Shown here: positions 1-64,000 of the stretch, piece by piece
How positions within the stretch are numbered: position 1 is the first letter of the stretch
Layout of the letters: the number at the start of each line of letters is the position of its first letter
Source of the DNA: Nocardia gamkensis NBRC 108242
Lineage (GTDB): Bacteria; Actinomycetota; Actinomycetes; Mycobacteriales; Mycobacteriaceae
Reading direction: 5' to 3'
DNA: 64,000 nucleotides
NCBI RefSeq assembly: GCF_001612985.1
Contig: NZ_BDBM01000019.1
Span: 62,001 to 126,000, forward strand
Translations under genes and position numbers: made by a program
The notes under the pieces: model-generated
What the model was told of the DNA's origin: nothing
Seen by the model: only the letters and a program-made list of their open reading frames with translations
Databases searched by the model: none

Positions 1-510
1 CTTGCCTTGGAAGATCTCCAGCAACGACCAGGTCAACGCGTTCACCTCGCGGGCGTCCAAGCCTTGGATCACCGGCTTCAAGCCGCCGAGCAGCAGGTCG
101 AGGTCGAGCGCGGGCGACGTCCGCTCGACCGGGATCTCGGTGCCCGCGGCCAGGATTCCGGCCGGTCCGGCGGTGTCGGACAGTTCCAGATAGCGGTCGC
201 CGACGAGGTTGAGATACCGGACGGCCACCGCCGTGCCGTTCGTCAGCGCGACGCCGCGCTCCGCGTCGAAACTCACCCTGACCCGGTGGTCGTCACGCAA
301 CGACACCCGCCGGACCGTGCCCACCTCCACGCCGGCGATCCGGACGGTGTCGCCCGGACGCAGCCCGGACGAGTCGGTGAACACGGCGGCGTACTCCACG
401 CGCGATCCGCTGCGGTATTGGCCGAACACGAGCAGCAGGAATCCGGACAGCACGAGCATGACCGCCGCGAACACACCGAATTTCAGCAGCGGCGAAGTGC
501 GCGGGCTCAT
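1..510 (-). CDS. mceB: Mce family protein, MceB position (partial, runs off left edge)
   Basis: Substrate-binding subunit of an Mce lipid importer, acting at the outer face of the cytoplasmic membrane or in the cell envelope. 170 codons are present and the frame is still open at base 1, so the C-terminal part is missing. The ATG at 510-508 overlaps the stop of mceA (ATGA), indicating translational coupling. After about nine residues there is a hydrophobic segment (about residues 10-28, containing FGVFAAVMLVLSG) that would act as anchor or uncleaved signal. The MCE/MlaD domain follows, with the typical stretch GLRPGDTVRIAGVEVGTV. Position directly after mceA fits MceB. The assignment is family-level; the transported lipid is unknown. 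Confidence 0.9.
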   Translation of the reverse strand, partial: MSPRTSPLLKFGVFAAVMLVLSGFLLLVFGQYRSGSRVEYAAVFTDSSGLRPGDTVRIAGVEVGTVRRVSLRDDHRVRVSFDAERGVALTNGTAVAVRYLNLVGDRYLELSDTAGPAGILAAGTEIPVERTSPALDLDLLLGGLKPVIQGLDAREVNALTWSLLEIFQGK

Positions 511-1700
511 CGCGGACCGCCGTTGCCCGATTGCCCGGCGTAGGGGCCGAACAACGCCTGCGGCAGGTTGCCGACGTTCAGCTGCACGGTCTGGTTTCCC
601 TCCTCGAAGGGGTTGGCGCCGACATCGGCGACGACGAACGGCGGCCGCCCCTCGTACGGGACCGGCAGCACCGAGCACTGCGGACCGCCCGTGGCGGCCA
701 CCTTCGGCAGATTGCGCGGATACCGGTACGGTTCGGTGCCGAACAGGAAGTTCGCCGACAGGCCGAGCCCTGGCACGTCGACCGGTTTCGACCGCGACAA
801 CCACCCGAGCCCGTCGAGCGCGCAGGTCAGCGCCTCGTGGTATTCGTCGGTGAGCGTGGTGGTCGGCACCAGCGCCGTCAGCGCGCTGTCCAGCGCGGCG
901 TGGTTGCCGGCGAGCACCGGAGTTCCGGTGTCCGACAAGCCGATCAGCCCGATCAGCAGGGCGTCGAGATTGTGTTGTTCGTCCACGATCGTCCGGCTGA
1001 TCGCACTTGCGTTGCGTGCGGTCTCCAGCAACGGGTCGGTCGCGTCGGCATAGGCGTTCAACACCGGCGGCGCCATGGCGAGATCCGCGCGCAGCGCGGG
1101 CAGTCCCGGCTCCAGCCTGGCGAGGAAGCTTTCCAGGTCGCCGAGCATCAGGCCCAGTTTGTCGCCGCGTCCGCCGGTGGCGGCGGCGATCGCGCCGAGC
1201 GTCTCGTTGAGCCTCTCCGGCTCGATGCGCCCGAGCACCGTGGTCAGTTGCTGGAACACGGTGTTGATCTCCACCGTGACGTGCTCGGCGTCGAGCACCT
1301 GTCCGGCCCGCATCGCCTGCGCCGCGGGATGTTCCGGCGGGACGAGCTGCACGAATTTCGCGCCGAACACCGTCGTGGAGGCGATGTCGACCCGCACGTC
1401 GGCGGGAATGAGGTGCAGCTGTCCGGCATCGATCGCCAGCCGGATCGACGCGAGCCCGTCGGCGCGTTCACCGATCGACTCGACCTTGCCCACCGTGACC
1501 CCGCGCATCTTGACGTCGGCGTCCGGATACATCACCAGTCCGGCGCGTGGCGACAGCACGGTCACCGGCACGGTGTCGGCGAATCCGCCGTTGAACATGG
1601 TCACGCTCAGGCCGATCACCGCGATTCCCACGGCGATCGAGGCGAGCCCGGCGGCGGGGCGCGCCGTCGCCCGGGCGAGCGACTTCATCGTCGACAACAT
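507..1700 (-). CDS. mceA: Mce family protein, MceA position
   Basis: First Mce subunit of the importer, 397 residues from an ATG at 1700; an in-frame GTG six bases upstream is also possible, but the GAGAGG Shine-Dalgarno is better spaced for the ATG. One N-terminal hydrophobic segment (about residues 15-38) is followed by the MCE/MlaD domain, which contains ADVKMRGVTVGKV and the strand AKFVQLVPP. A long helical region follows (about residues 145-290) with TVLGRIEPERLNETL, as expected for Mce proteins that assemble a hexameric lipid channel. It lies 9 bp after yrbEB and overlaps mceB by 4 bp. The family is certain; which Mce operon type (Mce1-4 or another) cannot be decided here. Confidence 0.92.
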   Translation of the reverse strand: MLSTMKSLARATARPAAGLASIAVGIAVIGLSVTMFNGGFADTVPVTVLSPRAGLVMYPDADVKMRGVTVGKVESIGERADGLASIRLAIDAGQLHLIPADVRVDIASTTVFGAKFVQLVPPEHPAAQAMRAGQVLDAEHVTVEINTVFQQLTTVLGRIEPERLNETLGAIAAATGGRGDKLGLMLGDLESFLARLEPGLPALRADLAMAPPVLNAYADATDPLLETARNASAISRTIVDEQHNLDALLIGLIGLSDTGTPVLAGNHAALDSALTALVPTTTLTDEYHEALTCALDGLGWLSRSKPVDVPGLGLSANFLFGTEPYRYPRNLPKVAATGGPQCSVLPVPYEGRPPFVVADVGANPFEEGNQTVQLNVGNLPQALFGPYAGQSGNGGPR

Positions 1701-1709
1701 CGGCACCTC

Positions 1710-2555
1710 TCAACCGGACAGATCGAAGTTTCCGTTGGCGCCGTAGACCGCCAGCGACACCAGCAGCGTCACCGACACGACCCCGATCAGCGACGTCCGC
1801 ACGGCGTTTCCCACCGCGATGCCGACACCGGACGGTCCTCCGCTGGCGAAGTAGCCGAAGTAGGTGTGGATCAACAGGATGGTCAGGGCCATCAGGATCG
1901 CTTGCAGGAACGACCACACCAGGTCGATGGGGTTCAGGAAGGTCCCGAAGTAGTGGTCGTACAACCCGGCGGACTGACCGAGCAGCACGACGGTGGTCAC
2001 CCTGCTCGCGATGAACGAGGCGATGACCGCGAGGGCGTACAACGGGACGATCGCGATCATGCCCGCGACGATCCTGGTGCCGACGAGGTACGGGATGGGT
2101 TCGATCGCCAGCGATTCGAGCGCGTCGATCTCCTCGTTGATCCGCATCGCGCCCAGCTGCGCGGTGGCCCCGGCGCCGAAGGTCGCCGCCAGTCCGATGC
2201 CCGCGACCACCGGCGCCGAGATGCGCACGTTGATGAACGCCGACAGGAAGCCGGTCAGCGCTTCGATGCCGATGTTGCCCAGCGAGCTGTAGCCCTGCAC
2301 GGCGAGGGTGCCGCCGGTGGCCAGGGTGAGGAATCCGACGATCACCACCGTTCCGCCGAACACCGCCAGCGCCCCGGAGCCCATGCTGATCTCGGCGATG
2401 AGCCGGACGGTCTCACGACGGTAGTGCCAGGCCCCGAATGGTGCGTACACCAGTGCCTTCACGTAGAAGACGGCATGGTCGCCGATCCGGCCCAGCGCCT
2501 GGTACGGCCGCCGGATGCGCCGAATGGTCTTGGGGTAGCGCGCGATCAGAGTCAC
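1710..2555 (-). CDS. yrbEB: YrbE/MlaE-type ABC permease, YrbEB
   Basis: Integral membrane permease subunit of the Mce importer, 281 residues, GTG start at 2555. Several hydrophobic helices are visible (for example LAVFGGTVVIVGFLTLATGG and VSVTLLVSLAVYGA). The MlaE signature for ATPase contact is present as RINEEIDALESLAIEPI. It begins 13 bp after yrbEA ends and sits immediately before mceA, the standard order yrbEA-yrbEB-mceA-mceB. The ATPase (Mkl/MceG) is usually encoded elsewhere and is not seen in this window. Confidence 0.94.
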   Translation of the reverse strand: MTLIARYPKTIRRIRRPYQALGRIGDHAVFYVKALVYAPFGAWHYRRETVRLIAEISMGSGALAVFGGTVVIVGFLTLATGGTLAVQGYSSLGNIGIEALTGFLSAFINVRISAPVVAGIGLAATFGAGATAQLGAMRINEEIDALESLAIEPIPYLVGTRIVAGMIAIVPLYALAVIASFIASRVTTVVLLGQSAGLYDHYFGTFLNPIDLVWSFLQAILMALTILLIHTYFGYFASGGPSGVGIAVGNAVRTSLIGVVSVTLLVSLAVYGANGNFDLSG

Positions 2556-2568
2556 CAGCGCCGCTCCT

Positions 2569-3402
2569 TCATCGCACGGTCATCTGGATGCCGATCGCCG
2601 TGACGACGACATTGATCACGAACAGGGACATGAAGGCGTAGACCACGGTCTCGTTGACCGCGTTGCCGACGGCCTTGGCCCCGCCGGTCACGATCAAGCC
2701 CCGGTAGCAGGCGACGAGCCCGGCCACCAGACCGAACAGCAGGGCCTTGATCGAGGAGATGATCACCTCGTCGATCCCGGTGAGCAGCGTGATCCCCGCG
2801 GCGAAAGCGCCCGGATTCACGTCCTGGACGTAGACGGAGAACACGTAGCCCCCGATCACGCCGATGATGCACACCAGGTTGTTCAGCAGGAACGCCACCA
2901 GGCCGGAGGCCAGCATCCGAGGCGTCACGAGTCGTTGCACCGGATCGATGCCCAGCACCTGCATCGCCGCGATCTCCTCGCGGATGGTGCGCGAGCCGAG
3001 GTCGGCGCACATCGCCGTCGCGCCGGACCCGGCGACGATCAGCACCGTGACCATCGGACCCACCTGGGTCACCGCGCCGAACGCGGCGCCCGCGCCGCTG
3101 AGATCCGCGGCGCCGAGTTCGCGCAGCAGGATGTTGAGCGTGAAGCTCACCAGCACCGTGAACGGGATCGCCACGAGCAGCGTCGGGACCAGCGAGACCC
3201 GCACGATGAACCACGCCTGCTCGAGGAATTCCCTGGTCTGGAACGGTCTTCGGAACAAGAACCGCACCGCGTCCGCCGACATGGCGAACAGCCCTCCGAC
3301 GGCCTGCATCGGACCCGCCGCAGCCCGAGTGATCGTGCTGCGCACCTCGTGTCCCGATAGAAAGCGGCGACGCCTCCGCGTCGTATCGGCCTCGGATTGC
3401 AT
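2569..3402 (-). CDS. yrbEA: YrbE/MlaE-type ABC permease, YrbEA
   Basis: First gene of the Mce import operon, 277 residues, ATG at 3402 preceded by GAGAGGG. It is a multi-pass membrane protein of the MlaE family, with the conserved cytoplasmic loop RTIREEIAAMQVLGIDP and hydrophobic stretches such as FLLNNLVCIIGVIGGYVFSV. It pairs with YrbEB to form the permease core. The upstream region holds a one-mismatch copy of the GAGAAT-N3-ATTCTC palindrome at 3423-3437, about 20 bp before the start codon, so the operon is probably repressed through that site. Confidence 0.94.
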   Translation of the reverse strand: MQSEADTTRRRRRFLSGHEVRSTITRAAAGPMQAVGGLFAMSADAVRFLFRRPFQTREFLEQAWFIVRVSLVPTLLVAIPFTVLVSFTLNILLRELGAADLSGAGAAFGAVTQVGPMVTVLIVAGSGATAMCADLGSRTIREEIAAMQVLGIDPVQRLVTPRMLASGLVAFLLNNLVCIIGVIGGYVFSVYVQDVNPGAFAAGITLLTGIDEVIISSIKALLFGLVAGLVACYRGLIVTGGAKAVGNAVNETVVYAFMSLFVINVVVTAIGIQMTVR

Positions 3403-3422
3403 TAATCACCCTCTCGGCGGTG

Positions 3423-3437
3423 GAAAATGCCATTCTC
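3423..3437. promoter_or_regulatory. Candidate operator GAAAAT-GCC-ATTCTC before yrbEA
   Basis: One mismatch from the recurring GAGAAT-N3-ATTCTC palindrome of this window. It lies 21 bp upstream of the yrbEA start, where a bound repressor would block the promoter or transcript start. A further GAGAAT half-site occurs about 35 bp upstream (TATGAGAATTCAATA). Function is inferred from recurrence and position. Confidence 0.6.
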
Positions 3438-3570
3438 ATATATGCACACGGTGACACACCTCATATGAGAATTCAATACGCGGAGGAGATCGGTTCGGGG
3501 CGCGGGCCCCCTTCCCATGACGCGCCCTACCGGGAGCAGGCAGCTCTACCCATCCGGCCGACCGGGCGAG

Positions 3571-3640
3571 GCCGACGGCGCGCGCCGCACCCTCGCGGAA
3601 CCGAGGTCGCTGAAACTCGAGACTTTCCTGCTGCCGATGT
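3571..3640 (+). pseudogene. 70-bp remnant of an amidohydrolase gene (partial copy of the gene at 5335-6507)
   Basis: Bases 3571-3640 match 5851-5920, inside the amidohydrolase gene, with 7 differences in 70 bases by eye (about 90 %), including an identical run of 26. The encoded peptide reads EADGARRTLAEPRSLKLETF, against WDADGARRTLAELKSLGLKT in the intact protein. Flanking sequence on either side shows no convincing match, so only a core fragment remains. It is non-functional debris of a duplicated or transferred amidohydrolase between the mce promoter and the TetR locus. Confidence 0.75.
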
Positions 3641-3756
3641 GGACGGGGGCGCAGACCGCCACGGCGACACGGTCACCAGCAGCGGCGGCACGGAGCACGG
3701 GGTGAGCAACGGCCGGGATGAGCCGCGCGCGAAGCGGTTTCGAGACGGAGCGGGGG

Positions 3757-4263
3757 TCAGCCGACGGGACTGAGGTCGGCGCCGATGGGAGGGAACGCCG
3801 ACAGCCCACTGCGGAAGACCTCGGTGGTCCCGACCGAGGCGGCCGGAACCGCCGCCGCGGTCAGCGCCTGGGCTTTGAACGCTTGCGCGGCCACACTGAG
3901 CCGGTGCAGCACCGGATCGACCCGGTGCTCCGGCGGCGACGGCCAGCCCTCACCCCAGACCACCACCTGAACGCCACCGTCGTCCAGGGCCTTCAACAGC
4001 CCCCGGCGCGCCCGGCGATCACATTCGCAGACGTCGGCGGCGACCGCGAGCGCGTGCGGCTGACGCCCCTGCCCCCGCGAGGCGAGCACCTGCTCGAGTT
4101 CCAGCACCTCCGCGCCGAGGATGCGCAGCGGCCGCGTATCCGACAGGTCGGCGACGAGCACCGTGACGTCCCATCCGGCGACGGAGCGGTCGAACAGCCA
4201 GCCGCCCGCGTGTTCGACGACATCGACGACACTGGTCGCGACGACGTCGAGCCGGTATCTCAT
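3757..4263 (-). CDS. Conserved protein of unknown function coupled to TetR (paralogue of 52825-53427)
   Basis: 168 residues from the ATG at 4263, which overlaps the TetR stop (ATGA), so it is translationally coupled. I do not recognise the family. A clear paralogue sits at 52825-53427; shared blocks include HAGGWL-DR--AGW-VTVL-AD-SD (residues 18-43), a WGEG motif near residue 103, LSVAAQAFK, and EVFRSG near the C-terminus. No signal peptide or membrane segment is visible. Alternating hydrophobic stretches such as VTVLVADLSD and VQVVVWGEG look like strands of an alpha/beta fold. The conserved W-D-R and W-G-E-G residues would be the first place to look for an active or ligand-binding site. Confidence 0.8.
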   Translation of the reverse strand: MRYRLDVVATSVVDVVEHAGGWLFDRSVAGWDVTVLVADLSDTRPLRILGAEVLELEQVLASRGQGRQPHALAVAADVCECDRRARRGLLKALDDGGVQVVVWGEGWPSPPEHRVDPVLHRLSVAAQAFKAQALTAAAVPAASVGTTEVFRSGLSAFPPIGADLSPVG

Positions 4264-4865
4264 CGTTCCCCATCCGGCGCGAAGTCGCGGGCCAGTGACC
4301 TGGTGTACTCGTGGAACACCTCGGCCAGCGGGATCGAGTGGTCGAGCATCCATGAGATCTCCATTCCATTGATGAAAGCGACGATTTCCACGGCCCGGAT
4401 GTCAGGATCGAAATCGGGCCGGAACCGTCCGATCTCCTGGTTGCGACGGATCACGTCGGCGACGATGCCGACGGCCACCTTCCAACGGTCGAGCAGGCGC
4501 TCGTGCAGTGGAGCCTCGGGCAGCAGGTTCTCCACCAGCAGTACTACGAAGGTGCCCACCAGTTCCGGTGAGCGCTGGATACGGTCGGCGACCTTGCGGA
4601 TCTCCGAGAACAGGTCTCCGGTCACGTCGGCTTCGCGGGCGTCGTCGGCGTCGCGGGCGTCGAGCACGGCGTGCAGGAGTTGCTCCTTGGACGGGAAATG
4701 GTGCAGCAGTCCGGCCGGACTCACGCCGGCTTCGCGGGCGATCTGCGCCAGCGTCGTACTGCGCCAACCGTTTCGGGTCAGCAGTCGCTGAGCGACGGCG
4801 AGGATGCGCTGCCTGCGGTCTTCACCTTTGGCCAGCAGGGAGGCATATGGACGAGGAGTGGTCAC
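4260..4865 (-). CDS. TetR/AcrR family transcriptional regulator
   Basis: 201 residues from a GTG at 4865, chosen because AGGGA lies just upstream and the conserved helix-turn-helix begins shortly after. The N-terminal DNA-binding domain (about residues 13-60) contains RRQRILAVAQRLLTRNGW, the recognition helix region IAREAGVSPAGLLHHFPSKE and LLHAVLDARD. The C-terminal part is a typical TetR ligand domain, with GRFRPDFDPDIRAVEIVAF. It is transcribed divergently from the amidohydrolase at 5335 and coupled to the unknown protein downstream. An inverted repeat, AACCTA-N12-TAGGTT, lies upstream at 4886-4909 and may be its own operator; this differs from the GAGAAT motif. Confidence 0.9.
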   Translation of the reverse strand: MTTPRPYASLLAKGEDRRQRILAVAQRLLTRNGWRSTTLAQIAREAGVSPAGLLHHFPSKEQLLHAVLDARDADDAREADVTGDLFSEIRKVADRIQRSPELVGTFVVLLVENLLPEAPLHERLLDRWKVAVGIVADVIRRNQEIGRFRPDFDPDIRAVEIVAFINGMEISWMLDHSIPLAEVFHEYTRSLARDFAPDGER

Positions 4866-4885
4866 GGGAATCCCTGTTTCGATCA

Positions 4886-4909
4886 AACCTAGTGAACACA
4901 CAGTAGGTT
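4886..4909. promoter_or_regulatory. Inverted repeat AACCTA-N12-TAGGTT upstream of TetR
   Basis: Perfect 6-bp arms separated by 12 bases, about 20 bp upstream of the TetR GTG start at 4865. Position and symmetry suggest an autoregulatory operator. The sequence is unrelated to the GAGAAT-N3-ATTCTC motif. Confidence 0.45.
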
Positions 4910-5334
4910 GGTTTTGCCGATGTGACAAGGGTCTCATGACGACCGTTCCGGGCTCCCTGGAAACGCCCCTCTCCCGCAGCGCTGGAGCTCGACGCCGCCA
5001 GCGGAAGCTTCGCCCAGCCATGGACGCCCCGTCCGACCAGTTTCTTTCTCACCATTCTGAGCGATAATCACATTCTCGCAGCTGAAACCGGTTTTGTGCG
5101 GCTCCGCAAGCTGGATGCGTAGGTCACCTTCTCGAAATGTGATAACGTCATTCCCACGATGGAGCCGCAGCGATTCGAGCAGGATCGCCGCCGCGCGGGT
5201 CGTCGCGAGCCGGGCCACCGAAGCCGGGCGGATCCGCGGCCGCGGTCCAGCACGCCGCCGCCGAAGTCCGCGTTCGCCACCCCGCCGACGTGACCGCGGT
5301 TCCGTGCAGCGAACAGATCCATGGGAGGGTCAAG
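4910..5334. other. Divergent intergenic region between TetR and the amidohydrolase operon
   Basis: About 425 bases without a convincing gene. It should contain the promoter of the plus-strand amidohydrolase operon. It holds a one-mismatch operator-like site at 5063-5077 and a weaker one at 5141-5155. The remainder is ordinary GC-rich sequence. Confidence 0.5.
5063..5077. promoter_or_regulatory. Candidate operator GATAAT-CAC-ATTCTC
   Basis: One mismatch from the window consensus GAGAAT-N3-ATTCTC, 258 bp upstream of the amidohydrolase start. A poorer copy, GATAAC-GTC-ATTCCC (three mismatches), lies at 5141-5155. It resembles the site at 48639-48653 (GATAAC-GTC-ATTCTC), which supports its being a real variant. 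Confidence 0.5.
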
Positions 5335-6507
5335 ATGTCGGTTCCGACCAGCAGTGCCTCGTTGTACCCGCCCGGCGGATTCGGTCCGCCGAAGGACCGC
5401 CGCGGCCACGCCGAGGGTTCGGTGGGCCTGCCGCCCGGCACCGAGGTGTTCTCGGCGGACAACCACATCTCGCTGGCGCACGACATCTTCTACGAGCGAT
5501 TCCCGGAATCGCTGAAGGACCGCGCCCCGCGGGTGTGGTACGAGGACGGCGCCTACCAGCTGGGCCGCAAGGGCAGGTCGTTCCTGCCCGGCGACTTCAG
5601 CCACGTACTGATGCAGTACGACCCGCTGGACGGATCCGGCAGCGCCAACCTGGACGCACGCATCGCCGATCTGCGCGCCGACGGCATCGCCAAGGAACTC
5701 GCGTTCCCCAACGCCCTGCTCGCGCTGCTGTTCTACCCGGACAAGGAGATTCGAGAGCTCTCCTTCCGGGTGTACAACGCCTACATCGCGGAGTTGCAGG
5801 AGCAGTCCGGCGGCACCTTCTACGGCGTCGGGCTGATCAATTGGTGGGACGCCGACGGCGCGCGCCGCACCCTCGCCGAACTGAAGTCGCTGGGACTCAA
5901 GACTTTCCTGCTGCCGCTGTCGGCGGGCAAGGACGACGAGGGCAATGTCATCGACTACGCGAGCACCGCGATGATCCCGGTGTGGGACGCGATCGAGGAG
6001 TCCGGTGTGCCGGTCTCCCACCACATCGGTGAGTCGCCGCTGTCGAGCCCCTGCGAGGTGAACAGTGTCGCCGTCGGCATGATGCACAACGTCGCCCCGT
6101 TCCGTGAGCTGTTCTCCAAGTACATCTTCAGCGGCATCATCGACCGGCATCCCGGCCTCAGCATCGGCTGGTTCGAGGGCGGGGTGAACTGGGTGCCTTC
6201 GGCGATCCAGGACGCCGAGCACATGCTGGCCTCCTTCCAGCACATGCTCGATCGTCCGGTCGAGCACGACGTGCGCCACTACTGGGACAACCACATGCGC
6301 GCGTCGTTCATGGTGGACCCGCTCGGCCTGTCGCTGATCGACCACATCGGCCGCGACCGCGTCATGTGGTCGTCGGACTACCCGCACAACGAGAGCACCT
6401 TCGGTTACTCGGAGAAGTCCCTGGAAGCCGTCGTGCAGGCCGTCGGCGCGCAGGACGCCGCCCGGATCGTCAGCGGCAACGTGGCGGAATTCCTGGGTCT
6501 GTCATGA
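5335..6507 (+). CDS. Amidohydrolase family protein (amidohydrolase-2/decarboxylase type)
   Basis: 390 residues. ATG at 5335 follows GGGAGGG at good spacing; an in-frame ATG at 5290 lacks this. It is a TIM-barrel metal-dependent hydrolase of the amidohydrolase-2 group, which includes aminocarboxymuconate-semialdehyde and resorcylate decarboxylases. Visible motifs are FSADNHISL near the N-terminus (first metal site), SHHIGES in the middle, and VMWSSDYPHNEST near residue 350, carrying the conserved metal-binding Asp. It overlaps the next gene by ATGA. A 70-bp relic of a related gene lies at 3571-3640. Substrate is unknown; decarboxylation or hydrolysis of a ring-cleavage product is an inference from the neighbourhood. 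Confidence 0.9.
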   Translation: MSVPTSSASLYPPGGFGPPKDRRGHAEGSVGLPPGTEVFSADNHISLAHDIFYERFPESLKDRAPRVWYEDGAYQLGRKGRSFLPGDFSHVLMQYDPLDGSGSANLDARIADLRADGIAKELAFPNALLALLFYPDKEIRELSFRVYNAYIAELQEQSGGTFYGVGLINWWDADGARRTLAELKSLGLKTFLLPLSAGKDDEGNVIDYASTAMIPVWDAIEESGVPVSHHIGESPLSSPCEVNSVAVGMMHNVAPFRELFSKYIFSGIIDRHPGLSIGWFEGGVNWVPSAIQDAEHMLASFQHMLDRPVEHDVRHYWDNHMRASFMVDPLGLSLIDHIGRDRVMWSSDYPHNESTFGYSEKSLEAVVQAVGAQDAARIVSGNVAEFLGLS

Positions 6508-7739
6508 CGTCGTCCCCCGTCGCGACCACCTCGTCCATCGAGATCCCCGAGGTACCGGATCGCGCCCGCATGCGGCGCGACACCGGAGCGCGGCTGCGAT
6601 CCGCCATGGCCGAGCAGGGCGTCGACGCCCTGATCCTGCTGAACAACAGCAACGTCGTGTATTCGACCGGGGCGAACTGGCCGCTCGGCGACGCCGGACT
6701 CGCCCACGTCGAGCGGCCCGTCGCCGTGGTCGTGGCGGGCGATCCGTGGCCGCACCTGTTCCTGCCCTTCCGGGAAGGAGCCTCGGCGGAGTCGGATCTT
6801 CCCGCCGATCACCTGCACGGACCCGTCTACCTCGAATTCGACGAAGGCGTGGCGGCTTTCGCGCGGCTGATCGCCGATCTCGTTCCGGCCGGGTCGGCCA
6901 TCGCGGTGGACGAGTGCACCGGCGCCATGCTGCGCGCGCGGTCCACGCTGTTCCCCGGGGGACCTCCGCCGGACGCCGCCACCGTGATCGGCGCCGCGAA
7001 ACTGATCAAGACGCCCGACGAGATCGCCTGCATTCGCACCGCGTGCCGGATCACCGAGCAGGCCATGGTCGACGTGCAGGCGGCGCTGGCGCCCGGGCGC
7101 AGGCAGATCGACCTGTCGGCGAGCTTCGTGCGCCGGGCCTTCGAACTGGGCGCCACCGCCACCATGCTCGACGCCATCTGGCAGGTCATGCCGGAGACCA
7201 AGGCCGACGGCGTCTGGACCACGCACGGCGATCTCGCCCTCCCGCTGCTGACCACCGAGCGAGAACTGGCCGCGGGCGACGTGCTCTGGACCGATGTCAG
7301 CATCACCTACGGCGGCTACTGCTCCGATTTCGGCCGCACCTGGACGGTGGGCACCGAGCCCGGCGCACGCCAGCAGCGGCAGTTCGAGCGCTGGCGGGAG
7401 ATCCTCACCGCGGTGCTGGACGTGACCCGGGCCGGCGCCACCGCGGCCGACCTCGCCCGGGCGGCGATCGCCGCCAACGGCGGCGCCAAGCCGTGGCTGC
7501 CGCATTTCTACCTGGGACACGGAATCGGCGTGAGCGCCGCCGAGATGCCGATGATCGGCACCGATCTCGGCGACGAGTTCGACGAGAACTTCGTGTTCGA
7601 ACCCAACATGGTGCTGGTTCTGGAGCCGGTCGTCTGGGAGGACGGCACCGGCGGCTACCGAAGCGAGGAAATCATCGTGATCACCGAGGAGGGCTGGACG
7701 GCCCTCACCGACTATCCCTATGCCCCCTATGGCCGTTGA
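6504..7739 (+). CDS. M24 family metallopeptidase-like protein (Xaa-Pro/creatinase fold), metal ligands intact
   Basis: 411 residues; ATG at 6504 overlaps the amidohydrolase stop (ATGA). The N-terminal creatinase-type domain (about residues 20-160) is followed by the pita-bread M24 domain. The five dinuclear-metal ligands can be identified: Asp in VLWTDVSITYGG, Asp in YCSDFGRTW, His in YLGHGIGVSAAE, Glu in LEPVVWE and Glu in YRSEEIIV. It should therefore be an active hydrolase acting on an amide, C-N or related bond. M24 members of catabolic clusters are not necessarily peptidases. It overlaps the next gene, a degenerate paralogue, by 11 bp. Confidence 0.9.
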   Translation: MTSSPVATTSSIEIPEVPDRARMRRDTGARLRSAMAEQGVDALILLNNSNVVYSTGANWPLGDAGLAHVERPVAVVVAGDPWPHLFLPFREGASAESDLPADHLHGPVYLEFDEGVAAFARLIADLVPAGSAIAVDECTGAMLRARSTLFPGGPPPDAATVIGAAKLIKTPDEIACIRTACRITEQAMVDVQAALAPGRRQIDLSASFVRRAFELGATATMLDAIWQVMPETKADGVWTTHGDLALPLLTTERELAAGDVLWTDVSITYGGYCSDFGRTWTVGTEPGARQQRQFERWREILTAVLDVTRAGATAADLARAAIAANGGAKPWLPHFYLGHGIGVSAAEMPMIGTDLGDEFDENFVFEPNMVLVLEPVVWEDGTGGYRSEEIIVITEEGWTALTDYPYAPYGR

Positions 7740-8853
7740 GGTCGTGCCGGACGATCGCGCCCTGCGACATGGGCGGCGCGATCGTGCCCTGGCACAGATG
7801 GAAGCCCATGATCTGGACGTCCTCGTTCTCGGACGTCAGGCCAACGCCCGTTACGTGTCGGGCACACCGCAACTGTGGGTCGCGGGAACCCGCCCGTTCG
7901 GTCCGGTGGCGACGGTGGTGCGCCGGACGCGCGCGGTGCATCTGCTGAGCACCTGGGACGAAGGCGTCCCCGACGACATCCCGCACGAGCATCTGTACGG
8001 CATCGCGTGGAACCCGGTGAACACCATCGCCGTGCTGCGCGGTATCGAGGGAGCCGCCACCGCGCGGCGGGTCGGCACCGACGCGCTGTCGCCCACCTTC
8101 GCGAAACTGCTGCCGACCGCCTTCCCCGGCGCCGAATTGGTGGACGGTGAGCTCGCGATGCGCGCCGCGCGCCGCATCAAGACCGCCCACGAGGTGGAAG
8201 TTCTGCGCGGGACGCTCCGGATCGCCGAGACCGGTCTGTCCGCGGCGGTGGCCCGGCTCGCGCCGGAGGTCACCGAACAGGCGCTGATCGGTGCGCTGCT
8301 GGAAGCGATGACCGCAGGCGGCGTCAGCACCCCCGCGTCGCAGGATTCGGCCTGGGTGACCTCACGGGAGCACCCGTGGCGCCGGGCGGGCGCGGACCGG
8401 CGCGTGCGACCGGGCGATCTGGTGGCCTTCTCCTCCGGCGTCCTCGGCGAGGGCTACATCGGCGAGGTGGGCCGCACCTGGCCGGTCGGCGGGGAAGGCG
8501 ACGACGGCGTCCGCAAGCTGTACCGGCGCTGGGACGGGTTGTGGGCGCGCCTGATCGAGGCCTGCCGTCCCGGATCGGCGGGTACGGATCTGCTCGCCGC
8601 CTACGAGATCGCGGGCGAACCGCTGCCGCCGATGCCGGTGGCGCGTGGACTCGGCATGGGTTTCGATCCGCCGGTGGTGACCTCCCAGCTGCGGGCGAGT
8701 GCCGAGGCCGAACGCCTGGAACCGGGCATGGTGCTGGCCGTCACCGCGTATGTGTGGGAATCGGGGGTCGGCGCGGTGTTCGGACGCGACGCGGTGCTGA
8801 TCACCGAGGACGGCGCCGAGGTGCTCACCGTCGCTCCGCACTGGGAGCACTAG
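7729..8853 (+). CDS. M24 family paralogue lacking the metal ligands
   Basis: 374 residues from ATG 7729, overlapping the upstream M24 gene by 11 bp. It has the same two-domain fold, with RRIKTAHEVEVLR aligning with KLIKTPDEIACIR of the neighbour. The metal-binding positions are changed: FSSGVLGEGYIGEVGRTW replaces the two-Asp segment, and ARGLGMGFDPP lacks the His of the GHGIG motif. The protein is probably not a classic dinuclear metallohydrolase. It could be a structural partner of the upstream protein in a heteromer, or have taken a metal-independent role. It is intact and tightly coupled, so I do not regard it as a pseudogene. Confidence 0.85.
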   Translation: MAVEVVPDDRALRHGRRDRALAQMEAHDLDVLVLGRQANARYVSGTPQLWVAGTRPFGPVATVVRRTRAVHLLSTWDEGVPDDIPHEHLYGIAWNPVNTIAVLRGIEGAATARRVGTDALSPTFAKLLPTAFPGAELVDGELAMRAARRIKTAHEVEVLRGTLRIAETGLSAAVARLAPEVTEQALIGALLEAMTAGGVSTPASQDSAWVTSREHPWRRAGADRRVRPGDLVAFSSGVLGEGYIGEVGRTWPVGGEGDDGVRKLYRRWDGLWARLIEACRPGSAGTDLLAAYEIAGEPLPPMPVARGLGMGFDPPVVTSQLRASAEAERLEPGMVLAVTAYVWESGVGAVFGRDAVLITEDGAEVLTVAPHWEH

Positions 8854-8854
8854 G

Positions 8855-8887
8855 GTTCGGCGCTCCGGAACCGCCGGAGCACCGAAC
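8855..8887 (+). terminator. Strong GC-rich hairpin after the M24 pair
   Basis: Interrupted perfect stem: GTTCGG and GCTCCGG pair with CCGGAGC and CCGAAC around a 5-base loop, with one bulge on each arm. It starts two bases after the stop codon. No T-run follows. It may be a partial terminator, an mRNA stabiliser or a processing site within the operon. Confidence 0.5.
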
Positions 8888-8891
8888 AACC

Positions 8892-8916
8892 GTGTCCGGC
8901 ACGAGGTTCCGGACAC
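8892..8916 (+). terminator. Second hairpin, GTGTCCGG-N9-CCGGACAC
   Basis: Perfect 8-bp stem immediately after the first hairpin, followed by CTTTC. Together the two hairpins separate the amidohydrolase-M24 genes from the enoyl-CoA hydratase gene, which starts 28 bp further on. This suggests attenuation or differential mRNA stability rather than a hard stop. Confidence 0.5.
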
Positions 8917-8944
8917 CTTTCGACTTCGGCAAAGGAGCCCGCCC

Positions 8945-9904
8945 ATGCCTGGTACCGAGCAGCCCTCGGCGGAGGAGATCATCCGCTACGAGAAGGACCC
9001 AGAGACCCGGATCGCGACCATCACGTTCGACCGGCCCGACCATCTCAACGCGCCCACCATCGCGGCGCGCCTGCGCTACGCCGACCTGTTGCACCGCGCG
9101 AACGTCGACGACGAGGTGAAGGTGCTCGTCGTGCGCGGCGCGGGCGACGATCTGGGCACCGGCGCCGACCTCCCCGAGTTCATGGCGGTGCAGAACGCGC
9201 CGACCCAGGGTCCGCGGTTGAGCGAGTACAAGATCGGCGAGGACGAGGTGCGGTATCCCCCCAGGGAGTCCTTCCGGCACGGCGCCACCATCAGCCAGTG
9301 GTACGCCAATGCCCAAGCCGGTTGCCGCAGCCTGCAGGAGTTCAAGAAGATCAGCATCCTGGAGGTGAAGGGCTACTGCTACGGCTGGCACTTCTACCAG
9401 GCCGCCGACGCCGATCTGGTGATCTCCTCCGACGACGCCCTCTTCGGTCACCCGTCCTTCCGGTACTACGGCTGGGGACCGCGGATGTGGACATGGGCGC
9501 AGACGATGGGCCTGCGCCGGTTCCAGGAGATGGTCTTCACCGGCCGGGCGTTCACGGCGCGGGAGATGTACGAGTGCAACTTCCTGAACAAGGTCGTGCC
9601 CCGGGCGGAACTCGAGGCCGAGACCGAGAAGTACGCGCGGGCCTGTGCGCGCAACCGGCCCACCGACACGGTCTTCATGCAGAAGGTCTTCTTCGAGGTG
9701 ATGAAGCAGCACCAAGGCGAGTACATGGGCAGCTTGCTGAGTGGGTTCTTCGAGTCGATGGGCGGCCACATCCACGCCGACGACGACGAACTCATGCTGG
9801 ACAACGCCTTCGAGGGCGGGCTCAACAACTCGGTCAAGGACAACGACGCGCAGTTCCCGCCGGAGTTCCGGCTCAGCAAGTCGGGTCGCGAGAAGCAGGT
9901 CTGA
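8945..9904 (+). CDS. Enoyl-CoA hydratase/isomerase family protein
   Basis: 319 residues; ATG preceded by AAAGGAG. Crotonase fold: TITFDRPDHLNAPTIAARL near residue 20, then the oxyanion-hole region VLVVRGAGDDLGTGADLPEF (about residue 60) and VKGYCYGWHFYQAADADLVI (about residue 140). The typical crotonase Ala-Gly-Gly loop reads CYGWHF here, so the exact reaction may differ from simple enoyl hydration. The length exceeds the usual 260 residues because of an insertion (about residues 80-130) and a longer C-terminus. It sits before the CoA-transferase, which would supply CoA thioesters. Confidence 0.88.
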   Translation: MPGTEQPSAEEIIRYEKDPETRIATITFDRPDHLNAPTIAARLRYADLLHRANVDDEVKVLVVRGAGDDLGTGADLPEFMAVQNAPTQGPRLSEYKIGEDEVRYPPRESFRHGATISQWYANAQAGCRSLQEFKKISILEVKGYCYGWHFYQAADADLVISSDDALFGHPSFRYYGWGPRMWTWAQTMGLRRFQEMVFTGRAFTAREMYECNFLNKVVPRAELEAETEKYARACARNRPTDTVFMQKVFFEVMKQHQGEYMGSLLSGFFESMGGHIHADDDELMLDNAFEGGLNNSVKDNDAQFPPEFRLSKSGREKQV

Positions 9905-9937
9905 GTCCGCGCGCCGGGGATCGGAACGGTGAGGGTC

Positions 9938-12388
9938 ATGGCATCGAAGGAATCCGCAAGCAGCGCCGAACGCCCCGTCGAGCCGCCGTTGCGCGGATGC
10001 GTGGTGGTCGACCTCTCCTCCGGGATCGCCGGTGCGTATTGCACCAAACTACTGGCCGACGGCGGCGCGGAGGTGATCAAAGTCGAAGCGCCGGAGGGGG
10101 ATTTGCTCCGGCGCTGGTCGGCCTCGCACACCGAACTCGCCCCCGGCGCCGACGGCGCGCTGTTCGCTTTCCTGGCCTGTTCGAAGAAGAGTGTGGTGGC
10201 CGACCCAGGCGCGCCCGCCGACCTGGAACTCGTCGACGGTCTGCTGGCCTCGGCCGACATCGTGGTGTGGTCCCCGGGGTCGCGGCTCACCGAGCATCCC
10301 CGGTTCACCGCCGCCGCGCTGCGGCGCACGCACCGGCACCTGGTGGTCACCGCGATCACCCCCTTCGGTCTCGACGGGCCGTGGCACGATCGCCCGGCCA
10401 CCGAGTTCACCCTGCAGGCCTGGTCCGGCGGTATCGTCGGGCTCGGCCGGGGTGCGCCGGACCGCGCTCCGGTGCACGTGGGCGGCCGGATCGGTGAGTG
10501 GTTCGCCGGCGCCTACGCCTGCGCGGCCACCATGACCTCGCGGCTGCGCACGCTCGGAACCGGTGCCGGCGAACTGGTCGACCTGTCCGTGCTGGAAACC
10601 CAGATCCTCGGGCTCACCTATTTCCCGGTCTCGTTCTTCGACGCCCTCGGACGGCCGTTCCGCACGGAACGACGGCGCAGCGTGCCCGGGGTCGCGACCG
10701 CCTCCGACGGCTTGGTGGCGGTGGGCTGCGGCACCGCGCAGCAGTGGTTCGACCTGTGCGCGATGGTCGGGCATCCGGAGTGGATCGAGGAAGACCCCAA
10801 CCCCGCGATCACCCAGCGGGCCAACGAGAAAGCGCCGGAGATCTTCGCCTGGATGGCCGAGCAGCCCGCCGAGGTGATCCGCGACCTGGCGACGGCCTTC
10901 CGCATTCCCAACGGTCCCGTGGTCAACGGGGCCGACGCGCCCACCATGGATCATCATGTGGCGCGCAAGTTCTTCACGGTCAATCCCCGGGACGGCTTCG
11001 TCCAGCCCGGCCCGCCGTACCGCACCCGGCCCACGCTGCTGCGCGACCCGCAACCCGCTCCCCGGCTCGGTGAGCACACCGAGGAGTACCGAGCCCGGCG
11101 CCGCGAGCGCGCGAGCACGGCCCGCGACGGCGTGCCGGATCCGTTGCCGTTCCGCGAACTTCGCGTCCTGGATCTCACGACGTTCTGGGCAGGACCGTCG
11201 TGCACCCACTTCCTCGCCATGCTCGGCGCGGAGGTCATCCATGTGGAGTCGGCCGGGCGACCCGACGGCACCCGCCTCATCGCGGGTGTGCCGCCGACCG
11301 AAGAGCAATGGTGGGAGAAGTCCCCGATCTTCTCCGGGCTCAACACCGGCAAGAAGAGCCTCACGCTGGACTTCCGTTCCGAGCGAGGGCGGGATCTGCT
11401 GAAGCGGCTGGCCGCCACGTGCGATGTGATCGTCGAGAATTACACGCCGCGCGTCCTGGAACAGATCGGCCTGGACTACCCGGCCGTGCGGGAACGGCGG
11501 CCGGACACGATCATGGTCCGGATGCCGGGATTCGGCCTCGACGGTCCCTGGCGTGACAATCCCGCCTTCGCGTACGTCATCGAGGACACGTCCGGCTTGA
11601 CCTGGCTGACCGGTTACCCGGACCAGAACCCCGTGGAGCCCTACTCCATCGGTGATCCCAATGCGGGCGTGCACGCGCTCAACGCCCTGCTGCTCGCCTT
11701 GGAACACCGGCGGCGCACCGGTCAGGGAGTGCTGGTGGAGGCCGCTATGGTCGAGGCCGCGCTCAACGTGGCCGCCGAGCAAGTGATCGAATACTCGGCC
11801 TACGGCGCGCTGCTGGAACGCGACGGCAACCGCGGCCCCTGCGCGGCGCCACAGAATCTCTATCGAGCGGCGGGAGTGGACGAATTCGGCCGGGAGGATT
11901 GCTGGGTGGCGATCGCGGTCGCCACCGACGCGCAGTGGCGGCGATTGCGCGAAGCGCTCGGCACCCCGTTCTGGGCCTTGGATCCCGAACTCTCCTCCGC
12001 ACCGGGGCGCCGCCGCAGGCACGACCTGATCGACGAGCGGCTCGCCGAATGGTGCGCGCAGCGCGACAGCGACGAGATCGTCCGCGTCCTCTGGAACGCC
12101 GGTGTCCCGGTCGCGAAGGTCATGCAGCCGCATCGGCAGACCGAACTGCCACAGCTGCGGTTCCGTGACTTCTTCGAGGCCGTCGCCCACCCCGTCGCCC
12201 GGACGGCCGGACACAGCACGGTGCCGTTCCGGTCCTCGGCCGGTCCGCGGCGCTACCACCGGACGCACGCGCCCCTGCTCGGCGAGCACAACACCGAACT
12301 GCTCACCGCCCTCGGCGTGAGCGAGACGGAGATCCGCGCGCTGGAGGCCGACGGCGTCATCGGAGGCCTTCCCGCCGTCGCGCGGTGA
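9938..12388 (+). CDS. CoA-transferase, CaiB/BaiF (class III) family, two fused domains
   Basis: 816 residues from the ATG at 9938; a GTG at 9929 is also possible. Two class III CoA-transferase units are fused. The first (about residues 15-370) starts LRGCVVVDLSSGIAGAYCTK and contains GAEVIKVEAPEGD. The second (about 390-800) starts FRELRVLDLTTFWAGPSCTH, with GAEVIHVESAGRPDG and NTGKKSLTLDFRSERGRDLL. Most class III enzymes are single-domain polypeptides of about 400 residues, so this gene encodes both halves of a pseudo-dimer. The expected role is moving CoA onto a carboxylic acid intermediate before beta-oxidation. It is the last gene of the plus-strand unit beginning at 5335. Confidence 0.9.
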   Translation: MASKESASSAERPVEPPLRGCVVVDLSSGIAGAYCTKLLADGGAEVIKVEAPEGDLLRRWSASHTELAPGADGALFAFLACSKKSVVADPGAPADLELVDGLLASADIVVWSPGSRLTEHPRFTAAALRRTHRHLVVTAITPFGLDGPWHDRPATEFTLQAWSGGIVGLGRGAPDRAPVHVGGRIGEWFAGAYACAATMTSRLRTLGTGAGELVDLSVLETQILGLTYFPVSFFDALGRPFRTERRRSVPGVATASDGLVAVGCGTAQQWFDLCAMVGHPEWIEEDPNPAITQRANEKAPEIFAWMAEQPAEVIRDLATAFRIPNGPVVNGADAPTMDHHVARKFFTVNPRDGFVQPGPPYRTRPTLLRDPQPAPRLGEHTEEYRARRRERASTARDGVPDPLPFRELRVLDLTTFWAGPSCTHFLAMLGAEVIHVESAGRPDGTRLIAGVPPTEEQWWEKSPIFSGLNTGKKSLTLDFRSERGRDLLKRLAATCDVIVENYTPRVLEQIGLDYPAVRERRPDTIMVRMPGFGLDGPWRDNPAFAYVIEDTSGLTWLTGYPDQNPVEPYSIGDPNAGVHALNALLLALEHRRRTGQGVLVEAAMVEAALNVAAEQVIEYSAYGALLERDGNRGPCAAPQNLYRAAGVDEFGREDCWVAIAVATDAQWRRLREALGTPFWALDPELSSAPGRRRRHDLIDERLAEWCAQRDSDEIVRVLWNAGVPVAKVMQPHRQTELPQLRFRDFFEAVAHPVARTAGHSTVPFRSSAGPRRYHRTHAPLLGEHNTELLTALGVSETEIRALEADGVIGGLPAVAR

Positions 12389-12396
12389 ATGCGGCC

Positions 12397-12528
12397 ATGC
12401 TCATGCTGACGCTCGTCGGCGCCCTCGCCCTGGGAGAGCAACCCACCATTCCGCAGCTACTCGGATGCGTCCTCATCCCCCGCAGCGCCTGGACGACCTC
12501 CGCGCTCGTCTCCGCACGGCGCGGATGA
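12397..12528 (+). pseudogene. Possible remnant of an EamA/DMT transporter C-terminus
   Basis: A 43-codon frame whose middle reads VGALALGEQPTIPQLLGCVL, resembling the last helix pair of drug/metabolite transporters (the LGE...Q.LG.L pattern). The rest of such a protein (about 280 residues) is absent. The stop is followed through ATGA by another short frame with no recognisable similarity. The remaining sequence to 12732 shows nothing I can identify. This is a weak call. Confidence 0.3.
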
Positions 12529-12732
12529 CCCCCACCGTCGCGAAGCGGCTGTGCGCGGCGTGCGGCATCACCGACTGCGAGCCGGAACCGGTACCGCGGG
12601 AGCGAACCCGAGTCCCGAGGCAGCCGCGGCCGGCTCGCTGATCTTCGGTCCGGGTCTCCCCTCCATCACCCGGTCGCCCGCGGAAATCCATGTGGTGCAC
12701 TCGCATCCGCCACGCGCGGCACCGGAAACGGT

Positions 12733-13935
12733 TCAGGAGGTGAACGCGGGCAACGTTTCCCAGCCGCGGACGGTCGAGGTGGGCGACAGCTTCGCGTTCG
12801 CCAGGTCCACCTCCCACTCGGGGAACCGCGCGAGGATCTCCTCGAGCGCGATCCGTCCCTCCAGGCGAGCCAGCGCCGATCCGAGGCAGTAGTGCGTGCC
12901 GACGCTGAACGAGAGATGCTGGCGGGTGTCGCGGTGGATGTCGAAGACATCGCCGTCCGGCGGGAATTGCCGGTGGTCCCGGTTGGCCGCGCCGATGAGC
13001 ATCATCATGGCGCTGCCCTCCGGCACGGTCCGGCCGTGCACCTCGACATCGCGGGTCACATACCGCGCCACATGCGGCGCGGGTGGTTCGAAGCGCAGCA
13101 GCTCTTCGATGGCGTTCGGAATCAACCGCGGGTTCGCCACGAGCTCGCGGCGCTGGTCCGGATGCTCCGCGAGAACCTTGCCCGCCCAGCCGATCAGCCG
13201 GGTCGTGGTCTCGTTGCCCGCACCGGAGACCACGTTCACGTACGTGAGCAACTCCTCGCGGCGCAGCTTGCGCACGGCGCCGGTCTCGTCCTCGAACTCG
13301 ACGTCGAGCAGCTCGGTCATGATGTCGTCGGAGGGATGCTCGGCCCGCCAGTCGATGTAGGCGGCGAAGATGTCGCCGCTGGCCATGCCCTCGGAGGCGG
13401 CCTTCATCGGCTTGCCCTCCTCGGTCCGCATCTGCTCGTTCGCGAAGTCGCGGATGGCCTCCTGATCCTCCTCCGGGATGCCGAGCAGCATGCCGATGGT
13501 GCGCATCGGCATCTGCGCGCCGATGTCGGCGATGAAGTCCAGCCGTCCGGTACCGACGTGCGGATCGAGACTGCGCGCGCAGAACTCACGGATCTTGTCC
13601 TCCAGCGCGCGGATCTTGCGCGGGGTGAACATGCGCGAGAGCAGGCTGCGGTGGATGTCGTGGATCGGCGGATCCTCGAAGATCAGCACGCCGGAGGGAA
13701 TCTCGATGTTCGCTTTGATCAGTTCGATGATCGCACCGCGCGCGGAGCTGTAGGTGTCCTTGTCCAGCAGCGCCGCGTTGACATCCGCGTGGCGACTGAC
13801 CGCGTAGAAGTCGTGCTTCTCGTTGTAGTACAGCGGCATGTCCTCGCGGAGCCGTTTGAACATCGGATAGGGATCGGCATTGAGATCGACGTCGTACGGA
13901 TCGTAGTAGACGTCGCTGGCCGCGCTTGTAGTCAC
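12733..13935 (-). CDS. Cytochrome P450
   Basis: 400-residue soluble bacterial P450. Haem-binding segment FSVGTHYCLGSALAR carries the proximal Cys (about residue 350). The I-helix oxygen-activation motif is GAGNETTT and the K-helix ExxR is EELLR. Start ATG at 13935 gives the common N-terminus YDPYDVDLNADPYPMFKRLR. It is the last gene of the minus-strand catabolic run, separated by 87 bp from the previous P450. That gap holds an ATTCTC operator half-site (13960-13974). It should hydroxylate a hydrophobic substrate with electrons from the ferredoxin and reductase at 15309-16719. Confidence 0.95.
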   Translation of the reverse strand: MTTSAASDVYYDPYDVDLNADPYPMFKRLREDMPLYYNEKHDFYAVSRHADVNAALLDKDTYSSARGAIIELIKANIEIPSGVLIFEDPPIHDIHRSLLSRMFTPRKIRALEDKIREFCARSLDPHVGTGRLDFIADIGAQMPMRTIGMLLGIPEEDQEAIRDFANEQMRTEEGKPMKAASEGMASGDIFAAYIDWRAEHPSDDIMTELLDVEFEDETGAVRKLRREELLTYVNVVSGAGNETTTRLIGWAGKVLAEHPDQRRELVANPRLIPNAIEELLRFEPPAPHVARYVTRDVEVHGRTVPEGSAMMMLIGAANRDHRQFPPDGDVFDIHRDTRQHLSFSVGTHYCLGSALARLEGRIALEEILARFPEWEVDLANAKLSPTSTVRGWETLPAFTS

Positions 13936-14022
13936 AGTGGTTCGCCTCTTCTCTTTTTTGGAGATAACATTCTCAGTGGCCCGTCAGGAAATCTTGCGGC
14001 CGAGCGCATTCGGCTCGACGCC

Positions 14023-15261
14023 CTACCAGCTCACCGGCAGCTCGTACAACCCGTAGGCGAGCCGGTCGTGCTTGAACTGGACTTCCTCGAACGGAATCGC
14101 CAAGCGCAGTGTGGGAACGCGCCGGACCAGCGTCCGGAAGACGATCTGCAGTTCGGCCCGGGCGAGCTGCTGCCCGACGCACTGGTGCGGGCCGAAGCCG
14201 AACCCCAGGTGCTGACCGGCGGCCCTGCGCAGATCCAGCCGATCCGGCTGCTCCCATGCCTTTTCGTCCCAGTTGGCCGGTGCGAGGTCGAAGATCAGGC
14301 CGTCTCCGGCCCGGACGGTCTCCCCCGCGATCTCGATGTCCCCGATCGCGACGCGCCGCTGTCCGTTCTGGATGATGCTGAGGTACCGCAACAGCTCCTC
14401 GACCGCGCTGACGACGATCTTCGGATCGTCGGTATCGCGCAGCAGGGCGAACTGATCGAGGTTGCGCATCAGGGCCAGGGCTCCGAGCGAGATCATGTTG
14501 GCGCTCGTCTCGTGGCCCGCGATCAGCAGGCCGGTCCCCAGCTGGGCCGCCTCCTTCATATCGATCTCCCCGGCGCGCACCCGCTCCGCGATATCGGAAA
14601 CCACATCCTCGGCGGGGCTTTCCAGCTTCTTCTTCACCAGATCGACCAGATACCGCGCCAGACCCGCGCGTCCCTCGGCGGCCTGCTCCTTGGTCGCGTA
14701 CCGGTCGACGTTGACGGTGGCGTGCTTCTGGAAGAACTCGTGGTCCTCGTAGGGCACGCCGAGCATCTCGCTGATCATCAGCGTCGGCACCGGCAGCGCC
14801 AGCGCCTCGACCAGGTCGGCGGGCTGCGGCCCGGCCAGCAGCCGGTCTATGTGCTCGTCGGTGATCTGCTGGATGACCGGCCGCAGCGCTTCCACCCGCT
14901 TGAAGGTGAACGGCTTGGTGAGCATCCGCCGGTACCGGCTGTGCTCCTCGCCGTCTGTGGTGAACAGCGACTTCGGTCTGCTGTCCACGATCGCCGCCAT
15001 GCCCTCGTTCCAGTGCGGGAAGCCGGGCCGGTGATCGTCAACGCTGACCCTCGGATCCGACATCAGGGTCTTGAATTCGGCATATCCGGTGACCAGCCAG
15101 GGGGTGCTGCCGTCCCAGATGCGGACGCGGTTGAGCGGCTTGCCCCGGCCCAGCCGCAACGCCTCGGGCGGCGGGGCGAACGGGCATCCGGCCGACCTGG
15201 GCATGGGATAGTCGGGAACCTCCGTCGCGGCGGTGGTCGTATCGGTCGATGCTTCGGACAC
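14023..15261 (-). CDS. Cytochrome P450
   Basis: 412 residues from a GTG at 15261 preceded by AGGAG; upstream in-frame ATGs would add an unrelated Arg-rich tail. Haem segment FGFGPHQCVGQQLARAEL, I-helix AGHETSANM, ExxR EELLR. The N-terminal PMPRSAGCPFAPPPEA and the WDGSTPWLVTGYAEFKTLMSD block are typical of actinobacterial class I P450s. The ferredoxin gene lies 47 bp upstream, followed by its reductase, so this is a complete three-component P450 system. Confidence 0.95.
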   Translation of the reverse strand: MSEASTDTTTAATEVPDYPMPRSAGCPFAPPPEALRLGRGKPLNRVRIWDGSTPWLVTGYAEFKTLMSDPRVSVDDHRPGFPHWNEGMAAIVDSRPKSLFTTDGEEHSRYRRMLTKPFTFKRVEALRPVIQQITDEHIDRLLAGPQPADLVEALALPVPTLMISEMLGVPYEDHEFFQKHATVNVDRYATKEQAAEGRAGLARYLVDLVKKKLESPAEDVVSDIAERVRAGEIDMKEAAQLGTGLLIAGHETSANMISLGALALMRNLDQFALLRDTDDPKIVVSAVEELLRYLSIIQNGQRRVAIGDIEIAGETVRAGDGLIFDLAPANWDEKAWEQPDRLDLRRAAGQHLGFGFGPHQCVGQQLARAELQIVFRTLVRRVPTLRLAIPFEEVQFKHDRLAYGLYELPVSW

Positions 15262-15308
15262 TGTTCGCTCCTGGGTGATCGGGTGCGGAAGAACCGCGGG
15301 ATGCAGGT

Positions 15309-15503
15309 TCATTCCTCGATGTGGATGGCCATGGCCGGGCAGACCGCCGCGGCCTGGCGCACGTCCTCGGCGAGTTCCTCCGGCGGGTTCTCGTCGAGCA
15401 GGACGACGATGCCGTCCTCGTCTCGCTGATCGAACACGTCGGCCGCGTGCATGACGCAATGCCCGGCCGCGACGCATTTGACTTGATCGACAGTCACTTT
15501 CAT
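15309..15503 (-). CDS. Ferredoxin, [3Fe-4S] P450 type
   Basis: 64 residues. Three cluster cysteines are visible: Cys10 and Cys16 in VKCVAAGHCVMHA, and Cys55 in AAAVCPAMAIHIEE. The C-x5-C ... CP spacing, with no cysteine at the usual fourth position, indicates a [3Fe-4S] ferredoxin of the kind that feeds actinobacterial P450s. It lies between its reductase (15517) and a P450 (15261). Confidence 0.93.
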   Translation of the reverse strand: MKVTVDQVKCVAAGHCVMHAADVFDQRDEDGIVVLLDENPPEELAEDVRQAAAVCPAMAIHIEE

Positions 15504-15516
15504 CGGGACCTTCTTC

Positions 15517-16719
15517 CTACGGGAAGTGAGCGGGGGTCGGGGGCGAGGCGAGCACGGCGTGCGCGTCGGCCACCTGCTGCCGCTGGATCCTGGCCTGCTT
15601 GGGCATGTTCCAGCCCAGCACCGCGGTGACGCCATCGCCTCGCTCGAAGCGCGCGACGAATCGGCCGTCGTCCGGGTCGCCGTCGACGATCGTGGCCCGC
15701 GCGTCGGCCGTGATCGTCCCGTACACCTGGATCTTGGTGCCGAATTGATCACTCCAGAAATACGGAATCGGCTGATACGCCCGCTCGGCGCCGAGGATGT
15801 TCGCCGCAACCACCCCTGCCTGTTCGGTCGCGTTCGTGCGGTTCTCCAACCGGAGGGTCGTCCGCAGCGCGGGATGGTGCCACCGGGCGACGTCGCCGAC
15901 GGCGTAAACGCCGTCGGCGGCGCGGCAGCACGCATCGCAGACCACACCGTCGGCGAGGGAAAGCCCGCTACCGACCAGCCATTCGGTGGCGGGCACCGCC
16001 CCGATCGCGACCACCACCAGGTCCGCGGGCAACGTCTCGGACGTCTCCAGGACGACGCCGGTGACTTCGCCGTCGCGGTCGGTGAGACCGGAGACGCCGA
16101 CGCCGAGCCGCAGGTGGACTCCGTTGCCGGTGTGCAGATCGGCGAGCAGGTCCCCCGCCGGAACGCCCAGCTGCGCCGCCATCGGGGCGCGCTGCGGACC
16201 CGTCATCGTGACGTCGTGGCCGGACTGCCGTGCGGTGGCGGCGATTTCCGCGCCGAGCACACCCTCGCCCACCACGACCACGCGCGCACGGGCCGCCAGG
16301 TCGTCGCGCAGCGTGAGCGCGTCGTCGAGCGTGCGCAGTACGTGGACGCCGTGTAGTCCGGGCGGCGCGGGCAGCCTTCGCGGTCGCGCTCCGGTGGCGA
16401 TCACGATGTTCTCGGCCGTCACCGCGCCGGTCGCCGTGTGCACGGTGCGGGTGGCGGCGTCCAGGGCGAGGGCAGGCGACCCGAGGACGACGTCGATGTC
16501 GAGTTCGGCCAGCAGGCGCGGCGCACGCAGGAGAGTGCGCTCGGGCCGCCACGTGCCGGAGAGGATCTGCTTGGACAGCGGCGGGCGATCGTAGGGCAGG
16601 TGCGGTTCGGCGCCCAGCAGTGTGATGCGGTCGCGGTACCCGCCCCGCCGCAGCGCCTCCACGGTGGCCAGGCCCGCGGCCGAGGCTCCGACGACGAGGA
16701 CTCCGGTGCGGCGGGTCAT
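15517..16719 (-). CDS. NAD(P)H:ferredoxin reductase, FAD-dependent
   Basis: 400 residues, pyridine nucleotide-disulphide reductase superfamily. FAD-binding Rossmann motif VLVVGASAAGLATVEALR at the N-terminus, NAD(P)-binding motif VVVGEGVLGAEIA near residue 150, and the FAD motif GVYAVGDVARW near residue 270. It should pass electrons to the adjacent [3Fe-4S] ferredoxin for P450 catalysis. Its ATG overlaps the SDR stop at 16716 by 4 bp. Confidence 0.95.
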   Translation of the reverse strand: MTRRTGVLVVGASAAGLATVEALRRGGYRDRITLLGAEPHLPYDRPPLSKQILSGTWRPERTLLRAPRLLAELDIDVVLGSPALALDAATRTVHTATGAVTAENIVIATGARPRRLPAPPGLHGVHVLRTLDDALTLRDDLAARARVVVVGEGVLGAEIAATARQSGHDVTMTGPQRAPMAAQLGVPAGDLLADLHTGNGVHLRLGVGVSGLTDRDGEVTGVVLETSETLPADLVVVAIGAVPATEWLVGSGLSLADGVVCDACCRAADGVYAVGDVARWHHPALRTTLRLENRTNATEQAGVVAANILGAERAYQPIPYFWSDQFGTKIQVYGTITADARATIVDGDPDDGRFVARFERGDGVTAVLGWNMPKQARIQRQQVADAHAVLASPPTPAHFP

Positions 16720-17555
16720 CGCGGGCCCGCCGCGACGGACTGCTCCGCCGGCTTCTTGCGTGGTTTCAGGGGTTTACCCGCGACCGTGCCGCCGTCCACC
16801 GGCAACATCGTGCCGGTGACGTACCCCGATCGGTCGCTGCCGAAATACACGGCCACCTCCGCGACATCCTCGGGCGTGCCCTCGCGCGGCAGCGGTCGGT
16901 CCGCCGCCATGGACTCGCGCATCGCCTTGGTGAACCGCTCGCCGTGCTCGGCCGACATCGTCGCCGCCGAGGAGGCGAGCAACGAAGTCGGTATGTTGCC
17001 GGGCGCGATGCAGTTGACGCGAATGCCGAACCGCGCCAGCTCGATCGCCGCCGATTTGGTGAAGTGCACGACCGCCGCCTTGGACGCCCGGTAGCTCTGC
17101 ACTCCCCCGCCCGCCTGGATGCCGCCGACCGAGGACACGTTGACGATCGAGCCGCCGCCGTTGTCGGCCATGTGCCGGGCCGCGAAGCGGGTGCCCGCCA
17201 TGACGCCGAGCAGGTTCACGCCGAGCACCCGGTGGAAGTCGGCGAGATCGTCGTGCAGCAGGCTCCTGTGCATGGTGCCGGAGATGCCCGCGTTGTTGCA
17301 CATCACATCCAGGCCGCCGAAGGTCCGCACCGCGCGGTCCACGAGCCGCTCGACCTGCGCCGGATCGGCGACGTCGATCTGCTCGAAGATCGCCGCCGCG
17401 CCGTAGCCGGCCACCGACGCCGCGCCGCGTTCGGAATCGACGTCGGCGACCACGACGCGGGCGCCTTCGGCGACGAACCGCGCCACGATCGCGCTGCCGA
17501 TACCCGACGCGCCGCCGGTGACTACGGCGACCTTGCCCGCCAATTCGTCGGTCAT
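16716..17555 (-). CDS. Short-chain dehydrogenase/reductase
   Basis: 279 residues, classical SDR. Cofactor motif VVTGGASGIG (residues 12-21), NNAG near residue 90, and a catalytic segment with Ser in VNVSSVGG and Tyr/Lys in SYRASKAAV. VVVADVDSERG, with Asp at the end of the second strand, suggests NAD preference. It probably oxidises a ring or side-chain hydroxyl. A C-terminal tail rich in Lys/Arg (KPLKPRKKPAEQSV) is unusual. Both ends overlap neighbours by ATGA. Confidence 0.93.
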   Translation of the reverse strand: MTDELAGKVAVVTGGASGIGSAIVARFVAEGARVVVADVDSERGAASVAGYGAAAIFEQIDVADPAQVERLVDRAVRTFGGLDVMCNNAGISGTMHRSLLHDDLADFHRVLGVNLLGVMAGTRFAARHMADNGGGSIVNVSSVGGIQAGGGVQSYRASKAAVVHFTKSAAIELARFGIRVNCIAPGNIPTSLLASSAATMSAEHGERFTKAMRESMAADRPLPREGTPEDVAEVAVYFGSDRSGYVTGTMLPVDGGTVAGKPLKPRKKPAEQSVAAGPR

Positions 17556-18391
17556 GCCATATTTCCTTTCGTCAGCTCACCGAGGAATGCCGGCAGCAGG
17601 TCGTTGACGACCTCGGGCTGCTCGATCTGGGGACAGTGCCCCGCATTCGCCACGGCGACGGAACGTCCGTCCGAGATGCGCGCCGCGATGTCCGCCGACC
17701 AGCCCGCGGGCAGCAACTTGTCGCAGGCGCCTTCGACGAGGAGGACGGGCACGCGGATGCGCTCGTAGGCCCGCTCACTCGACGGGGCGGGCGGCGCATC
17801 CGCCCCCGGACGGCGAAACCGCGCGGCCGCCAACGCCTCCCACGCACCGGGGGCGATGCTCGATTCGTATCGTCTGCGCACATAATCCTCGTCGGCCGGG
17901 TACGACTCCGCGTGGAACAGCGCCCGGACGATGGCTCGCATCCCGGACAGCGTGGCGTCGTAGTCGTAGAGCGCTCGCATGTGCTCGTTGCGCTGGATCT
18001 CCCCGCCCCCGCAGATCGCCACCAGGCTGCGCATCGGGAGCCTCGGCGCCGTCGAGGTCGCGTCGACGAGCAGGTTGATCGCGCCCATGGAATTGCCGAC
18101 GAAGTGCGCCGACTCGACGCCGAGGGTCGCGAGGAAGCGTGCGATGTGCCGGATCCGCAGACCGCGGCCGTCGTTGAAGTCGACCACTTTCGCCGACCCG
18201 CCGAAGCCGAGCATGTCCGGGGCCAGCACCCGGTAGCGCGGGGCGAGGGCGTCGATGGTGTGCTCCCAGCCCAGTTCCGCGCAGGCGCCGAACTCGCCGC
18301 CGTGCAGCAGCACCACCGGTTCGCCCGCTCCCGCTTCCAGGTAGGCGGTTGTGCAGCCGTCCACCACGACGGTTCTGCGCTGCGCGATCAC
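17552..18391 (-). CDS. Alpha/beta-fold hydrolase
   Basis: 279 residues from a GTG at 18391 that overlaps the upstream stop (GTGA). Oxyanion-side motif VVLLHGGEFGA, nucleophile elbow FVGNSMGAIN (Ser near residue 107), C-terminal acid region LLVEGACDKLLPAG and catalytic His in NAGHCPQIEQP. It resembles meta-cleavage product hydrolases, which split C-C bonds in ring-fission products, but esterase or thioesterase activity is possible. A second such hydrolase sits at 27818-28717. Confidence 0.9.
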   Translation of the reverse strand: MIAQRRTVVVDGCTTAYLEAGAGEPVVLLHGGEFGACAELGWEHTIDALAPRYRVLAPDMLGFGGSAKVVDFNDGRGLRIRHIARFLATLGVESAHFVGNSMGAINLLVDATSTAPRLPMRSLVAICGGGEIQRNEHMRALYDYDATLSGMRAIVRALFHAESYPADEDYVRRRYESSIAPGAWEALAAARFRRPGADAPPAPSSERAYERIRVPVLLVEGACDKLLPAGWSADIAARISDGRSVAVANAGHCPQIEQPEVVNDLLPAFLGELTKGNMA

Positions 18392-19566
18392 GAGACGCTT
18401 CCTATCCGGTCGATGTGCGGCGGTGCGAGAGTCACCGCGCCTCGGTGGCTGTCCGGCAACGGAATTCGTTCGACGATGCGCACCTGCTCCGGTTCGACCG
18501 CGGTGTCGACCGCATCGCCGAGCAACCGGACTTCGCGCAACCCGAGTTCCTCGAGAATGTCGAAGGCCGATCGGACGTCGCTGTGGTCGGCGGAATGCGC
18601 CTGTGCACAGGGCGTTTGGGCATCCGGTCGGCAAGCGCGCAAGGTCTCCCGCACAGCGGTGCTGCGTGCGCGAATGTAGACGAGCACGCCGCTGCCGGAC
18701 CGCGCGATGCGATCCAGTGCGTGATCGAGTTCGGCCCGGCATCCGCAGTGCCGGGAGCCGAAGACGTCACCGGCGAGGCATTCGAAGTGCAGGCATACCA
18801 GCGGCGCGAGGTCCGCCAACGGATCGCCGTGCACGAACGCGACGTGTTCGCGATCCAGTCCGTCGGTGAATCCGATCGCACGGAACTCCCCCATCGGCAG
18901 CGGAATCCGAGCGACGCCGCGTCGGCGCACCCGGCACAGCTCGCGGCGGCGGTAGACGACCAGGTCATCGATCGACACCACCGGCAACCCGTGTTCGCGA
19001 CCGAGGTCGAGCAGTTCGGTCCGCCCGGCCTGTTCGCCGTCGGCGCCGCAGACCTCGCACAGCACCCCCACGGGCGCCATTCCCGCCAGCTCGACCAAGT
19101 CGACCGCGGCCTCCGGGGATGCGGGCACCGACAGCACACCATCGGCGGCGCAGCCGAGCGGGAAGACGTGTCCGGGCCGGGTGAACGTGCTCGGTGTGCT
19201 CGCCGGGTCGGCGAGCGCGCGAATCGTGTGGGCGCGGTGGGAGGCACGGACGCCGCCCGCCTCGGTTCCGGCCAGGCCCACCGACGCCCGGAACAGCTCG
19301 CGGCCCGGCCCGGTGGAGGTCGGATCGGCCGGCGGTATCCCGAGCACGTCCAGCGCCGCCGAGCGCATCGATACGTGGATGAGCCCGCATCCGATGATGG
19401 TCATGGCCTTGGCCGCTTCGGCCGTCATGCGTTGCGCCGCCATCACCAGATCGCCCCGGCACCCACCGTCCGCCTCGCCGAGGACAAGGATCATCCGCCC
19501 GTCCCGGAGGGCGGCCGTCGCCTCGGCCACCCTGGTCCGGGCCGCCTGCCGGGGCGGGGTCGTCAT
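18388..19566 (-). CDS. RibBA-like protein with both active sites eroded
   Basis: 392 residues. The N-terminal half aligns with DHBP synthase (RibB): LVMAAQRMTAEA, RPGHVFPL and VGVLCEV are retained. The catalytic DDEDRENEGD block is replaced by GEADGGCRGD, and the GGHTEA block by PASPEA, losing the His. The C-terminal half aligns with GTP cyclohydrolase II (RibA) and keeps the three zinc cysteines in FECLAGDVFGSRHCGC. The catalytic RGQEGRGIGL loop is replaced by IRARSTAVRETL. Riboflavin synthesis is therefore unlikely. The gene is intact and linked by overlaps to an FMN-reductase-like gene and a hydrolase. A new catalytic or ligand-binding role in the pathway is plausible but unknown. Confidence 0.85.
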   Translation of the reverse strand: MTTPPRQAARTRVAEATAALRDGRMILVLGEADGGCRGDLVMAAQRMTAEAAKAMTIIGCGLIHVSMRSAALDVLGIPPADPTSTGPGRELFRASVGLAGTEAGGVRASHRAHTIRALADPASTPSTFTRPGHVFPLGCAADGVLSVPASPEAAVDLVELAGMAPVGVLCEVCGADGEQAGRTELLDLGREHGLPVVSIDDLVVYRRRELCRVRRRGVARIPLPMGEFRAIGFTDGLDREHVAFVHGDPLADLAPLVCLHFECLAGDVFGSRHCGCRAELDHALDRIARSGSGVLVYIRARSTAVRETLRACRPDAQTPCAQAHSADHSDVRSAFDILEELGLREVRLLGDAVDTAVEPEQVRIVERIPLPDSHRGAVTLAPPHIDRIGSVS

Positions 19567-20177
19567 GCGCGGGCCCCGCCTGCCGGGGCGAAGGTCAGCA
19601 CCTGCGTGGCGAGCAGCTCGAGCTGAGCGCTGACCGTCTCGTCGGTCAGCCTGCCCTCGGCATCCCAGATCGGTTCCGCGGAATTGATCGCGACGCCGAG
19701 CGGAGTCGGCCACGCCCGCAACGCGTGACCGATCACCCGCAACTGTCCGAGCGTTCCCACGGCGGCCTGCCAGCCGTAGGCGCAGGTGATGCAGCCCCAC
19801 GGTTTGTTGTCCAGGTACACCGTCGCGTCCCCGCGCAGATCCTCGATGTAGTCGAGGGCGTTCTTCACCAGGCCGGAGACGCCGCCGTGGTAGCCGGGCG
19901 AGCCGATCACCACCGCGTCCGCGCCGCGCAGCGCCTCCACCAGTGCGGTCGCCCGCTCGGTGCGGACCGGGTCGTGCGGGTTGTACATCGGCAGGTTGAT
20001 CTCCTCGCCGCAGAACAGCGCGGTGCGCCCGCCGTGGCGTTCCACCGCCGCCAGGCAGTGCCGCAGCGCTTGCTCCGTCGACGAACCCGCCCGCAACGTG
20101 CCGCCGATGCCGACGACGAACGGCCGCCCGTCACCGGCCACCTCGGGGGCGGTCGCACTTCTCGCGCCTGCGGTCAT
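19563..20177 (-). CDS. NAD(P)H-dependent FMN reductase family flavoprotein
   Basis: 204 residues, ATG at 20177 preceded by GAGG. Flavodoxin-like fold: GIGGTLRAGSSTEQALRHCL binds FMN phosphate near the N-terminus, then LPMYNPHD, VIGSPGYHGGVSGLVKNALD and KPWGCITCAYGWQA. It could supply reduced FMN to the luciferase-type monooxygenase at 22089, or act as an NADPH-dependent azo/quinone reductase. It overlaps the RibBA-like start by ATGA. Confidence 0.9.
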   Translation of the reverse strand: MTAGARSATAPEVAGDGRPFVVGIGGTLRAGSSTEQALRHCLAAVERHGGRTALFCGEEINLPMYNPHDPVRTERATALVEALRGADAVVIGSPGYHGGVSGLVKNALDYIEDLRGDATVYLDNKPWGCITCAYGWQAAVGTLGQLRVIGHALRAWPTPLGVAINSAEPIWDAEGRLTDETVSAQLELLATQVLTFAPAGGARA

Positions 20178-20209
20178 GACCGATACCTCGTGCTTTCCTC
20201 TGAAGGTCC

Positions 20210-21199
20210 CTACTTGATGGCGATCGGATTTATGGGGGATCCGACGGCGCCGATCACGCGCAACGGCGGTGCGATGAGCTGGAATTCGTAGACGCCGTCC
20301 GCGGCGCAGTCGGCCGCGAGCGCGGTGAGATCCCAGTACTCGCCGAGCATCAGTCCCATGTCCCGAAGGCAGAGCATGTGCAGCGGCAGGAAGGTGCCGT
20401 CCACTCCGGACACCGGGTCCTCGACCATGAGGTTGTCCGCGGCCACGGCCGCGATCTCCCGTTCGTGCAGCCAGGTTGCGCACCGCCAGTCCAGGCCCGA
20501 GTACGGTTCCGTGCCGTCGCCCGCCTCGAGGAAGCGAGCCCACCAGCCGGTGCGGATCAGCACGATGTCGCCGCGTCCGACTTCGACGCCCTGTGCCTCG
20601 GCGACCTCGTCCAGCTCGTCGGGGGTGATCGGGTCGCCCGCCGCGAGGAAGGTGTCGGCGCCGCGGTGGCGGACCAGATCCAGCAGCACGCCGCGGGTCG
20701 TGATGCCCTTGCCGTCGACCTTGTCGATCCCGCAGTGGTACGCGCCCAGACTGGTGACCGAGCTCGCCGGGAAACCGTTGTACAGGTGGTCGTCGTAGTA
20801 GACGTGCGACAGCGCATCCCACTGCGTCGCCGCCTGTAGCGGCATGATGATCAGATCGTCGTTGAAGCGGAACGGGTTGTCCTCGAAGAAGCCGCTGAGT
20901 TCGCGTCCGACGCTGTTGCGCAACCACTTCGGGCCGTACTCGGTCAAGGTTCGCGCGTCGCCGCCGTCCACCGTCATCACGTGCACCGGGTTGTGCCGGA
21001 ACTTGAACGCGCCCTGCGGTCCGGACGAGCCGAAGTCGACGCCGAGCGGGAACACCCGTCCGTGCCGTACCAGGCCCGCCGCCTGGGTGACCTTGTCCGG
21101 GGTGATGAAATTGAGCGTGCCGAGTTCGTCGGCGGCGCCCCATCGGCCCCAATTGCGCACACCGTCGGCGACACGCCGGAATTCCGTCAGATCGGCCAC
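20210..21199 (-). CDS. Cyclase family protein (kynurenine formamidase-like fold)
   Basis: 329 residues from a GTG at 21199 with AAAGGAG upstream. It belongs to the cyclase/formamidase superfamily, metal-dependent hydrolases that open cyclic or amide bonds. The segment QWDALSHVYYDDHLYNG carries the Asp and His expected at the metal site. DIVLIRTGWWARF is the conserved central strand, and LPLHMLCLRDMGLMLGEYWD the distal part. Length and motifs fit the longer subgroup found in aromatic-compound clusters. Probable role: hydrolysis of a lactone or amide intermediate. Confidence 0.87.
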   Translation of the reverse strand: MADLTEFRRVADGVRNWGRWGAADELGTLNFITPDKVTQAAGLVRHGRVFPLGVDFGSSGPQGAFKFRHNPVHVMTVDGGDARTLTEYGPKWLRNSVGRELSGFFEDNPFRFNDDLIIMPLQAATQWDALSHVYYDDHLYNGFPASSVTSLGAYHCGIDKVDGKGITTRGVLLDLVRHRGADTFLAAGDPITPDELDEVAEAQGVEVGRGDIVLIRTGWWARFLEAGDGTEPYSGLDWRCATWLHEREIAAVAADNLMVEDPVSGVDGTFLPLHMLCLRDMGLMLGEYWDLTALAADCAADGVYEFQLIAPPLRVIGAVGSPINPIAIK

Positions 21200-21239
21200 G
21201 CTGCTTCTCCTTTCACGCTGAGTGCCGGTATTCCGGCGG

Positions 21240-22061
21240 TCATGAGCCCGCGTCCACACCGGCGATCCGGGCGCCCACATTCCCGCCGTCGACCCAGAGC
21301 ACCTGGCCGGTGACGTAACTCGCCGCCCGGCTGTTGAGGAACAGCAAGGCGGCCGCTTGTTCGGCCGGTTCGCACACCCGGCCCAGCGGCTTGGGAATGG
21401 TGTCGAGATACTCCTGGCCGTAGGCCGCGCGCAGTTGCTCCAGGATGGGCGTCTGCGTCACTCCCGGACCCGTGCAATTGATCCGGATGCCGCGCGCCCC
21501 CAGGGCGACGGCGTTACGCATCGTGTAGTAGATGATCGCTTCCTTCGACAACCGATAACCGCCGTCGGCCACGGCGTCGGGATGGGCTTCGCACCAGGCG
21601 ATTCCGGCCTGCATGTCCGCGGTGTCCAGCAGGCCGCCGACCTGCTCGCGGTGCTCGAGATAGCCGGCCGCCGCGAGCGAGGACACGCTCGCGATCGTGG
21701 CTCCCGGCGCCATCGACCGCGTCAGCGCATCGGTGAACTGCCGCAGGCCGAGGAAATTGATCGTGACCACGCGGATGGGGTCGCCGATGCCCGAGGAGAC
21801 GCCCGCGACGTTGAACAGGGAGTCGACGCCGCCGCCTAGCGTGGCGACGGCGCGCTCGATCGACGCGGCGTCGGCCATGTCCACTCGATGGAATTCGTCG
21901 AGGTCACCGGCCGGCTCTGCCACGTCCAGACCGGTCACGCGGCCGCCGAGTGCCCTGACCTGACGGGCCACGCAGGCGCCGATCCCGGACGAGCATCCGG
22001 TCACGACGACCCGCTTGCCGTCGTAGCGCCACAGCTCATCTGCTCGTTCGACCTCGGGCAT
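21240..22061 (-). CDS. Short-chain dehydrogenase/reductase
   Basis: 273 residues. VVVTGCSSGIGACVARQ cofactor motif, LDVAEPAGD at the second strand, NVAGVSSGIG in place of NNAG, and catalytic SVSSLAAAGY ... GGYRLSKEAI. The insertion between Ser and Tyr (about 40 residues) resembles 3-alpha-hydroxysteroid dehydrogenase/carbonyl reductase type SDRs. The C-terminus YVTGQVLWVDGG is standard. Probably oxidises or reduces an alicyclic ketone/alcohol. Confidence 0.92.
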   Translation of the reverse strand: MPEVERADELWRYDGKRVVVTGCSSGIGACVARQVRALGGRVTGLDVAEPAGDLDEFHRVDMADAASIERAVATLGGGVDSLFNVAGVSSGIGDPIRVVTINFLGLRQFTDALTRSMAPGATIASVSSLAAAGYLEHREQVGGLLDTADMQAGIAWCEAHPDAVADGGYRLSKEAIIYYTMRNAVALGARGIRINCTGPGVTQTPILEQLRAAYGQEYLDTIPKPLGRVCEPAEQAAALLFLNSRAASYVTGQVLWVDGGNVGARIAGVDAGS

Positions 22062-22088
22062 CTGCTCTGTCTCCCTCTCGTCCGGGGA

Positions 22089-23390
22089 TCACTGCGCTTC
22101 TTCCTTGGCGCGTTGCGCGGCCTGCACCCGGCCCTCGTTGATCTCGGCCATGGCTTCGGGGATCTCGCTGGCGGTGAAGGAGCCGCCCCGGCCGGTGGGC
22201 AGGCCGCCGAACGCGTAGTTCTCGTCGAATGCCGGGGAGGCCAACGGCTTACGCCGCGCCTCGACCTTCTCGATGACCGGCTCGAGGCGCTTGGCCTTCG
22301 CGGCGACGGCCTTCTCGTCGCGCTCGATGAACTCCGGCAGCACGTGCTTGCCCATGAGTTCGATGGACTCCATGGTGGCCTCGTGGCTGCGCGGGTTCAG
22401 CAGCAGGATGATCTCGTCGACGCCGCTCTCCTCGTAGCCGCGCAGGAATTCGCGTACGGTGTCCGGCGATCCGATGGCGCCCCGGCCCGGCCCGTAGGCC
22501 AGCGTCTCGTCCTCCTCGACAGCGTCGAGGTAGCGGTCCCACACACCCGTGCGACCGGGGGTGTGCTGGCCGGTCATGTAGTAGTGCATGATCCCGAAGG
22601 AGAAGAACCCGCCGCCGAGTCCCAGTCGCTGGAGAGCCTGCTCGTCGGTGGGCGCGACCATCATCGACAGATCGCCGCCGATGGCCAGGATGTTCGGGTT
22701 GAGCACGGGCAGCCACGGCTCGGCCTTGTCCTCGAACTCCTGGTAGTACCCGCGGACCCGATCCGCCAGCGGCCCGGGTCCGGTGTAGGCGAAGCTCAGC
22801 GCACCCGCGCCCAACCGTGCCGCCATCTGCACCGAGGAAGGCCGGGTACAGGCCACCCACACCGGGGGATGCGCGCGCTGGTGCGGCTTGGGAATCACAT
22901 TGCGCGCGGGCATCTGGATGTGCTCGCCCTCGAAACCGGTGAACGGCTCCTCGATCATGCAGCGGATGGCGACCTCCAGGGCCTCCTCCCACTGCCCGCG
23001 CTTATCGGCGGGATCGATGTCGAATCCGCCGAGTTCGCCCACCGACGACGATTCGCCGGTGCCGAACTCCACCCGTCCATCGGAGATCAGGTCGAGTGTG
23101 GCGACCCGTTCGGCGACCCGGGCCGGATGGTTGATCGCCGGAGGCAGATGCATGACGCCGAAACCGAGCCGGATGTTCTCGGTCCGCTGGCTGGCGGCGG
23201 CCAGGAAGATCTCCGGCGCGGTGGAATGGCAGTACTCCTCGAGGAAGTGGTGTTCGGTCAGCCAGACGGTGGAGAACCCCGCCTTGTCGGCGGCCTCCAC
23301 CTCCGCGAGACCTTCCTTGAAGAGCAGTCGCTCGTCGTCCGGCACCCACGGCCGCGGCAGCGCGAATTCGTAGAACAGGGATATCTTCAT
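22089..23390 (-). CDS. LLM class (luciferase-like) flavin-dependent monooxygenase
   Basis: 433 residues, bacterial luciferase family. N-terminal KISLFYEFALPRPW, then VWLTEHHFLEEY, IRLGFGVMHLPPAINHPARV and LISDGRVEFGTGES form the flavin-binding barrel. PPVWVACTRPSSVQ and RGYEESGVDEIILLLNP are the later family blocks. It uses reduced FMN or F420; which one cannot be told from sequence alone. The FMN reductase at 19563 would fit as partner. Possible roles are Baeyer-Villiger-type or hydroxylation steps. It starts one base before the stop of the upstream flavoprotein gene ends. Confidence 0.92.
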   Translation of the reverse strand: MKISLFYEFALPRPWVPDDERLLFKEGLAEVEAADKAGFSTVWLTEHHFLEEYCHSTAPEIFLAAASQRTENIRLGFGVMHLPPAINHPARVAERVATLDLISDGRVEFGTGESSSVGELGGFDIDPADKRGQWEEALEVAIRCMIEEPFTGFEGEHIQMPARNVIPKPHQRAHPPVWVACTRPSSVQMAARLGAGALSFAYTGPGPLADRVRGYYQEFEDKAEPWLPVLNPNILAIGGDLSMMVAPTDEQALQRLGLGGGFFSFGIMHYYMTGQHTPGRTGVWDRYLDAVEEDETLAYGPGRGAIGSPDTVREFLRGYEESGVDEIILLLNPRSHEATMESIELMGKHVLPEFIERDEKAVAAKAKRLEPVIEKVEARRKPLASPAFDENYAFGGLPTGRGGSFTASEIPEAMAEINEGRVQAAQRAKEEAQ

Positions 23391-25214
23391 TTACTTACTT
23401 CCTCCGATGGAATCGAATGTCGAGTTGTCGCGGGCGGTTTCGGTGTGGGCCGCCGTCGCGCTACCCGCCAGGTGCTCGACGGCGGCGTAGCCGAACGTCA
23501 TCGCGGGCCCGATCGTGGCGCCCGCGCCCGCGTAACTGCGGCCCATGACCGCCGCGGAGGTGTTGCCCACGGCGTAGAGACCCGGGATGACGGTGCCGTC
23601 GGACCGCAGCACCCGGGCGTGCTCGTCGGTGCGCAGGCCGCCCGAGGTGCCGAGATCGCCGAGGATGATCCGGAACGCGTAGTACGGGGGCTTGCCCAGC
23701 GGATACAGGTTGGGGTTGGGCAGGGTGGGGTCGCCGTAGTAGTTGTCGTAGACGCTGTCGCCGCGCTGGAAGTCGTCGTCGTGGCCGTTGCGGGCGAGTT
23801 CGTCGAATCGCTTCGCGGTGGCGCGCAGGCGATCCTCGGGCACGCCGATCTTCGCCGCGAGTTCCGTCCAGGAGTTCGCCGCCACGACGACGCCCGAGTC
23901 CAGCCAGGCCTGCGGGATCTTCCGGCCGGTCGGCACCGGTGCGAACGGGATCTTCGGCAACGGCAGGTGCCCGGCGACGACGTAGCGGCGCCAGGAGCGC
24001 ACGTCGGTGATCAGCCAGCTCGGGATGTGCGTGGTACCCGACCGCTGGCCCTCGATCATCGCGTGGCCGAAATCCATGTACGGCGCGGCCTCGTTGATGT
24101 ACCGCTCGCCCGCGCCGTTGACGATGAACTGGGCAGGCATCATGCGCTCGTTGAGCATGAATTGCAGCCGGCCGTCCGGCCATTGGATGGCCGGGAACCA
24201 CCACGCCTCGTCCATCAGGTCGGTGGCCGCGCCGACCTGCTGCCCGGCGCGGATGCCGTCGCCCATGGCCTGCGGATTGCCGAAACTCCAGTCCTGGTCC
24301 ACGACCGGCTGGTGCTCCTTGCGCCAGGCCATGTCGTGATCGAAGCCGCCGGTGGCCAGGATCACGCCGCGTTCGGCCCGGATCCGCGACGGCTGCCCGT
24401 CGCGCTCGACCACCGCGCCGACCACGCCGCCCTCGGCTCCGGTGATCAGGGAGGTCATCGGCGCGTTCAGCCAGAGCGGGATGTCGCGCTCCCGCAGTGC
24501 GAGCCGCAGCCGGGCCACCAGGGATTGGCCGATGGCGGCGATCCGGTCACCGAACACCCTGGCGCGGAACATCCGCCAGACCAGTTTCACCAGCACGGCT
24601 TTGCCGCGCCAGGACTGGCGCACCTGGTAGAACAGCCGCAGATCCTTGGGCCCCAGCCAGATTCCCTTCGGGGCCAAGGCCAGCGGACGCAGCAGGTTCT
24701 GCTCTTCGTCGCCGAGCATGCGCAGATCGATCGGCGGCACGTTGATGGTGCTGCCCTGCGCGGAGCCGCCGGGCAGTTCCGGGTAGTAGTCGGCGTAGCC
24801 GGGTTTCCACACGAACCGCAGCCACGGACTGCGCTGTTCGAGGAATTCCATCATCCGCGGCGCCTTCGCGACATAGGCCCGCAGGCGAGCGTCGCCGACC
24901 AGGCCTTCGGTGATCGCGCGCAGGTACTCCACCACCCCGTCGGGATCGGGTGTGTAGCCGTCGCGCTTCTGCGCCGGGGCGCCGGGCACCCAGATGCCGC
25001 CGCCCGACAGCGCGGTCGATCCGCCGTAGTAGGCAGCCTTCTCGACCACCAGGACGGACAGTCCGGACGCCTCGGCCGCCAGCGCGGCGGTCAGCCCGCC
25101 GCCGCCGGAGCCGACGATCAGGACATCGACGGCATGGTCGAACTCCGTTGATTCTCCGGTGTTTCCGGACTTCGCGGTGCCGGACACGGGTGCGTCGATC
25201 GGTTCGGATGTCAC
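23391..25214 (-). CDS. FAD-dependent dehydrogenase, 3-ketosteroid-delta1-dehydrogenase-like
   Basis: 607 residues from a GTG at 25214 with AGGAGG at ideal spacing. FAD-binding DVLIVGSGGGGLTAALAAEA, then GGSTALSGGGIWVPG, ILATGGFDHD, and the C-terminal PPYYAFRIILGDLGTSGGLR (catalytic Tyr/Gly region in ketosteroid dehydrogenases) and GLYAVGNTSAAVMGRSYAGA. It belongs to the FAD_binding_2 family that introduces double bonds next to ring ketones. A second copy, 28754-30397, is only distantly similar, so they probably act on different rings or intermediates. Substrate not determinable. Confidence 0.9.
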   Translation of the reverse strand: MTSEPIDAPVSGTAKSGNTGESTEFDHAVDVLIVGSGGGGLTAALAAEASGLSVLVVEKAAYYGGSTALSGGGIWVPGAPAQKRDGYTPDPDGVVEYLRAITEGLVGDARLRAYVAKAPRMMEFLEQRSPWLRFVWKPGYADYYPELPGGSAQGSTINVPPIDLRMLGDEEQNLLRPLALAPKGIWLGPKDLRLFYQVRQSWRGKAVLVKLVWRMFRARVFGDRIAAIGQSLVARLRLALRERDIPLWLNAPMTSLITGAEGGVVGAVVERDGQPSRIRAERGVILATGGFDHDMAWRKEHQPVVDQDWSFGNPQAMGDGIRAGQQVGAATDLMDEAWWFPAIQWPDGRLQFMLNERMMPAQFIVNGAGERYINEAAPYMDFGHAMIEGQRSGTTHIPSWLITDVRSWRRYVVAGHLPLPKIPFAPVPTGRKIPQAWLDSGVVVAANSWTELAAKIGVPEDRLRATAKRFDELARNGHDDDFQRGDSVYDNYYGDPTLPNPNLYPLGKPPYYAFRIILGDLGTSGGLRTDEHARVLRSDGTVIPGLYAVGNTSAAVMGRSYAGAGATIGPAMTFGYAAVEHLAGSATAAHTETARDNSTFDSIGGSK

Positions 25215-25216
25215 GC

Positions 25217-26188
25217 TCACCTCCTGGCGGTCGAATCGTTGTCCCGGCCCGCGTCCGCGAGGGCGGTTCGCACGGCGAACCCGGCGATCAGCGCGGGAGC
25301 GGATCGGTAGTAGCGCACCGTCGTCCGGTACGGCCCCTGGCTTGCCAGCGCCGCGAAGGCGGCGACCCAGGTGCGCACCTCGTGCGCGGAGTTGCCCGCG
25401 GCCTCGGTGATCGCCGCGTTGGCCCAGTCGTCGAACTCGTCGAGCCGCCCGTGGTCGAGGATCTCGAGGAAGCGCCCGTCCCACTCGGGGTTGAGCGGCC
25501 GGAGCCCGCCGCGCCCGGCGGCGAATTCGCGGGCGGCTTCGATCACCCTCTCCTGCCGGGTATTTCGCTGCTGCGGGGTCATCTGCCCGCCGTGCACGAT
25601 CCGCTCCAGCGCGGGTCCGGTGGCCGTGGCCAGCGCGGGCACCGGTGGGTCGTGGGACAGCCCGCCCGAACCCAGCACCAGCACCCGCCTGCCGAGTGTC
25701 GCCAGATACGCGCCAACGGCCGCGCCCAGCGCTCTGGCACGATGCAGCGGACCGAGCGGCACGGCCACCGAGTTGACGAAGATCGGGACGACCGGTCGCG
25801 CGGTCGCGGCGCCCAGCAGCCGCTGCAGCGGCTGGACCGTCCCGTGATCGACCTCCATCGTCATCGAGACGGCCACGTCGACACCGGCCGCGAGCACCGC
25901 CTCGGCCAGCTCGGCCGCCAGGTCGGCGGGGACGTCCAGCGGCCCGGCGTGCGTGCCGTAGTCGCCGACTCCGGTGGCCGCCGTGCCGATGCAGAACGGC
26001 GGCATGAGCTTGTAGAAGAACCCGTTGTAGTGGTCGGGCGCGAACACCACGACCAGTTCCGGGTCGAAGTCGCGGACGAACCGCGACGCCTCGTCGAGGG
26101 CCGACTCGATGTCCTCGAGCAATTCTCGTTCCGGCCCGGGGAGGTCAAGAAGAGGGCTGTGCGAGACGCAGCACACGGCCAGCGGCAT
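25217..26188 (-). CDS. MhpB-like class III extradiol ring-cleavage dioxygenase
   Basis: 323 residues, homologous to 2,3-dihydroxyphenylpropionate 1,2-dioxygenase (MhpB) and related class III Fe(II) enzymes. Iron/catalytic His candidates are in [22 protein letters not shown] and VDHGTVQPL. It would open a catechol ring produced by the hydroxylase at 26145. Its first 44 bases overlap the 3' end of that gene, an unusually long overlap for this run. It is followed, two bases after its stop, by the ketosteroid-dehydrogenase-like flavoprotein. Presence of MhpA-, B- and C-like proteins without MhpD/E/F here suggests the ring-fission product is processed differently. Confidence 0.9.
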
Positions 26189-27815
26189 CGTTTCCTCCTC
26201 GGAGCAGGTCGAGCGTGTCGAGCAGGGCCGCGCTCAGTTCCGGCGCCTGTTGCGCGATGGACGCCCCCGCCACGCAGCGGTCCGGCCGCAGGAACAGCAC
26301 CGAGTCGAGCTGGCCGTCGAACCAGCGTTTCAGCGCGCCGGTTCGGTCGCCCACGACGACGACGTCGGGGTCGTCGTGACCGGTCCAGCGCAATTGGGCC
26401 GACGGGCGGGCCTCGAAGAACCGCGCTCCCAGGGCTTTCCATCGTTCGAACGCCGTCGCTCCGAGCACATCGCGGGGCCGGTTGTTCCAGCACAGCACGG
26501 CGAACCACGGTCCGAGCACCTCGTCGAGCAGGACGTCGGTGCGGTCTCTGGTGTCCACCCGGGGCTGCACGAACAGGGTGCCGACCGAGGACTTCGGCGA
26601 ACGGGACCAGTCGTGCACCACCGCCCCGCGCTCGTAGCGTGGCATCGGCTTGAACCGCATGCCCAGCACATAGCGTTTCACCGGGGGAATCGCGGCCGCG
26701 GCGCGAACAAGCGCGTCGCGGACCGCCGCCACTTTGCGATCGGTCGGCGAGATCACCCGGCCGACCATCGTCGAAAGATCGATCATCGCCCTGGCGTGCT
26801 TGCGGCGCTCCAGGTCGTAGCTGTCGAGCAGGGCGTCGCCCGCCTGCCCCCGGACGACAGCGGCGAGTTTCCAGCCGAGGTTGGCCGCGTCCCTGATCCC
26901 GCTGTTGTAACCCTGCCCCTGCCACACCGGCATCAGGTGCGCGGCGTCGCCTGCCAGCAGCAGGCGGCCGCGCCGGAAGGCGCCCGCGATCCGGGAATGG
27001 TGCGTGTAGACCCGGCGCCGGATGACCTCGAGCCGCTCGGGATGCGGGACGAACGGCGCGACCATCCGCGCCACGAACGCCGGATCCTCGGCCAGTTCGT
27101 CGGGTTCGTCGTCGTGGATCATGAACTCGAAGCGCCGGATGCCGTGCGCGATCGACACCGACACGTTCGGCCGCGCCGGATCGGCGGCGACCTCGATGTT
27201 GGGATGCCCCAGCGGATCCGAGGCGAGATCGACCACCAGCCAGCGCGTCGGCGAGGTGGTGCCCTCGAACGAGACCCCCATCTGCCGCCGGGTGGCGCTG
27301 CGCCCGCCGTCGCAGCCCACCACGTATCGCGCGGTCACGGTGGAGGGCCCGCTGTCGGTGGCGAGTTCGACCGTCACCCGCCCGCCGGCCTCCGCGCACG
27401 AGACCATGGCCGTCCCCCAGGCCACCTCGACGTGCGGGTAACGGGCCAGCCCGGCGAGCAGCTCGGCGTCGACCAGCGGCTGGACGAACCCGTTGCGTTT
27501 CGGCCAGCCGAATTGCTCGTCGGTGGGGGCGATCTCGGCGAGCAGCCTGCGCCGGGCGTCGACGAACCGCATGATCTGGTTCGGGGTGGTGTGCGGCAGA
27601 ACGCGGTCGGCCAACCCGATCGCCTGGAACGTCCGCAGCGATTCGTCGTCCAGGCCGACGCCGCGCGGGTAGTCGATGAGGCTCGGGCGTTCCTCGACCA
27701 CCCGGGCGCGCACACCGTACATCCCGAGCATGTTGGCCAGCGTCAAGCCGACCGGGCCCGCACCCACGACGAGCACGTCGACGTCGGGGGCGGTGGAGAT
27801 CCTCCGCTCGGCCAT
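26145..27815 (-). CDS. MhpA-like FAD-dependent aromatic hydroxylase (bifunctional 3-(3-hydroxyphenyl)propionate hydroxylase family)
   Basis: 556 residues, class A flavoprotein monooxygenase. [20 protein letters not shown] binds [19 protein letters not shown] is the DG motif; [20 protein letters not shown] is the GD motif. The C-terminal thioredoxin-like domain (about residues 400-540) is typical of this family. The length matches MhpA. It hydroxylates a phenol ortho to an existing hydroxyl to give a catechol for the overlapping MhpB-like dioxygenase. The presence of this pair means an aromatic ring arises during degradation. Confidence 0.92.
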
Positions 27816-27817
27816 GG

Positions 27818-28717
27818 TCAGCCGCCCAGCAAAAAGTCGAGGTGCAGGGCGTTGAAGGTCTCGGCGTCCTCGTACTGCGGCCAGTGCCCGCAACCCGGCA
27901 GGACTTCGAAGCGCGCACCGGGGATCATCGACGCGATCCGCCTGCCCTCACCGACGTCTGCGGTGGGGTCGTCACTGGTCCACAGCACGAGGGTCGGCGC
28001 GGTGATCCGGCCGTAGTCACCGGGCCCCAGCAGGTTTCGCCGCCGGATCTCCGGGTCCTGCAAGGCCATGATGTCGCGCATGGCGGCGGCGAAGCCCGGT
28101 TGCCGGTAGATGCGCTGCCTGCTGGCGACCACGTCGTCGTAGTCCTTCGATTTGTCGGCCATCAGCCACTTGATCCTGGCCTGCACCGTCTCCCAGGTGG
28201 GGTCGGTGGCCGCCGCCATCGACAGCGTGACGATGCGGCGCATGACCTCCGGGTCGGCCTGGGACCCGCCCGCGGTGTTGAGCACCAAGCGGTCGACACG
28301 CTCGGGATGATCGATCGCCACGCGGGCGGCCACCCAGCCGCCCAGCGACTCGCCGCTGACGCAGGCGCGGCGCGCGCCCACCGCGTCGAGGAATCCGATG
28401 ACGTGCTCGACGTAGTGCGAGATCTCCAGCGGATGCCCGGGTTTGCCGGTGTAGCCGTGCCCCAGCATGTCGATCGACCACGTCGAGAAGTGCACGGCGT
28501 GGGACTCCAGATTGCGGACGTAGGCTTCGGCGTGCCCCCCGGACCCGTGCAGCAGGACGAGAGCCGGGCAGGTCGGATCGCCCGCGTGTAGGTAGCGGGT
28601 CCGGACGCCGCCGACGTCCAGGTATCCCTGGGTGAAGGGGACGCCTTGGAGATCGCTCCAGATGCTCTCGTATTCCGGCAACTCGTTATCCTCCGTAGAA
28701 CCAGGCCTGTTCGCCAT
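27818..28717 (-). CDS. Alpha/beta hydrolase, meta-cleavage product hydrolase type (MhpC-like)
   Basis: 299 residues. Motifs: [14 protein letters not shown] (oxyanion), [16 protein letters not shown] (nucleophile Ser near residue 126), [14 protein letters not shown] (acid) and [14 protein letters not shown] (catalytic His). The family includes MhpC, BphD and HsaD, which hydrolyse vinylogous diketones formed by extradiol cleavage. Location directly before the MhpA- and MhpB-like genes supports that role. It ends two bases before the hydroxylase start codon. Confidence 0.92.
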
Positions 28718-28753
28718 CGCGGCGGGGCAGGCGCGATGCCTCTCGCTCTGTGC

Positions 28754-30397
28754 TCAGATCTCGACCGATTTCCCGGTCGCCGCGGCGTATCCGGCGCGAA
28801 AGCCCCACACCATCCCGGGGCCGATGGTTCCGCCCGCTCCGCCGTAGGCCCGGCCGGTCACCCCGGCCATCGCGTTGCCCGCGGCGAACAGCCCGGGGAT
28901 GACCGTCCCGCTGACGTGCCGCACGCGTCCGTCCCGGTCGGTGCGTGGGCCGCCTTTGGTTCCCATCGCCCCGACGGTGACGGGCACGGCGTAGTAGGGA
29001 GCGGTATCGATCGGACCGAGGGTGCGGCCGGCGACGGTGGCGGCGCGCTCGTCGCCCCACCAGCCGTCGTAGGCGCTCGAGCCGCGCCCGAAGTCGGGGT
29101 CGACCTCGGCGGCGACATGACGATTCCACGCGGACACGGTCGCGGCGAGACCGTCCGGGTCTATACCGGTCTTCTTCCCGAGCTCGGCGAGATCCGCGGA
29201 TTCGCAGAACCATTCGGGGACCGGATCGCCGGGCGCGATACCGAGGAAGCCGTAGCGTCGCAGATGGACGGCGTCGAAGACGATCCAGCCGGGATCGTTG
29301 ACGTAGCCGCCCTTGGGATCGAGATAGTGGAACGCGCCTGCCATCGAGTTGTACTCCGACGCCTCGTTGACGAACCGCCTGCCCGCGCGATTGACCATGA
29401 TGCTGCGCGGGCGCGTCCGTTCGAGGCGCACACTGCGGCTGCGCGGCTTGCCCTCGATGGTGTCGCCGGGAATCCGGACGATCGGCACCCACCACGCCTC
29501 GCTCATCGTGCCGAGGTCCGCGCCGTGCGCCATCGCCATGCGCAGCCCGTCTCCGGTGTTGTTCGGCGGCGACACGGCGCCGTGCATCGGGCCGCGCAGG
29601 AAGGAGCGGATCAGGGTCGGGTCCCATTCGAATCCGCCGGTCGCCAGGACGACACCGCTGCGCGCCCGGATCGTCGATTCGCCCGCGGCCGTGACGATCC
29701 GGACACCGGTGACAGCGCCGTCCTCGGCGATCAACTCCGTGGCCCTTGCCCCGGTTCGTGGGATCACTCCGGCGTCGAGCACGCCGGCGAGCAAGCCCGC
29801 GACGAGCGCGGTTCCGGCTACGCAGAGGTCGGCCGACTCGTCGGCGACCGTGGCGTGCAGCCGTGCGCGCGTCTCGGCGTCGAATCCGACGTTGCTCCAG
29901 TCCGCCGGGAAGGCGGTGATGCGGTCGCGCCACACTCCGAGCCGGGCCAGGTCGAAGGCGACCGGACTCAGCGAGCGGCCGCCGCCGGGCCTGCCGCCGG
30001 GCAGTTCCGGTTTGTAGTCCGGGAAGCCGTCGGCGATCTCGAAGCGCACACCGCTGTGCGCCTCGACGAAGTCGACCATCGCCGCACCGGTGCGCACGAA
30101 GACCTCGACCAGCTCGTCGTCCATCGAGTCCAGCGATTGGGCGTGCAGGTAACTCAGCGCGTCGGCCACGCTCAGCGGTCCGTCGGCGCAGCGGTCGTGG
30201 GCGGGAATCCACGCGATGCCGCCCGACACCGCGCTCGTCCCGCCGACGGTCGCCGCCTTCTCGAAGACCGCCACCGACGCGCCGTGCACCGCCGCACCGA
30301 GGGCGGCGGTCAGGCCGGCGGCGCCGGTCCCGAGGACCACGACGTCGACCTCGGCGTCCGCCGTGCTGGCGGACCGTTCCTGCTGCTGCGAAGGCAC
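28754..30397 (-). CDS. FAD-dependent dehydrogenase, 3-ketosteroid-delta1-dehydrogenase-like
   Basis: 547 residues from a GTG at 30397 preceded by AAAGGAAG. Earlier in-frame starts add about 127 residues of low-complexity sequence and are rejected. FAD motif VDVVVLGTGAAGLTAALGAA, GGTSAVSGGIAWIPA, VVLATGGFEWDPT, C-terminal PYYAVPVTVGAMGTKGG and FAAGNAMAGVTGRAYGGAGG. It is the first gene of the 16-gene minus-strand run. A one-mismatch operator-like palindrome lies 266 bp upstream (30663-30677). Ketosteroid-type dehydrogenation is the family role; the true substrate is open. Confidence 0.9.
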   Translation of the reverse strand: MPSQQQERSASTADAEVDVVVLGTGAAGLTAALGAAVHGASVAVFEKAATVGGTSAVSGGIAWIPAHDRCADGPLSVADALSYLHAQSLDSMDDELVEVFVRTGAAMVDFVEAHSGVRFEIADGFPDYKPELPGGRPGGGRSLSPVAFDLARLGVWRDRITAFPADWSNVGFDAETRARLHATVADESADLCVAGTALVAGLLAGVLDAGVIPRTGARATELIAEDGAVTGVRIVTAAGESTIRARSGVVLATGGFEWDPTLIRSFLRGPMHGAVSPPNNTGDGLRMAMAHGADLGTMSEAWWVPIVRIPGDTIEGKPRSRSVRLERTRPRSIMVNRAGRRFVNEASEYNSMAGAFHYLDPKGGYVNDPGWIVFDAVHLRRYGFLGIAPGDPVPEWFCESADLAELGKKTGIDPDGLAATVSAWNRHVAAEVDPDFGRGSSAYDGWWGDERAATVAGRTLGPIDTAPYYAVPVTVGAMGTKGGPRTDRDGRVRHVSGTVIPGLFAAGNAMAGVTGRAYGGAGGTIGPGMVWGFRAGYAAATGKSVEI

Positions 30398-30662
30398 TGC
30401 GGCGACTTCCTTTCGGCTGCACGGGTGAGCCTCTGGCGCGCCGGACCCGCTCGTTGGAGCCGGACTCGGCGGGCGCTTCGGGGCCCCTACCGAGCCGACG
30501 GATTCGAAGTCGAGACCGCGCGGGCGCCCGGATCGGATCGGCACGGTCGACTCCGAGCCGGGGCCCGGAGGACTGCGTGTGGGGGAACCGCGAATCCGCC
30601 GGGCGGATGCTTCGAGCGACCTGCGGGCGATCGAAGTAGCGAGACCTCCATTTGCAACTGAG

Positions 30663-30677
30663 AAGAATGGTATTCTC
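30663..30677. promoter_or_regulatory. Candidate operator AAGAAT-GGT-ATTCTC
   Basis: One mismatch from GAGAAT-N3-ATTCTC. It overlaps the last bases of the acyl-CoA ligase gene and lies upstream of the 16-gene catabolic run starting at 30397. The 265 bases between contain no convincing gene and probably hold the promoter. Confidence 0.55.
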
Positions 30678-32214
30678 ATCTCGCGGATGTGGCAATCCCC
30701 GCCCGGACGAGATGTTTCTGCACCTTGCCGCTCGCCGTCCGCGGATAGTCCTCGACCTCGAACAACCGCTCTGGCCACTTCTGGCGCGCGATGCCCGCGG
30801 CGGCGAAGTGCGCGCGCACCTCCTCCGCGGACGGCAGCACGCGCCCCGGCCGGATGCGCAGCACGGCGCCGACCGTCTCACCGAAGCGCTCGTCCGGCAC
30901 GGCCACGACCACCGCTTCGGCGACCGCGGGCAGTTCGGCGAGCACCTCCTCCACTTCCAGCGCGCTGATGTTCTCGCCACCGCGGATGATCACGTCGGAT
31001 TTGCGGTCGGTGACCGTGAGGCAGCCGTCCGCGCCGAGCACGCCGATGTCACCGGTGTGATACCAGCCGTCCGCGTCGAAGGCGCGGACGGTGAGCAGGT
31101 CATCGGTGTAGCCGAGGCACAGATCGGGTCCGCGGCTGAGGATTTCGCCGTCCTCGGCCAGCCGGATCTCCACACCCGGCATCGGCCTGCCGTCGGTGTA
31201 GAGCCGTTCCTCCTCGGGCGCTGTGTACCGCGACCCGGTGATCGACGGATGCTCGGTACTGCCGTAGGCGCGGAACGGGACGAGGCCGAGATCGGCGAGC
31301 CTGCGGGTCACCGAGACCGGGACAGCGGATCCGCCGAGTCCGACATATCGGACGTGCCGCAGATGCTCGGGGGTGAAGTCCGGGTGGTCGAGCAAGCTGG
31401 TGACGAAGTAGGGCGGACCGCCCCCGATCGAGATGCCGTCGCTGCGCATCAGCGCCAGCGCGCGGCCCGGGTCCCAGACGTCGGCCAGGTGCACCGGCTT
31501 GGCGTGCAACACCGGAATCAGGAAGGCGCCGACCATGCCGATGAAGTGCCCCACCGGGGTGGCCGTGAGCTGCTTGCCCCGATCCGACGCGGTCCGCTCG
31601 GCGAGCTGCCTTGCTTCACAACCCAGTGTCTGATGACTGTGCACGACGCCCTTCGGCGCGCTGGTGGTTCCCGAGGTGAAGGCGATCAACGCGGGACTCG
31701 ACGGATCCACGGCGGCCACCCCCGCCATGGGCTCGTCGGCGAGCAGGTGATCGAAGTCGATCTCCACCAGCCCGACCAGCGGAACCCCGGCGCTCACGTC
31801 TGGGTCGAAACTCAGCCTGCCGAACCGGTGGGCCGTGATGAACACGGCGGGCCGGACGACCTCGAGGATGTGCCCGACTTCCTTGCGGCCGTAGAAGTGG
31901 ACGATCGGCACCACCACCGTCCCGAGGATCGCGGAGGCCCAGAAGGTCGCGGCGGCCTCCATCCAGTTCGGCAACTGGAACGCGATCGCGTCACCCGGAC
32001 CGACGCCACGTGCCCGCAGACCCGCCGCGAGCCTGCGGGCGACGCGTTCGACATCGGCGAAAGTGCCCGACCACGGGCGGACATCGGAATGCACCCGGAA
32101 CTCGGTGCCGGGGGCGGCGGCGAGACCACGGACCAGCAGCTCGCCCAGCGTCTCCCGGCGCCACCAGCCTTCCCGCTCATAGCGGACTCGCAATTCCTCG
32201 GGAACCGTTCGCAT
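30676..32214 (-). CDS. Acyl-CoA synthetase (AMP-forming)
   Basis: 512 residues from the ATG at 32214 (MRTVPEELRVRYEREGWW); a GTG at 32232 is an alternative. ANL superfamily adenylating enzyme: the P-loop-like motif reads LIAFTSGTTSAPKGVVHSH, then FRAYGSTEHPS, DGWYHTGDIGVLG, DRKSDVIIRGGENISALEVE, and the C-terminal Lys in YPRTASGKVQK. The N-terminal signature resembles cyclohexanecarboxylate/steroid-side-chain CoA ligases. It would activate a carboxylic acid substrate. An ATTCTC half-site lies at 32349-32354, upstream of its start. Confidence 0.93.
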   Translation of the reverse strand: MRTVPEELRVRYEREGWWRRETLGELLVRGLAAAPGTEFRVHSDVRPWSGTFADVERVARRLAAGLRARGVGPGDAIAFQLPNWMEAAATFWASAILGTVVVPIVHFYGRKEVGHILEVVRPAVFITAHRFGRLSFDPDVSAGVPLVGLVEIDFDHLLADEPMAGVAAVDPSSPALIAFTSGTTSAPKGVVHSHQTLGCEARQLAERTASDRGKQLTATPVGHFIGMVGAFLIPVLHAKPVHLADVWDPGRALALMRSDGISIGGGPPYFVTSLLDHPDFTPEHLRHVRYVGLGGSAVPVSVTRRLADLGLVPFRAYGSTEHPSITGSRYTAPEEERLYTDGRPMPGVEIRLAEDGEILSRGPDLCLGYTDDLLTVRAFDADGWYHTGDIGVLGADGCLTVTDRKSDVIIRGGENISALEVEEVLAELPAVAEAVVVAVPDERFGETVGAVLRIRPGRVLPSAEEVRAHFAAAGIARQKWPERLFEVEDYPRTASGKVQKHLVRAGIATSAR

Positions 32215-32710
32215 CTCGGCACTCTCACTCACTTCTCGGGACCGGCGCCGTCGTGCGCGGCCGTTCGGTATCGGCGGGCAACGACCCGGCACGGCCGGCA
32301 TCGGCCGATGCGTCCGGACGAACCGCTTCCCGCCATTACGGAAACAATATTCTCCAAAAACGAGATCAATTCATCCGATCATGCGTCGGCAGCGCTGCCT
32401 CAGGCGTCCGACTGATCCACCGAGCCACACCCGGATGCCGCCTGAGCAGGTGAAATCCGCTGAATAGGCGCGGCTTGTGGCGACACTTTTGGTAGAGTAC
32501 CGTTCTCATTGACGGCAAGTTTGATTCTTGCACCGAGACGGCCAGCCCGTACCCGATCCGGCGAGCCTTGCGCCAGGACCCCGGCTGCGCGAACGTCGGC
32601 CGCCCGGCGGACGCACCGCCTGTGCGGGCACACCGCGGCGTACCAGCCGACGCGTGATCGGTCGTCACGGCCTGGCGCTGTGGCCATCGAAGAGAACGGA
32701 AGGTTCAGCT
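32215..32710. other. Divergent intergenic region with weak operator-like sites
   Basis: About 500 bases between the acyl-CoA ligase and the plus-strand ferredoxin/P450 unit. It contains an ATTCTC half-site (32349-32354) on the ligase side and TAGAGT-ACC-GTTCTC (32493-32507, three mismatches) on the ferredoxin side. No credible gene is visible. Confidence 0.4.
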
Positions 32711-32755
32711 GTGGTGCGAGCCGAAGGCGAGGCCGCGTTCATCACCGGCGCCTAG
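32711..32755 (+). pseudogene. 15-codon 5' remnant of a short-chain dehydrogenase gene
   Basis: GTG start with GGAAGG upstream, reading VVRAEGEAAFITGA then TAG. This matches the first residues of many mycobacterial-type SDRs (VxGKVAFITGAARG), including the start of the cofactor motif, and then stops. The rest of the gene is gone. It lies 54 bp before the ferredoxin gene and probably marks a deleted first gene of this operon. Confidence 0.55.
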
Positions 32756-32809
32756 CTGATCGACGCGCCGGCCCCGTGGCACCCCACGACGATTGCGGAG
32801 GAACGAACG

Positions 32810-32974
32810 ATGAAGGTCCGAGTGGATCCGGATCGCTGCCAGGGACACACCCCGTGCTCGATCAACGCACCAGCGGCATTCGAGCTGAGCGACGTCGACG
32901 GACACGCGACGGCCATCGCTGGCGAAGTCCCGGCCGACCAGCAGTGCCCCGAACGGGCCATCTCCCTCGCCTGA
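32810..32974 (+). CDS. Ferredoxin, [3Fe-4S] P450 type (54 residues)
   Basis: ATG at 32810 with GGAGGAA upstream. Cluster cysteines: Cys10 and Cys16 in DRCQGHTPCSINA, Cys46 in QQCPERAISLA. At 54 residues it is shorter than the other ferredoxins here because the middle loop is reduced. The P450 gene starts 51 bp downstream, so this is its likely redox partner. Confidence 0.9.
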   Translation: MKVRVDPDRCQGHTPCSINAPAAFELSDVDGHATAIAGEVPADQQCPERAISLA

Positions 32975-33025
32975 GGCGCTCGGCGTCGGGCGCGCCGCAT
33001 TCCGTGAGCAGCAGAGGAACACATT

Positions 33026-34390
33026 GTGAGCATTGACGACGCAGTCGCCGACGAGGACCGCAAGAAGAACCGGTACCAGTTCGACCGGCACACACCGGAA
33101 TACCGGCACCGGTTCCAGGAGATCACCGAGGAACTGCACGCCAAGTGCCCGATCGCGTGGAGCGACACCTACGACGGTCACTGGGTGGCCGGCGGCGGCA
33201 ACGCGGTCTTCGAACTCGCCCGCTGCCCGCACGTCTCCAACGACCACGATCTGCACGGCGAACGCAAGGGCTACAAAGGGATCTCCATCCCATCCGCCCG
33301 GCGCGCGCAGGTGGTGCGCGGCGGCATGCTGGAGATGGACGATCCGGAGCACCGGCTCTACCGCCAGGTGCTCAATCCCTACCTCTCGCCTGCCGCGGTC
33401 CGGCGCTGGGAGCCGGTCATCGACGAGATCGTGCGGGCGAGCCTGGACGAGAGGATCGAGAGCGGGCGCATCGATTTCGTCGACGACCTCGCCAATGTCG
33501 TTCCGGCCGTGCTGACCCTGGCCATGCTCGGAATCCCGTTGCGACAGTGGTCCATCTACAGCGAGCCGGTGCACGCCTCGGTGTACACGCCGGAGGATTC
33601 GCCCGACGCTGCACGGGTCGCCGAGATGCACCGCGCGATGGGCATCGATCTGCTGACCAACCTGGCCGAGATCAAGCAGAACCCGCGGCCCGGCCTGGTG
33701 CACGCCCTCACCGAACTGCGGATCGACGGCGAGCCCGCGCCGGACCTCGAACTGCTGGGCATGCTCGGCCTGATCATCGGCGGCGGATTCGACACCACCA
33801 CCGCGCTCACCGCGCACTCGCTGGAATGGCTGTCGGATCACCCCGGCCAGCGCGAGCTGCTCAGCCGCGAACGCGACACTCTGCTGGCCCCGGCGACCGA
33901 GGAGTTCCTGCGCTTCTTCACCCCCGCGCCGGGTGACGGGCGCACCATCTCGGCCGACTGTGTCGTCGAGAACACCCGATTCGAAGAGGGTGACCGCCTG
34001 TGGCTTTCCTGGGCGATGGCCAACCGCGATCCCGCGATCTTCCCCGATCCGAACGAGGTCGTCCTGGATCGCAAGGGCAACCGGCACTTCAGTTTCGGCC
34101 TCGGCGTGCATCGCTGCATCGGGTCGAACGTCGCGCGCACCGTGTTCAAATCCATGCTCACCGCCGTGCTCGACCGGATGCCCGACTACCGCTGCGATCC
34201 CGAGGGCACCGTGCACTACGAGACCATCGGGGTGATCCAGGGCATGCGGCATCTGCCCGCCACCTTCACACCGGGGCCGCGCCTGGGCGCCGGACTGGAG
34301 GAGACCTTGGAGAGATTGCAGCGGATCTGCGACGAGCAGCGACTGGCGGCGCCGGTGACCGAGCGCCCCGACGTCGCGCGGATCGACTGA
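33026..34390 (+). CDS. Cytochrome P450
   Basis: 454 residues, GTG start preceded by AGAGGAA. Haem segment FSFGLGVHRCIGSNVAR, I-helix IIGGGFDTTTAL, and K-helix EEFLRF. It is longer than the other two P450s because of an extended C-terminal tail (GAGLEETLERLQRICDEQR). Upstream ferredoxin (32810) and downstream amidohydrolases and Rieske protein suggest an operon for one oxidation-cleavage block. The substrate is unknown. Confidence 0.95.
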   Translation: MSIDDAVADEDRKKNRYQFDRHTPEYRHRFQEITEELHAKCPIAWSDTYDGHWVAGGGNAVFELARCPHVSNDHDLHGERKGYKGISIPSARRAQVVRGGMLEMDDPEHRLYRQVLNPYLSPAAVRRWEPVIDEIVRASLDERIESGRIDFVDDLANVVPAVLTLAMLGIPLRQWSIYSEPVHASVYTPEDSPDAARVAEMHRAMGIDLLTNLAEIKQNPRPGLVHALTELRIDGEPAPDLELLGMLGLIIGGGFDTTTALTAHSLEWLSDHPGQRELLSRERDTLLAPATEEFLRFFTPAPGDGRTISADCVVENTRFEEGDRLWLSWAMANRDPAIFPDPNEVVLDRKGNRHFSFGLGVHRCIGSNVARTVFKSMLTAVLDRMPDYRCDPEGTVHYETIGVIQGMRHLPATFTPGPRLGAGLEETLERLQRICDEQRLAAPVTERPDVARID

Positions 34391-34409
34391 CGCCACCGGG
34401 AGACATCGG

Positions 34410-35501
34410 ATGATTACGCTTTCCGACGGCACCAGCATGCCCGTCATCGACGGCAGCGTGCACATCTTCTTCGCTTCGAACGACGATATGCGCGGCTTCC
34501 TGCGCGAGCCGTACAAGAGCCGTGGCATCCCGGATGCCGAGCTGGACTGGTACGGCGCTCCCGGCGGGGAGTACGCCGAGGGAACCAGGGGACCTTCCCG
34601 CGGATACCCGGGTTCCGATCCGGACGTGGTCGGCGAGCAGCTGTTCGAGACGCGAGGCGTGGACGTCGCGATCCTGCATCCCATGACCCGGGGCATCCTG
34701 CCCGACCGGCACCTGACCACGGCGATGCTGTCGGCGCACAACGAGATGATGGTGGGGCGGTGGCTGGATTCCGGGGCGTACGCGTCCCGCTATCGCGGCA
34801 CCATTCGGGTGAACCCCGAGGACACCCCGGGCGCGCTGCGCGAGATCCGCAGGTGGGCGGACCATCCCGGCGTGGTCCAGGTCGGTGTCCCGTTGCAGTC
34901 GCGCGAACTGTACGGCAAGCCGCAGTTCTGGCCGTTGTGGGAGGCGGCGGCCGAAGCCGGGCTGCCGGTGGCCGCGCACATCGAAACCGGCGAGAGTATC
35001 GCCTTCCCGCCCACGCCGTCGGGGCACACCCGCACCTACGAGCAGTACCTCGGGTTCATGTCGCTGAACTACGTCTACCACTTGATGAACATGATCGCCG
35101 AAGGAGTGTTCGAGCGGCTGCCCCGGTTGCGGTTCGTCTGGGCCGACGGCGCGGCCGATCTGCTCACCCCCTTCACCTGGCGGATGGACACCTTCGGCAG
35201 GCCACACCTGGAGCAGACGCCGTGGGCGCCACGGATGCCCAGCGACTACCTGCCCGGTCACGTCTTCTTCGTCCACGGCAGCCTCGACGGGCCGGGCGAC
35301 ACCGAATGGGCCTCCGAATGGCTCGGTTTCACCGGCAAGGAGGACATGGTGATGTTCGGCTCCAGTTATCCGCACTGGCACTGCGCGAATGTCGATGTGC
35401 TGCCGTCCACGCTCACCACCCAGCAGCGCGAAAAGATCTGCTGGCGCAACGCCGCCCAGCTCTACGGGATCGATGTCCCGGCCGGGCTGGTCTCCGAGTA
35501 G
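34410..35501 (+). CDS. Amidohydrolase family protein with altered metal site
   Basis: 363 residues, ATG preceded by CGGGAGA. Same amidohydrolase-2 fold as 5335 and 35523: N-terminal VIDGSVHIFF, central PVAAHIETGES, C-terminal MVMFGSSYPHWHCANVD. In the two relatives the last block reads SSDYPH with the metal-binding Asp; here it is GSSYPH, so that Asp is Ser. The protein may be inactive alone, use a different metal arrangement, or form a heteromer with the next gene product. Confidence 0.88.
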   Translation: MITLSDGTSMPVIDGSVHIFFASNDDMRGFLREPYKSRGIPDAELDWYGAPGGEYAEGTRGPSRGYPGSDPDVVGEQLFETRGVDVAILHPMTRGILPDRHLTTAMLSAHNEMMVGRWLDSGAYASRYRGTIRVNPEDTPGALREIRRWADHPGVVQVGVPLQSRELYGKPQFWPLWEAAAEAGLPVAAHIETGESIAFPPTPSGHTRTYEQYLGFMSLNYVYHLMNMIAEGVFERLPRLRFVWADGAADLLTPFTWRMDTFGRPHLEQTPWAPRMPSDYLPGHVFFVHGSLDGPGDTEWASEWLGFTGKEDMVMFGSSYPHWHCANVDVLPSTLTTQQREKICWRNAAQLYGIDVPAGLVSE

Positions 35502-35522
35502 TCGCGAACAAGGGAGACGACC

Positions 35523-36668
35523 ATGACGCTGTCCCACCAGCAGCACCGCGCCCCGGCGCCCGATCAGGTCGCCGTCCGGGTTGTCGACTCGGACGTGCAC
35601 CCCGTGCCACGGCGCCGCGAACTCGTGGAGTACATCCCGGAGCCGTATCGCAGCTCGTATTTTCTCAGCCACCGGGTCGGCGAGACGATCATCTACGACG
35701 CTCCCGACTACGCGCATTCCTTCGCGATGCGCGTGGACACCTTTCCCGCCGACGGCGAATTCCCCGGTAGCGACCCGGAACTGGCCTTCCGGCAGTTGAT
35801 CGTGGAAGCCGGCTCGGACATCGCGATCCTCGAGCCCACGGTCAAGGCCACCCGCCTTCCCGAGGCCACCCAGGCGTTGGCGACCGGAGTCAACCACTGG
35901 CTGGCCAATCACTGGCTGGACCCGGAGAACAACTGGCACCAGCGGTGGCGCGGCTCGATCTGCGCGGCGATCGACGACCCGCACGGCGCGGTCCGCGAGA
36001 TCGAGCACTGGGCCGGGCACCCGTACATGGCGCAGATCCTCATCAAGGCCGAACCACGCCCGGCCTGGGGCGATCCGAGGTACGACCCGATTTGGGCGGC
36101 GGCCACCAAGCACGATCTGGTGGTCAGCTGCCATCTCGGCCGCGGCGCCTACGAGACGATGCCCATGCCGCCGGTCGGTTTCCCCAGCTACAACCACGAC
36201 TTCATGGTCACCTACTCGTTGCTGGCGGCGAACCAGATCATGAGCCTGATCTTCGACGGGGTGTTCGACCGTTTCCCGACGCTGCGAATCGTGTTCGTGG
36301 AGCATGCCTTCACCTGGATCCTGCCCCTGATGTGGCGGATGGACGCGATCTACGCAGCGCGCAGGTCCTGGACCGGAATTCGGCGCAAACCGTCGGAATA
36401 CGTCAAGCAGCACATCAGATTCACCACCCAGCCACTGGACTATCCCGAGGACAAGACCGAACTCACCCGGGCGTTCGAATGGATGGAGGCGGACAAGATC
36501 CTGCTGTACTCCTCGGACTACCCGCACTGGACCTTCGACGACCCCCGCTGGCTGGTCAAACACCTCCCGGCATACGCCCGCGACCGCGTGATGTACCGCA
36601 ACGGCATCGAGACCTATCACCTGCCGGAGACGGTGCCCGCCATCGACGGCCAGAGGCGGGTGTTCTGA
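35523..36668 (+). CDS. Amidohydrolase family protein (amidohydrolase-2/decarboxylase type)
   Basis: 381 residues, ATG at 35523 with GGGAGA. N-terminal VRVVDSDVHPVPRRRELVEY is the classic D-x-D-x-H start, LVVSCHLGRGAYE the central His region, and ILLYSSDYPHWTFDDPRW carries the conserved Asp. It is the apparently active partner of the adjacent altered paralogue. Likely hydrolysis or decarboxylation of a ring-derived carboxylate; the exact reaction is not known. Confidence 0.92.
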   Translation: MTLSHQQHRAPAPDQVAVRVVDSDVHPVPRRRELVEYIPEPYRSSYFLSHRVGETIIYDAPDYAHSFAMRVDTFPADGEFPGSDPELAFRQLIVEAGSDIAILEPTVKATRLPEATQALATGVNHWLANHWLDPENNWHQRWRGSICAAIDDPHGAVREIEHWAGHPYMAQILIKAEPRPAWGDPRYDPIWAAATKHDLVVSCHLGRGAYETMPMPPVGFPSYNHDFMVTYSLLAANQIMSLIFDGVFDRFPTLRIVFVEHAFTWILPLMWRMDAIYAARRSWTGIRRKPSEYVKQHIRFTTQPLDYPEDKTELTRAFEWMEADKILLYSSDYPHWTFDDPRWLVKHLPAYARDRVMYRNGIETYHLPETVPAIDGQRRVF

Positions 36669-37061
36669 GTGCCGGACGAATCCGAGACGCCACGGCTGGC
36701 ACAAGGGCGCGAGCACGTCGTCGCGACCGTCGACGAGATCCCCCCGGGCTCGTCCAAGGTGGTGCCGATCGGCAGGCACGGGGTCGGCGTGTACAACGTC
36801 GACGGGACCTTCTACGCCATCGCGAACTACTGTCCGCACGAGGGCGGCCCGCTGTGCGCGGGCCGCGCCCGCGGACGCACAGTCGTCGACGAGTCCGTTC
36901 CCGGTGACGCGGTCATGGTGCGGGACAAGGAATACATCTACTGCCCCTGGCATCAGTGGGGTTTCGAACTGGCGACCGGCACCACCGCGGTGAAACCCGA
37001 GTGGAGCATCCGCACCTATCCCGTCCGGATCGTCGGCGACGACGTCGTGGTCATGGCCTGA
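36669..37061 (+). CDS. Rieske [2Fe-2S] ferredoxin-like protein
   Basis: 130 residues, GTG start directly after the previous stop. Rieske ligands are clear: C-x-H in NYCPHEGGPLC and C-x2-H in YCPWHQWGFEL. It is a stand-alone ferredoxin-sized protein with an acidic N-terminus. It may donate electrons to an oxygenase; no Rieske oxygenase alpha subunit is visible in the window. It could instead serve an unusual role with the adjacent amidohydrolases. Confidence 0.92.
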   Translation: MPDESETPRLAQGREHVVATVDEIPPGSSKVVPIGRHGVGVYNVDGTFYAIANYCPHEGGPLCAGRARGRTVVDESVPGDAVMVRDKEYIYCPWHQWGFELATGTTAVKPEWSIRTYPVRIVGDDVVVMA

Positions 37062-37069
37062 GGCGCCGC

Positions 37070-37963
37070 GTGAACAGCGAAATCGGCGCCGCGGGCGTGT
37101 CCTCGGTGGAGATCAACGGCGGCAAGGTGGTGTACGAGGTCCTCGGTGACCGCGGCGAACTCGTCGTCCTGACGCCGGGCGGCCGGTTCGGCATGGACGT
37201 GCCGGGATTGCGCCCGCTGGCCGAAGCCATCGTCGCCGGCGGCTACACGGTGCTGCTGTGGGACCGCCCCAACTGCGGCGGCTCCGATGTGCAGTTCTAC
37301 GGGCAGACGGAGTCGCACATGCGGGCGCAGACGCTCGACGGCTTGCTCGCCGTGCTGGGCGCGGGCCCGTGCGTGCTCGCGGGCGGATCCGGCGGCGCCC
37401 GCGACTCGATGCTCACGGCCATGCTCTACCCCGACCGGGTGAGCAAACTGGTGCTCTGGAACATCGTGGGCGGCATCTACGGGGTGTTCAACCTGGGCGC
37501 GTATTACGTGCTGCCCAGCCTGCAGGTCGTGCGCGGAAGCGGCGTCGCGGGCTTGCCGCGGCTGCGGGAGTGGCGCGAGCGTATCGCCGCGAACCCCGCC
37601 AACGAGCAACGCCTGCTGAACCTGGACCGCGACGAGTTCGTGAAACTGTCGTTGCGCTGGCTGGGCGCCTATGTCCCGAAGCCGGGACAGACGATCCCCG
37701 GCGTGGACGACGAGATGTTCGACCGCATCCGCGTCCCCACGTTGATCATCCGTGGCGGGGCGGGGGATCTCGACCATCCCAAACGCACGTCACTCGAGGT
37801 GAGCTGCCTGATCGAGGGCTCGACGCTGATCGATCCACCGTGGCCGGAGGATGCCTGGGAGCGCGCGATCGAGGAACGCGCCGCCGGGAAGGTCGTCCAC
37901 TACAACATGTTCGACACCTGGGTGCTTGCCGCGCCCGCGATCCTGAAGTTCCTGGACGGCTGA
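37070..37963 (+). CDS. Alpha/beta-fold hydrolase
   Basis: 297 residues from a GTG at 37070, eight bases after the Rieske gene. VVLTPGGRFGMDVPG replaces the usual HG oxyanion motif. The nucleophile elbow is VLAGGSGGARDSML (Ser near residue 108). LIIRGGAGDLDHPKRT gives the acid. No clear catalytic His motif (GHxP) is visible near the C-terminus, where PPWPEDAWER stands instead, so the mechanism may differ. Last gene of the P450-amidohydrolase operon. Confidence 0.87.
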   Translation: MNSEIGAAGVSSVEINGGKVVYEVLGDRGELVVLTPGGRFGMDVPGLRPLAEAIVAGGYTVLLWDRPNCGGSDVQFYGQTESHMRAQTLDGLLAVLGAGPCVLAGGSGGARDSMLTAMLYPDRVSKLVLWNIVGGIYGVFNLGAYYVLPSLQVVRGSGVAGLPRLREWRERIAANPANEQRLLNLDRDEFVKLSLRWLGAYVPKPGQTIPGVDDEMFDRIRVPTLIIRGGAGDLDHPKRTSLEVSCLIEGSTLIDPPWPEDAWERAIEERAAGKVVHYNMFDTWVLAAPAILKFLDG

Positions 37964-38004
37964 TGGCCGGGCCCCCATGGTTGCCCCGCGCCCGCTCGCC
38001 CCGT

Positions 38005-38478
38005 TCACCGGGTGAGGATTCGTACCTCGCAGTTCAACGATGCCTCCAGGGCGGTGTGGATCCGGCTCTCCGGCACCCGTTCCAGGTCGGACTCGAGCAG
38101 CGTCACCGACACCACGTCGAAGCCGTCGGCGTCCGGCGCCCGGGTGATCTCACCGGTCACGCCGAAACCGGCCAGGACGCCGTGGGCGTCGTCATCGGTC
38201 CCTCGGCTGGCGAAGGTGACCACACCCGCCACCGGGGCGGTGCCGAACGCCGCGGCGCACACCCGCACCGCCTCGCCCATCGCGGCGTCGGGATCGTCTG
38301 TCTCGACCAGCAATCGGACTTCACGTCCTCCCGTGGGCCGCGCCGCCGGATCGTCGTCCATGAGCTGGGCCGGAATCGAGGCGGCGTGGGCGCGCAGCTC
38401 GGCCGACCCGTCCGCCATCTGCGCCGCGGTGAGCTGCCCGGCCGGGTCGACATTGATACGCAGCACCGCGGTTCTCAT
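38005..38478 (-). CDS. Conserved protein of unknown function
   Basis: 157 residues from the ATG at 38478 (MRTAVLRINVDPAGQLT). Longer in-frame extensions run antisense through the next gene and are rejected. The middle (about residues 50-80) has REVRLLVETDDPDAAMGEAV and the end SRIHTALEASLNCEVRIL, suggesting a ferredoxin-like alpha/beta fold. I do not recognise the family. It is divergent from the NuoF-like gene and convergent with the hydrolase. Confidence 0.65.
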   Translation of the reverse strand: MRTAVLRINVDPAGQLTAAQMADGSAELRAHAASIPAQLMDDDPAARPTGGREVRLLVETDDPDAAMGEAVRVCAAAFGTAPVAGVVTFASRGTDDDAHGVLAGFGVTGEITRAPDADGFDVVSVTLLESDLERVPESRIHTALEASLNCEVRILTR

Positions 38479-38550
38479 GGCGGAAAGCGTAACCGCCGCA
38501 TCCGGACGACGGGGCGTCCCTCGCTCGGAATCCAGCCAGAAGAGGTTGCC

Positions 38551-39852
38551 ATGCAAGAAACTGTCGAGCCGGTCGCGGGGCTCACCGTGGCCCCCGCGCC
38601 CGGCTGCGTGCCGCGCCTGCTGCGGATGAGCGACAGCGCCGAAGATCTCGCCGCGTACCGGGAGGCCGGAGGCTACCTGCCGCTCGGCTCGGTCGAGGCC
38701 GTGCTGGAAGAGGTGCGGCGCAGCGGGCTGCTCGGCCGTGGCGGCGCGGCATTCCCGATCGCGATCAAACTCACCGGCGTCCGGGACGCCGGGCGGCGCG
38801 GGCGCGAGACCGTGGTCGTGGCCAACGGCGAGGAGGGCGAACCCGCCTCCGTCAAGGACAAGTGGCTGATGCGTCACCGCCCGCACCTGGTGCTGGACGG
38901 AGTGCGCCTGGCAGCGGCTATCGTCGACGCGCGGCGGGCCTACGTCTACGTCTCGGATCCGGAGTCCGCGCGCTGTATCGACGCCGCGCTGTCCGAACTC
39001 GACGCCGCCGGAATCGGCGAGGTCGCCATCGAATTGGTCACCGTCGACCCGGCCTATGTCGCCGGTGAGGAGACCGCGGCGATCCGGGCGATCAACGGCG
39101 GCCCCGCGAAGCCCTCCGACAAGCCGCCGCGACCGTTCGAACAAGGGGTCGACGGGCTGCCGACGATGGTCGGCAATGTGGAGACCCTGGCGCATCTGCC
39201 GTTCATCCAGCGGCACGGCGCCGCCGCGTTCCGTGCGGTGGGCACCGAGCATTCCCCGGGTACCTTCCTGGCCACCGTCACGGGAGGCGGGCGTCCGCCC
39301 GCACTGTACGAACTGCCGCACGGCACGAGATTCACCGATGTCCTCGCCCTGCACGGCGTGGCGTCCGAGAGCGTGCGCGGCGCACTGATGGGCGGCTATT
39401 TCGCGGGCATGCTCGACCGCGCGGTGCTGACGGCCACCCTGGACCACGAGTCGATCCGGGCCCTCGGCAGCGGGCTCGGGTGCGGGGCGATCTCGGTGCT
39501 CACCGACGAGTGCCCCGTCGCCGTGGCCGCGGCGGTGCTGAGCTACTTCGACCGCGAGAACGCGGGCCAGTGCGGGTCCTGCTTCAACGGGACCGCCGCG
39601 ATGGCGGCGGCGGCCACCGCGCTGCGTGACGGGCAGGCCAACGCCGCGGACATCGAACGATTGCGGCGATGGTCGGTGGTGCTGCGCGGCCGCGGCGCGT
39701 GCGGAACCCTCGACGGCGCGGCCAACGCCGCGGCCACACTGCTGGCGCGGTTCGGCGCGGAGGTCAGCGCGCATCTCGACGGCCGCTGCCCCCTCTGCGC
39801 CTGCGGTGTCCGGGTGGCCGAGCGACCCTTCGGCGTGGAAGGGGTGGCCTGA
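38551..39852 (+). CDS. NuoF-like NADH-binding flavoprotein (51-kDa complex I subunit family)
   Basis: 433 residues from ATG 38551. FMN/NADH module: SGLLGRGGAAFPIAIK and VVVANGEEGEPASVKDKWLM; SLBB domain around GRPPALYELPHG; Fe-S region QCGSCFNGTAAMAAAA with a distal Cys in GRGACGTLDG. The usual CxxCxxC of NuoF reads CGSCFNG, so the third Cys is missing, while a C-terminal CPLCAC motif is present and may complete the cluster. It is a soluble homologue outside any complex I operon. It probably reduces the ferredoxins encoded directly downstream. Confidence 0.9.
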   Translation: MQETVEPVAGLTVAPAPGCVPRLLRMSDSAEDLAAYREAGGYLPLGSVEAVLEEVRRSGLLGRGGAAFPIAIKLTGVRDAGRRGRETVVVANGEEGEPASVKDKWLMRHRPHLVLDGVRLAAAIVDARRAYVYVSDPESARCIDAALSELDAAGIGEVAIELVTVDPAYVAGEETAAIRAINGGPAKPSDKPPRPFEQGVDGLPTMVGNVETLAHLPFIQRHGAAAFRAVGTEHSPGTFLATVTGGGRPPALYELPHGTRFTDVLALHGVASESVRGALMGGYFAGMLDRAVLTATLDHESIRALGSGLGCGAISVLTDECPVAVAAAVLSYFDRENAGQCGSCFNGTAAMAAAATALRDGQANAADIERLRRWSVVLRGRGACGTLDGAANAAATLLARFGAEVSAHLDGRCPLCACGVRVAERPFGVEGVA

Positions 39853-40112
39853 TGAGGATTCGTCTCGACCGCACGCTGTGCGACGGATTCGGCCTGTGCG
39901 CCAAGCACGCGCCCGCGCACTTCTCGCTCGACGACTGGGGCTACGCCGCGCTGGAGGGGACCGGTGTCGTGGCCGCGGCCGACCAGGACGCGGTGCTGCG
40001 CGCGCTGCTGGATTGCCCCGTGCACGCCATCATCGCGATGCCCGAACCCGAAGCCCCCGCTCTCCCAACGGTTCCGGCGGCCGACGGGGCGGGTCAGGAG
40101 CCGCTTCGATGA
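39852..40112 (+). CDS. Ferredoxin, [3Fe-4S] type with C-terminal tail
   Basis: 86 residues, start overlapping the NuoF-like stop (TGATG). Cysteines at 10 and 16 (RTLCDGFGLCAKHA) and 55 (LLDCPVHAIIAM) define the cluster. The last 25 residues (EPEAPALPTVPAADGAGQ) are a Pro/Ala-rich tail not seen in the other ferredoxins. Likely electron acceptor of the NuoF-like protein. Confidence 0.9.
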   Translation: MRIRLDRTLCDGFGLCAKHAPAHFSLDDWGYAALEGTGVVAAADQDAVLRALLDCPVHAIIAMPEPEAPALPTVPAADGAGQEPLR

Positions 40113-40192
40113 ATGAGCACGGCAAGCGTGGCGGCGCACATCGGCACCCCGCGTCGGCGATCCGCCGGGCAGACCGGGTGCCGGTTCGATGA
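40109..40192 (+). CDS. Putative microprotein, copy 1 (MNEHGKR...)
   Basis: 27 codons, ATG overlapping the ferredoxin stop (ATGA) and stop overlapping the next micro-ORF (ATGA). It begins MNEHGKRGG and contains ASAIRRADR. The next frame encodes MSEHGKRAE with ASAVRTAGR at the same spacing. The two frames differ partly at synonymous positions (for example GAG/GAA in the shared EHGKR). No known family; expression and function are unproven. Confidence 0.4.
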   Translation: MNEHGKRGGAHRHPASAIRRADRVPVR

Positions 40193-40287
40193 GCGAACAC
40201 GGCAAGCGGGCGGAACACACCGCAACCACGGCATCGGCGGTTCGCACGGCGGGCCGGTCACACTGCGAGACGAAGGCGGCGCGATGA
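40189..40287 (+). CDS. Putative microprotein, copy 2 (MSEHGKR...)
   Basis: 32 codons, linked to copy 1 and to the following ferredoxin by ATGA overlaps. It shares the EHGKR start and the ASA-[IV]-R-x-A-x-R block with copy 1. The tail ends CETKAAR. The two copies could be a duplicated coupling peptide or relics of a duplicated gene start. The unbroken chain of overlaps over four frames argues against pure chance. Confidence 0.4.
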   Translation: MSEHGKRAEHTATTASAVRTAGRSHCETKAAR

Positions 40288-40475
40288 GGATCGAGGTCGA
40301 TTACCGGGCCTGCGAGAGCAACGGCATCTGCGTGGGCATCATCCCCGAGGTGTTCGAACTGGACGACAAAGACGAACTGCACGTTCTGCGGCCGGAGGTG
40401 ACCCCGGACGTCGAATCCCCCGTGCGTGACGCGGTGGCGCAATGCCCGCGCGCCGCCATCTCGCTCATCGAGTGA
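40284..40475 (+). CDS. Ferredoxin, [3Fe-4S] type
   Basis: 63 residues, ATG overlapping the micro-ORF stop. Cysteines in YRACESNGICVGII and VAQCPRAAISLIE. The acidic middle (ELDDKDELHVLRPE) resembles P450-type ferredoxins. It is the last gene of the NuoF-ferredoxin unit and convergent with the acyl-CoA dehydrogenase pair. Confidence 0.92.
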   Translation: MRIEVDYRACESNGICVGIIPEVFELDDKDELHVLRPEVTPDVESPVRDAVAQCPRAAISLIE

Positions 40476-40578
40476 TCCTGGGGCCGACACCCGACCGGCG
40501 GCCGGTCGATTCGAAATACGCTGGTGCGCAATGGGTTCACGGTCGGCGGCGTGAGCCGATGCCGACCGGGCGGGCCCG

Positions 40579-41757
40579 TCACTGCCGGGGCAGGCCGAGG
40601 ATCCGCTCGGCGATGATGTTGCGCTGGATCTCCGAGGTGCCGCCCGCGATGGTGCCCGCGAAACTGCGCACGAACCGCTCGAACCAACCCGGCGCGGTCT
40701 CTTCCAGGTTGAACACGCTGTGCCGCGCGGTGACATCGGGATGCGGCAGACCGTTCGGCCCGGCGGCCGCCAGGGCGTGTTCGGCCCCGCGTTGCACCGC
40801 TTCGGATCCCAGCAATTTGAGCACCGAGAGCGCGGCCCCGTCGTCTTCGCCGCGGGCGGCCTTGGCAAGCGCGTCGGATCCGAGCAGGCGCAGCGCGTGC
40901 GCGTCGAGCACGAGACCGGCGTAGCGATCGGCGGCCACGGCGGTGTCCGGCCGGAAGTCGGCCAGCAGGCCGTCCAGCCGGTCGGCGAAACTGAGCCACA
41001 GCAGCGTGCGCTCGTGCCCGAGCGAGCCGTTGGCCACCCGCCAGCCCTTGTTCAGCTCGCCGACCAGGTTCTCGGCGGGCACCTCCACCTCGGTGAAGAA
41101 CACCTCGTTGAAATCCAGGTCGTCCGGATCGCACACCGAGGCGAACGGACGGCAGCGCACTCCGGGCACATCGGTCGGAACGAGCAGGGCCGAGATGCCC
41201 CGGTGTTTCGGCGCGTCGGGATCGGTCCGCACGAACGCGAGCACGACGTCGGCATCGTGCGCGCCCGAGGTCCAGATCTTGTGCCCGTCCACGACGAACC
41301 GGTCACCGCGCAGGACCGCCCTGGTACGCAGGCCGGCCAGATCCGAGCCCGCCTCCGGCTCGCTCATCCCGAGCGCGGCGGTGAGGTCGCCGCGCAGGAT
41401 CGGCACCGCCCAGCGCCGCTGCTGCTCCGGCGTCCCGAAGGTGATCAGCGAGGCGGCGACGATACCCACGCCCTGCGGATTGAAGTTCTCGTAGATGCCG
41501 CGCCGGGCCAGCTCCTCGCGATGCACGTACTGCTGGAGGATTCCCGCGTCGCGGCCGCCGAACTCCGGCGGGTAGCCCGGCACCAGCCAGCCGTGCTCGA
41601 ACAGCAACCGCTGCCACTGCCGCGCCCAGTCGGGGACATGGGAGGTCGATCGCGGACGTTCGCCCGCCGCGGCCTGCGGCGGCAGATGCCGGTCGAGGAA
41701 TTCGACGAACTCGGCGCGGAACGCTTCCACATTGTCATCGAAGCTCAGCTGCACGGT
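40579..41757 (-). CDS. Acyl-CoA dehydrogenase, FAD-binding subunit type
   Basis: 392 residues from a GTG at 41757, chosen because the paralogue at 54339-55514 begins at the equivalent residue (MQLTFDPDVEAFRAEF against VQLSFDDNVEAFRAEF). Conserved blocks: ALGMSEPEAGSDLAGLRTRA, VVDGHKIWTSGAHDADVVL and C-terminal RSFAGTIAGGTSEIQRN. It overlaps the smaller partner (41735-42730) by 23 bp. Such large/small pairs form alpha2beta2 dehydrogenases in mycobacterial steroid catabolism, acting on bulky ring-containing CoA esters. Confidence 0.94.
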   Translation of the reverse strand, partial: TVQLSFDDNVEAFRAEFVEFLDRHLPPQAAAGERPRSTSHVPDWARQWQRLLFEHGWLVPGYPPEFGGRDAGILQQYVHREELARRGIYENFNPQGVGIVAASLITFGTPEQQRRWAVPILRGDLTAALGMSEPEAGSDLAGLRTRAVLRGDRFVVDGHKIWTSGAHDADVVLAFVRTDPDAPKHRGISALLVPTDVPGVRCRPFASVCDPDDLDFNEVFFTEVEVPAENLVGELNKGWRVANGSLGHERTLLWLSFADRLDGLLADFRPDTAVAADRYAGLVLDAHALRLLGSDALAKAARGEDDGAALSVLKLLGSEAVQRGAEHALAAAGPNGLPHPDVTARHSVFNLEETAPGWFERFVRSFAGTIAGGTSEIQRNIIAERILGLPRQ

Positions 41758-42730
41758 ATTCCCTCGCAATCGTGGCGCGATGCTCGTCGGCGCCGCCGAG
41801 GAGCAGTTCCCCGGCCTTGGCCCGTTTCAGCGCGAACTGCGCATCGTTCTCCCAGGTGTAGCCCATGGCGCCGAAGAGCTGAAGGCCGTGCCGGAAGACC
41901 ACCGCCTGGCACTCGCCCGCGGCCGCCTTGGCCATGACGGCGGCCAGATGCCGCCGCGGATCGCCCGCGGCGACGGTCAGCGCGGCCCAATAGGTCAGCG
42001 CGCGCGCACGCTGTACGGCGACGTGCATGTCGGCGGCCTTGTGCGCGACCGCTTGGAACGCGCCGATCGGCTTCCCGAACTGGCGGCGCACGCCGACATG
42101 CTCGACGACCAGGTCCAGCACCCGCTGACACGCTCCCACCATGGTGGCCGCCAGGCCGGTGAGCGCGACCTCCCTGGCGTGCCGCACATCGCGGTCGAGC
42201 CGGTCGCCCGCATCGACGCGTACCTGTTCCAGCGTCACCTGGGCGACGTGCAGCAGCGGGTCGAAGACCGTGATCCGGCGCGCGGCGACTCGATCCGCGG
42301 GAAGCACGAACACCCCGGCCGGGGTAGCGACCGCCACCCGTTCGGCCCGGTCGCCGTCGAGCGCTTGGGCGGTGCCGTTCAAGATCCATGTCGCCCCGTC
42401 GCGATGCGCCGAGATGCCGTCGAACACCGCGGTTCCCGCCGTCGCGGGGTCGGGATCACCGGTCAAGGGCGCGTAGTGGGTCATCGTGGCCAGGTAGGGT
42501 GTCGGATCGGTGGCTCGCCCCAGTTCTTCCAGCAGGATCGTCAGCTCGACCGTGTCACCCGGGTCGGTCAGCGAGGTCCACCCCTGGTCGCGATAGACCT
42601 TCCACAGGGGCCCGGCATCCGCGCCACGATCGGCGATGTCCCTGATCAGCGCGGCGGGACAGTGCCGCGCGAGCACCTCGCGCACAGTGTCCTGCCACAA
42701 ACGCTGATCGGAGTCGAACTCCAGCAACAT
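41735..42730 (-). CDS. Acyl-CoA dehydrogenase, small partner subunit
   Basis: 331 residues from ATG 42730 (MLLEFDSDQRLWQDTVREVL); an upstream ATG adds a non-conserved 25 residues. Acyl-CoA dehydrogenase fold with QRVLDLVVEHVGVRRQFGKP and LQLFGAMGYTWENDAQFALK near the C-terminus. It lacks the GGTSEIQ block of the partner, as in heteromeric FadE pairs where one subunit is catalytically incomplete. A two-mismatch operator copy lies 54 bp upstream. Confidence 0.92.
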   Translation of the reverse strand: MLLEFDSDQRLWQDTVREVLARHCPAALIRDIADRGADAGPLWKVYRDQGWTSLTDPGDTVELTILLEELGRATDPTPYLATMTHYAPLTGDPDPATAGTAVFDGISAHRDGATWILNGTAQALDGDRAERVAVATPAGVFVLPADRVAARRITVFDPLLHVAQVTLEQVRVDAGDRLDRDVRHAREVALTGLAATMVGACQRVLDLVVEHVGVRRQFGKPIGAFQAVAHKAADMHVAVQRARALTYWAALTVAAGDPRRHLAAVMAKAAAGECQAVVFRHGLQLFGAMGYTWENDAQFALKRAKAGELLLGGADEHRATIAREYRAAELR

Positions 42731-42783
42731 CCGATCGTCCTCCTCGACGACTGTCCGGGAAACCCGTTCCCTCGCATCGTATT

Positions 42784-42798
42784 GAGAATATGGTTCTT
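42784..42798. promoter_or_regulatory. Candidate operator GAGAAT-ATG-GTTCTT
   Basis: Two mismatches from the palindrome. Located between the divergent acyl-CoA dehydrogenase pair and the TetR gene, with an extra ATTCTC half-site at 42822-42827. It could serve both directions. Confidence 0.5.
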
Positions 42799-42934
42799 CA
42801 TTCAAGATAATAGTAGTTTCAATTCTCAGATGCTAAGCGCCGGAGGCGAAGAATGAGGGTTCCGAACGAGTATCATGCGGTGATGCGTGGTTCGCGGCGA
42901 ATGCGGGCGAGTCGGCGCGCGGGACGCGGCGACC

Positions 42935-43597
42935 ATGACTGACGTGGAGGGGCGGCGCGAGCCTGCCTGGAAGCAGCGCGCGGTGGAGCGGTCGCTGCGA
43001 ACAGCGAAGCTGCGGGCCGGGCAGCGAGTGCAACGGTTCCTGGACGCGGCGCAGGCGATCATCACCGAGAAGGGCAGTACGGATTTCACCGTCCAGGAGG
43101 TCGTCGACCGGTCGCGGCAGTCGTTGCGCAGCTTCTATCTACAGTTCGACGGCAAGCACGAACTGCTGCTCGCACTCTACGAGGACGCGCTAGGCCGCAC
43201 CGTGGAGCAGATCCGGGCGGCCACGATCAACAGCGGCGAACCCCTGGACCGATTGCGGACAGCGGTGGAATTGCTGTTCCAGTTGTGCCGACCGGATCCG
43301 GACGCGCGGCGGCCGCTGTTCACCGAGTTCTCACCGCAGCTGCTCAGCTCCCATCCCACCGAGGTCAGGATGGCGCATGCGTCGCTGTTCGCCCTGTTCA
43401 CCGAGCTGATGACGGACGCGCAGACGGCGGGAAGGCTCACCGCCGCCGCCAATCCGCGCCGTCTCGCCGCGATGATCATGCATACGGTGATGTTCACCTC
43501 GCAGCCGGCGAACGCGGATCCCGACGCGAAACCGCTCACGCCCGAGGAGGTCTGGGCCTTCTGCGCCCACGGCATCACGGGCCGCCGCACGTCCTGA
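42935..43597 (+). CDS. TetR/AcrR family transcriptional regulator
   Basis: 220 residues from ATG 42935; an earlier GTG-like start is possible. Helix-turn-helix at about residues 25-70: AGQRVQRFLDAAQAIITEKG, then VQEVVDRSRQSLRSFYLQF and GKHELLLALYEDALG. The C-terminal ligand domain includes RRPLFTEFSPQLLSSHP. It is flanked by GAGAAT-type sites upstream (42784) and just downstream (43600, before the reductase gene). It lies near the centre of all the operator copies, which makes it the best candidate for the regulator of that motif; this is inference. Confidence 0.92.
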   Translation: MTDVEGRREPAWKQRAVERSLRTAKLRAGQRVQRFLDAAQAIITEKGSTDFTVQEVVDRSRQSLRSFYLQFDGKHELLLALYEDALGRTVEQIRAATINSGEPLDRLRTAVELLFQLCRPDPDARRPLFTEFSPQLLSSHPTEVRMAHASLFALFTELMTDAQTAGRLTAAANPRRLAAMIMHTVMFTSQPANADPDAKPLTPEEVWAFCAHGITGRRTS

Positions 43598-43599
43598 GC

Positions 43600-43614
43600 A
43601 AGAATGATATTCTC
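43600..43614. promoter_or_regulatory. Candidate operator AAGAAT-GAT-ATTCTC
   Basis: One mismatch from the consensus, three bases after the TetR stop and 73 bp before the reductase gene at 43687. Places the ferredoxin-NADP reductase under the same control as the catabolic operons. Confidence 0.6.
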
Positions 43615-43686
43615 CTATGTAGATAATTTGACTTACACTTCCGGTGGGCCCTGGCGGTTCGCGCCATACTTCGAGGAGGTCGGCCG

Positions 43687-45321
43687 GTGGCTTACGTCAT
43701 CACCCAGAACTGCTGCAAAGACGCCAGTTGCGTGGCGGCATGCCCCGTCGACTGCATCCGCCCCACCGAGGGGGCCGACGCACCCGGCACCCAGATGCTG
43801 TTCATCGATCCGGAGACCTGCATCGATTGCGGCGCGTGTGTCGATGAGTGCCCGGTCGACGCGATCTACTCCGAGTACGACCTTCCGCCCGAATTGGAAC
43901 GGTTCAGGGAGATCAACGCGGCGTACTTCCGCCGCCACCCCTTGGAGCCGGGGGTGATCGAGCCGCCGAGCACGCGCGCGCCGATCGCTCAGGGCACGCT
44001 GCGCGTGGCGGTGGTCGGCGCGGGGCCCGCGGCCTGCTACGCCGCGGCCGAACTCCTCGACAGCGGCGTCGAGGTCGACCTCTTCGAGCGGCTGCCAACG
44101 CCGTTCGGCCTGATCCGGGCCGGAGTGGCGCCCGACCACCAGCGCACGAAGTCGGTGGTGCGCATCTTCGATGCCGCCTTCGCCGACAATCGCTTCGCCT
44201 GCCATCTCAATGTGGAGATCGGACGGACGCTGACCCATGCCGATCTGCTGGCCCACCACCACGCGGTGATCTACGCGGTCGGCGCCTCCGCGAGCCGCGA
44301 TCTCGGCATCCCCGGCGAGCGCCTGCCCGGCCACCACGCGGCCGCCGATTTCGTCGGCTGGTACAACGGCCACCCCGACCATGCCGCGCACCGATTCGAC
44401 CTGTCGTCGCGCCGGGCGGTGATCGTAGGAAACGGGAACGTCGCGCTGGACGTGGCCCGGGTACTGCTGATGACACCGGAGGACCTCGCCGCCACCGATA
44501 TCGCCGAATACGCCTCGGAAGCCCTGGCGCACAGCCGCATCGAGGAGGTCGTCGTCCTCGGGCGCCGCGGTCCGCGCGACGCCGCGTTCTCGGTGGGCGA
44601 GTTCCACGCGCTCGGACACCTCGCCGGTGTCGACGTGATCATCGAGGGCGGCGACCTCGCCGCGCACCAGGACGACGACGTGGAGACGGCGCTCAAATTG
44701 GAGATCGCGCGCGAATTCGCCGCGCGCCCCGCCACTTCCGGCAACAAGCGGATCGTGTTCCGGTTCCTCACCTCGCCGGTCGAGATCGTCGGTGGCGAAC
44801 GGGTGGAGCACGTGCGTACCGTCCGCAACCACATCACCGCCGAGGGAGCTTTCCTCGCGGCTTCCCCCGACGGCGACACCGACTCGATCGAGACCGCACT
44901 GGTGCTGCGGTCGATCGGCTACACGGGAAGTCCGGTCGACGGCCTGCCGTATGACGCGCGCACCGGCACCGTCCCCAACGAGCGGGGCCGTGTGATCGAC
45001 GACACCGGCGCCGCGCTGCCCGGCGTCTACGTCACCGGATGGATCAAACGCGGGCCGCGCGGCGTGATCGGCACCAACCGCGGTTGCGCCGCGGAAACCG
45101 TCGCGGCGCTGCTGGCCGACTTCCACAGCGGAGCCCTGTCCCGGGAGGTGGCCGACCGGGCGGCTTTGCGCGCACGGCTGGCCGAGCGGGGCGCCGACGC
45201 GGTCGGCTGGTCGGGGTGGCGTGCCATCGACGCCGCGGAGCGCGAGCGCGGCGCCGCGGCCGCTCGACCCCGGGTCAAGTTCTTCTCCGTCGAGGAGATG
45301 CTGGCGGTGGCACGGCGATGA
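43687..45321 (+). CDS. Ferredoxin-fused NADPH:ferredoxin oxidoreductase (FprB-like)
   Basis: 544 residues. N-terminal seven-iron-type ferredoxin domain (residues 1-70): CCKDASCVAACPVDCIRP and CIDCGACVDECPVDAIY. The adrenodoxin-reductase-like domain follows: LRVAVVGAGPAACYAAAELL for FAD, AVIVGNGNVALDVARVLL and LGRRGPRDAAFS for NADPH, GWIKRGPRGVIGTNRGCA near the C-terminus. A final segment with GWSGWRAIDAAERERG is typical. It would supply electrons to P450 ferredoxins or other oxygenases. It is followed by a strong hairpin shared with the convergent gene. Confidence 0.95.
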   Translation: MAYVITQNCCKDASCVAACPVDCIRPTEGADAPGTQMLFIDPETCIDCGACVDECPVDAIYSEYDLPPELERFREINAAYFRRHPLEPGVIEPPSTRAPIAQGTLRVAVVGAGPAACYAAAELLDSGVEVDLFERLPTPFGLIRAGVAPDHQRTKSVVRIFDAAFADNRFACHLNVEIGRTLTHADLLAHHHAVIYAVGASASRDLGIPGERLPGHHAAADFVGWYNGHPDHAAHRFDLSSRRAVIVGNGNVALDVARVLLMTPEDLAATDIAEYASEALAHSRIEEVVVLGRRGPRDAAFSVGEFHALGHLAGVDVIIEGGDLAAHQDDDVETALKLEIAREFAARPATSGNKRIVFRFLTSPVEIVGGERVEHVRTVRNHITAEGAFLAASPDGDTDSIETALVLRSIGYTGSPVDGLPYDARTGTVPNERGRVIDDTGAALPGVYVTGWIKRGPRGVIGTNRGCAAETVAALLADFHSGALSREVADRAALRARLAERGADAVGWSGWRAIDAAERERGAAAARPRVKFFSVEEMLAVARR

Positions 45322-45323
45322 GT

Positions 45324-45357
45324 CACCGGGGGCGACGCCTTCGACGCGCCCCCGGTG
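45324..45357. terminator. Bidirectional hairpin between convergent genes
   Basis: Perfect 11-bp stem, CACCGGGGGCG with CGCCCCCGGTG, around a 12-base loop. It lies two bases after the reductase stop and six bases before the stop of the minus-strand gene at 45364. No long T-run; a GC-rich actinobacterial terminator. Confidence 0.7.
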
Positions 45358-45363
45358 GATCCG

Positions 45364-45711
45364 TCAGTCCGCCGCGTGCCCGTCGCCGCGGGCGCGCCAC
45401 ACCGACACGGCGAGCGTCGAGACATCCAGCGCCTTGCTGAGCCGGATCTCCCCGTTGGCCGCCCGGGCCAGGAACACTTGCACGACCGCGTCCGGATCGT
45501 CGCTCAGCTCGTACACCGCCAGATACCGGTGCGCGGGCGCCTCGCCGCTTCCGCCGGGCAGGGCGGCGGGCACGATCTCGAACCGTTGCCCGCTCGACAC
45601 GCCCGGCACGTCGACCACCTCGGCGAGATGCTGATTGTCGTACCACTCGTTGAACGCATCGTCCTGGCCCTCCACGGCATTGGAGAACACCAGCATCTTC
45701 GATTCCGCCAC
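45364..45711 (-). CDS. Small protein, DUF4286/dabb-like
   Basis: 115 residues. MLVFSNAVEGQDDAFNEWYD followed by QHLAEVVDVPGVSSGQRFEI is the typical opening of ferredoxin-fold dimeric alpha/beta-barrel proteins (DUF4286, EthD-like), often found in catabolic clusters and sometimes acting as isomerases or decyclising enzymes. AHRYLAVYELSDDPDAVVQ is the second half. Exact role unknown. Confidence 0.82.
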   Translation of the reverse strand: MAESKMLVFSNAVEGQDDAFNEWYDNQHLAEVVDVPGVSSGQRFEIVPAALPGGSGEAPAHRYLAVYELSDDPDAVVQVFLARAANGEIRLSKALDVSTLAVSVWRARGDGHAAD

Positions 45712-45784
45712 GTTTCGCTTCCTTCCGCTTCGCCTTCACACCGGCCACGCGCCGGAGCCGTGAGGCTGCGAGAACCCGGTCAGG

Positions 45785-46087
45785 TCAGTCGCTGGCCGGC
45801 AGGGGCTTTGCTTCCTTCAGCGCCAAGGGTGTGGCACCTACGCTGAGCGTGCCGATCCCGGCCTTCGTCACGAGGATCTCCGCGCCGGAATCGTCGACAT
45901 AGCGCTTGCCCATCAGGTTGCCGTCGGTGCAGCCCGCGGCGGGCTCGGCGCCCGCAGGGCGTTCGGCGCCGATCGGGATCATCGGGACGCCCCCGGCGCG
46001 CAGGTCCGCGAGACTGTCCGCCGCCTTCACCACGATCACCTCGGTGTCGCACACCTGGCTGCGCAGGCGAGTGCCGTTCTTGACCAT
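45785..46087 (-). CDS. Conserved small protein accompanying the acyl-CoA ligase
   Basis: 100 residues from ATG 46087, chosen for the AGGAAAGG at good spacing. Sequence features: VKNGTRLRSQVCDTEVIVVK at the start, GVPMIPIG, GKRYVDDSGAEILVTKAG and a C-terminal LALKEAKPLPASD. The strand-rich pattern suggests a small beta domain. Two cysteines (residues about 12 and 53) could bind a metal, but no zinc motif is clear. It lies 22 bp downstream of the ligase, so it is probably a partner of the adenylating enzyme. From memory, related proteins occur beside FadD-type ligases in mycobacteria. Confidence 0.72.
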   Translation of the reverse strand: MVKNGTRLRSQVCDTEVIVVKAADSLADLRAGGVPMIPIGAERPAGAEPAAGCTDGNLMGKRYVDDSGAEILVTKAGIGTLSVGATPLALKEAKPLPASD

Positions 46088-46109
46088 TGTCATCCTTTCC
46101 TGACGGTGA

Positions 46110-47630
46110 CTACGTATTGACGGCGACATCCGCCGCGGGCTGCGGGCCGTACTCGTCGACGAGTGCGCGGCGCAACACCTTCCCGGTCGGTGTCGCGGGC
46201 AGCGAATCCCGGAAGACGACCCGGTCGGGCGTGCGGGAGCCGCGCAGCCCGGCTCGGACGTAGTCGCGCAGTCGCTCGGGGTCCGGTGCGGCGCCGTCGG
46301 CGGGCACCACCACCGCCACGATGATCTGGCCCCACTGCGCGTCCTCCACGCCGATCACCGCCACCTCGCGCACCGCTGGGTGCTCCACCAGCACATCCTC
46401 GATCTCGGCAGGCGCGATGTTCTCGCCGCCGCGGATGATCGTGTCGTCGGAGCGGCCGCCGACGAACAGGTAACCGTCCGCGTCGAGCATCGCCACGTCC
46501 TTGGTCGGGAACCACCCTTCGTCGTCCAGCACCGAGCCGATCCCGGTGTACCGGCCGGACACCTGAGGCCCTCGGACGAACAGCTCCCCGGTCGCGCAGG
46601 CGGGCAGCACCCGCCCGTGATCGTCCCGGATCTGCACCTCGATGCCGGGCACCGGCTGCCCCACCGAGCCGAGCCGCCGCGCGACCGCCGGGTCGGCGCA
46701 GCGATGCGCGGCCCGGTGGTCCTCCGGTCCCAGCACCGCGATCGTGGAACTGGTCTCGGTCAGGCCGTATGCGTTGACGAAACCCACTTCGGGCAACAGG
46801 TCGAGTGCTTTGCGAACCAGCGGCAGCGCGACTTTGGATCCGCCGTAGGCGAGGGTGCGCAGGGTCGGCAACCTCGCCCCCGAGCGCTCCAATTCGGTCA
46901 CGATGCGATCGAGCATGGTCGGCACCACGGTCGCGGTGGTGACCGACGCACCGGCGACCAGCTCGATCCACCGCGCCGCGTCGAAGTTGCGCAAGTACAC
47001 CATCGTTCGGCCCGCGTACAGGTTGGACAGCGCCGCGCCGATACCGGCGATGTGGTAGGGCGGTACGCAGATCAGCGCCGCGTCCGCGGGTTCGGCCGAG
47101 TCGAATTCGACCGTCCCGGTGATGTAGCTGACCAGGTTGTTGTGCGAGAGCTCGACCGCCTTGGGCTTGGAGGTCGTCCCGGAGGTGAACAGCACGACGG
47201 CCACCTGATCCGGATCGGGCGGCTCGGCGTCGGTGACCGGATCGACGGCGGCCGCCGCCTCGACCAACGCGGACGAGCGCATGATCCTGGCGCCGGAGGC
47301 CGCGACGATGTCGTGGTACTCCTCGTCGCAGACCACCAGCGGATCCTCCAGCCGAGCGATCAGTTCGGCCAAGGAGTCGGCGGCGAGCCGATAGTTCAAG
47401 GGCGTGAACGGAATTCCCGCGCCCGCCGATCCGAAGATCAACAACGGCAGCAGGTGTCCGCCGGTACCGACGTAGGCCACGCTCCGCGCGCCGGAGTTCG
47501 CGATCACCGCGGCCGCTCCCTGGACGCGCGCGCTCAGCTCGGACGTGGTCCAGCGCACCTCGTCGCACACCACCGCGAGCCGGTCCGGGTTGCTCGAGGC
47601 AGCCATGTCCAGCAAGAGCGAAACGCTCAT
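46110..47630 (-). CDS. Acyl-CoA synthetase (AMP-forming), FadD-like
   Basis: 506 residues from ATG 47630 with GGAGGG upstream. ANL motifs: VVLFTSGTTSKPKAVELSH, FVNAYGLTETSSTIAVLG, EGWFPTKDVAMLDADGY, GRSDDTIIRGGENIAPAEIE and C-terminal LPATPTGKVLRR. Second acid-activating enzyme of the island; the first is at 30676. It is divergent from a broken enoyl-CoA hydratase, with an operator-like site between. Confidence 0.94.
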   Translation of the reverse strand: MSVSLLLDMAASSNPDRLAVVCDEVRWTTSELSARVQGAAAVIANSGARSVAYVGTGGHLLPLLIFGSAGAGIPFTPLNYRLAADSLAELIARLEDPLVVCDEEYHDIVAASGARIMRSSALVEAAAAVDPVTDAEPPDPDQVAVVLFTSGTTSKPKAVELSHNNLVSYITGTVEFDSAEPADAALICVPPYHIAGIGAALSNLYAGRTMVYLRNFDAARWIELVAGASVTTATVVPTMLDRIVTELERSGARLPTLRTLAYGGSKVALPLVRKALDLLPEVGFVNAYGLTETSSTIAVLGPEDHRAAHRCADPAVARRLGSVGQPVPGIEVQIRDDHGRVLPACATGELFVRGPQVSGRYTGIGSVLDDEGWFPTKDVAMLDADGYLFVGGRSDDTIIRGGENIAPAEIEDVLVEHPAVREVAVIGVEDAQWGQIIVAVVVPADGAAPDPERLRDYVRAGLRGSRTPDRVVFRDSLPATPTGKVLRRALVDEYGPQPAADVAVNT

Positions 47631-47671
47631 TCCGCACCCTCCGCACGACGGTATCGTCATTCTCGATTTCG

Positions 47672-47686
47672 GAGAATAGCATATTC
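47672..47686. promoter_or_regulatory. Candidate operator GAGAAT-AGC-ATATTC
   Basis: Two mismatches from the consensus, 42 bp upstream of the acyl-CoA ligase start and 83 bp before the hydratase pseudogene. A further ATTCTC half-site at 47659-47664 lies on the ligase side. Confidence 0.5.
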
Positions 47687-47768
47687 ACACTGGATGCAAG
47701 GTCGGCCGAGGAGCCCTTTCGTGGCCGCCACCGGCGAGGATGCCGACGCACGAGGAAGGTCGAAGACT

Positions 47769-48501
47769 GGTGTTCCGAGTGATCGAGGCGACCTCCGCAC
47801 CGGACGCGGGAATCGACGCGGCGCCATCGGGAGTCGTCGTGGCGGTCGCCACGAACCCCACCGGGCCCGCGGCCGAGCACTGGCTGGAACCGCCAGTTTC
47901 ACCCTGACCGAAGCGGAGAGCGACGATCCGCGGGTCGTCACCGTCGCTTCGGTCGAGGAGACCGTGGCCGAACTGCGCGAACACTTCGAACGCTGCCTCA
48001 TCGCCGCCACGATCTGCGACGACGTCCTGCGCGCCGCGCAGACGACGGACGTGCGGACCGGCCTGCTCACCGAGTCGCTGGCGTACTCGACCCTGCAAGG
48101 CGGGCCGGAGTTCCGCACCTGGCTGCGTGAACGCGAACCGGCGGTGATCCCGGCGGAGGTGTCCGGCCCGCTGGAAGTCGTCCGCGGCGGCCACATGGTG
48201 ACGATCCGTTTCGACCGGCCGCAGCGGCACAACGCGTTCGACAACCGCACCCGGGCAAATTCGGCCTGCCCGAACTGAACCTGGGGCTCCTCCCCGGGGC
48301 GGGCGGGACGGTCAGCGTCACCCGCCGCATCGGCCGCTGGCGAACCGGCTACCTGGTGCTCAGCGGCCGCACCATCCCGGCCTCGACCGCGCTGGCCTGG
48401 AGGCCCGCCCCGCTTCGCGCGCCTCCGCGCTCGGCGCGGACACCACGGCGGTCCGGCAGGTCGTCGCCGCGCGAGCCGCGCGACGCTCATGTGAGGAATG
48501 A
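47769..48501 (+). pseudogene. Broken enoyl-CoA hydratase/isomerase gene
   Basis: Pieces of one crotonase-family protein are spread over different frames. Frame 1 from GTG 47769 reads VFRVIEATSAP ... AEHWLE then a stop at about 47907. Another frame continues DDPRVVTVASVEETVAELRE to the crotonase opening VTIRFDRPQRHNAFDNRTR (about 48210-48250). The oxyanion-hole region (about 80 residues) is then missing, and the sequence resumes in yet another frame at FGLPELNLGLLPGAGGT (about 48260-48400). A last piece, ALGADTTAVRQVVAARAA, ends at 48501. At least two frameshifts and one internal deletion make it non-functional, though its operator region remains. Confidence 0.8.
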
Positions 48502-48559
48502 TCCGCATGCGCGGACCGCTGGACTGACCCAAGGTGGCACGGCCTCATCCGAATCCATC

Positions 48560-48574
48560 GAAAATGCTATTTTC
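48560..48574. promoter_or_regulatory. Candidate operator GAAAAT-GCT-ATTTTC
   Basis: Perfectly symmetrical palindrome (extends to CGAAAAT...ATTTTCG) with a matched substitution in each arm relative to GAGAAT-N3-ATTCTC. Lies upstream of the Mce-associated genes at 48728. Confidence 0.55.
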
Positions 48575-48638
48575 GCTGGCTAACTGGCGTTTATCGGCGG
48601 CAGCAGCGGCCGATCGCGGCTCGTATGCACATTGCTGT

Positions 48639-48653
48639 GATAACGTCATTCTC
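48639..48653. promoter_or_regulatory. Candidate operator GATAAC-GTC-ATTCTC
   Basis: Two mismatches from consensus, 75 bp upstream of the Mce-associated gene and 65 bp after the previous site. Two sites in tandem suggest tight control. Confidence 0.5.
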
Positions 48654-48727
48654 GTCAAAGTCGACGCAATCGGAGTCGTGATGACCAGTCCCGCTCGACG
48701 ATCCGTTGCGACACCGCGGAGGTGGTG

Positions 48728-49660
48728 ATGAGCCCGAGCACCGGACGCACCGTCGAATCGCCACCCCTGTCGGACGGTGATGAACAGGCTTCGGCCGGCA
48801 GCCCGCTCGACGAGGCCGACGCCGAAGAACTCACGCTGGCCGCCGAGGCCGCGGAGGCGGAGGCACAGGCAGCCGAGGCGCGCGCCGAGGCAGCCCGCGC
48901 CCGGGTTCGGGCGGCCGAGTCGCGCCGCCGAGCGCGCACCGCCCCGCAGCGGCCCGTCGCTGTGGAAACGCAAAGCGCACAGGCACCTGCGGAGCAGGCA
49001 GCCGCGGAGGATGAACCCGGCGAACAACAGACGCCGGGCCACCGCGCGGACACGCACTCGGCCGATCCGGCGCAGCCAACCACGTCGGCGGACGACCACC
49101 CCGCTGACATCGCGCATCCGGCCGAGGCCGAGTCGCTTCCGCGGCGCACCCGGTTCCGCAGCACTCTCATCGGCCGCCTCCGCAGTCGTTCCACGATGGT
49201 CGCCGCCGCCCTCGTCGTGATCGCCCTGGCACTGACAGGCAGCGGATACTCGATCCGGCACCATCACGACATCACCGAGAACGACCGTCGCGCAGCGGAA
49301 TTCACCGCCGCCGCACGGCAAGGCGTCGTCGCTTTGACGACTCTCGACTTCAAACGGGCGAACGAGGACGTGCAGCGGGTCCTGGACAATTCCACCGGAT
49401 CCTTCCGCGGCGACTTCCAAGCGCGGGCCACCGATTTCACAACCGTGATCCAGCAATCGCAGGTCGCCACCGAGGGCAAGGTGAACGCCACCGCGATCGA
49501 GTCGATGACGAAGGATTCCGCGGTCGTCCTCGTCGCCGCGACCTCGCAGGTCACCAATTCCGCCGGGGCACGCCAAGAACCTCGCGCCTGGCGGCTGAGC
49601 GTGACCGTGACCCGGGACGGAGATCAGCTCAAGATGTCGAAAGTCGAGTTCGTACCGTGA
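48728..49660 (+). CDS. Mce-associated membrane protein
   Basis: 310 residues from ATG 48728 with GGAGG upstream. The N-terminal half (about residues 25-140) is Ala/Glu-rich and likely coiled coil or disordered, cytoplasmic. One transmembrane helix follows (about residues 156-175, [19 protein letters not shown]), then a C-terminal extracytoplasmic domain with [20 protein letters not shown] and [21 protein letters not shown], as in Mce-associated (Mas) proteins. These stabilise or assist Mce complexes. It sits 45 kb from the yrbE/mce genes in this window but shares the same operator type. Confidence 0.88.
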
Positions 49661-50274
49661 CCACCGACAGCGCATCGGTCGTCGCGCGTGAGACCGGAAC
49701 CGAGCAGGACGCGCACGCGCCGACGGACACGAAATCTCCCGGAACGAAGCGCATCAGGAAGCCGGGCTCAGCGCGCGGTTTGTCCCACACGCTGCGGACC
49801 GAGTACGTCCCGGCCCTACTCGCCGTACTCGTCGTCGCCTCGGTCGCCACCGCAGCGTGCTTGTTCTTCCTGCAATACCGGCCCGACAGCCGGACCGATG
49901 ACGACGCCGCGGCGGCGCTGGATGCCGCCTCGCGCGGCACGGTGGCGCTGCTGTCCTACGCACCCGACACCCTCGACCGGGATCTGGATTCCGCGAAGTC
50001 CTTTCTCACCGGCGACTTCCTGTCGTATTACAGCCAGTTCACCCAGCAGGTCGTGGCGCCCGCCGCCAAGCAGAAGTCGGTCCGGACCACCGCGACCGTC
50101 GTGCGCGCCGCGGTGTCGGAACAGCGGCAGGACGAGGCGGTGGTCCTGGTGTTCATCAACCAGAGCACCACGAGCGCGGAGAAACCCGACCCGGCCCTCG
50201 CCGCGAGCAGCGTCCGGGTCACCCTGCGCAAGGCCGACAGCGCATGGCGGATCTCGGCGTTCGACCCGGTCTAG
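49657..50274 (+). CDS. Mce-associated membrane protein
   Basis: 205 residues, GTG overlapping the previous stop (GTGA). One transmembrane segment (about residues 50-70, [20 protein letters not shown]), then the same outer domain: [20 protein letters not shown], and C-terminal [20 protein letters not shown]. Second member of a pair of Mas-type proteins, probably forming a complex at the membrane. Confidence 0.88.
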
Positions 50275-50301
50275 CCGATTGCGGCCGCTTCGGGAAATTT
50301 A

Positions 50302-50319
50302 ATTCTCGTTTACGAGAAT
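50302..50319. promoter_or_regulatory. Palindrome ATTCTCGT-TT-ACGAGAAT before tesB
   Basis: Perfect 8-2-8 inverted repeat in which the two half-sites of the window motif face outward (ATTCTC...GAGAAT). It lies 16 bp upstream of the thioesterase ATG. The inverted order may create two flanking half-operators or a different binding geometry. Confidence 0.55.
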
Positions 50320-50335
50320 CGACATACAATTAGGT

Positions 50336-51196
50336 ATGCCTGACCTCTGGAGTGAGCTGCTCACCTGCCTCGACCTACGCCAGCGGCCGACTTCACCGGC
50401 GTCCGGAGCGGCGAAAACCCGGCCCGCGACCGATGGCCGCCGCCGCGAGACGTTGACCGTGTACGAGGGTCCCAGCCAGCGGCTCGACCACGGTTGGCTG
50501 TACGGGGGGCAGCTACTGGCGCAGATCGTGCGTGCGGCCATGTCCGCCTGCCCCGCCAAGGCGGTCAAATCCCTGCACGTGGTGTTCGCCCACGAAGGAA
50601 AGGGCGACTCGCCGGTCTTCTACATCGTGCAGCGCCAGCACGAAGGCCGCTCGTTCGCCGCGCTCACCGTCACGGCCCGGCAGAAGCGGGACGTCGTCGC
50701 CACCGCGGTCGTCTCGATGCATGCCCATGAGGACGGTCCGGAGCACCAGACCGTTCCGGGCATCCCCCCTGTGCCCGGACCGCGGCACCGCACCGACGTG
50801 CCGATCCTGCCCTGGGAGACCCGATCGACCACCGACCTCGATTCGACCGACGCGCATCCGCCCGACTACGAGCTGTGGATGCGGACCCCACGGGTACCCG
50901 AGGACTTACACGCCGCTCTGACCGCCTACGCGACCGACCTGAGCCCCATCGGAACCGCGTTGCGCCCGTTGGAAGGATTCGGCCAGAGCGGTAACGGCAC
51001 CGCGTTCACCTCGGCGACTATCACGCATTCGATCTGGTTCCACCGCGCGTTCCGCACCGACGAGTGGTTGCTGTTGCGCCACCACAGTCCACTCGTCGCA
51101 CACGGCCGCTGTTTCGGCAAGGGCGACGTCTTCGACCGAGACGGGACGCTCGTCGCATCATTCGCGCAGGAGGGCCTGCTCAGGTTCCGGCCGTAA
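50336..51196 (+). CDS. tesB: Acyl-CoA thioesterase, TesB family
   Basis: 286 residues, double hotdog fold. N-terminal repeat: YEGPSQRLDHGWLYGGQLLA, then HVVFAHEGKGDSPVFYIVQR and GRSFAALTVTARQ. C-terminal repeat: SATITHSIWFHRAFRTDEWL and RCFGKGDVFDRDGTLVASFA. It hydrolyses acyl-CoA to free acid and CoA, which may release CoA from dead-end intermediates. It is separated by 22 bp from the DapB-like gene. Confidence 0.9.
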   Translation: MPDLWSELLTCLDLRQRPTSPASGAAKTRPATDGRRRETLTVYEGPSQRLDHGWLYGGQLLAQIVRAAMSACPAKAVKSLHVVFAHEGKGDSPVFYIVQRQHEGRSFAALTVTARQKRDVVATAVVSMHAHEDGPEHQTVPGIPPVPGPRHRTDVPILPWETRSTTDLDSTDAHPPDYELWMRTPRVPEDLHAALTAYATDLSPIGTALRPLEGFGQSGNGTAFTSATITHSIWFHRAFRTDEWLLLRHHSPLVAHGRCFGKGDVFDRDGTLVASFAQEGLLRFRP

Positions 51197-51218
51197 CTCC
51201 TCCCTCCCCGACTACGGA

Positions 51219-52304
51219 ATGGACGCCCCCATGAACCCGAATCGACGGCCGCACGGTCACGACGCCACACCAGGCCCCTATCGGGTCATCCAGTGGGCAA
51301 CCGGCGGCGTCGGGGCGCACGCGTTGCGCGCCGTGCTCGATCATCCCGACCTCGTGCTCGCGGGTGTTCGGGTGCACGATCCCGCCAAGGCAGGCGTCGA
51401 CGCCGGCGTCCTGTGCGGATCCGGCAGCACCACCGGCGTCGCCGCGACCACGGACGTCGACGAGATTCTGGCACTGGGCGCCGACTGCGTGCTGTACATG
51501 CCGCGCCTTTTCGACGTGGACGACGTCTGCCGTCTCCTGGTCGCCGGCGTCAACGTGGTCACCACGCACGGCGACCTGCGGCACCCCGACACCGTGGACC
51601 CCGAGGTATGCGCGCGGATCGAGGCGGCGTGCTGGTTCGGCGGGGCCTCGATCCTGAGCACGGGCATCGCGCCGGGTTTCGTGACCGAAACGCTTCCCGT
51701 CGCACTCAGCTCGGTCCAGCGCAGGATCGACCGGCTGACGATCGAGGAGAGTGTCGACCTCGCCCGCCCGGGTATGTCGCGATTGCTCGTGGAGACAATG
51801 GGTTTCGGTACCTCGCCGGCACCGTTCGACGAACAGCGCCTCGCCCACGCCATCCATACCTTCGGTCCGTCGTTGCGGCTCGTCGCCGACGCCGTCCGCC
51901 TGCCCCTCGACGCGTTCGAAGTGGTCGGCGAGGTCGCGCTCGCCGAGCACGACGTGCCGCTGGAGTTCACCACGCTGGCGGCGGGAACCGTGGCCGCACA
52001 GCGCATCACGGTCTCCGGACGGGGCGGCGGCCGTGTCCTGCTGCGCTTACGGTCCACGTGGTACTGCACCTCCGCACTGCGGCCGGGCTGGCCGGTGCGC
52101 GAGACCGGATGGCACGTGGCCATCGACGGCGAGACACCGATCGAGATGGATCTGCGCTACCCGGTGGACCCGAGCCGGATGAGCGCCATGTCGCCGCGAT
52201 ACGCGGCCAACCGCGCCGTCAACGCCGTCACCTACCTCTGCGCCGCGCCGCCCGGGATCCGCACCACCCTCGACCTACCCCCGTTGACCGCGAATCTCGG
52301 CTGA
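51219..52304 (+). CDS. DapB-like NAD(P)-dependent oxidoreductase
   Basis: 361 residues; ATG at 51219 or, two codons shorter in common homologues, at 51231. The N-terminal Rossmann fold YRVIQWATGGVGAHALRAVL resembles dihydrodipicolinate reductase, followed by LVLAGVRVHDPAKAGVDAG and GVNVVTTHGDLRHPD. The C-terminal domain is not that of true DapB, so lysine biosynthesis is unlikely. It belongs to the DapB-N/2,4-diaminopentanoate-dehydrogenase-like group that is frequent in lipid-degrading actinobacteria. Substrate unknown. Confidence 0.85.
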   Translation: MDAPMNPNRRPHGHDATPGPYRVIQWATGGVGAHALRAVLDHPDLVLAGVRVHDPAKAGVDAGVLCGSGSTTGVAATTDVDEILALGADCVLYMPRLFDVDDVCRLLVAGVNVVTTHGDLRHPDTVDPEVCARIEAACWFGGASILSTGIAPGFVTETLPVALSSVQRRIDRLTIEESVDLARPGMSRLLVETMGFGTSPAPFDEQRLAHAIHTFGPSLRLVADAVRLPLDAFEVVGEVALAEHDVPLEFTTLAAGTVAAQRITVSGRGGGRVLLRLRSTWYCTSALRPGWPVRETGWHVAIDGETPIEMDLRYPVDPSRMSAMSPRYAANRAVNAVTYLCAAPPGIRTTLDLPPLTANLG

Positions 52305-52325
52305 TTCAGAACTCTACTTTCCAAA

Positions 52326-52346
52326 TACGAGAATGCTATTCTCGTA
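52326..52346. promoter_or_regulatory. Perfect 21-bp operator palindrome around GAGAATGCTATTCTC
   Basis: The best copy of the motif in the window: the core GAGAAT-GCT-ATTCTC is extended on both sides by TAC/GTA, giving perfect 9-bp arms around a 3-bp centre. It ends three bases before the ATG of the small protein at 52350, so a bound repressor would cover the transcription start or ribosome site. Confidence 0.75.
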
Positions 52347-52349
52347 GAT

Positions 52350-52772
52350 ATGGACGAAGGCAGCGCGCTGACTGCGCACAGCGAAACCGGTTTCGCACGA
52401 GGCCATTCCGTGCCCTTCGGGCACACCGAGCAGAGTCTGCCCGCTTCTGGTTCAGCGCGCCGCCCCGAGAGCGCCCGGGCGGGCGCACCGCGAGCCCGTG
52501 AAATCCGCGCACGCTTGTGGAGACACGACCGGCCGGGGAAGGCCAGGCCGGACACCGACGCTCCGCTGCGTGTGACGGTGCGGGAGGTGCTCGACTACTT
52601 CGCGAAATGCCCCGACTGCGGATACCCCGCCCAGGCGTCGGCGACCGTGCGGGAACTGCGCGACGGACGGGTGGAGACCGAGGTCAGGCCCAGTTGCGGG
52701 CTTCCATGCGGCTGGCAGGGGAACCCTCAGATCTCCACGAGCCCCGCCGGTCCGACTCCGGCGCGGCCTTGA
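52350..52772 (+). CDS. Small Zn-ribbon-like protein of unknown function
   Basis: Up to 140 residues from ATG 52350. The conserved-looking part is the C-terminal 70 residues: VREVLDYFAKCPDCGYPAQA with a CxxC knuckle (CPDC), then VRPSCGLPCGWQG with two further Cys, giving four ligands for one zinc. The N-terminal 65 residues are low complexity. The ATG lies against the operator with no room for a Shine-Dalgarno, so translation is either leaderless or begins at a later GTG (for example near the VREVL segment). Confidence 0.6.
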   Translation: MDEGSALTAHSETGFARGHSVPFGHTEQSLPASGSARRPESARAGAPRAREIRARLWRHDRPGKARPDTDAPLRVTVREVLDYFAKCPDCGYPAQASATVRELRDGRVETEVRPSCGLPCGWQGNPQISTSPAGPTPARP

Positions 52773-52783
52773 CCCGAGTAGCG

Positions 52784-52811
52784 GGCCGGGCGGGCGAATC
52801 CGTTCCCGGCC
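52784..52811. terminator. Hairpin between convergent genes
   Basis: GGCCGGG pairs with CCCGGCC around a 14-base loop, between the stop of the Zn-ribbon-like gene and the end of the minus-strand gene at 52825; followed by a short TTTT within CACTTTTCG. Confidence 0.5.
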
Positions 52812-52824
52812 GCACTTTTCGCGT

Positions 52825-53427
52825 TCAGCCCGCCGTGACGAGGTCGGTGCCGCCCCACAGTCCGGTCAGTAGAAGTTCCCCGCTGCGGAACACCTCGGCG
52901 GCACCGACGTCGGAGGCGGGCACACCCGCCGCGGTCAGCGCACAGCTCTTGAATGCCTGCGCCGCGACGCTCAGCGGGTGATGCACCGCGCCGAGCCTGC
53001 GGTCGAGTTCCTCGGGCAACCCCTCGCCCCACAGCGCGACTTCGATCAGCCCGTGGTCCAGGCAGTCCAGCACACCCTGCCGAACCCGGGCGTCGGCGGC
53101 GAACAGCTCCGGGGCCACCGCCACCGCATGCGGCCAGGTGTCGTGCACGGGTGTGGCCAGCGAGCGCTCGAGATCCAGGACGGTCGCGCCGAGGATCTGC
53201 AGCGCCCGCGCGTCGGAGCAGTCGGCGAGCAGCACGGTCACCTCCCAACCCGCCATCGTCCGGTCGCACAGCCAGCCGCCGGCATGGCGCACCACATCGA
53301 CGGCGTTCACCGCGACCACCGCCAGCCGGTATCGCAGCAGATGCTTGCGCGCATGGGCGCGCCACCCGGTGACCGAATGCGCTCCACCGAAGCCCCGGTC
53401 GACGGATTCGAAGTCTCGAGCAGCCAT
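52825..53427 (-). CDS. Conserved protein of unknown function (paralogue of 3757-4263)
   Basis: 200 residues from ATG 53427 with AGGGAGGG upstream. From about residue 30 it aligns throughout with the TetR-coupled protein at 3757-4263: YRLAVVAVNAVDVVRHAGGW, the AGWEVTVLLADCSDARALQI block, LWGEG, HPLSVAAQAFKSCALTAAGV and AEVFRSGE. The N-terminal 30 residues (MAARDFESVDRGFGGAHSV) are additional. No known domain recognised; no signal peptide. Its upstream region contains several GAGAAT half-sites shared with the divergent gene at 53744. Two copies at opposite ends of the island suggest a role specific to this pathway. Confidence 0.78.
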   Translation of the reverse strand: MAARDFESVDRGFGGAHSVTGWRAHARKHLLRYRLAVVAVNAVDVVRHAGGWLCDRTMAGWEVTVLLADCSDARALQILGATVLDLERSLATPVHDTWPHAVAVAPELFAADARVRQGVLDCLDHGLIEVALWGEGLPEELDRRLGAVHHPLSVAAQAFKSCALTAAGVPASDVGAAEVFRSGELLLTGLWGGTDLVTAG

Positions 53428-53743
53428 GCTCACCCTCCCTGCACTGGGCCATCGGCCGATCTCGGAGCGGCGGGGTGGTGCCCCGCGGAGGCGGCCGACC
53501 ACCTTCGGTAACACACTCTCGCAAATGAAAGGTAGCTTCTCTTCAAGGGAGAATCAATACTCGACGGCGCTCGGAACGTCGGACGGAAGGGAAGACGGAG
53601 TTCCCCAACGAGACGCCAGCGCGCCCTTCGCGACAGCCCGCGCCGAACGGCCACGTCCCTCGTACGTTGACTGCGGTCGAAGAGTTTGAAAATGTAGTAC
53701 TCAAATGCGAGAGTTATATTCTCAAGGAGAATAGGAGAAGGCG
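53428..53743. other. Divergent intergenic region with clustered operator half-sites
   Basis: 316 bases without a gene. From left to right it holds a GAGAAT half-site at 53549, GAAAAT-GTA-GTACTC at 53688-53702 (three mismatches), GAGAGT-TAT-ATTCTC at 53709-53723 (one mismatch) and another GAGAAT at 53727. The density suggests cooperative binding near the promoter of the gene at 53744. Confidence 0.5.
53709..53723. promoter_or_regulatory. Candidate operator GAGAGT-TAT-ATTCTC
   Basis: One mismatch from consensus, 20 bp before the ATG of the carboxymuconolactone-decarboxylase-like gene, with an adjacent weaker copy at 53688-53702. Confidence 0.6.
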
Positions 53744-54271
53744 ATGAAGGTGAGCCCACTTCCGGAGGACCAGTGGGACGACACGGTGAACGCCGCGTTG
53801 TCCCGCATGCTGCCCGCCGACCGCCGCAACCCGACGGCGGCGGGCAACGCCCTCGCGACCCTGGTCCGCCATCCAGCCCTGACGAAGGCCTTCCTCGGCT
53901 TCAATGTCCATCTGTTGTTCGGGTCCACGCTGGAGCCCCGGCTGCGCGAACTGGCCATCCTGCGGGTAGCCCATCAGCGCGGGTGCGAGTACGAGTGGCA
54001 TCACCACGCCCGAATGGGCGCCGCGGCCGGACTCACCGAAGGTGATATCGCCGCGGCCCGGGGCGAGGCGGCCGCCGACGACGATTTCGACCGCCTGCTG
54101 CTGCGGGCCGTGGACGAACTCGGCGAGAAGTCGGCGCTGTCCGATGAAACCTGGGCCGCCTTGGGCGAACGTCTCGACGAGCGGCAACGCATGGATCTCG
54201 TCTTCACGGTGGGCGGCTACACCACGCTGGCCATGGCCTTCAACACCTTCGGCGTCCAAGTCGAACACTAG
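53744..54271 (+). CDS. Carboxymuconolactone decarboxylase (CMD) family protein
   Basis: 175 residues, ATG with AGGAGAA upstream. AhpD/CMD fold: TLEPRLRELAILRVAHQRGC, then EYEWHHHARMGAAAGLTEGD and QRMDLVFTVGGYTTLAMAFN. The typical CxxC-H catalytic pair of AhpD is reduced to a single Cys in RGCEYEWHHH, a form seen in many catabolic CMD proteins. Could isomerise or decarboxylate a lactone, or act in peroxide defence. It ends in a strong shared terminator. Confidence 0.9.
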   Translation: MKVSPLPEDQWDDTVNAALSRMLPADRRNPTAAGNALATLVRHPALTKAFLGFNVHLLFGSTLEPRLRELAILRVAHQRGCEYEWHHHARMGAAAGLTEGDIAAARGEAAADDDFDRLLLRAVDELGEKSALSDETWAALGERLDERQRMDLVFTVGGYTTLAMAFNTFGVQVEH

Positions 54272-54279
54272 CGCTCGCC

Positions 54280-54329
54280 GTCGTCGCCGACCCGGCACTT
54301 CCGCGTGGAAGGACCGGGTGGGCGACGAC
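54280..54329. terminator. Long bidirectional hairpin between convergent genes
   Basis: GTCGTCGCC-G-ACCCGG pairs with CCGGGT-G-GGCGACGAC (15 paired bases, one mismatch), and the loop itself holds a small TTCC/GGAA stem. It starts nine bases after the stop of the CMD gene and ends ten bases before the acyl-CoA dehydrogenase stop. Confidence 0.75.
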
Positions 54330-54338
54330 TTTCGCAGG

Positions 54339-55514
54339 TCAGCCGCGCGGCAGGCCGAGCACGCGCTCGGCGATGATCGTCCGCTGGATCTCCGAGGTGC
54401 CGCCTGCGATGGTGCCCGCGAAACTCCGGATGTAGCGCTCGAACCAACCGGCGGAGAAGTGGTCCAGATTCAGGAAATTCGGGCGGGAGCTCATCGCCGG
54501 GTGGGCCAGCCCGTCCACCCCGACGGCGTTCAGCGCTTGTTCCGACGCCGATTGCACGGCTTCCGAACCCAGCACTTTGAGAATCGAGAGGGCGGGCACG
54601 TCCTGCTCCCCGCGCGCCTCCCGCGCCAGGGCCGCCGACCCGAGCAATCGCAGGGCGTGCGCGTCCATGACCAGCTTCGCGTACGCGTCGCGGTCGAACA
54701 CGGTCCGGGGCCGGAAGTCCCCTAGCAGATCCTCCAGCCGGTCGGCGTATCCCAGCCACAGCAGCGTGCGTTCGTGACCGAGCGACCCGGTGGCCACCGA
54801 CCAGCCCTGGTTCGGCGCGCCGATCAGGTTCGCCGCGGGCACCCGGACACCCTCGAAGTAGACCTCGTTGAAATCCAGATCGTCCGGCGAGCACACCGAG
54901 GGGAACGGGCGTCGCGTCACCCCGGGCGAGTCGGTCGGAATCAGCAGGACACTGATGCCCCGGTGCTTCGGCGCCGTGGGATCGGTGCGCACGAAGGTCA
55001 GCAGCACGTCGGCCGCATGGGCGCCGGAGGTCCACACCTTCTGGCCGTCGACGACGTACTCGTCCCCGTCCCGCACCGCCCTGGTGCGCAGCGAGGCCAG
55101 GTCCGAACCGGCTCCCGGCTCGCTCATGCCCAACGCGGCGGTGATCTCGGCCCGTAGGATCGGCACCGCCCAGCGCCGCTTCTGCTCCTCGGTGCCGAAC
55201 GACAGCAGCGAGGCCGCGACGATCCCGACCCCCTGCGGATTGAAGCTGTGGTAGATCCGCCGCTTGGACAGCTCCTCCAGATGCACGTACTGCTGCAGCA
55301 CCGTGGCGTTGCGCCCGCCGAACTCCGGCGGATTCGCAGGAAGCAGCCAGCCGTTGTCGAACAGCAGGCGTTGCCAGCGCCGCGCCCATTCCGGCACGTG
55401 CGCGCTGGAGAGGGAGCGCTCCGTGGCCTCGGCTTCGCTCGGCAGATGGGCGGTGAGGAACGCGACGAATTCGGCGCGGAACGCCTCGACGTCGGGATCA
55501 AAGGTGAGCTGCAC
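54339..55514 (-). CDS. Acyl-CoA dehydrogenase, FAD-binding subunit type (second pair)
   Basis: 391 residues. Close paralogue of 40579-41757. Conserved blocks: ALGMSEPGAGSDLASLRTRA, YVVDGQKVWTSGAHAADVLL, and C-terminal RSFAGTIAGGTSEIQRTIIA. Its first 17 bases overlap the 3' end of the partner gene at 55498. Two near-identical heteromeric pairs under the same operator type suggest two successive beta-oxidation steps on different chain lengths, or a recent duplication. Confidence 0.94.
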   Translation of the reverse strand: MQLTFDPDVEAFRAEFVAFLTAHLPSEAEATERSLSSAHVPEWARRWQRLLFDNGWLLPANPPEFGGRNATVLQQYVHLEELSKRRIYHSFNPQGVGIVAASLLSFGTEEQKRRWAVPILRAEITAALGMSEPGAGSDLASLRTRAVRDGDEYVVDGQKVWTSGAHAADVLLTFVRTDPTAPKHRGISVLLIPTDSPGVTRRPFPSVCSPDDLDFNEVYFEGVRVPAANLIGAPNQGWSVATGSLGHERTLLWLGYADRLEDLLGDFRPRTVFDRDAYAKLVMDAHALRLLGSAALAREARGEQDVPALSILKVLGSEAVQSASEQALNAVGVDGLAHPAMSSRPNFLNLDHFSAGWFERYIRSFAGTIAGGTSEIQRTIIAERVLGLPRG

Positions 55515-56496
55515 GGTACTCCTCGGCGATGAGCGCCCGGTGTTCGGCCGCGCCGCCGAGCATCAGCTCGCCGGCCTTGGCCCGCTTGAGCGCGAACTGT
55601 AGGTCGTTCTCCCAGGTGAATCCCATGGCGCCGAACAGCTGGAGACCATGGCGGAAGACCAGCGCCTGGCACTCCCCCGCGGACGCCTTGGCCATGGATG
55701 CCGCCATCCGCCGCCGCGGGTCGTCCGCGGCAAGGCACAACGCGGCGAAGAACCCCAGCGCGCGGGCGCGCTCGATCGCGATGTGCATATCGGCCGCCTT
55801 GTGCTGCACCGCCTGGAACGATCCGATCGGCCTGTCGAACTGACGACGGCCGCGCACGTGCTCCAAGGCGAGATCGAGAATGCGCTGACAGGCGCCGACG
55901 GTGGTCAGCGCGAGCCCGGTGAGCGCGTGCTGACGGGCGCGTTCGGTATCTGCCCCGCTGCGGTCCGCGTCGGTGACCCGCACACCGGCGAACCGGACCT
56001 CCGCGACGTGCAGCACCGGGTCGAAGACCGATGTGCGGGCGGCGGTCACCGCCTCGGCGGGCACCACGAACACACCGGCGTCGGTGACCACGGCGAAACG
56101 TTCCGCCCGGTCGCCGTCGAGCACGTTGCGCGCGGTGCCGTCCAACCGCCATCCCGGGCCGTCGCGCCGGACGGCGACGCCGGAATGCACCGCCGTGCAC
56201 GGTCGCTCGATCCGCCCCGCGCCCGGGACGAGCGGGGCGAACTGGGTCATCGACGCCAGGAAAGGAGTGGGGTCGGTGGCGCGTCCGAGTTCTTCCAGGA
56301 CGATGGCCAATTCGACGCCGAGGGCCGGATCGGTCAGTTCGGTCCAGCCGACGTCGACATAGGTCTGCCACAACGGGCCGGGTTCGAGGTCCTTGTCCAC
56401 GATGTCCCGGATCAGGGCGGGCGGACACTGCTTCGCCGTGACCTCACGCGCCGTCTCGCGCAATAGTCGCTGGTCGGCGTCGAACTCGAACAGCAT
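55498..56496 (-). CDS. Acyl-CoA dehydrogenase, small partner subunit (second pair)
   Basis: 332 residues, paralogue of 41735-42730: MLFEFDADQRLLRETAREVT aligns with MLLEFDSDQRLWQDTVREVL, and LQLFGAMGFTWENDLQFALK with the equivalent block. It lacks the GGTSEIQ region of the larger subunit. A perfect operator palindrome lies 40 bp upstream (56536-56554). Confidence 0.93.
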   Translation of the reverse strand: MLFEFDADQRLLRETAREVTAKQCPPALIRDIVDKDLEPGPLWQTYVDVGWTELTDPALGVELAIVLEELGRATDPTPFLASMTQFAPLVPGAGRIERPCTAVHSGVAVRRDGPGWRLDGTARNVLDGDRAERFAVVTDAGVFVVPAEAVTAARTSVFDPVLHVAEVRFAGVRVTDADRSGADTERARQHALTGLALTTVGACQRILDLALEHVRGRRQFDRPIGSFQAVQHKAADMHIAIERARALGFFAALCLAADDPRRRMAASMAKASAGECQALVFRHGLQLFGAMGFTWENDLQFALKRAKAGELMLGGAAEHRALIAEEYRAAHL

Positions 56497-56535
56497 CTCG
56501 ACCCTCTTCCCTCTCGCAGCATCGCGTGCACCGAT

Positions 56536-56554
56536 ATGAGAATAGCATTCTCAT
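56536..56554. promoter_or_regulatory. Perfect operator palindrome ATGAGAATAGCATTCTCAT
   Basis: Perfect 8-3-8 palindrome containing GAGAAT-AGC-ATTCTC, 40 bp upstream of the acyl-CoA dehydrogenase pair and 39 bp after the MarR stop. Confidence 0.75.
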
Positions 56555-56592
56555 TTTGGAAAGCGACACTTCGGGACGGTGTCGATGAGCGG

Positions 56593-57069
56593 TCAGACCG
56601 CGTGCGCCTCGGAGACCCGTCCGGTCGCGCGGACGAGCGCCGAGTTGACGTCGCGAACGAAAGTCAGCAGGGTCAGCAGGGTCGCGTCATCGTCCGGCAG
56701 GCCTCCGTCGAGCGCGGCGAGCTCACCGAACAGCGGGGCCACCGCCACCTCCGCCCGCACCGCGACGAGTTCCACCCGGACCCGCCGCCGGTCTTCCGAA
56801 TCCCGGCTCCTTCGCACGTATCCCGCGCGCTCCAGCCGGTCGACGACGGTGGTGATAGCGCCGCCGCGGGTGATGCCGAGCCGATCCGCCAACTGCCCCG
56901 GGGTGAGCGGCCCCAGCATGCTCAGCAGGTTCAGCGCGCTGAGATCGGTGACCGTGATGCCGAGCCGTGCGGCGACGGCCGAATGGAACACCACCGTCTG
57001 GGTCGCGTGCCTGCGCAACTCCTCACGCAGCGCACCCAAAGTCTCCTCGCGCGTGCTCGGTGCCGACAT
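56593..57069 (-). CDS. MarR family transcriptional regulator
   Basis: 158 residues from ATG 57069 with GGAGGGAG upstream; longer frames reach into unrelated sequence. Winged helix: GITVTDLSALNLLSMLGPLT, QLADRLGITRGGAITTVVDR (recognition helix) and wing RRSRDSEDRRRVRVEL. Its promoter contains the inverted repeat at 57104-57122. Could regulate the adjacent acyl-CoA dehydrogenase operon or itself in response to an aromatic acid or CoA ester. Confidence 0.92.
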   Translation of the reverse strand: MSAPSTREETLGALREELRRHATQTVVFHSAVAARLGITVTDLSALNLLSMLGPLTPGQLADRLGITRGGAITTVVDRLERAGYVRRSRDSEDRRRVRVELVAVRAEVAVAPLFGELAALDGGLPDDDATLLTLLTFVRDVNSALVRATGRVSEAHAV

Positions 57070-57103
57070 CACGTCTCCCTCCTCCGGATTCTCTGATATC
57101 GAG

Positions 57104-57122
57104 ATTCTCTCACGGAGAGAAT
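57104..57122. promoter_or_regulatory. Inverted repeat ATTCTCT-CACGG-AGAGAAT upstream of marR
   Basis: Perfect 7-5-7 inverted repeat with a third copy of ATTCTCT at 57088-57094. Located 35 bp before the marR ATG. It uses the same hexamer as the main motif but in outward order, so it may be a MarR operator, a variant TetR site, or both. Confidence 0.5.
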
Positions 57123-57319
57123 AGCCTTTCATGCGACGGTGCGGTTCACCGAGCGGCCCTTGCGGATGACCTCGAAGAGCGAGGTAATCGATCAGAGCGG
57201 GTAAGCACCGAATCCGCTCTGTCGCCGGGTCCAGCCACCCGGCGGCCCGAGCCATCCATCGACCAGCCGAATTCGCCGGGGAGGGGAGGAGCCCGGCACC
57301 GACGACAGCGAGGTTCGTC

Positions 57320-57520
57320 ATGTACAAGAAGTTGCGCGCTGGGGCGACAGCCCTGATGGTCGCCCCCGCCATCGCAGCCGCTTCGGCCACGGCCACCGCC
57401 GAACCCGGGCCCGCACCGGAGCGACAAGAAGTCATGGCCGGGTTCTCGGCCCCGCCGTGCTTACCCTTGATCCTTCCGCCTGCCGTAAACGTCAACGCGT
57501 TCCTGATCTGCCTCGCGTGA
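57320..57520 (+). CDS. Small secreted protein of unknown function
   Basis: 66 residues. N-terminal MYKKLRAGATALMVAPAIAA with positive residues, hydrophobic core and ASATATA-EPG is a good Sec signal peptide; cleavage is expected near residue 28. The mature part is about 38 residues, Pro-rich with two Cys (PPCLPLIL ... LICLA). Weak ribosome site (GCGAGG). Similar small secreted peptides are common in Nocardia and mycobacteria; function unknown. Confidence 0.5.
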   Translation: MYKKLRAGATALMVAPAIAAASATATAEPGPAPERQEVMAGFSAPPCLPLILPPAVNVNAFLICLA

Positions 57521-57554
57521 CGTTCGGCGATTCCCGGCCCGGCGCCCAGCGATA

Positions 57555-58526
57555 TCAGCTGGGCGGCGTGTCCGCGCTCGCACGCCGTGCACGGGCGCGC
57601 CGCTTGCCTTCGTGCATCGCCTGCACCCTGGCCACCGGAATCGTGTGACCCTCCTCGACCAGGTCGCGTGGAAGCTCCTGTGGGGCAGGCATTTCCGTTG
57701 CCCAGGGATCGTCGTCGCCGATCAGGCCCGGCACCGTCCGCACCGTGAAATCGGCCGGCGTCACGTCATCGAGGTCCGACCAGCGCAGCGGGAAGGACAC
57801 GGTGACGCCCGGCCGGATACGCGGGCTGTAGGCCGCGGCCACGGTGGCACCGCCCGCACGCGTGGCGTCCAGAAAAACTTTGCCGCCGCGATCTTCCCTG
57901 ATGAACGCTGTCGTGCCGACCGACGGATCGATCCGCTCGGCTCGCGCCGCCACGGCCCGCGTCGCCGCGGCCGCATCCTCGACGTCGATCCCCGGGACCA
58001 CCGGCACGAACACATGCAATCCCCTGGAACCGCTCGTCTTCACCGCTCCGGACAGCCCGTCCGCAGTCAGCGCTTCCCGGATCAGCCGGGCACCTGCCAC
58101 GGCGTCGGCGAAGACCTGCCCCGGTGAGGGATCGAGATCGAGCACCAGATGCGTGGGTTCCGGTGCGGATTCCGCGAGGAACAAGGTGGGGTGGTATTCG
58201 ACCGCCCGTTGGTTACCGAACCAGATCAGGGTCCGCAGGTCGTCACAGAGCGCGTAGGTGATCTCCCGCCGCGAACTCTCCGCCCAGACCTTCGTCCGCG
58301 CCACCCACTCCGGCGTGTACTTCGGAAGGTTTTTCTGTGTGAACGGCTCCTGTCCCGGCCGCACCCGTACCACCGAGAGCGGCCGTCCGCGCAGCACTCC
58401 TAGCAACCGTTCCCCGACGAACTCCAGATAGTCCACCAGATCGCGTTTGCTCGCCTCGGCCTCCTCGAACAACGGCTGATCCAGATTGGACAGTTCGACC
58501 CCGTGACGCAGCTCGCCTCCCGCCAT
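57555..58526 (-). CDS. LigD-type polymerase/primase domain protein
   Basis: 323 residues from ATG 58526 (MAGGELRHGVELSNLDQPLF). Non-homologous end-joining polymerase domain: VDYLEFVGERLLGVLRGRPL, FTQKNLPKYTPEWV, HLVLDLDPSPGQVF with the catalytic Asp pair, TSGSRGLHVFVPV and FIREDRGGKVFLDATRAGGA. The ligase and nuclease domains of full LigD are absent, as in stand-alone actinobacterial polymerase proteins. Extends or fills ends during double-strand break repair. Confidence 0.92.
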   Translation of the reverse strand: MAGGELRHGVELSNLDQPLFEEAEASKRDLVDYLEFVGERLLGVLRGRPLSVVRVRPGQEPFTQKNLPKYTPEWVARTKVWAESSRREITYALCDDLRTLIWFGNQRAVEYHPTLFLAESAPEPTHLVLDLDPSPGQVFADAVAGARLIREALTADGLSGAVKTSGSRGLHVFVPVVPGIDVEDAAAATRAVAARAERIDPSVGTTAFIREDRGGKVFLDATRAGGATVAAAYSPRIRPGVTVSFPLRWSDLDDVTPADFTVRTVPGLIGDDDPWATEMPAPQELPRDLVEEGHTIPVARVQAMHEGKRRARARRASADTPPS

Positions 58527-58993
58527 CGCTCCACCCTCCACCACCCACCGGTCGCCGGTCAATCACCGGAGTCACCCGGAGGTGGCGAACTTGTCTCCAC
58601 TTGTTCTTCCACCTGCACGCAAACTGCGATGCCCGAGCCGAGTAAGCATCGAGTCGGCGATGTTGCGACCCTTCACTGACGAGTCAGCGTCTTGCCCCAG
58701 CCGAGGGCACCTCGGTGTATAGCCGCTATCGCAACGCCGGCCGACACCGCGTCGCCGACCGGGAGATCACGATAGCCCGGCCGTGCTGCGCCGACCCCGA
58801 GCGCAGACGGTGACGCTGGGGCAGGTGCCGTGCTCGGCTACGCGTTCTCGATGACGACCAGCACCTCTCGAATCGGGTCGTATTGTCCTGCAGGAGGATT
58901 CACGTTCGATCGGGTCGATCTGGCAGAGCGGCTACGACTTCACGGGCCTGACCGACGTCGAGGAAGATCGAAGCGCGGCTCTGATCGCGGTGC
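58527..58993. other. Intergenic region, no gene recognised
   Basis: About 470 bases between the LigD-type gene and lysE. Short frames exist but none shows a credible start, ribosome site or family motif. It may contain the LigD-type promoter on the minus strand. Confidence 0.4.
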
Positions 58994-59617
58994 TCATCCG
59001 CCGCACAACAGTCCCACTCCGAGGCCGAGCAGCACCGCCGCGATCAGCGAATCCAGCACCCGCCAAGCCAGCGGACGGGTGAACAACGGACCGAGCAGGC
59101 GCGCACCGAAGCCCAGAGCGGTGAACCACAGCACGCTGGCCAGCATCGCCCCCGCGCCGAGAAACCAGCGATCCGGGCTCGCATAGGTGCTGGCGAGGGA
59201 ACCCAACAACACCACGGTGTCCAGATAGACGTGCGGATTGAACCAGGTCAGCGCCAGGGTTGTCGCCACCGTCGCGCCCAGTGCCGCGCCGGCCCGCCCC
59301 GCTTCGGTGCGCAGCGCCGCGGCGCCGAACGCCCGCCGGACCGCCAGCACCGCATAGCCGATCAGAAACGCCGCGCCCGCGTAGCGCGCCACCACGAGCA
59401 CCGCGGGGGCCGACTCGACGAGCACGCCGAAGCCGGCGACCCCGGCCGCGATCAGCACGATGTCGGACACCGCGCACACCGCCACCACCGCGTGCACATG
59501 CCCGCCGCTGATCCCTTGACGCAGCACGAACGCGTTCTGCGCGCCGATCGCCACGATCAGCGACAAACCGAAGCCCAAACCGGAGGCGGCGGCCAGCGCC
59601 GCGGAGGAAACACTCAC
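58994..59617 (-). CDS. lysE: LysE-type amino acid exporter
   Basis: 207 residues, ATG at 59617. LysE/ArgO family membrane exporter: GFGLSLIVAIGAQNAFVLRQ with the signature GAQNAFVLRQG near residue 25, TLALTWFNPHVYLDTVVLLG in the middle, and five to six hydrophobic helices. Exports basic amino acids (lysine, arginine) to avoid toxic accumulation. Divergent from lysG, the arrangement known from Corynebacterium glutamicum. Confidence 0.94.
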   Translation of the reverse strand: MSVSSAALAAASGLGFGLSLIVAIGAQNAFVLRQGISGGHVHAVVAVCAVSDIVLIAAGVAGFGVLVESAPAVLVVARYAGAAFLIGYAVLAVRRAFGAAALRTEAGRAGAALGATVATTLALTWFNPHVYLDTVVLLGSLASTYASPDRWFLGAGAMLASVLWFTALGFGARLLGPLFTRPLAWRVLDSLIAAVLLGLGVGLLCGG

Positions 59618-59691
59618 GTCCAGCGACGCTAAGGGTGCTGATCATATCCAGGCAAGCTAAAGAATCTTAAGTATCATTAGCATCTCTTGAT

Positions 59692-60573
59692 ATGGATCTG
59701 CAACTCGACCAGCTTCGCGCACTAGACGCCGTGATCACCGAGGGCACGTTCGACGCCGCGGCGCGGCGCTTGAGCGTGACGGCGTCGGCGGTCAGCCAGC
59801 GCATCAAGGCACTGGAGGACGCCGCGGGCCGGATCCTCGTGCAACGCACGAAACCGGTGCGCGCCACCGAATCCGGGCTGGCCGTGCTCCGGTTGGCCAG
59901 GCAGATCCAGCTGCTGTCGGCAGACACCGCGCGCGAACTCGGCGGCGAGCCCGCCGACGGTCCGATCCGGGTGCCGATCGCAGTCAACGCCGACTCGCTG
60001 GAGACCTGGGTGCTGCCCGCGCTCGGCCGCGCGCCGCGGGGCGTGTGTTTCGAGATCCACCGCGAGGACGAGGAACACACCACGCGCCTGCTGCGCGACG
60101 GCACCGTGATGGCGGCGATCACCTCGACCGCGCAACCGGTGCAGGGCTGCAAGGTCGAGCGGCTCGGCGCGATCCGCTACCGGCCGATGGCCAGCCCGGA
60201 GTTCGCCGCCACCTGGTTCGCCGACGGCGCGACCGCGAAAGCCTACGCCGCCGCGCCGGTCGTACTGTTCGACCGCAAAGACGATCTACAGGATCGCCTG
60301 TTGCGCAAACGCGGTCGCAAACCACTGGATCCGCCGCGCCATTACGTACCGTCCTCCACAGGATTCGCCGAGGCGGTCCGGCTGGGGCTCGGCTGGGGCA
60401 TGCTGCCCGACCTGCAGACCCGAGACGACCAGGCCACCGGCCGTTTGGTCTCGATCGACCCCCGCGTCGTCATCGATGTCCCGCTGTACTGGCAGCAGTG
60501 GCGGCTGGACTCCCCCGCCCTCGCCGCCGTCGCCGCCGCCATCGCGGCCGAAGCGGCGGACGTGCTGCGCTGA
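59692..60573 (+). CDS. lysG: LysR-family regulator, LysG/ArgP type
   Basis: 293 residues. N-terminal winged helix: LDQLRALDAVITEGTFDAAA and RLSVTASAVSQRIKALEDAA. The co-inducer domain contains PIAVNADSLETWVLPALGRA, characteristic of ArgP/LysG. It activates lysE when basic amino acids are high. The 74-bp gap between the genes holds AT-rich sequence (AAAGAATCTTAAGTATCATT) expected to contain both promoters and the LysG box. Confidence 0.94.
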   Translation: MDLQLDQLRALDAVITEGTFDAAARRLSVTASAVSQRIKALEDAAGRILVQRTKPVRATESGLAVLRLARQIQLLSADTARELGGEPADGPIRVPIAVNADSLETWVLPALGRAPRGVCFEIHREDEEHTTRLLRDGTVMAAITSTAQPVQGCKVERLGAIRYRPMASPEFAATWFADGATAKAYAAAPVVLFDRKDDLQDRLLRKRGRKPLDPPRHYVPSSTGFAEAVRLGLGWGMLPDLQTRDDQATGRLVSIDPRVVIDVPLYWQQWRLDSPALAAVAAAIAAEAADVLR

Positions 60574-60960
60574 CCATGGTCGTCGGGGCCAAACGCGTCT
60601 GGATGGGATGAATTCGATGTGCATCTGCGAATGAGCGGCTCGGCCGTGCGCCGCGAACGCCCAGTGGCTGTAGGCGAGAACTGGTCTGATCATTCCATCG
60701 TGCACGTACGGCCGTACTGCCGCGACCTCAGTTCCCGTCCTGGGTGTCGGGTTCGCCGCCCAGCACTGGGCGCCAGGCGGTGTTAGCGGATTTCGGTCAT
60801 GACTTGACAGATCCGAAATCCATTGCGAGCCAGTGATTGAGCCTGGTGTCGTACGCCGGTGCGATGGTTGAATCGGTATCGAGGCGAGTGCCGAAGCTTC
60901 GACAATCGGGAGGAGGGGCCTGATGCCGGTCGAAGGCATGATTCGTGATGGCGGGCGGCG
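60574..60960. other. Intergenic region, no gene recognised
   Basis: About 390 bases between lysG and the TIR-domain gene. A TTGACA hexamer is present near 60804 on the plus strand, but no good -10 follows at the expected distance. No repeats or hairpins of note. Confidence 0.4.
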
Positions 60961-63894
60961 ATGCCTCGGTGGTGGGACAGCAGGCGCGAACGCGGCAGGA
61001 CGCGAGGGGCGGTTGTGGGTGTGGCGCTGAGACGGCGTACTGTCCGCGCGGACACCGGCTACGGCGCGTTCATTTCCTACAGCGGTGACCGGGACCGGGC
61101 GGTGCTTCCGTTGATCCAGAACGCGATCGAGAAGCTGCCACGACCGTGGTACCGCTTCCCGCGCATGCGCATCTTCCTCGACTACAGCGGAATCTCGATC
61201 GGTCCCGAACTGGAGGGCAAGATCGTCGCGGGCCTGTCGCGTTCCCAGTGGCTCGTCGTAGTGGCTTCGCCCGAGGCGGCCGCATCCATGTGGGTGGATC
61301 GCGAGATCGAATGGTGGCTGGCGAATCGGTCTCCCGAGACGATATTGCTGGTCCTGAGCGCCGGGACCTTGGCATGGGACGAGGTGGCGAGAGATTGGGA
61401 CCGAGTTCGCTCGACCGCGCTCCCGCCACGCCTGTTCGGCGTATTCGCCTCCGAACCCGTATACAAGACGATCAAGTGGCGCGAGGGTGCGGACGGAGCC
61501 CCGCATCCGGACATCGACGCCATCGCCGTCGGCATCGCCGCGGTGATTCGCGGCGTATCCGAGGCGGACCTCAAATCCGAGGGCTACCAGCAGACCAAGC
61601 GAAACTTGCGCGTGGCGAACATCGCCATCGGCGCACTGGCCATGCTGTTGGTCATCGCGCTCGTCGCAGCGTTCATCGCCTGGGTGCAGAGCAATCGCGC
61701 CGAAGAGGAGGCCAGGATCGCCACGGCGCGGCTCATGGCTTCCGTCGCCGATACCAGGATGGCCACTGATGTCCGCGCGGCCCTGCTTCTGGCGGTCGCG
61801 GCCTACCGTCTCGACCCGAGCCCCGCACACCATGCCGCTCTGCTCCGCGCGAATTCGGCCAGTCCGCGAGTTGCCCGTTACGGTGCCGCACCCGCGGAGG
61901 TCACCACCTTGCAGAGCAGCGCCGACGGTAGGACTGTGGTGGCCGGACTCGCTGACGGACAAGTCGTGACATGGGCGCCCGGCAATCCGGAGACGACTAC
62001 GGTCACGCGTTTACCCGGCAAGATCCTCTCGGTCGCCGTCGCCGCGGATGGCCGAACGGTTCTCGCCACGGACGGCGCCTCGATCACGCTGTGGGGCAGC
62101 AATGCGGCCCGGCCGGACTTCGGCGTGTCCGACACGGGCGAAGTGAAAGTCGTCGCCATATCCGCGTCCGGGAAGTTCGGTGCGGTGCATCGAAGCGAAT
62201 CCAGTGCGGCGGGTGGCACTTCAGGGGCGGTCGACATCATCGACATCGCCTCTGGAGCGGTCATCGCCACACATCCGACCGATCGCGAGATGAACAGCAT
62301 GGTGTTCATCGACGACACGACCTTGCGTCTGCTGGGCACCGACGGCAAGGTGCGGCAGGTTCCGCTTCCGGACGGCGCCGCCGTCGACCTCTCCCCCCTC
62401 GACACCGACAACGCCTGCGGCGTAGGTCAAGGCGTCGGAGAATTGTCTCCCGACGGGTCCTCGTTCACCTGCGCGGTCTTGCCCGGCATTCCGGTACCCG
62501 TCTTCCGGCTGCGGCCGTCGCCTGATGCTGTCCGCCCGGAGCCGGAATATGTAGGTGTCGCCATGCCCAGGCGGTCTGCTTCCGCCGTGCTCAGCCGATC
62601 GGGGCGTATAGCAGCGGTGCCCAGTGCTGACGCCGGCTTCTATGTAGCGCCCGTGACCGGCGAGCCAACGCCTGCGAAGCCGCCACCACTGATCACCGGT
62701 ACTGCCGTCGACTTCGACCGAAAGCTACTGCGTTTCCTCGGGACCTCCGAAACCCAACTGGTTTCGGCGTCCGGGCGGCTGATAACCCTGTGGGATCTCG
62801 CGCAGCGCGACCGGCTGGCGAAATCCCTTCCCGTGCCGATCGTCAAAGGATGCAATTCATGTCCGCCCAGCTTGTCGCTGTCCCCGGACGGACGCACAGC
62901 GGTGATCACAGGCGTGGGCAAGGACCCGGATGGTTCGGCGCTGGACAACAACGTCGTGATCGTGCAGGAGCTCAGGCCGGACTCATCCCGGCAGCGCTCC
63001 ATACCGGCACTGTCCGGTGTTCCCGCATGGCGCGCGGATGGCGCCCTGTTGGCAATCGCCGCGAATCCGGCATTCGGCTACGAACGCCGGGTATCCGCCC
63101 ACCGGCCACAGGCGGAGACTCCGTTCGAGGTGGCGATCCTGTCCTCGCCGCCGCCGCATGTCAGCGTCAAGGCGGCCGGAGTGTCGTCCTCATCACCGAC
63201 CGCTGTTTCTCTGGCAAGCACGGGACGGGCGTATCTGCACGATCTGGCCACCGGCCGCATCGATTCCGAATTCATCCCGCTGGGCGGCGCGGTGGACACC
63301 GACCAATTCTCGGAAGCGGGAATCGACGCCGCCGGAGAGTTCCTGGTCATGCGCGATGCCGACGACATATCGGTCTACGACTTGTCGGGACAGCAGAACA
63401 CACACGATATCGACGGCAAGGACGTGCAGGCGGTGTTGTTCGCCGGGCGGCATCTGCTGATCCGCCGGGAAGACAGCATCGAGATATGGGATCGGACCGG
63501 CTCGCAGCGTGAGCGGACGATCCCTTTCCGCAGCACCCGCGACGCGTCCGCGCAGCTCGCCGCCGCAGCGGACGCGACCGTGGTCGCCGCGAAAGACCAG
63601 GCGGGGTATATCACCCTCTTCGCCGCCGACGGCACGAATCTGGGCGAACTCGAGCCGGATTCCATTTGGCACGTCGCATCCGCCGTCGCCTTGTCCGCTG
63701 ACGGACGGTATCTCGTGACGGTTAATCCCGGTCCAGCGTTCCCCGGCGGCGTCGATGGAACGCTGATAGAACGGGACATCTCACCGGACGGCCTGATCCG
63801 GACCGCTTGCGCGCATGCAGGCACCGATCTCACCGACACCGAGTGGAGCGCCTTGATGGGAGTTGCGCGGCCCCCGCAGGCCCGCTGTCCGTAG
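60961..63894 (+). CDS. TIR domain - transmembrane - WD40-like beta-propeller protein
   Basis: Up to 977 residues; GTG 61015 has a better Shine-Dalgarno (GAGGGG) and would remove 18 residues. The TIR domain (about residues 35-165) opens GYGAFISYSGDRDRAVLPLI, with FLDYSGISIGPELEGKI, a conserved Glu in SMWVDREIEWWL and ILLVLSAGTLAWD. One transmembrane helix (about 222-245, IGALAMLLVIALVAAFIAWV) is followed by a short helical linker (ARLMASVADTRMATDVRAAL) and a roughly 650-residue beta-propeller with repeats such as SSADGRTVVAGLADGQVVTW. Bacterial TIR domains often cleave NAD+. The architecture suggests a membrane-anchored sensor (propeller outside or inside) with a signalling or defence output; this is inference. 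Confidence 0.88.
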   Translation: MPRWWDSRRERGRTRGAVVGVALRRRTVRADTGYGAFISYSGDRDRAVLPLIQNAIEKLPRPWYRFPRMRIFLDYSGISIGPELEGKIVAGLSRSQWLVVVASPEAAASMWVDREIEWWLANRSPETILLVLSAGTLAWDEVARDWDRVRSTALPPRLFGVFASEPVYKTIKWREGADGAPHPDIDAIAVGIAAVIRGVSEADLKSEGYQQTKRNLRVANIAIGALAMLLVIALVAAFIAWVQSNRAEEEARIATARLMASVADTRMATDVRAALLLAVAAYRLDPSPAHHAALLRANSASPRVARYGAAPAEVTTLQSSADGRTVVAGLADGQVVTWAPGNPETTTVTRLPGKILSVAVAADGRTVLATDGASITLWGSNAARPDFGVSDTGEVKVVAISASGKFGAVHRSESSAAGGTSGAVDIIDIASGAVIATHPTDREMNSMVFIDDTTLRLLGTDGKVRQVPLPDGAAVDLSPLDTDNACGVGQGVGELSPDGSSFTCAVLPGIPVPVFRLRPSPDAVRPEPEYVGVAMPRRSASAVLSRSGRIAAVPSADAGFYVAPVTGEPTPAKPPPLITGTAVDFDRKLLRFLGTSETQLVSASGRLITLWDLAQRDRLAKSLPVPIVKGCNSCPPSLSLSPDGRTAVITGVGKDPDGSALDNNVVIVQELRPDSSRQRSIPALSGVPAWRADGALLAIAANPAFGYERRVSAHRPQAETPFEVAILSSPPPHVSVKAAGVSSSSPTAVSLASTGRAYLHDLATGRIDSEFIPLGGAVDTDQFSEAGIDAAGEFLVMRDADDISVYDLSGQQNTHDIDGKDVQAVLFAGRHLLIRREDSIEIWDRTGSQRERTIPFRSTRDASAQLAAAADATVVAAKDQAGYITLFAADGTNLGELEPDSIWHVASAVALSADGRYLVTVNPGPAFPGGVDGTLIERDISPDGLIRTACAHAGTDLTDTEWSALMGVARPPQARCP

Positions 63895-64000
63895 GGCGCG
63901 TTCTACCGCCGTCAGCCGTGTTGCCCACTGGGCGTGACAGCTCGTTCAAGGTTTCTCTCTGGTCGGCCGCCGGTGCCGGCCGCCGTCGGTCGGCCGCGCC

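Follow-up and report, generated by a model that had tools for sequence, protein, structure and literature searches.

RibBA proteins join a DHBP synthase (DHBPS, RibB) half to a GTP cyclohydrolase II (RibA) half, and the metal ligands of the former, namely Glu38 and His153, as well as the roles of the residues in its RENEGD and HTEA blocks, are known from Escherichia coli RibB. The active sites of DHBPS are formed across a dimer and, as delimited in the Vibrio cholerae enzyme, five loops line the ribulose-5-phosphate (Ru5P) site (PMC5228156). Among relatives of these enzymes, the Arabidopsis paralogues RIBA2 and RIBA3 each lost one half only and kept the other activity (PMC3509567), and LuxH, encoded in bacterial lux operons, is a DHBPS homologue (PMC1793995). 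The window analysed here, i.e., a whole stretch of 64,000 nucleotides from Nocardia gamkensis NBRC 108242, encodes a RibBA homologue in which both catalytic centres are altered, with the following features:

18388..19566, minus strand: RibBA-like gene of a putative pseudoenzyme, 392 aa, ATG start, no internal stop
19450..19467, minus strand: former RENEGD loop, now GGCRGD, aa 34-39
19288..19332, minus strand: former DHBPS loop 2, family-specific P-A-D-P-x-x-T-G-P-x-R-x-x-F-R, aa 79-93
19105..19128, minus strand: former GHTEA block, now VPASPEAA, aa 147-154, metal His gone
18739..18780, minus strand: zinc-site cysteines C263-x10-C274-x-C276, kept
18640..18672, minus strand: former RGQEGRGIGL cyclohydrolase loop, now RARSTAVRETL, aa 299-309

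The DHBPS-like half spans approximately aa 11-208 and the GTP-cyclohydrolase-II-like half aa 213-372, PF00926 (161 bits) and PF00925 (100.5 bits) each being matched over almost their full length. In GGCRGD, the metal Glu, the Arg and the second Glu of RENEGD are gone and the last Asp remains; the RRPGHTEA of canonical RibBA has become SVPASPEA, and the RGHEGRGIGL loop is missing (the stretch reads RARSTAVRE). The first-pass annotation of this DNA had described an intact gene whose DHBP-synthase half lacks the RENEGD acidic block and the GHTEA His, and whose cyclohydrolase half lacks its loop and keeps C-x10-C-x-C; alignment to canonical RibBA and the single uninterrupted reading frame bear this out on every count, and the DARDY and TNNPAK blocks, which were not on its list, are gone too. 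Two more RibBA proteins with intact motifs are encoded in the same genome, namely L001, beside a lumazine-synthase-like gene, and L002, to which the window protein is approximately 36-38% identical. Both pass the curated NCBI cut-offs for RibA, RibB and RibBA, whereas the window protein fails all three, i.e., (i) the RibBA equivalog model NF006803 (269.9 bits for a cut-off of 569; L001 745.6, L002 617.3), (ii) the RibB model TIGR00506 (137 bits for 177.45; controls 246.5 and 221.5), and (iii) the RibA model TIGR00505 (71.6 bits for 205.85; controls 251.3 and 238.3). The intact second RibBA (L161, C6) is found in a cluster with HsaA, HsaB-like, HsaC-like and KshA-like genes, which suggests that an FMN-dependent monooxygenase there has a flavin supply of its own.

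Among the 148 Nocardia genomes searched, 16 carry the gene, including the window's own, and the 15 relatives are 46-97% identical to the window protein, the closest being the 97% twin L034; close relatives named when genome contigs were scanned include N. exalbida (the 97% twin), N. abscessus, N. transvalensis and others. Across 201 genomes of the family, with 31 genera sampled, strong matches (E 1e-60 or better) occur only in Nocardia. In all 16 members the frame is open, Glu38 and His153, the DHBPS metal ligands, are absent along with the residues of RENEGD/HTEA, the RGxEGRGIGL loop, the catalytic Arg (R128-type) and NNPxK are lost, and the zinc triad C-x10-C-x-C is kept together with E171; D39 and H133 are mostly retained and neither is invariant. 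Since the replacements are common to the 15 relatives, including the 97% twin and other, independently assembled genomes, a sequencing error is ruled out. These relatives also share the operon slot, so that the check proposed at the outset, on common replacements and common neighbours, came out in the affirmative. The protein of one member (G057; L048:6358-6427 and 8926-10290) carries a long insertion where the HTEA block used to be. Nei-Gojobori dN/dS of the RibBA-like gene ranged from 0.14 to 0.32 over nine genome pairs, i.e., purifying selection, by which a pseudogene is ruled out. The ratio is usually the highest or near-highest among the operon genes and far below 1, the RibBA-like gene usually being the fastest-evolving of the operon (values for P450a in window/L035 and for g27818 in L043/L045 and window/L040 were ignored, the matches being wrong or incomplete where a contig or stretch ends).

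The operon is a ring-degrading gene cluster, in which the neighbours of the RibBA-like gene are, in the window:

12733..16719, minus strand: two P450s, ferredoxin and ferredoxin reductase, same operon
16716..17555, minus strand: SDR oxidoreductase
17552..18391, minus strand: alpha/beta hydrolase, downstream of the RibBA-like gene, GTGA overlap
19563..20165, minus strand: FMN reductase (PF03358), immediately upstream of the RibBA-like gene, 4-nt ATGA overlap
20210..21205, minus strand: PF04199 'putative cyclase' family hydrolase
21240..22061, minus strand: SDR, coniferyl-alcohol dehydrogenase subfamily NF009092
22089..23390, minus strand: luciferase-like monooxygenase (PF00296)
23391..25250, minus strand: 3-ketosteroid-dehydrogenase-like FAD enzyme
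25217-26188, minus strand: LigB/MhpB-like extradiol dioxygenase
26145-27893, minus strand: MhpA-like FAD monooxygenase
27818..28717, minus strand: C-C-hydrolase-like alpha/beta hydrolase

The two overlaps reported earlier, each of 4 nt (ATGA on the FMN reductase side, GTGA on the hydrolase side), were confirmed. The order common to the members is hydrolase, MhpA-like, LigB/MhpB-like, KstD-like, luciferase-like monooxygenase, SDR, cyclase family, FMN reductase, RibBA-like, hydrolase, SDR, ferredoxin reductase and P450s, with small gaps. The RibBA-like gene lies between the FMN reductase and the alpha/beta hydrolase in the 15 relatives, and it overlaps or closely follows the FMN reductase gene in most of the 16 members; 15 of the 16 have the reductase immediately before it, and the last is split over contigs with both genes at contig ends. 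G057 retains this pair in an operon whose luciferase-like gene is lost. Between the window and the more distant relatives, most neighbours are 70-91% identical and the RibBA-like protein 46-64%. A C-terminal (I/M)G-x-x-S was rejected as a conserved peptide motif, its codons being the Shine-Dalgarno sequence of the next gene plus the stop-start overlap (window 18388-18411); in L040, L045 and L046, the hydrolase match starts 174-465 nt further on, yet (I/M)G-x-x-S persists.

The luciferase-like gene is present in 31 of the 148 Nocardia genomes, 15 with and 16 without the RibBA-like gene. The same operon without it is found in other Nocardia and in the genera g11 and g29, the latter being probably Mycobacterium because it holds mel2-type loci. 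Mycobacterium-type genomes and half of the operon-bearing Nocardia genomes have the operon but not the gene, so that the RibBA-like protein is an optional accessory of the operon. In the operon tree, the gene is absent from one Nocardia branch nested among carriers and, once G075, whose operon is split over two contigs, is counted as a carrier, the pattern would fit a single gain, at the root of the Nocardia operons, and a single loss. No RibBA-like remnant was seen in the gaps read of operons without the gene. In two such operons, L103 (10564-10816) and L104 (8426-8735), a frame starts at an ATG overlapping the FMN-reductase stop and runs into the hydrolase, which thereby gains a low-complexity extension at its N terminus; this may be a scar left by a lost RibBA-like gene. 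In L109, L111 and L113 (g29), approximately 800 nt separate the cyclase and hydrolase genes and an extra alpha/beta-hydrolase-like frame (MRFVFVHGG...) takes the place of the FMN reductase.

The fold is kept over both domains according to the predicted structure, as sought by comparison with solved RibA and RibB. The AlphaFold model of the window protein (mean pLDDT 80, pTM 0.64) has low confidence in the zinc loop and at aa 303-322, and its best solved match is Mycobacterium tuberculosis (Mtb) RibA2 (4i14_A; VIA Z 30.8, 315 residues, rmsd 5.2, the domain arrangement being uncertain). Taken alone, the DHBPS half of the model superposes at rmsd 1.5 on 4ffj and at 1.5-2.7 Å on most solved DHBPS, and the second half on E. 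coli GTP cyclohydrolase II (2bz0; Z 18.9, rmsd 2.3). Matches to carbamoyltransferases (Z ~8, DHBPS half) and to alpha/beta hydrolases (Z ~7, second half) were disregarded as weak. In the family alignment, about one third of the replaced DHBPS columns that are invariant in canonical enzymes are now invariant for another residue. With the Vibrio cholerae loop ranges moved to the window protein by a fixed offset, family-specific invariants occupy 11 of the 52 positions of the five Ru5P-site loops and 10 of the 142 others (Fisher p 0.008, in a comparison made after viewing the alignment and treating neighbouring columns as independent, which they are not). The clearest remodelled loop is loop 2, PADP-x-x-TGP-x-R-x-x-FR, and the family-invariant residues comprise R37, D81, T85, R89, R93, C139, C173 and E178, plus the retained E171; loop 4, which in DHBPS is the lid supplied by the second monomer, varies among the members and is deleted in part. 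The clustering of invariants in loops of the former Ru5P pocket suggests, at the level of the alignment, remodelling rather than decay.

A search for all RibBA relatives in 32 genomes returned second RibBA copies in g29 genomes, of which five (L154-L158) lie in loci of mel2-like order, namely luciferase-like, ferredoxin/FAD/NAD oxidoreductase, epoxide-hydrolase-like, flavin reductase, RibA1 and SDR, with a TetR-like regulator nearby and, in several, YrbE/Mce genes; by this gene order, and not by the sequence of Rv1940 itself, they were taken as Rv1940 orthologues. A flavin reductase sits beside RibA1 in three of the five loci (L154, L157, L158) and none was called next to it in L155 and L156. 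In L154-L158, both active sites are lost and the zinc cysteines are kept, and the two RibA1 proteins scanned failed the same RibA, RibB and RibBA cut-offs. Contrary to the annotation 'putative GTP cyclohydrolase II', RibA1 of this type thus appears, by its motifs, to lack the catalytic residues of both RibA and RibB. In the tree, the Nocardia family and mel2 RibA1 form separate clades with 100/100 support, and a joint clade is not rejected (p-AU 0.23). Another copy, L153, beside a luciferase-like gene, lacks the RENEGD residues and keeps HTEA, and L160 (G003) is an intact extra RibBA copy just after a flavin reductase. RibBA copies, some active-looking and some apparently dead, would therefore seem, in this small sample, to recur near flavin-dependent monooxygenase systems. 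L159 (G401:C28, ~330975-331880) is an extremely divergent RibBA relative that keeps C-x10-C-x-C, with most other active-site residues eroded and an unsure placement on a long branch.

That the window gene encodes a doubly degenerate, retained RibBA-derived protein is well supported. The first-pass annotation had gone further, holding that a protein preserved without its known activities must have another role; purifying selection, family-wide loss of key residues and failure at the cut-offs speak for the claim, and its 'must' is too strong, loss of activity and another role both being probable readings of sequence data. The flavin- or substrate-binding partner and the new lyase that it put forward are candidate roles. 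We favour, at about even confidence, a RibBA-derived pseudoenzyme serving as an accessory of an FMN-reductase/monooxygenase system. A RibBA copy would have been recruited to a place next to the FMN reductase and the luciferase-like monooxygenase, where additional flavin synthesis is of advantage, and would then have lost both activities and been kept as a non-catalytic accessory of the flavin system, e.g., a partner that binds the reductase or, in its remodelled DHBPS pocket, handles an anionic or flavin-like ligand. The zinc site most likely just holds the second domain together. Such a role is suggested by catalytic residues lost in 16 of 16 members, by 15 relatives in the same slot, by the retained fold and a dN/dS of 0.14-0.32, by paralogues (L001 and L002) passing the cut-offs that the window protein fails, by the FMN reductase upstream in 15 of 16 and the pair surviving in G057 without the luciferase-like gene, by the parallel of mel2-type RibA1 and the intact extra RibBA copies also beside or near flavin reductases, and by the enrichment of family-specific invariants in the former pocket loops. 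Against it, Mycobacterium-type genomes and 16 of the 31 luciferase-like-bearing Nocardia have kept the operon and do not have the gene, and two of five mel2-type loci gave no flavin reductase call beside RibA1.

Invariant loop residues would suit a new enzyme equally well, in which the rebuilt DHBPS pocket acts on a ring-cleavage intermediate, e.g., as a lyase or isomerase. The location in a pathway operon and the concentration of invariants in the former Ru5P loops, while the remainder diverges fast, fit this rather unlikely alternative, but many taxa have the operon without the gene, so that no obligatory step common to all can depend on the protein, loop 4 is variable and partly deleted, and the remaining catalytic-type residues, D39 and H133, are not invariant. 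The two intact RibBA copies of the genome raise the prospect, less probable again, of a regulatory subunit that would form mixed dimers with one of them and tune riboflavin synthesis when the operon is on; DHBPS active sites span a dimer (PMC5228156) and the fold is retained, but fast divergence and only ~36-38% identity to the intact copies speak against such pairing. Slow decay of a once-useful flavin-supply RibBA, weakly constrained and on its way out, would explain why this is usually the operon's fastest-evolving gene and why one nested Nocardia branch lacks it, and is improbable given a dN/dS well under 1 in nine of nine pairs, an open frame in 16 of 16 and new invariant residues. Least credible by far is residual canonical activity of one half: the zinc triad, E171 and mostly H133 and D39 remain, but the DHBPS metal Glu and His, the R128-type Arg, the cyclohydrolase loop and NNP.K are gone in every member, and the protein misses the cut-offs of the curated RibA, RibB and RibBA models.

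Annotated by fold, the Nocardia protein and mel2 RibA1 would both be labelled riboflavin enzymes, which their motifs make very unlikely. The conservation of a doubly dead RibBA next to an FMN reductase points to an accessory role, so far unrecognised, in flavin-dependent monooxygenase systems. It also offers a reading of the failure of mycobacterial RibA1 to stand in for RibA2, and makes the Nocardia operon a system outside mycobacteria where that reading is testable. Beyond the first-pass annotation, the gene proved optional in its operon, mel2-type loci hold a parallel doubly degenerate RibBA, and the new invariants cluster in the old DHBPS pocket loops. Tentatively, and with considerable doubt, Actinobacteria may have converted RibBA, possibly repeatedly, for use in flavin-reductase/luciferase-like monooxygenase operons, as a component with either no catalytic activity or a different one; the Nocardia family and mel2 RibA1 would then be one functional class sharing a role in delivering or protecting reduced flavin.

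Compared with known systems, the window protein shares domain order, fold and zinc triad with canonical RibBA (Mtb RibA2 4i14; L001, L002), in which the residues of both reactions are all intact, whereas here they are lost. Mel2 RibA1 (Rv1940/MelJ type) is likewise RibBA-derived with both active sites erased and zinc cysteines kept, in an operon that also has a luciferase-like monooxygenase, a hydrolase, an SDR and, in three of five loci, a flavin reductase (PF01613 there, PF03358 in Nocardia); unlike the Nocardia protein, it has a long branch, keeps the DR pair, loses D42 and is shortened in its C-terminal third. Arabidopsis RIBA2 and RIBA3 are, like the Nocardia protein, RibBA paralogues short of catalytic residues. 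In proteobacterial RibBX, the RibA-like half is degenerate. RibBX is, like the Nocardia protein, a RibB fused to a RibA-like domain and is a DHBP synthase by the title of PDB 6mnz, whereas the DHBPS half is degenerate too in Nocardia. LuxH is taken to be an active RibB-type enzyme, which would set it apart from the Nocardia protein. Both are DHBPS homologues beside a luciferase-type monooxygenase (PMC1793995).
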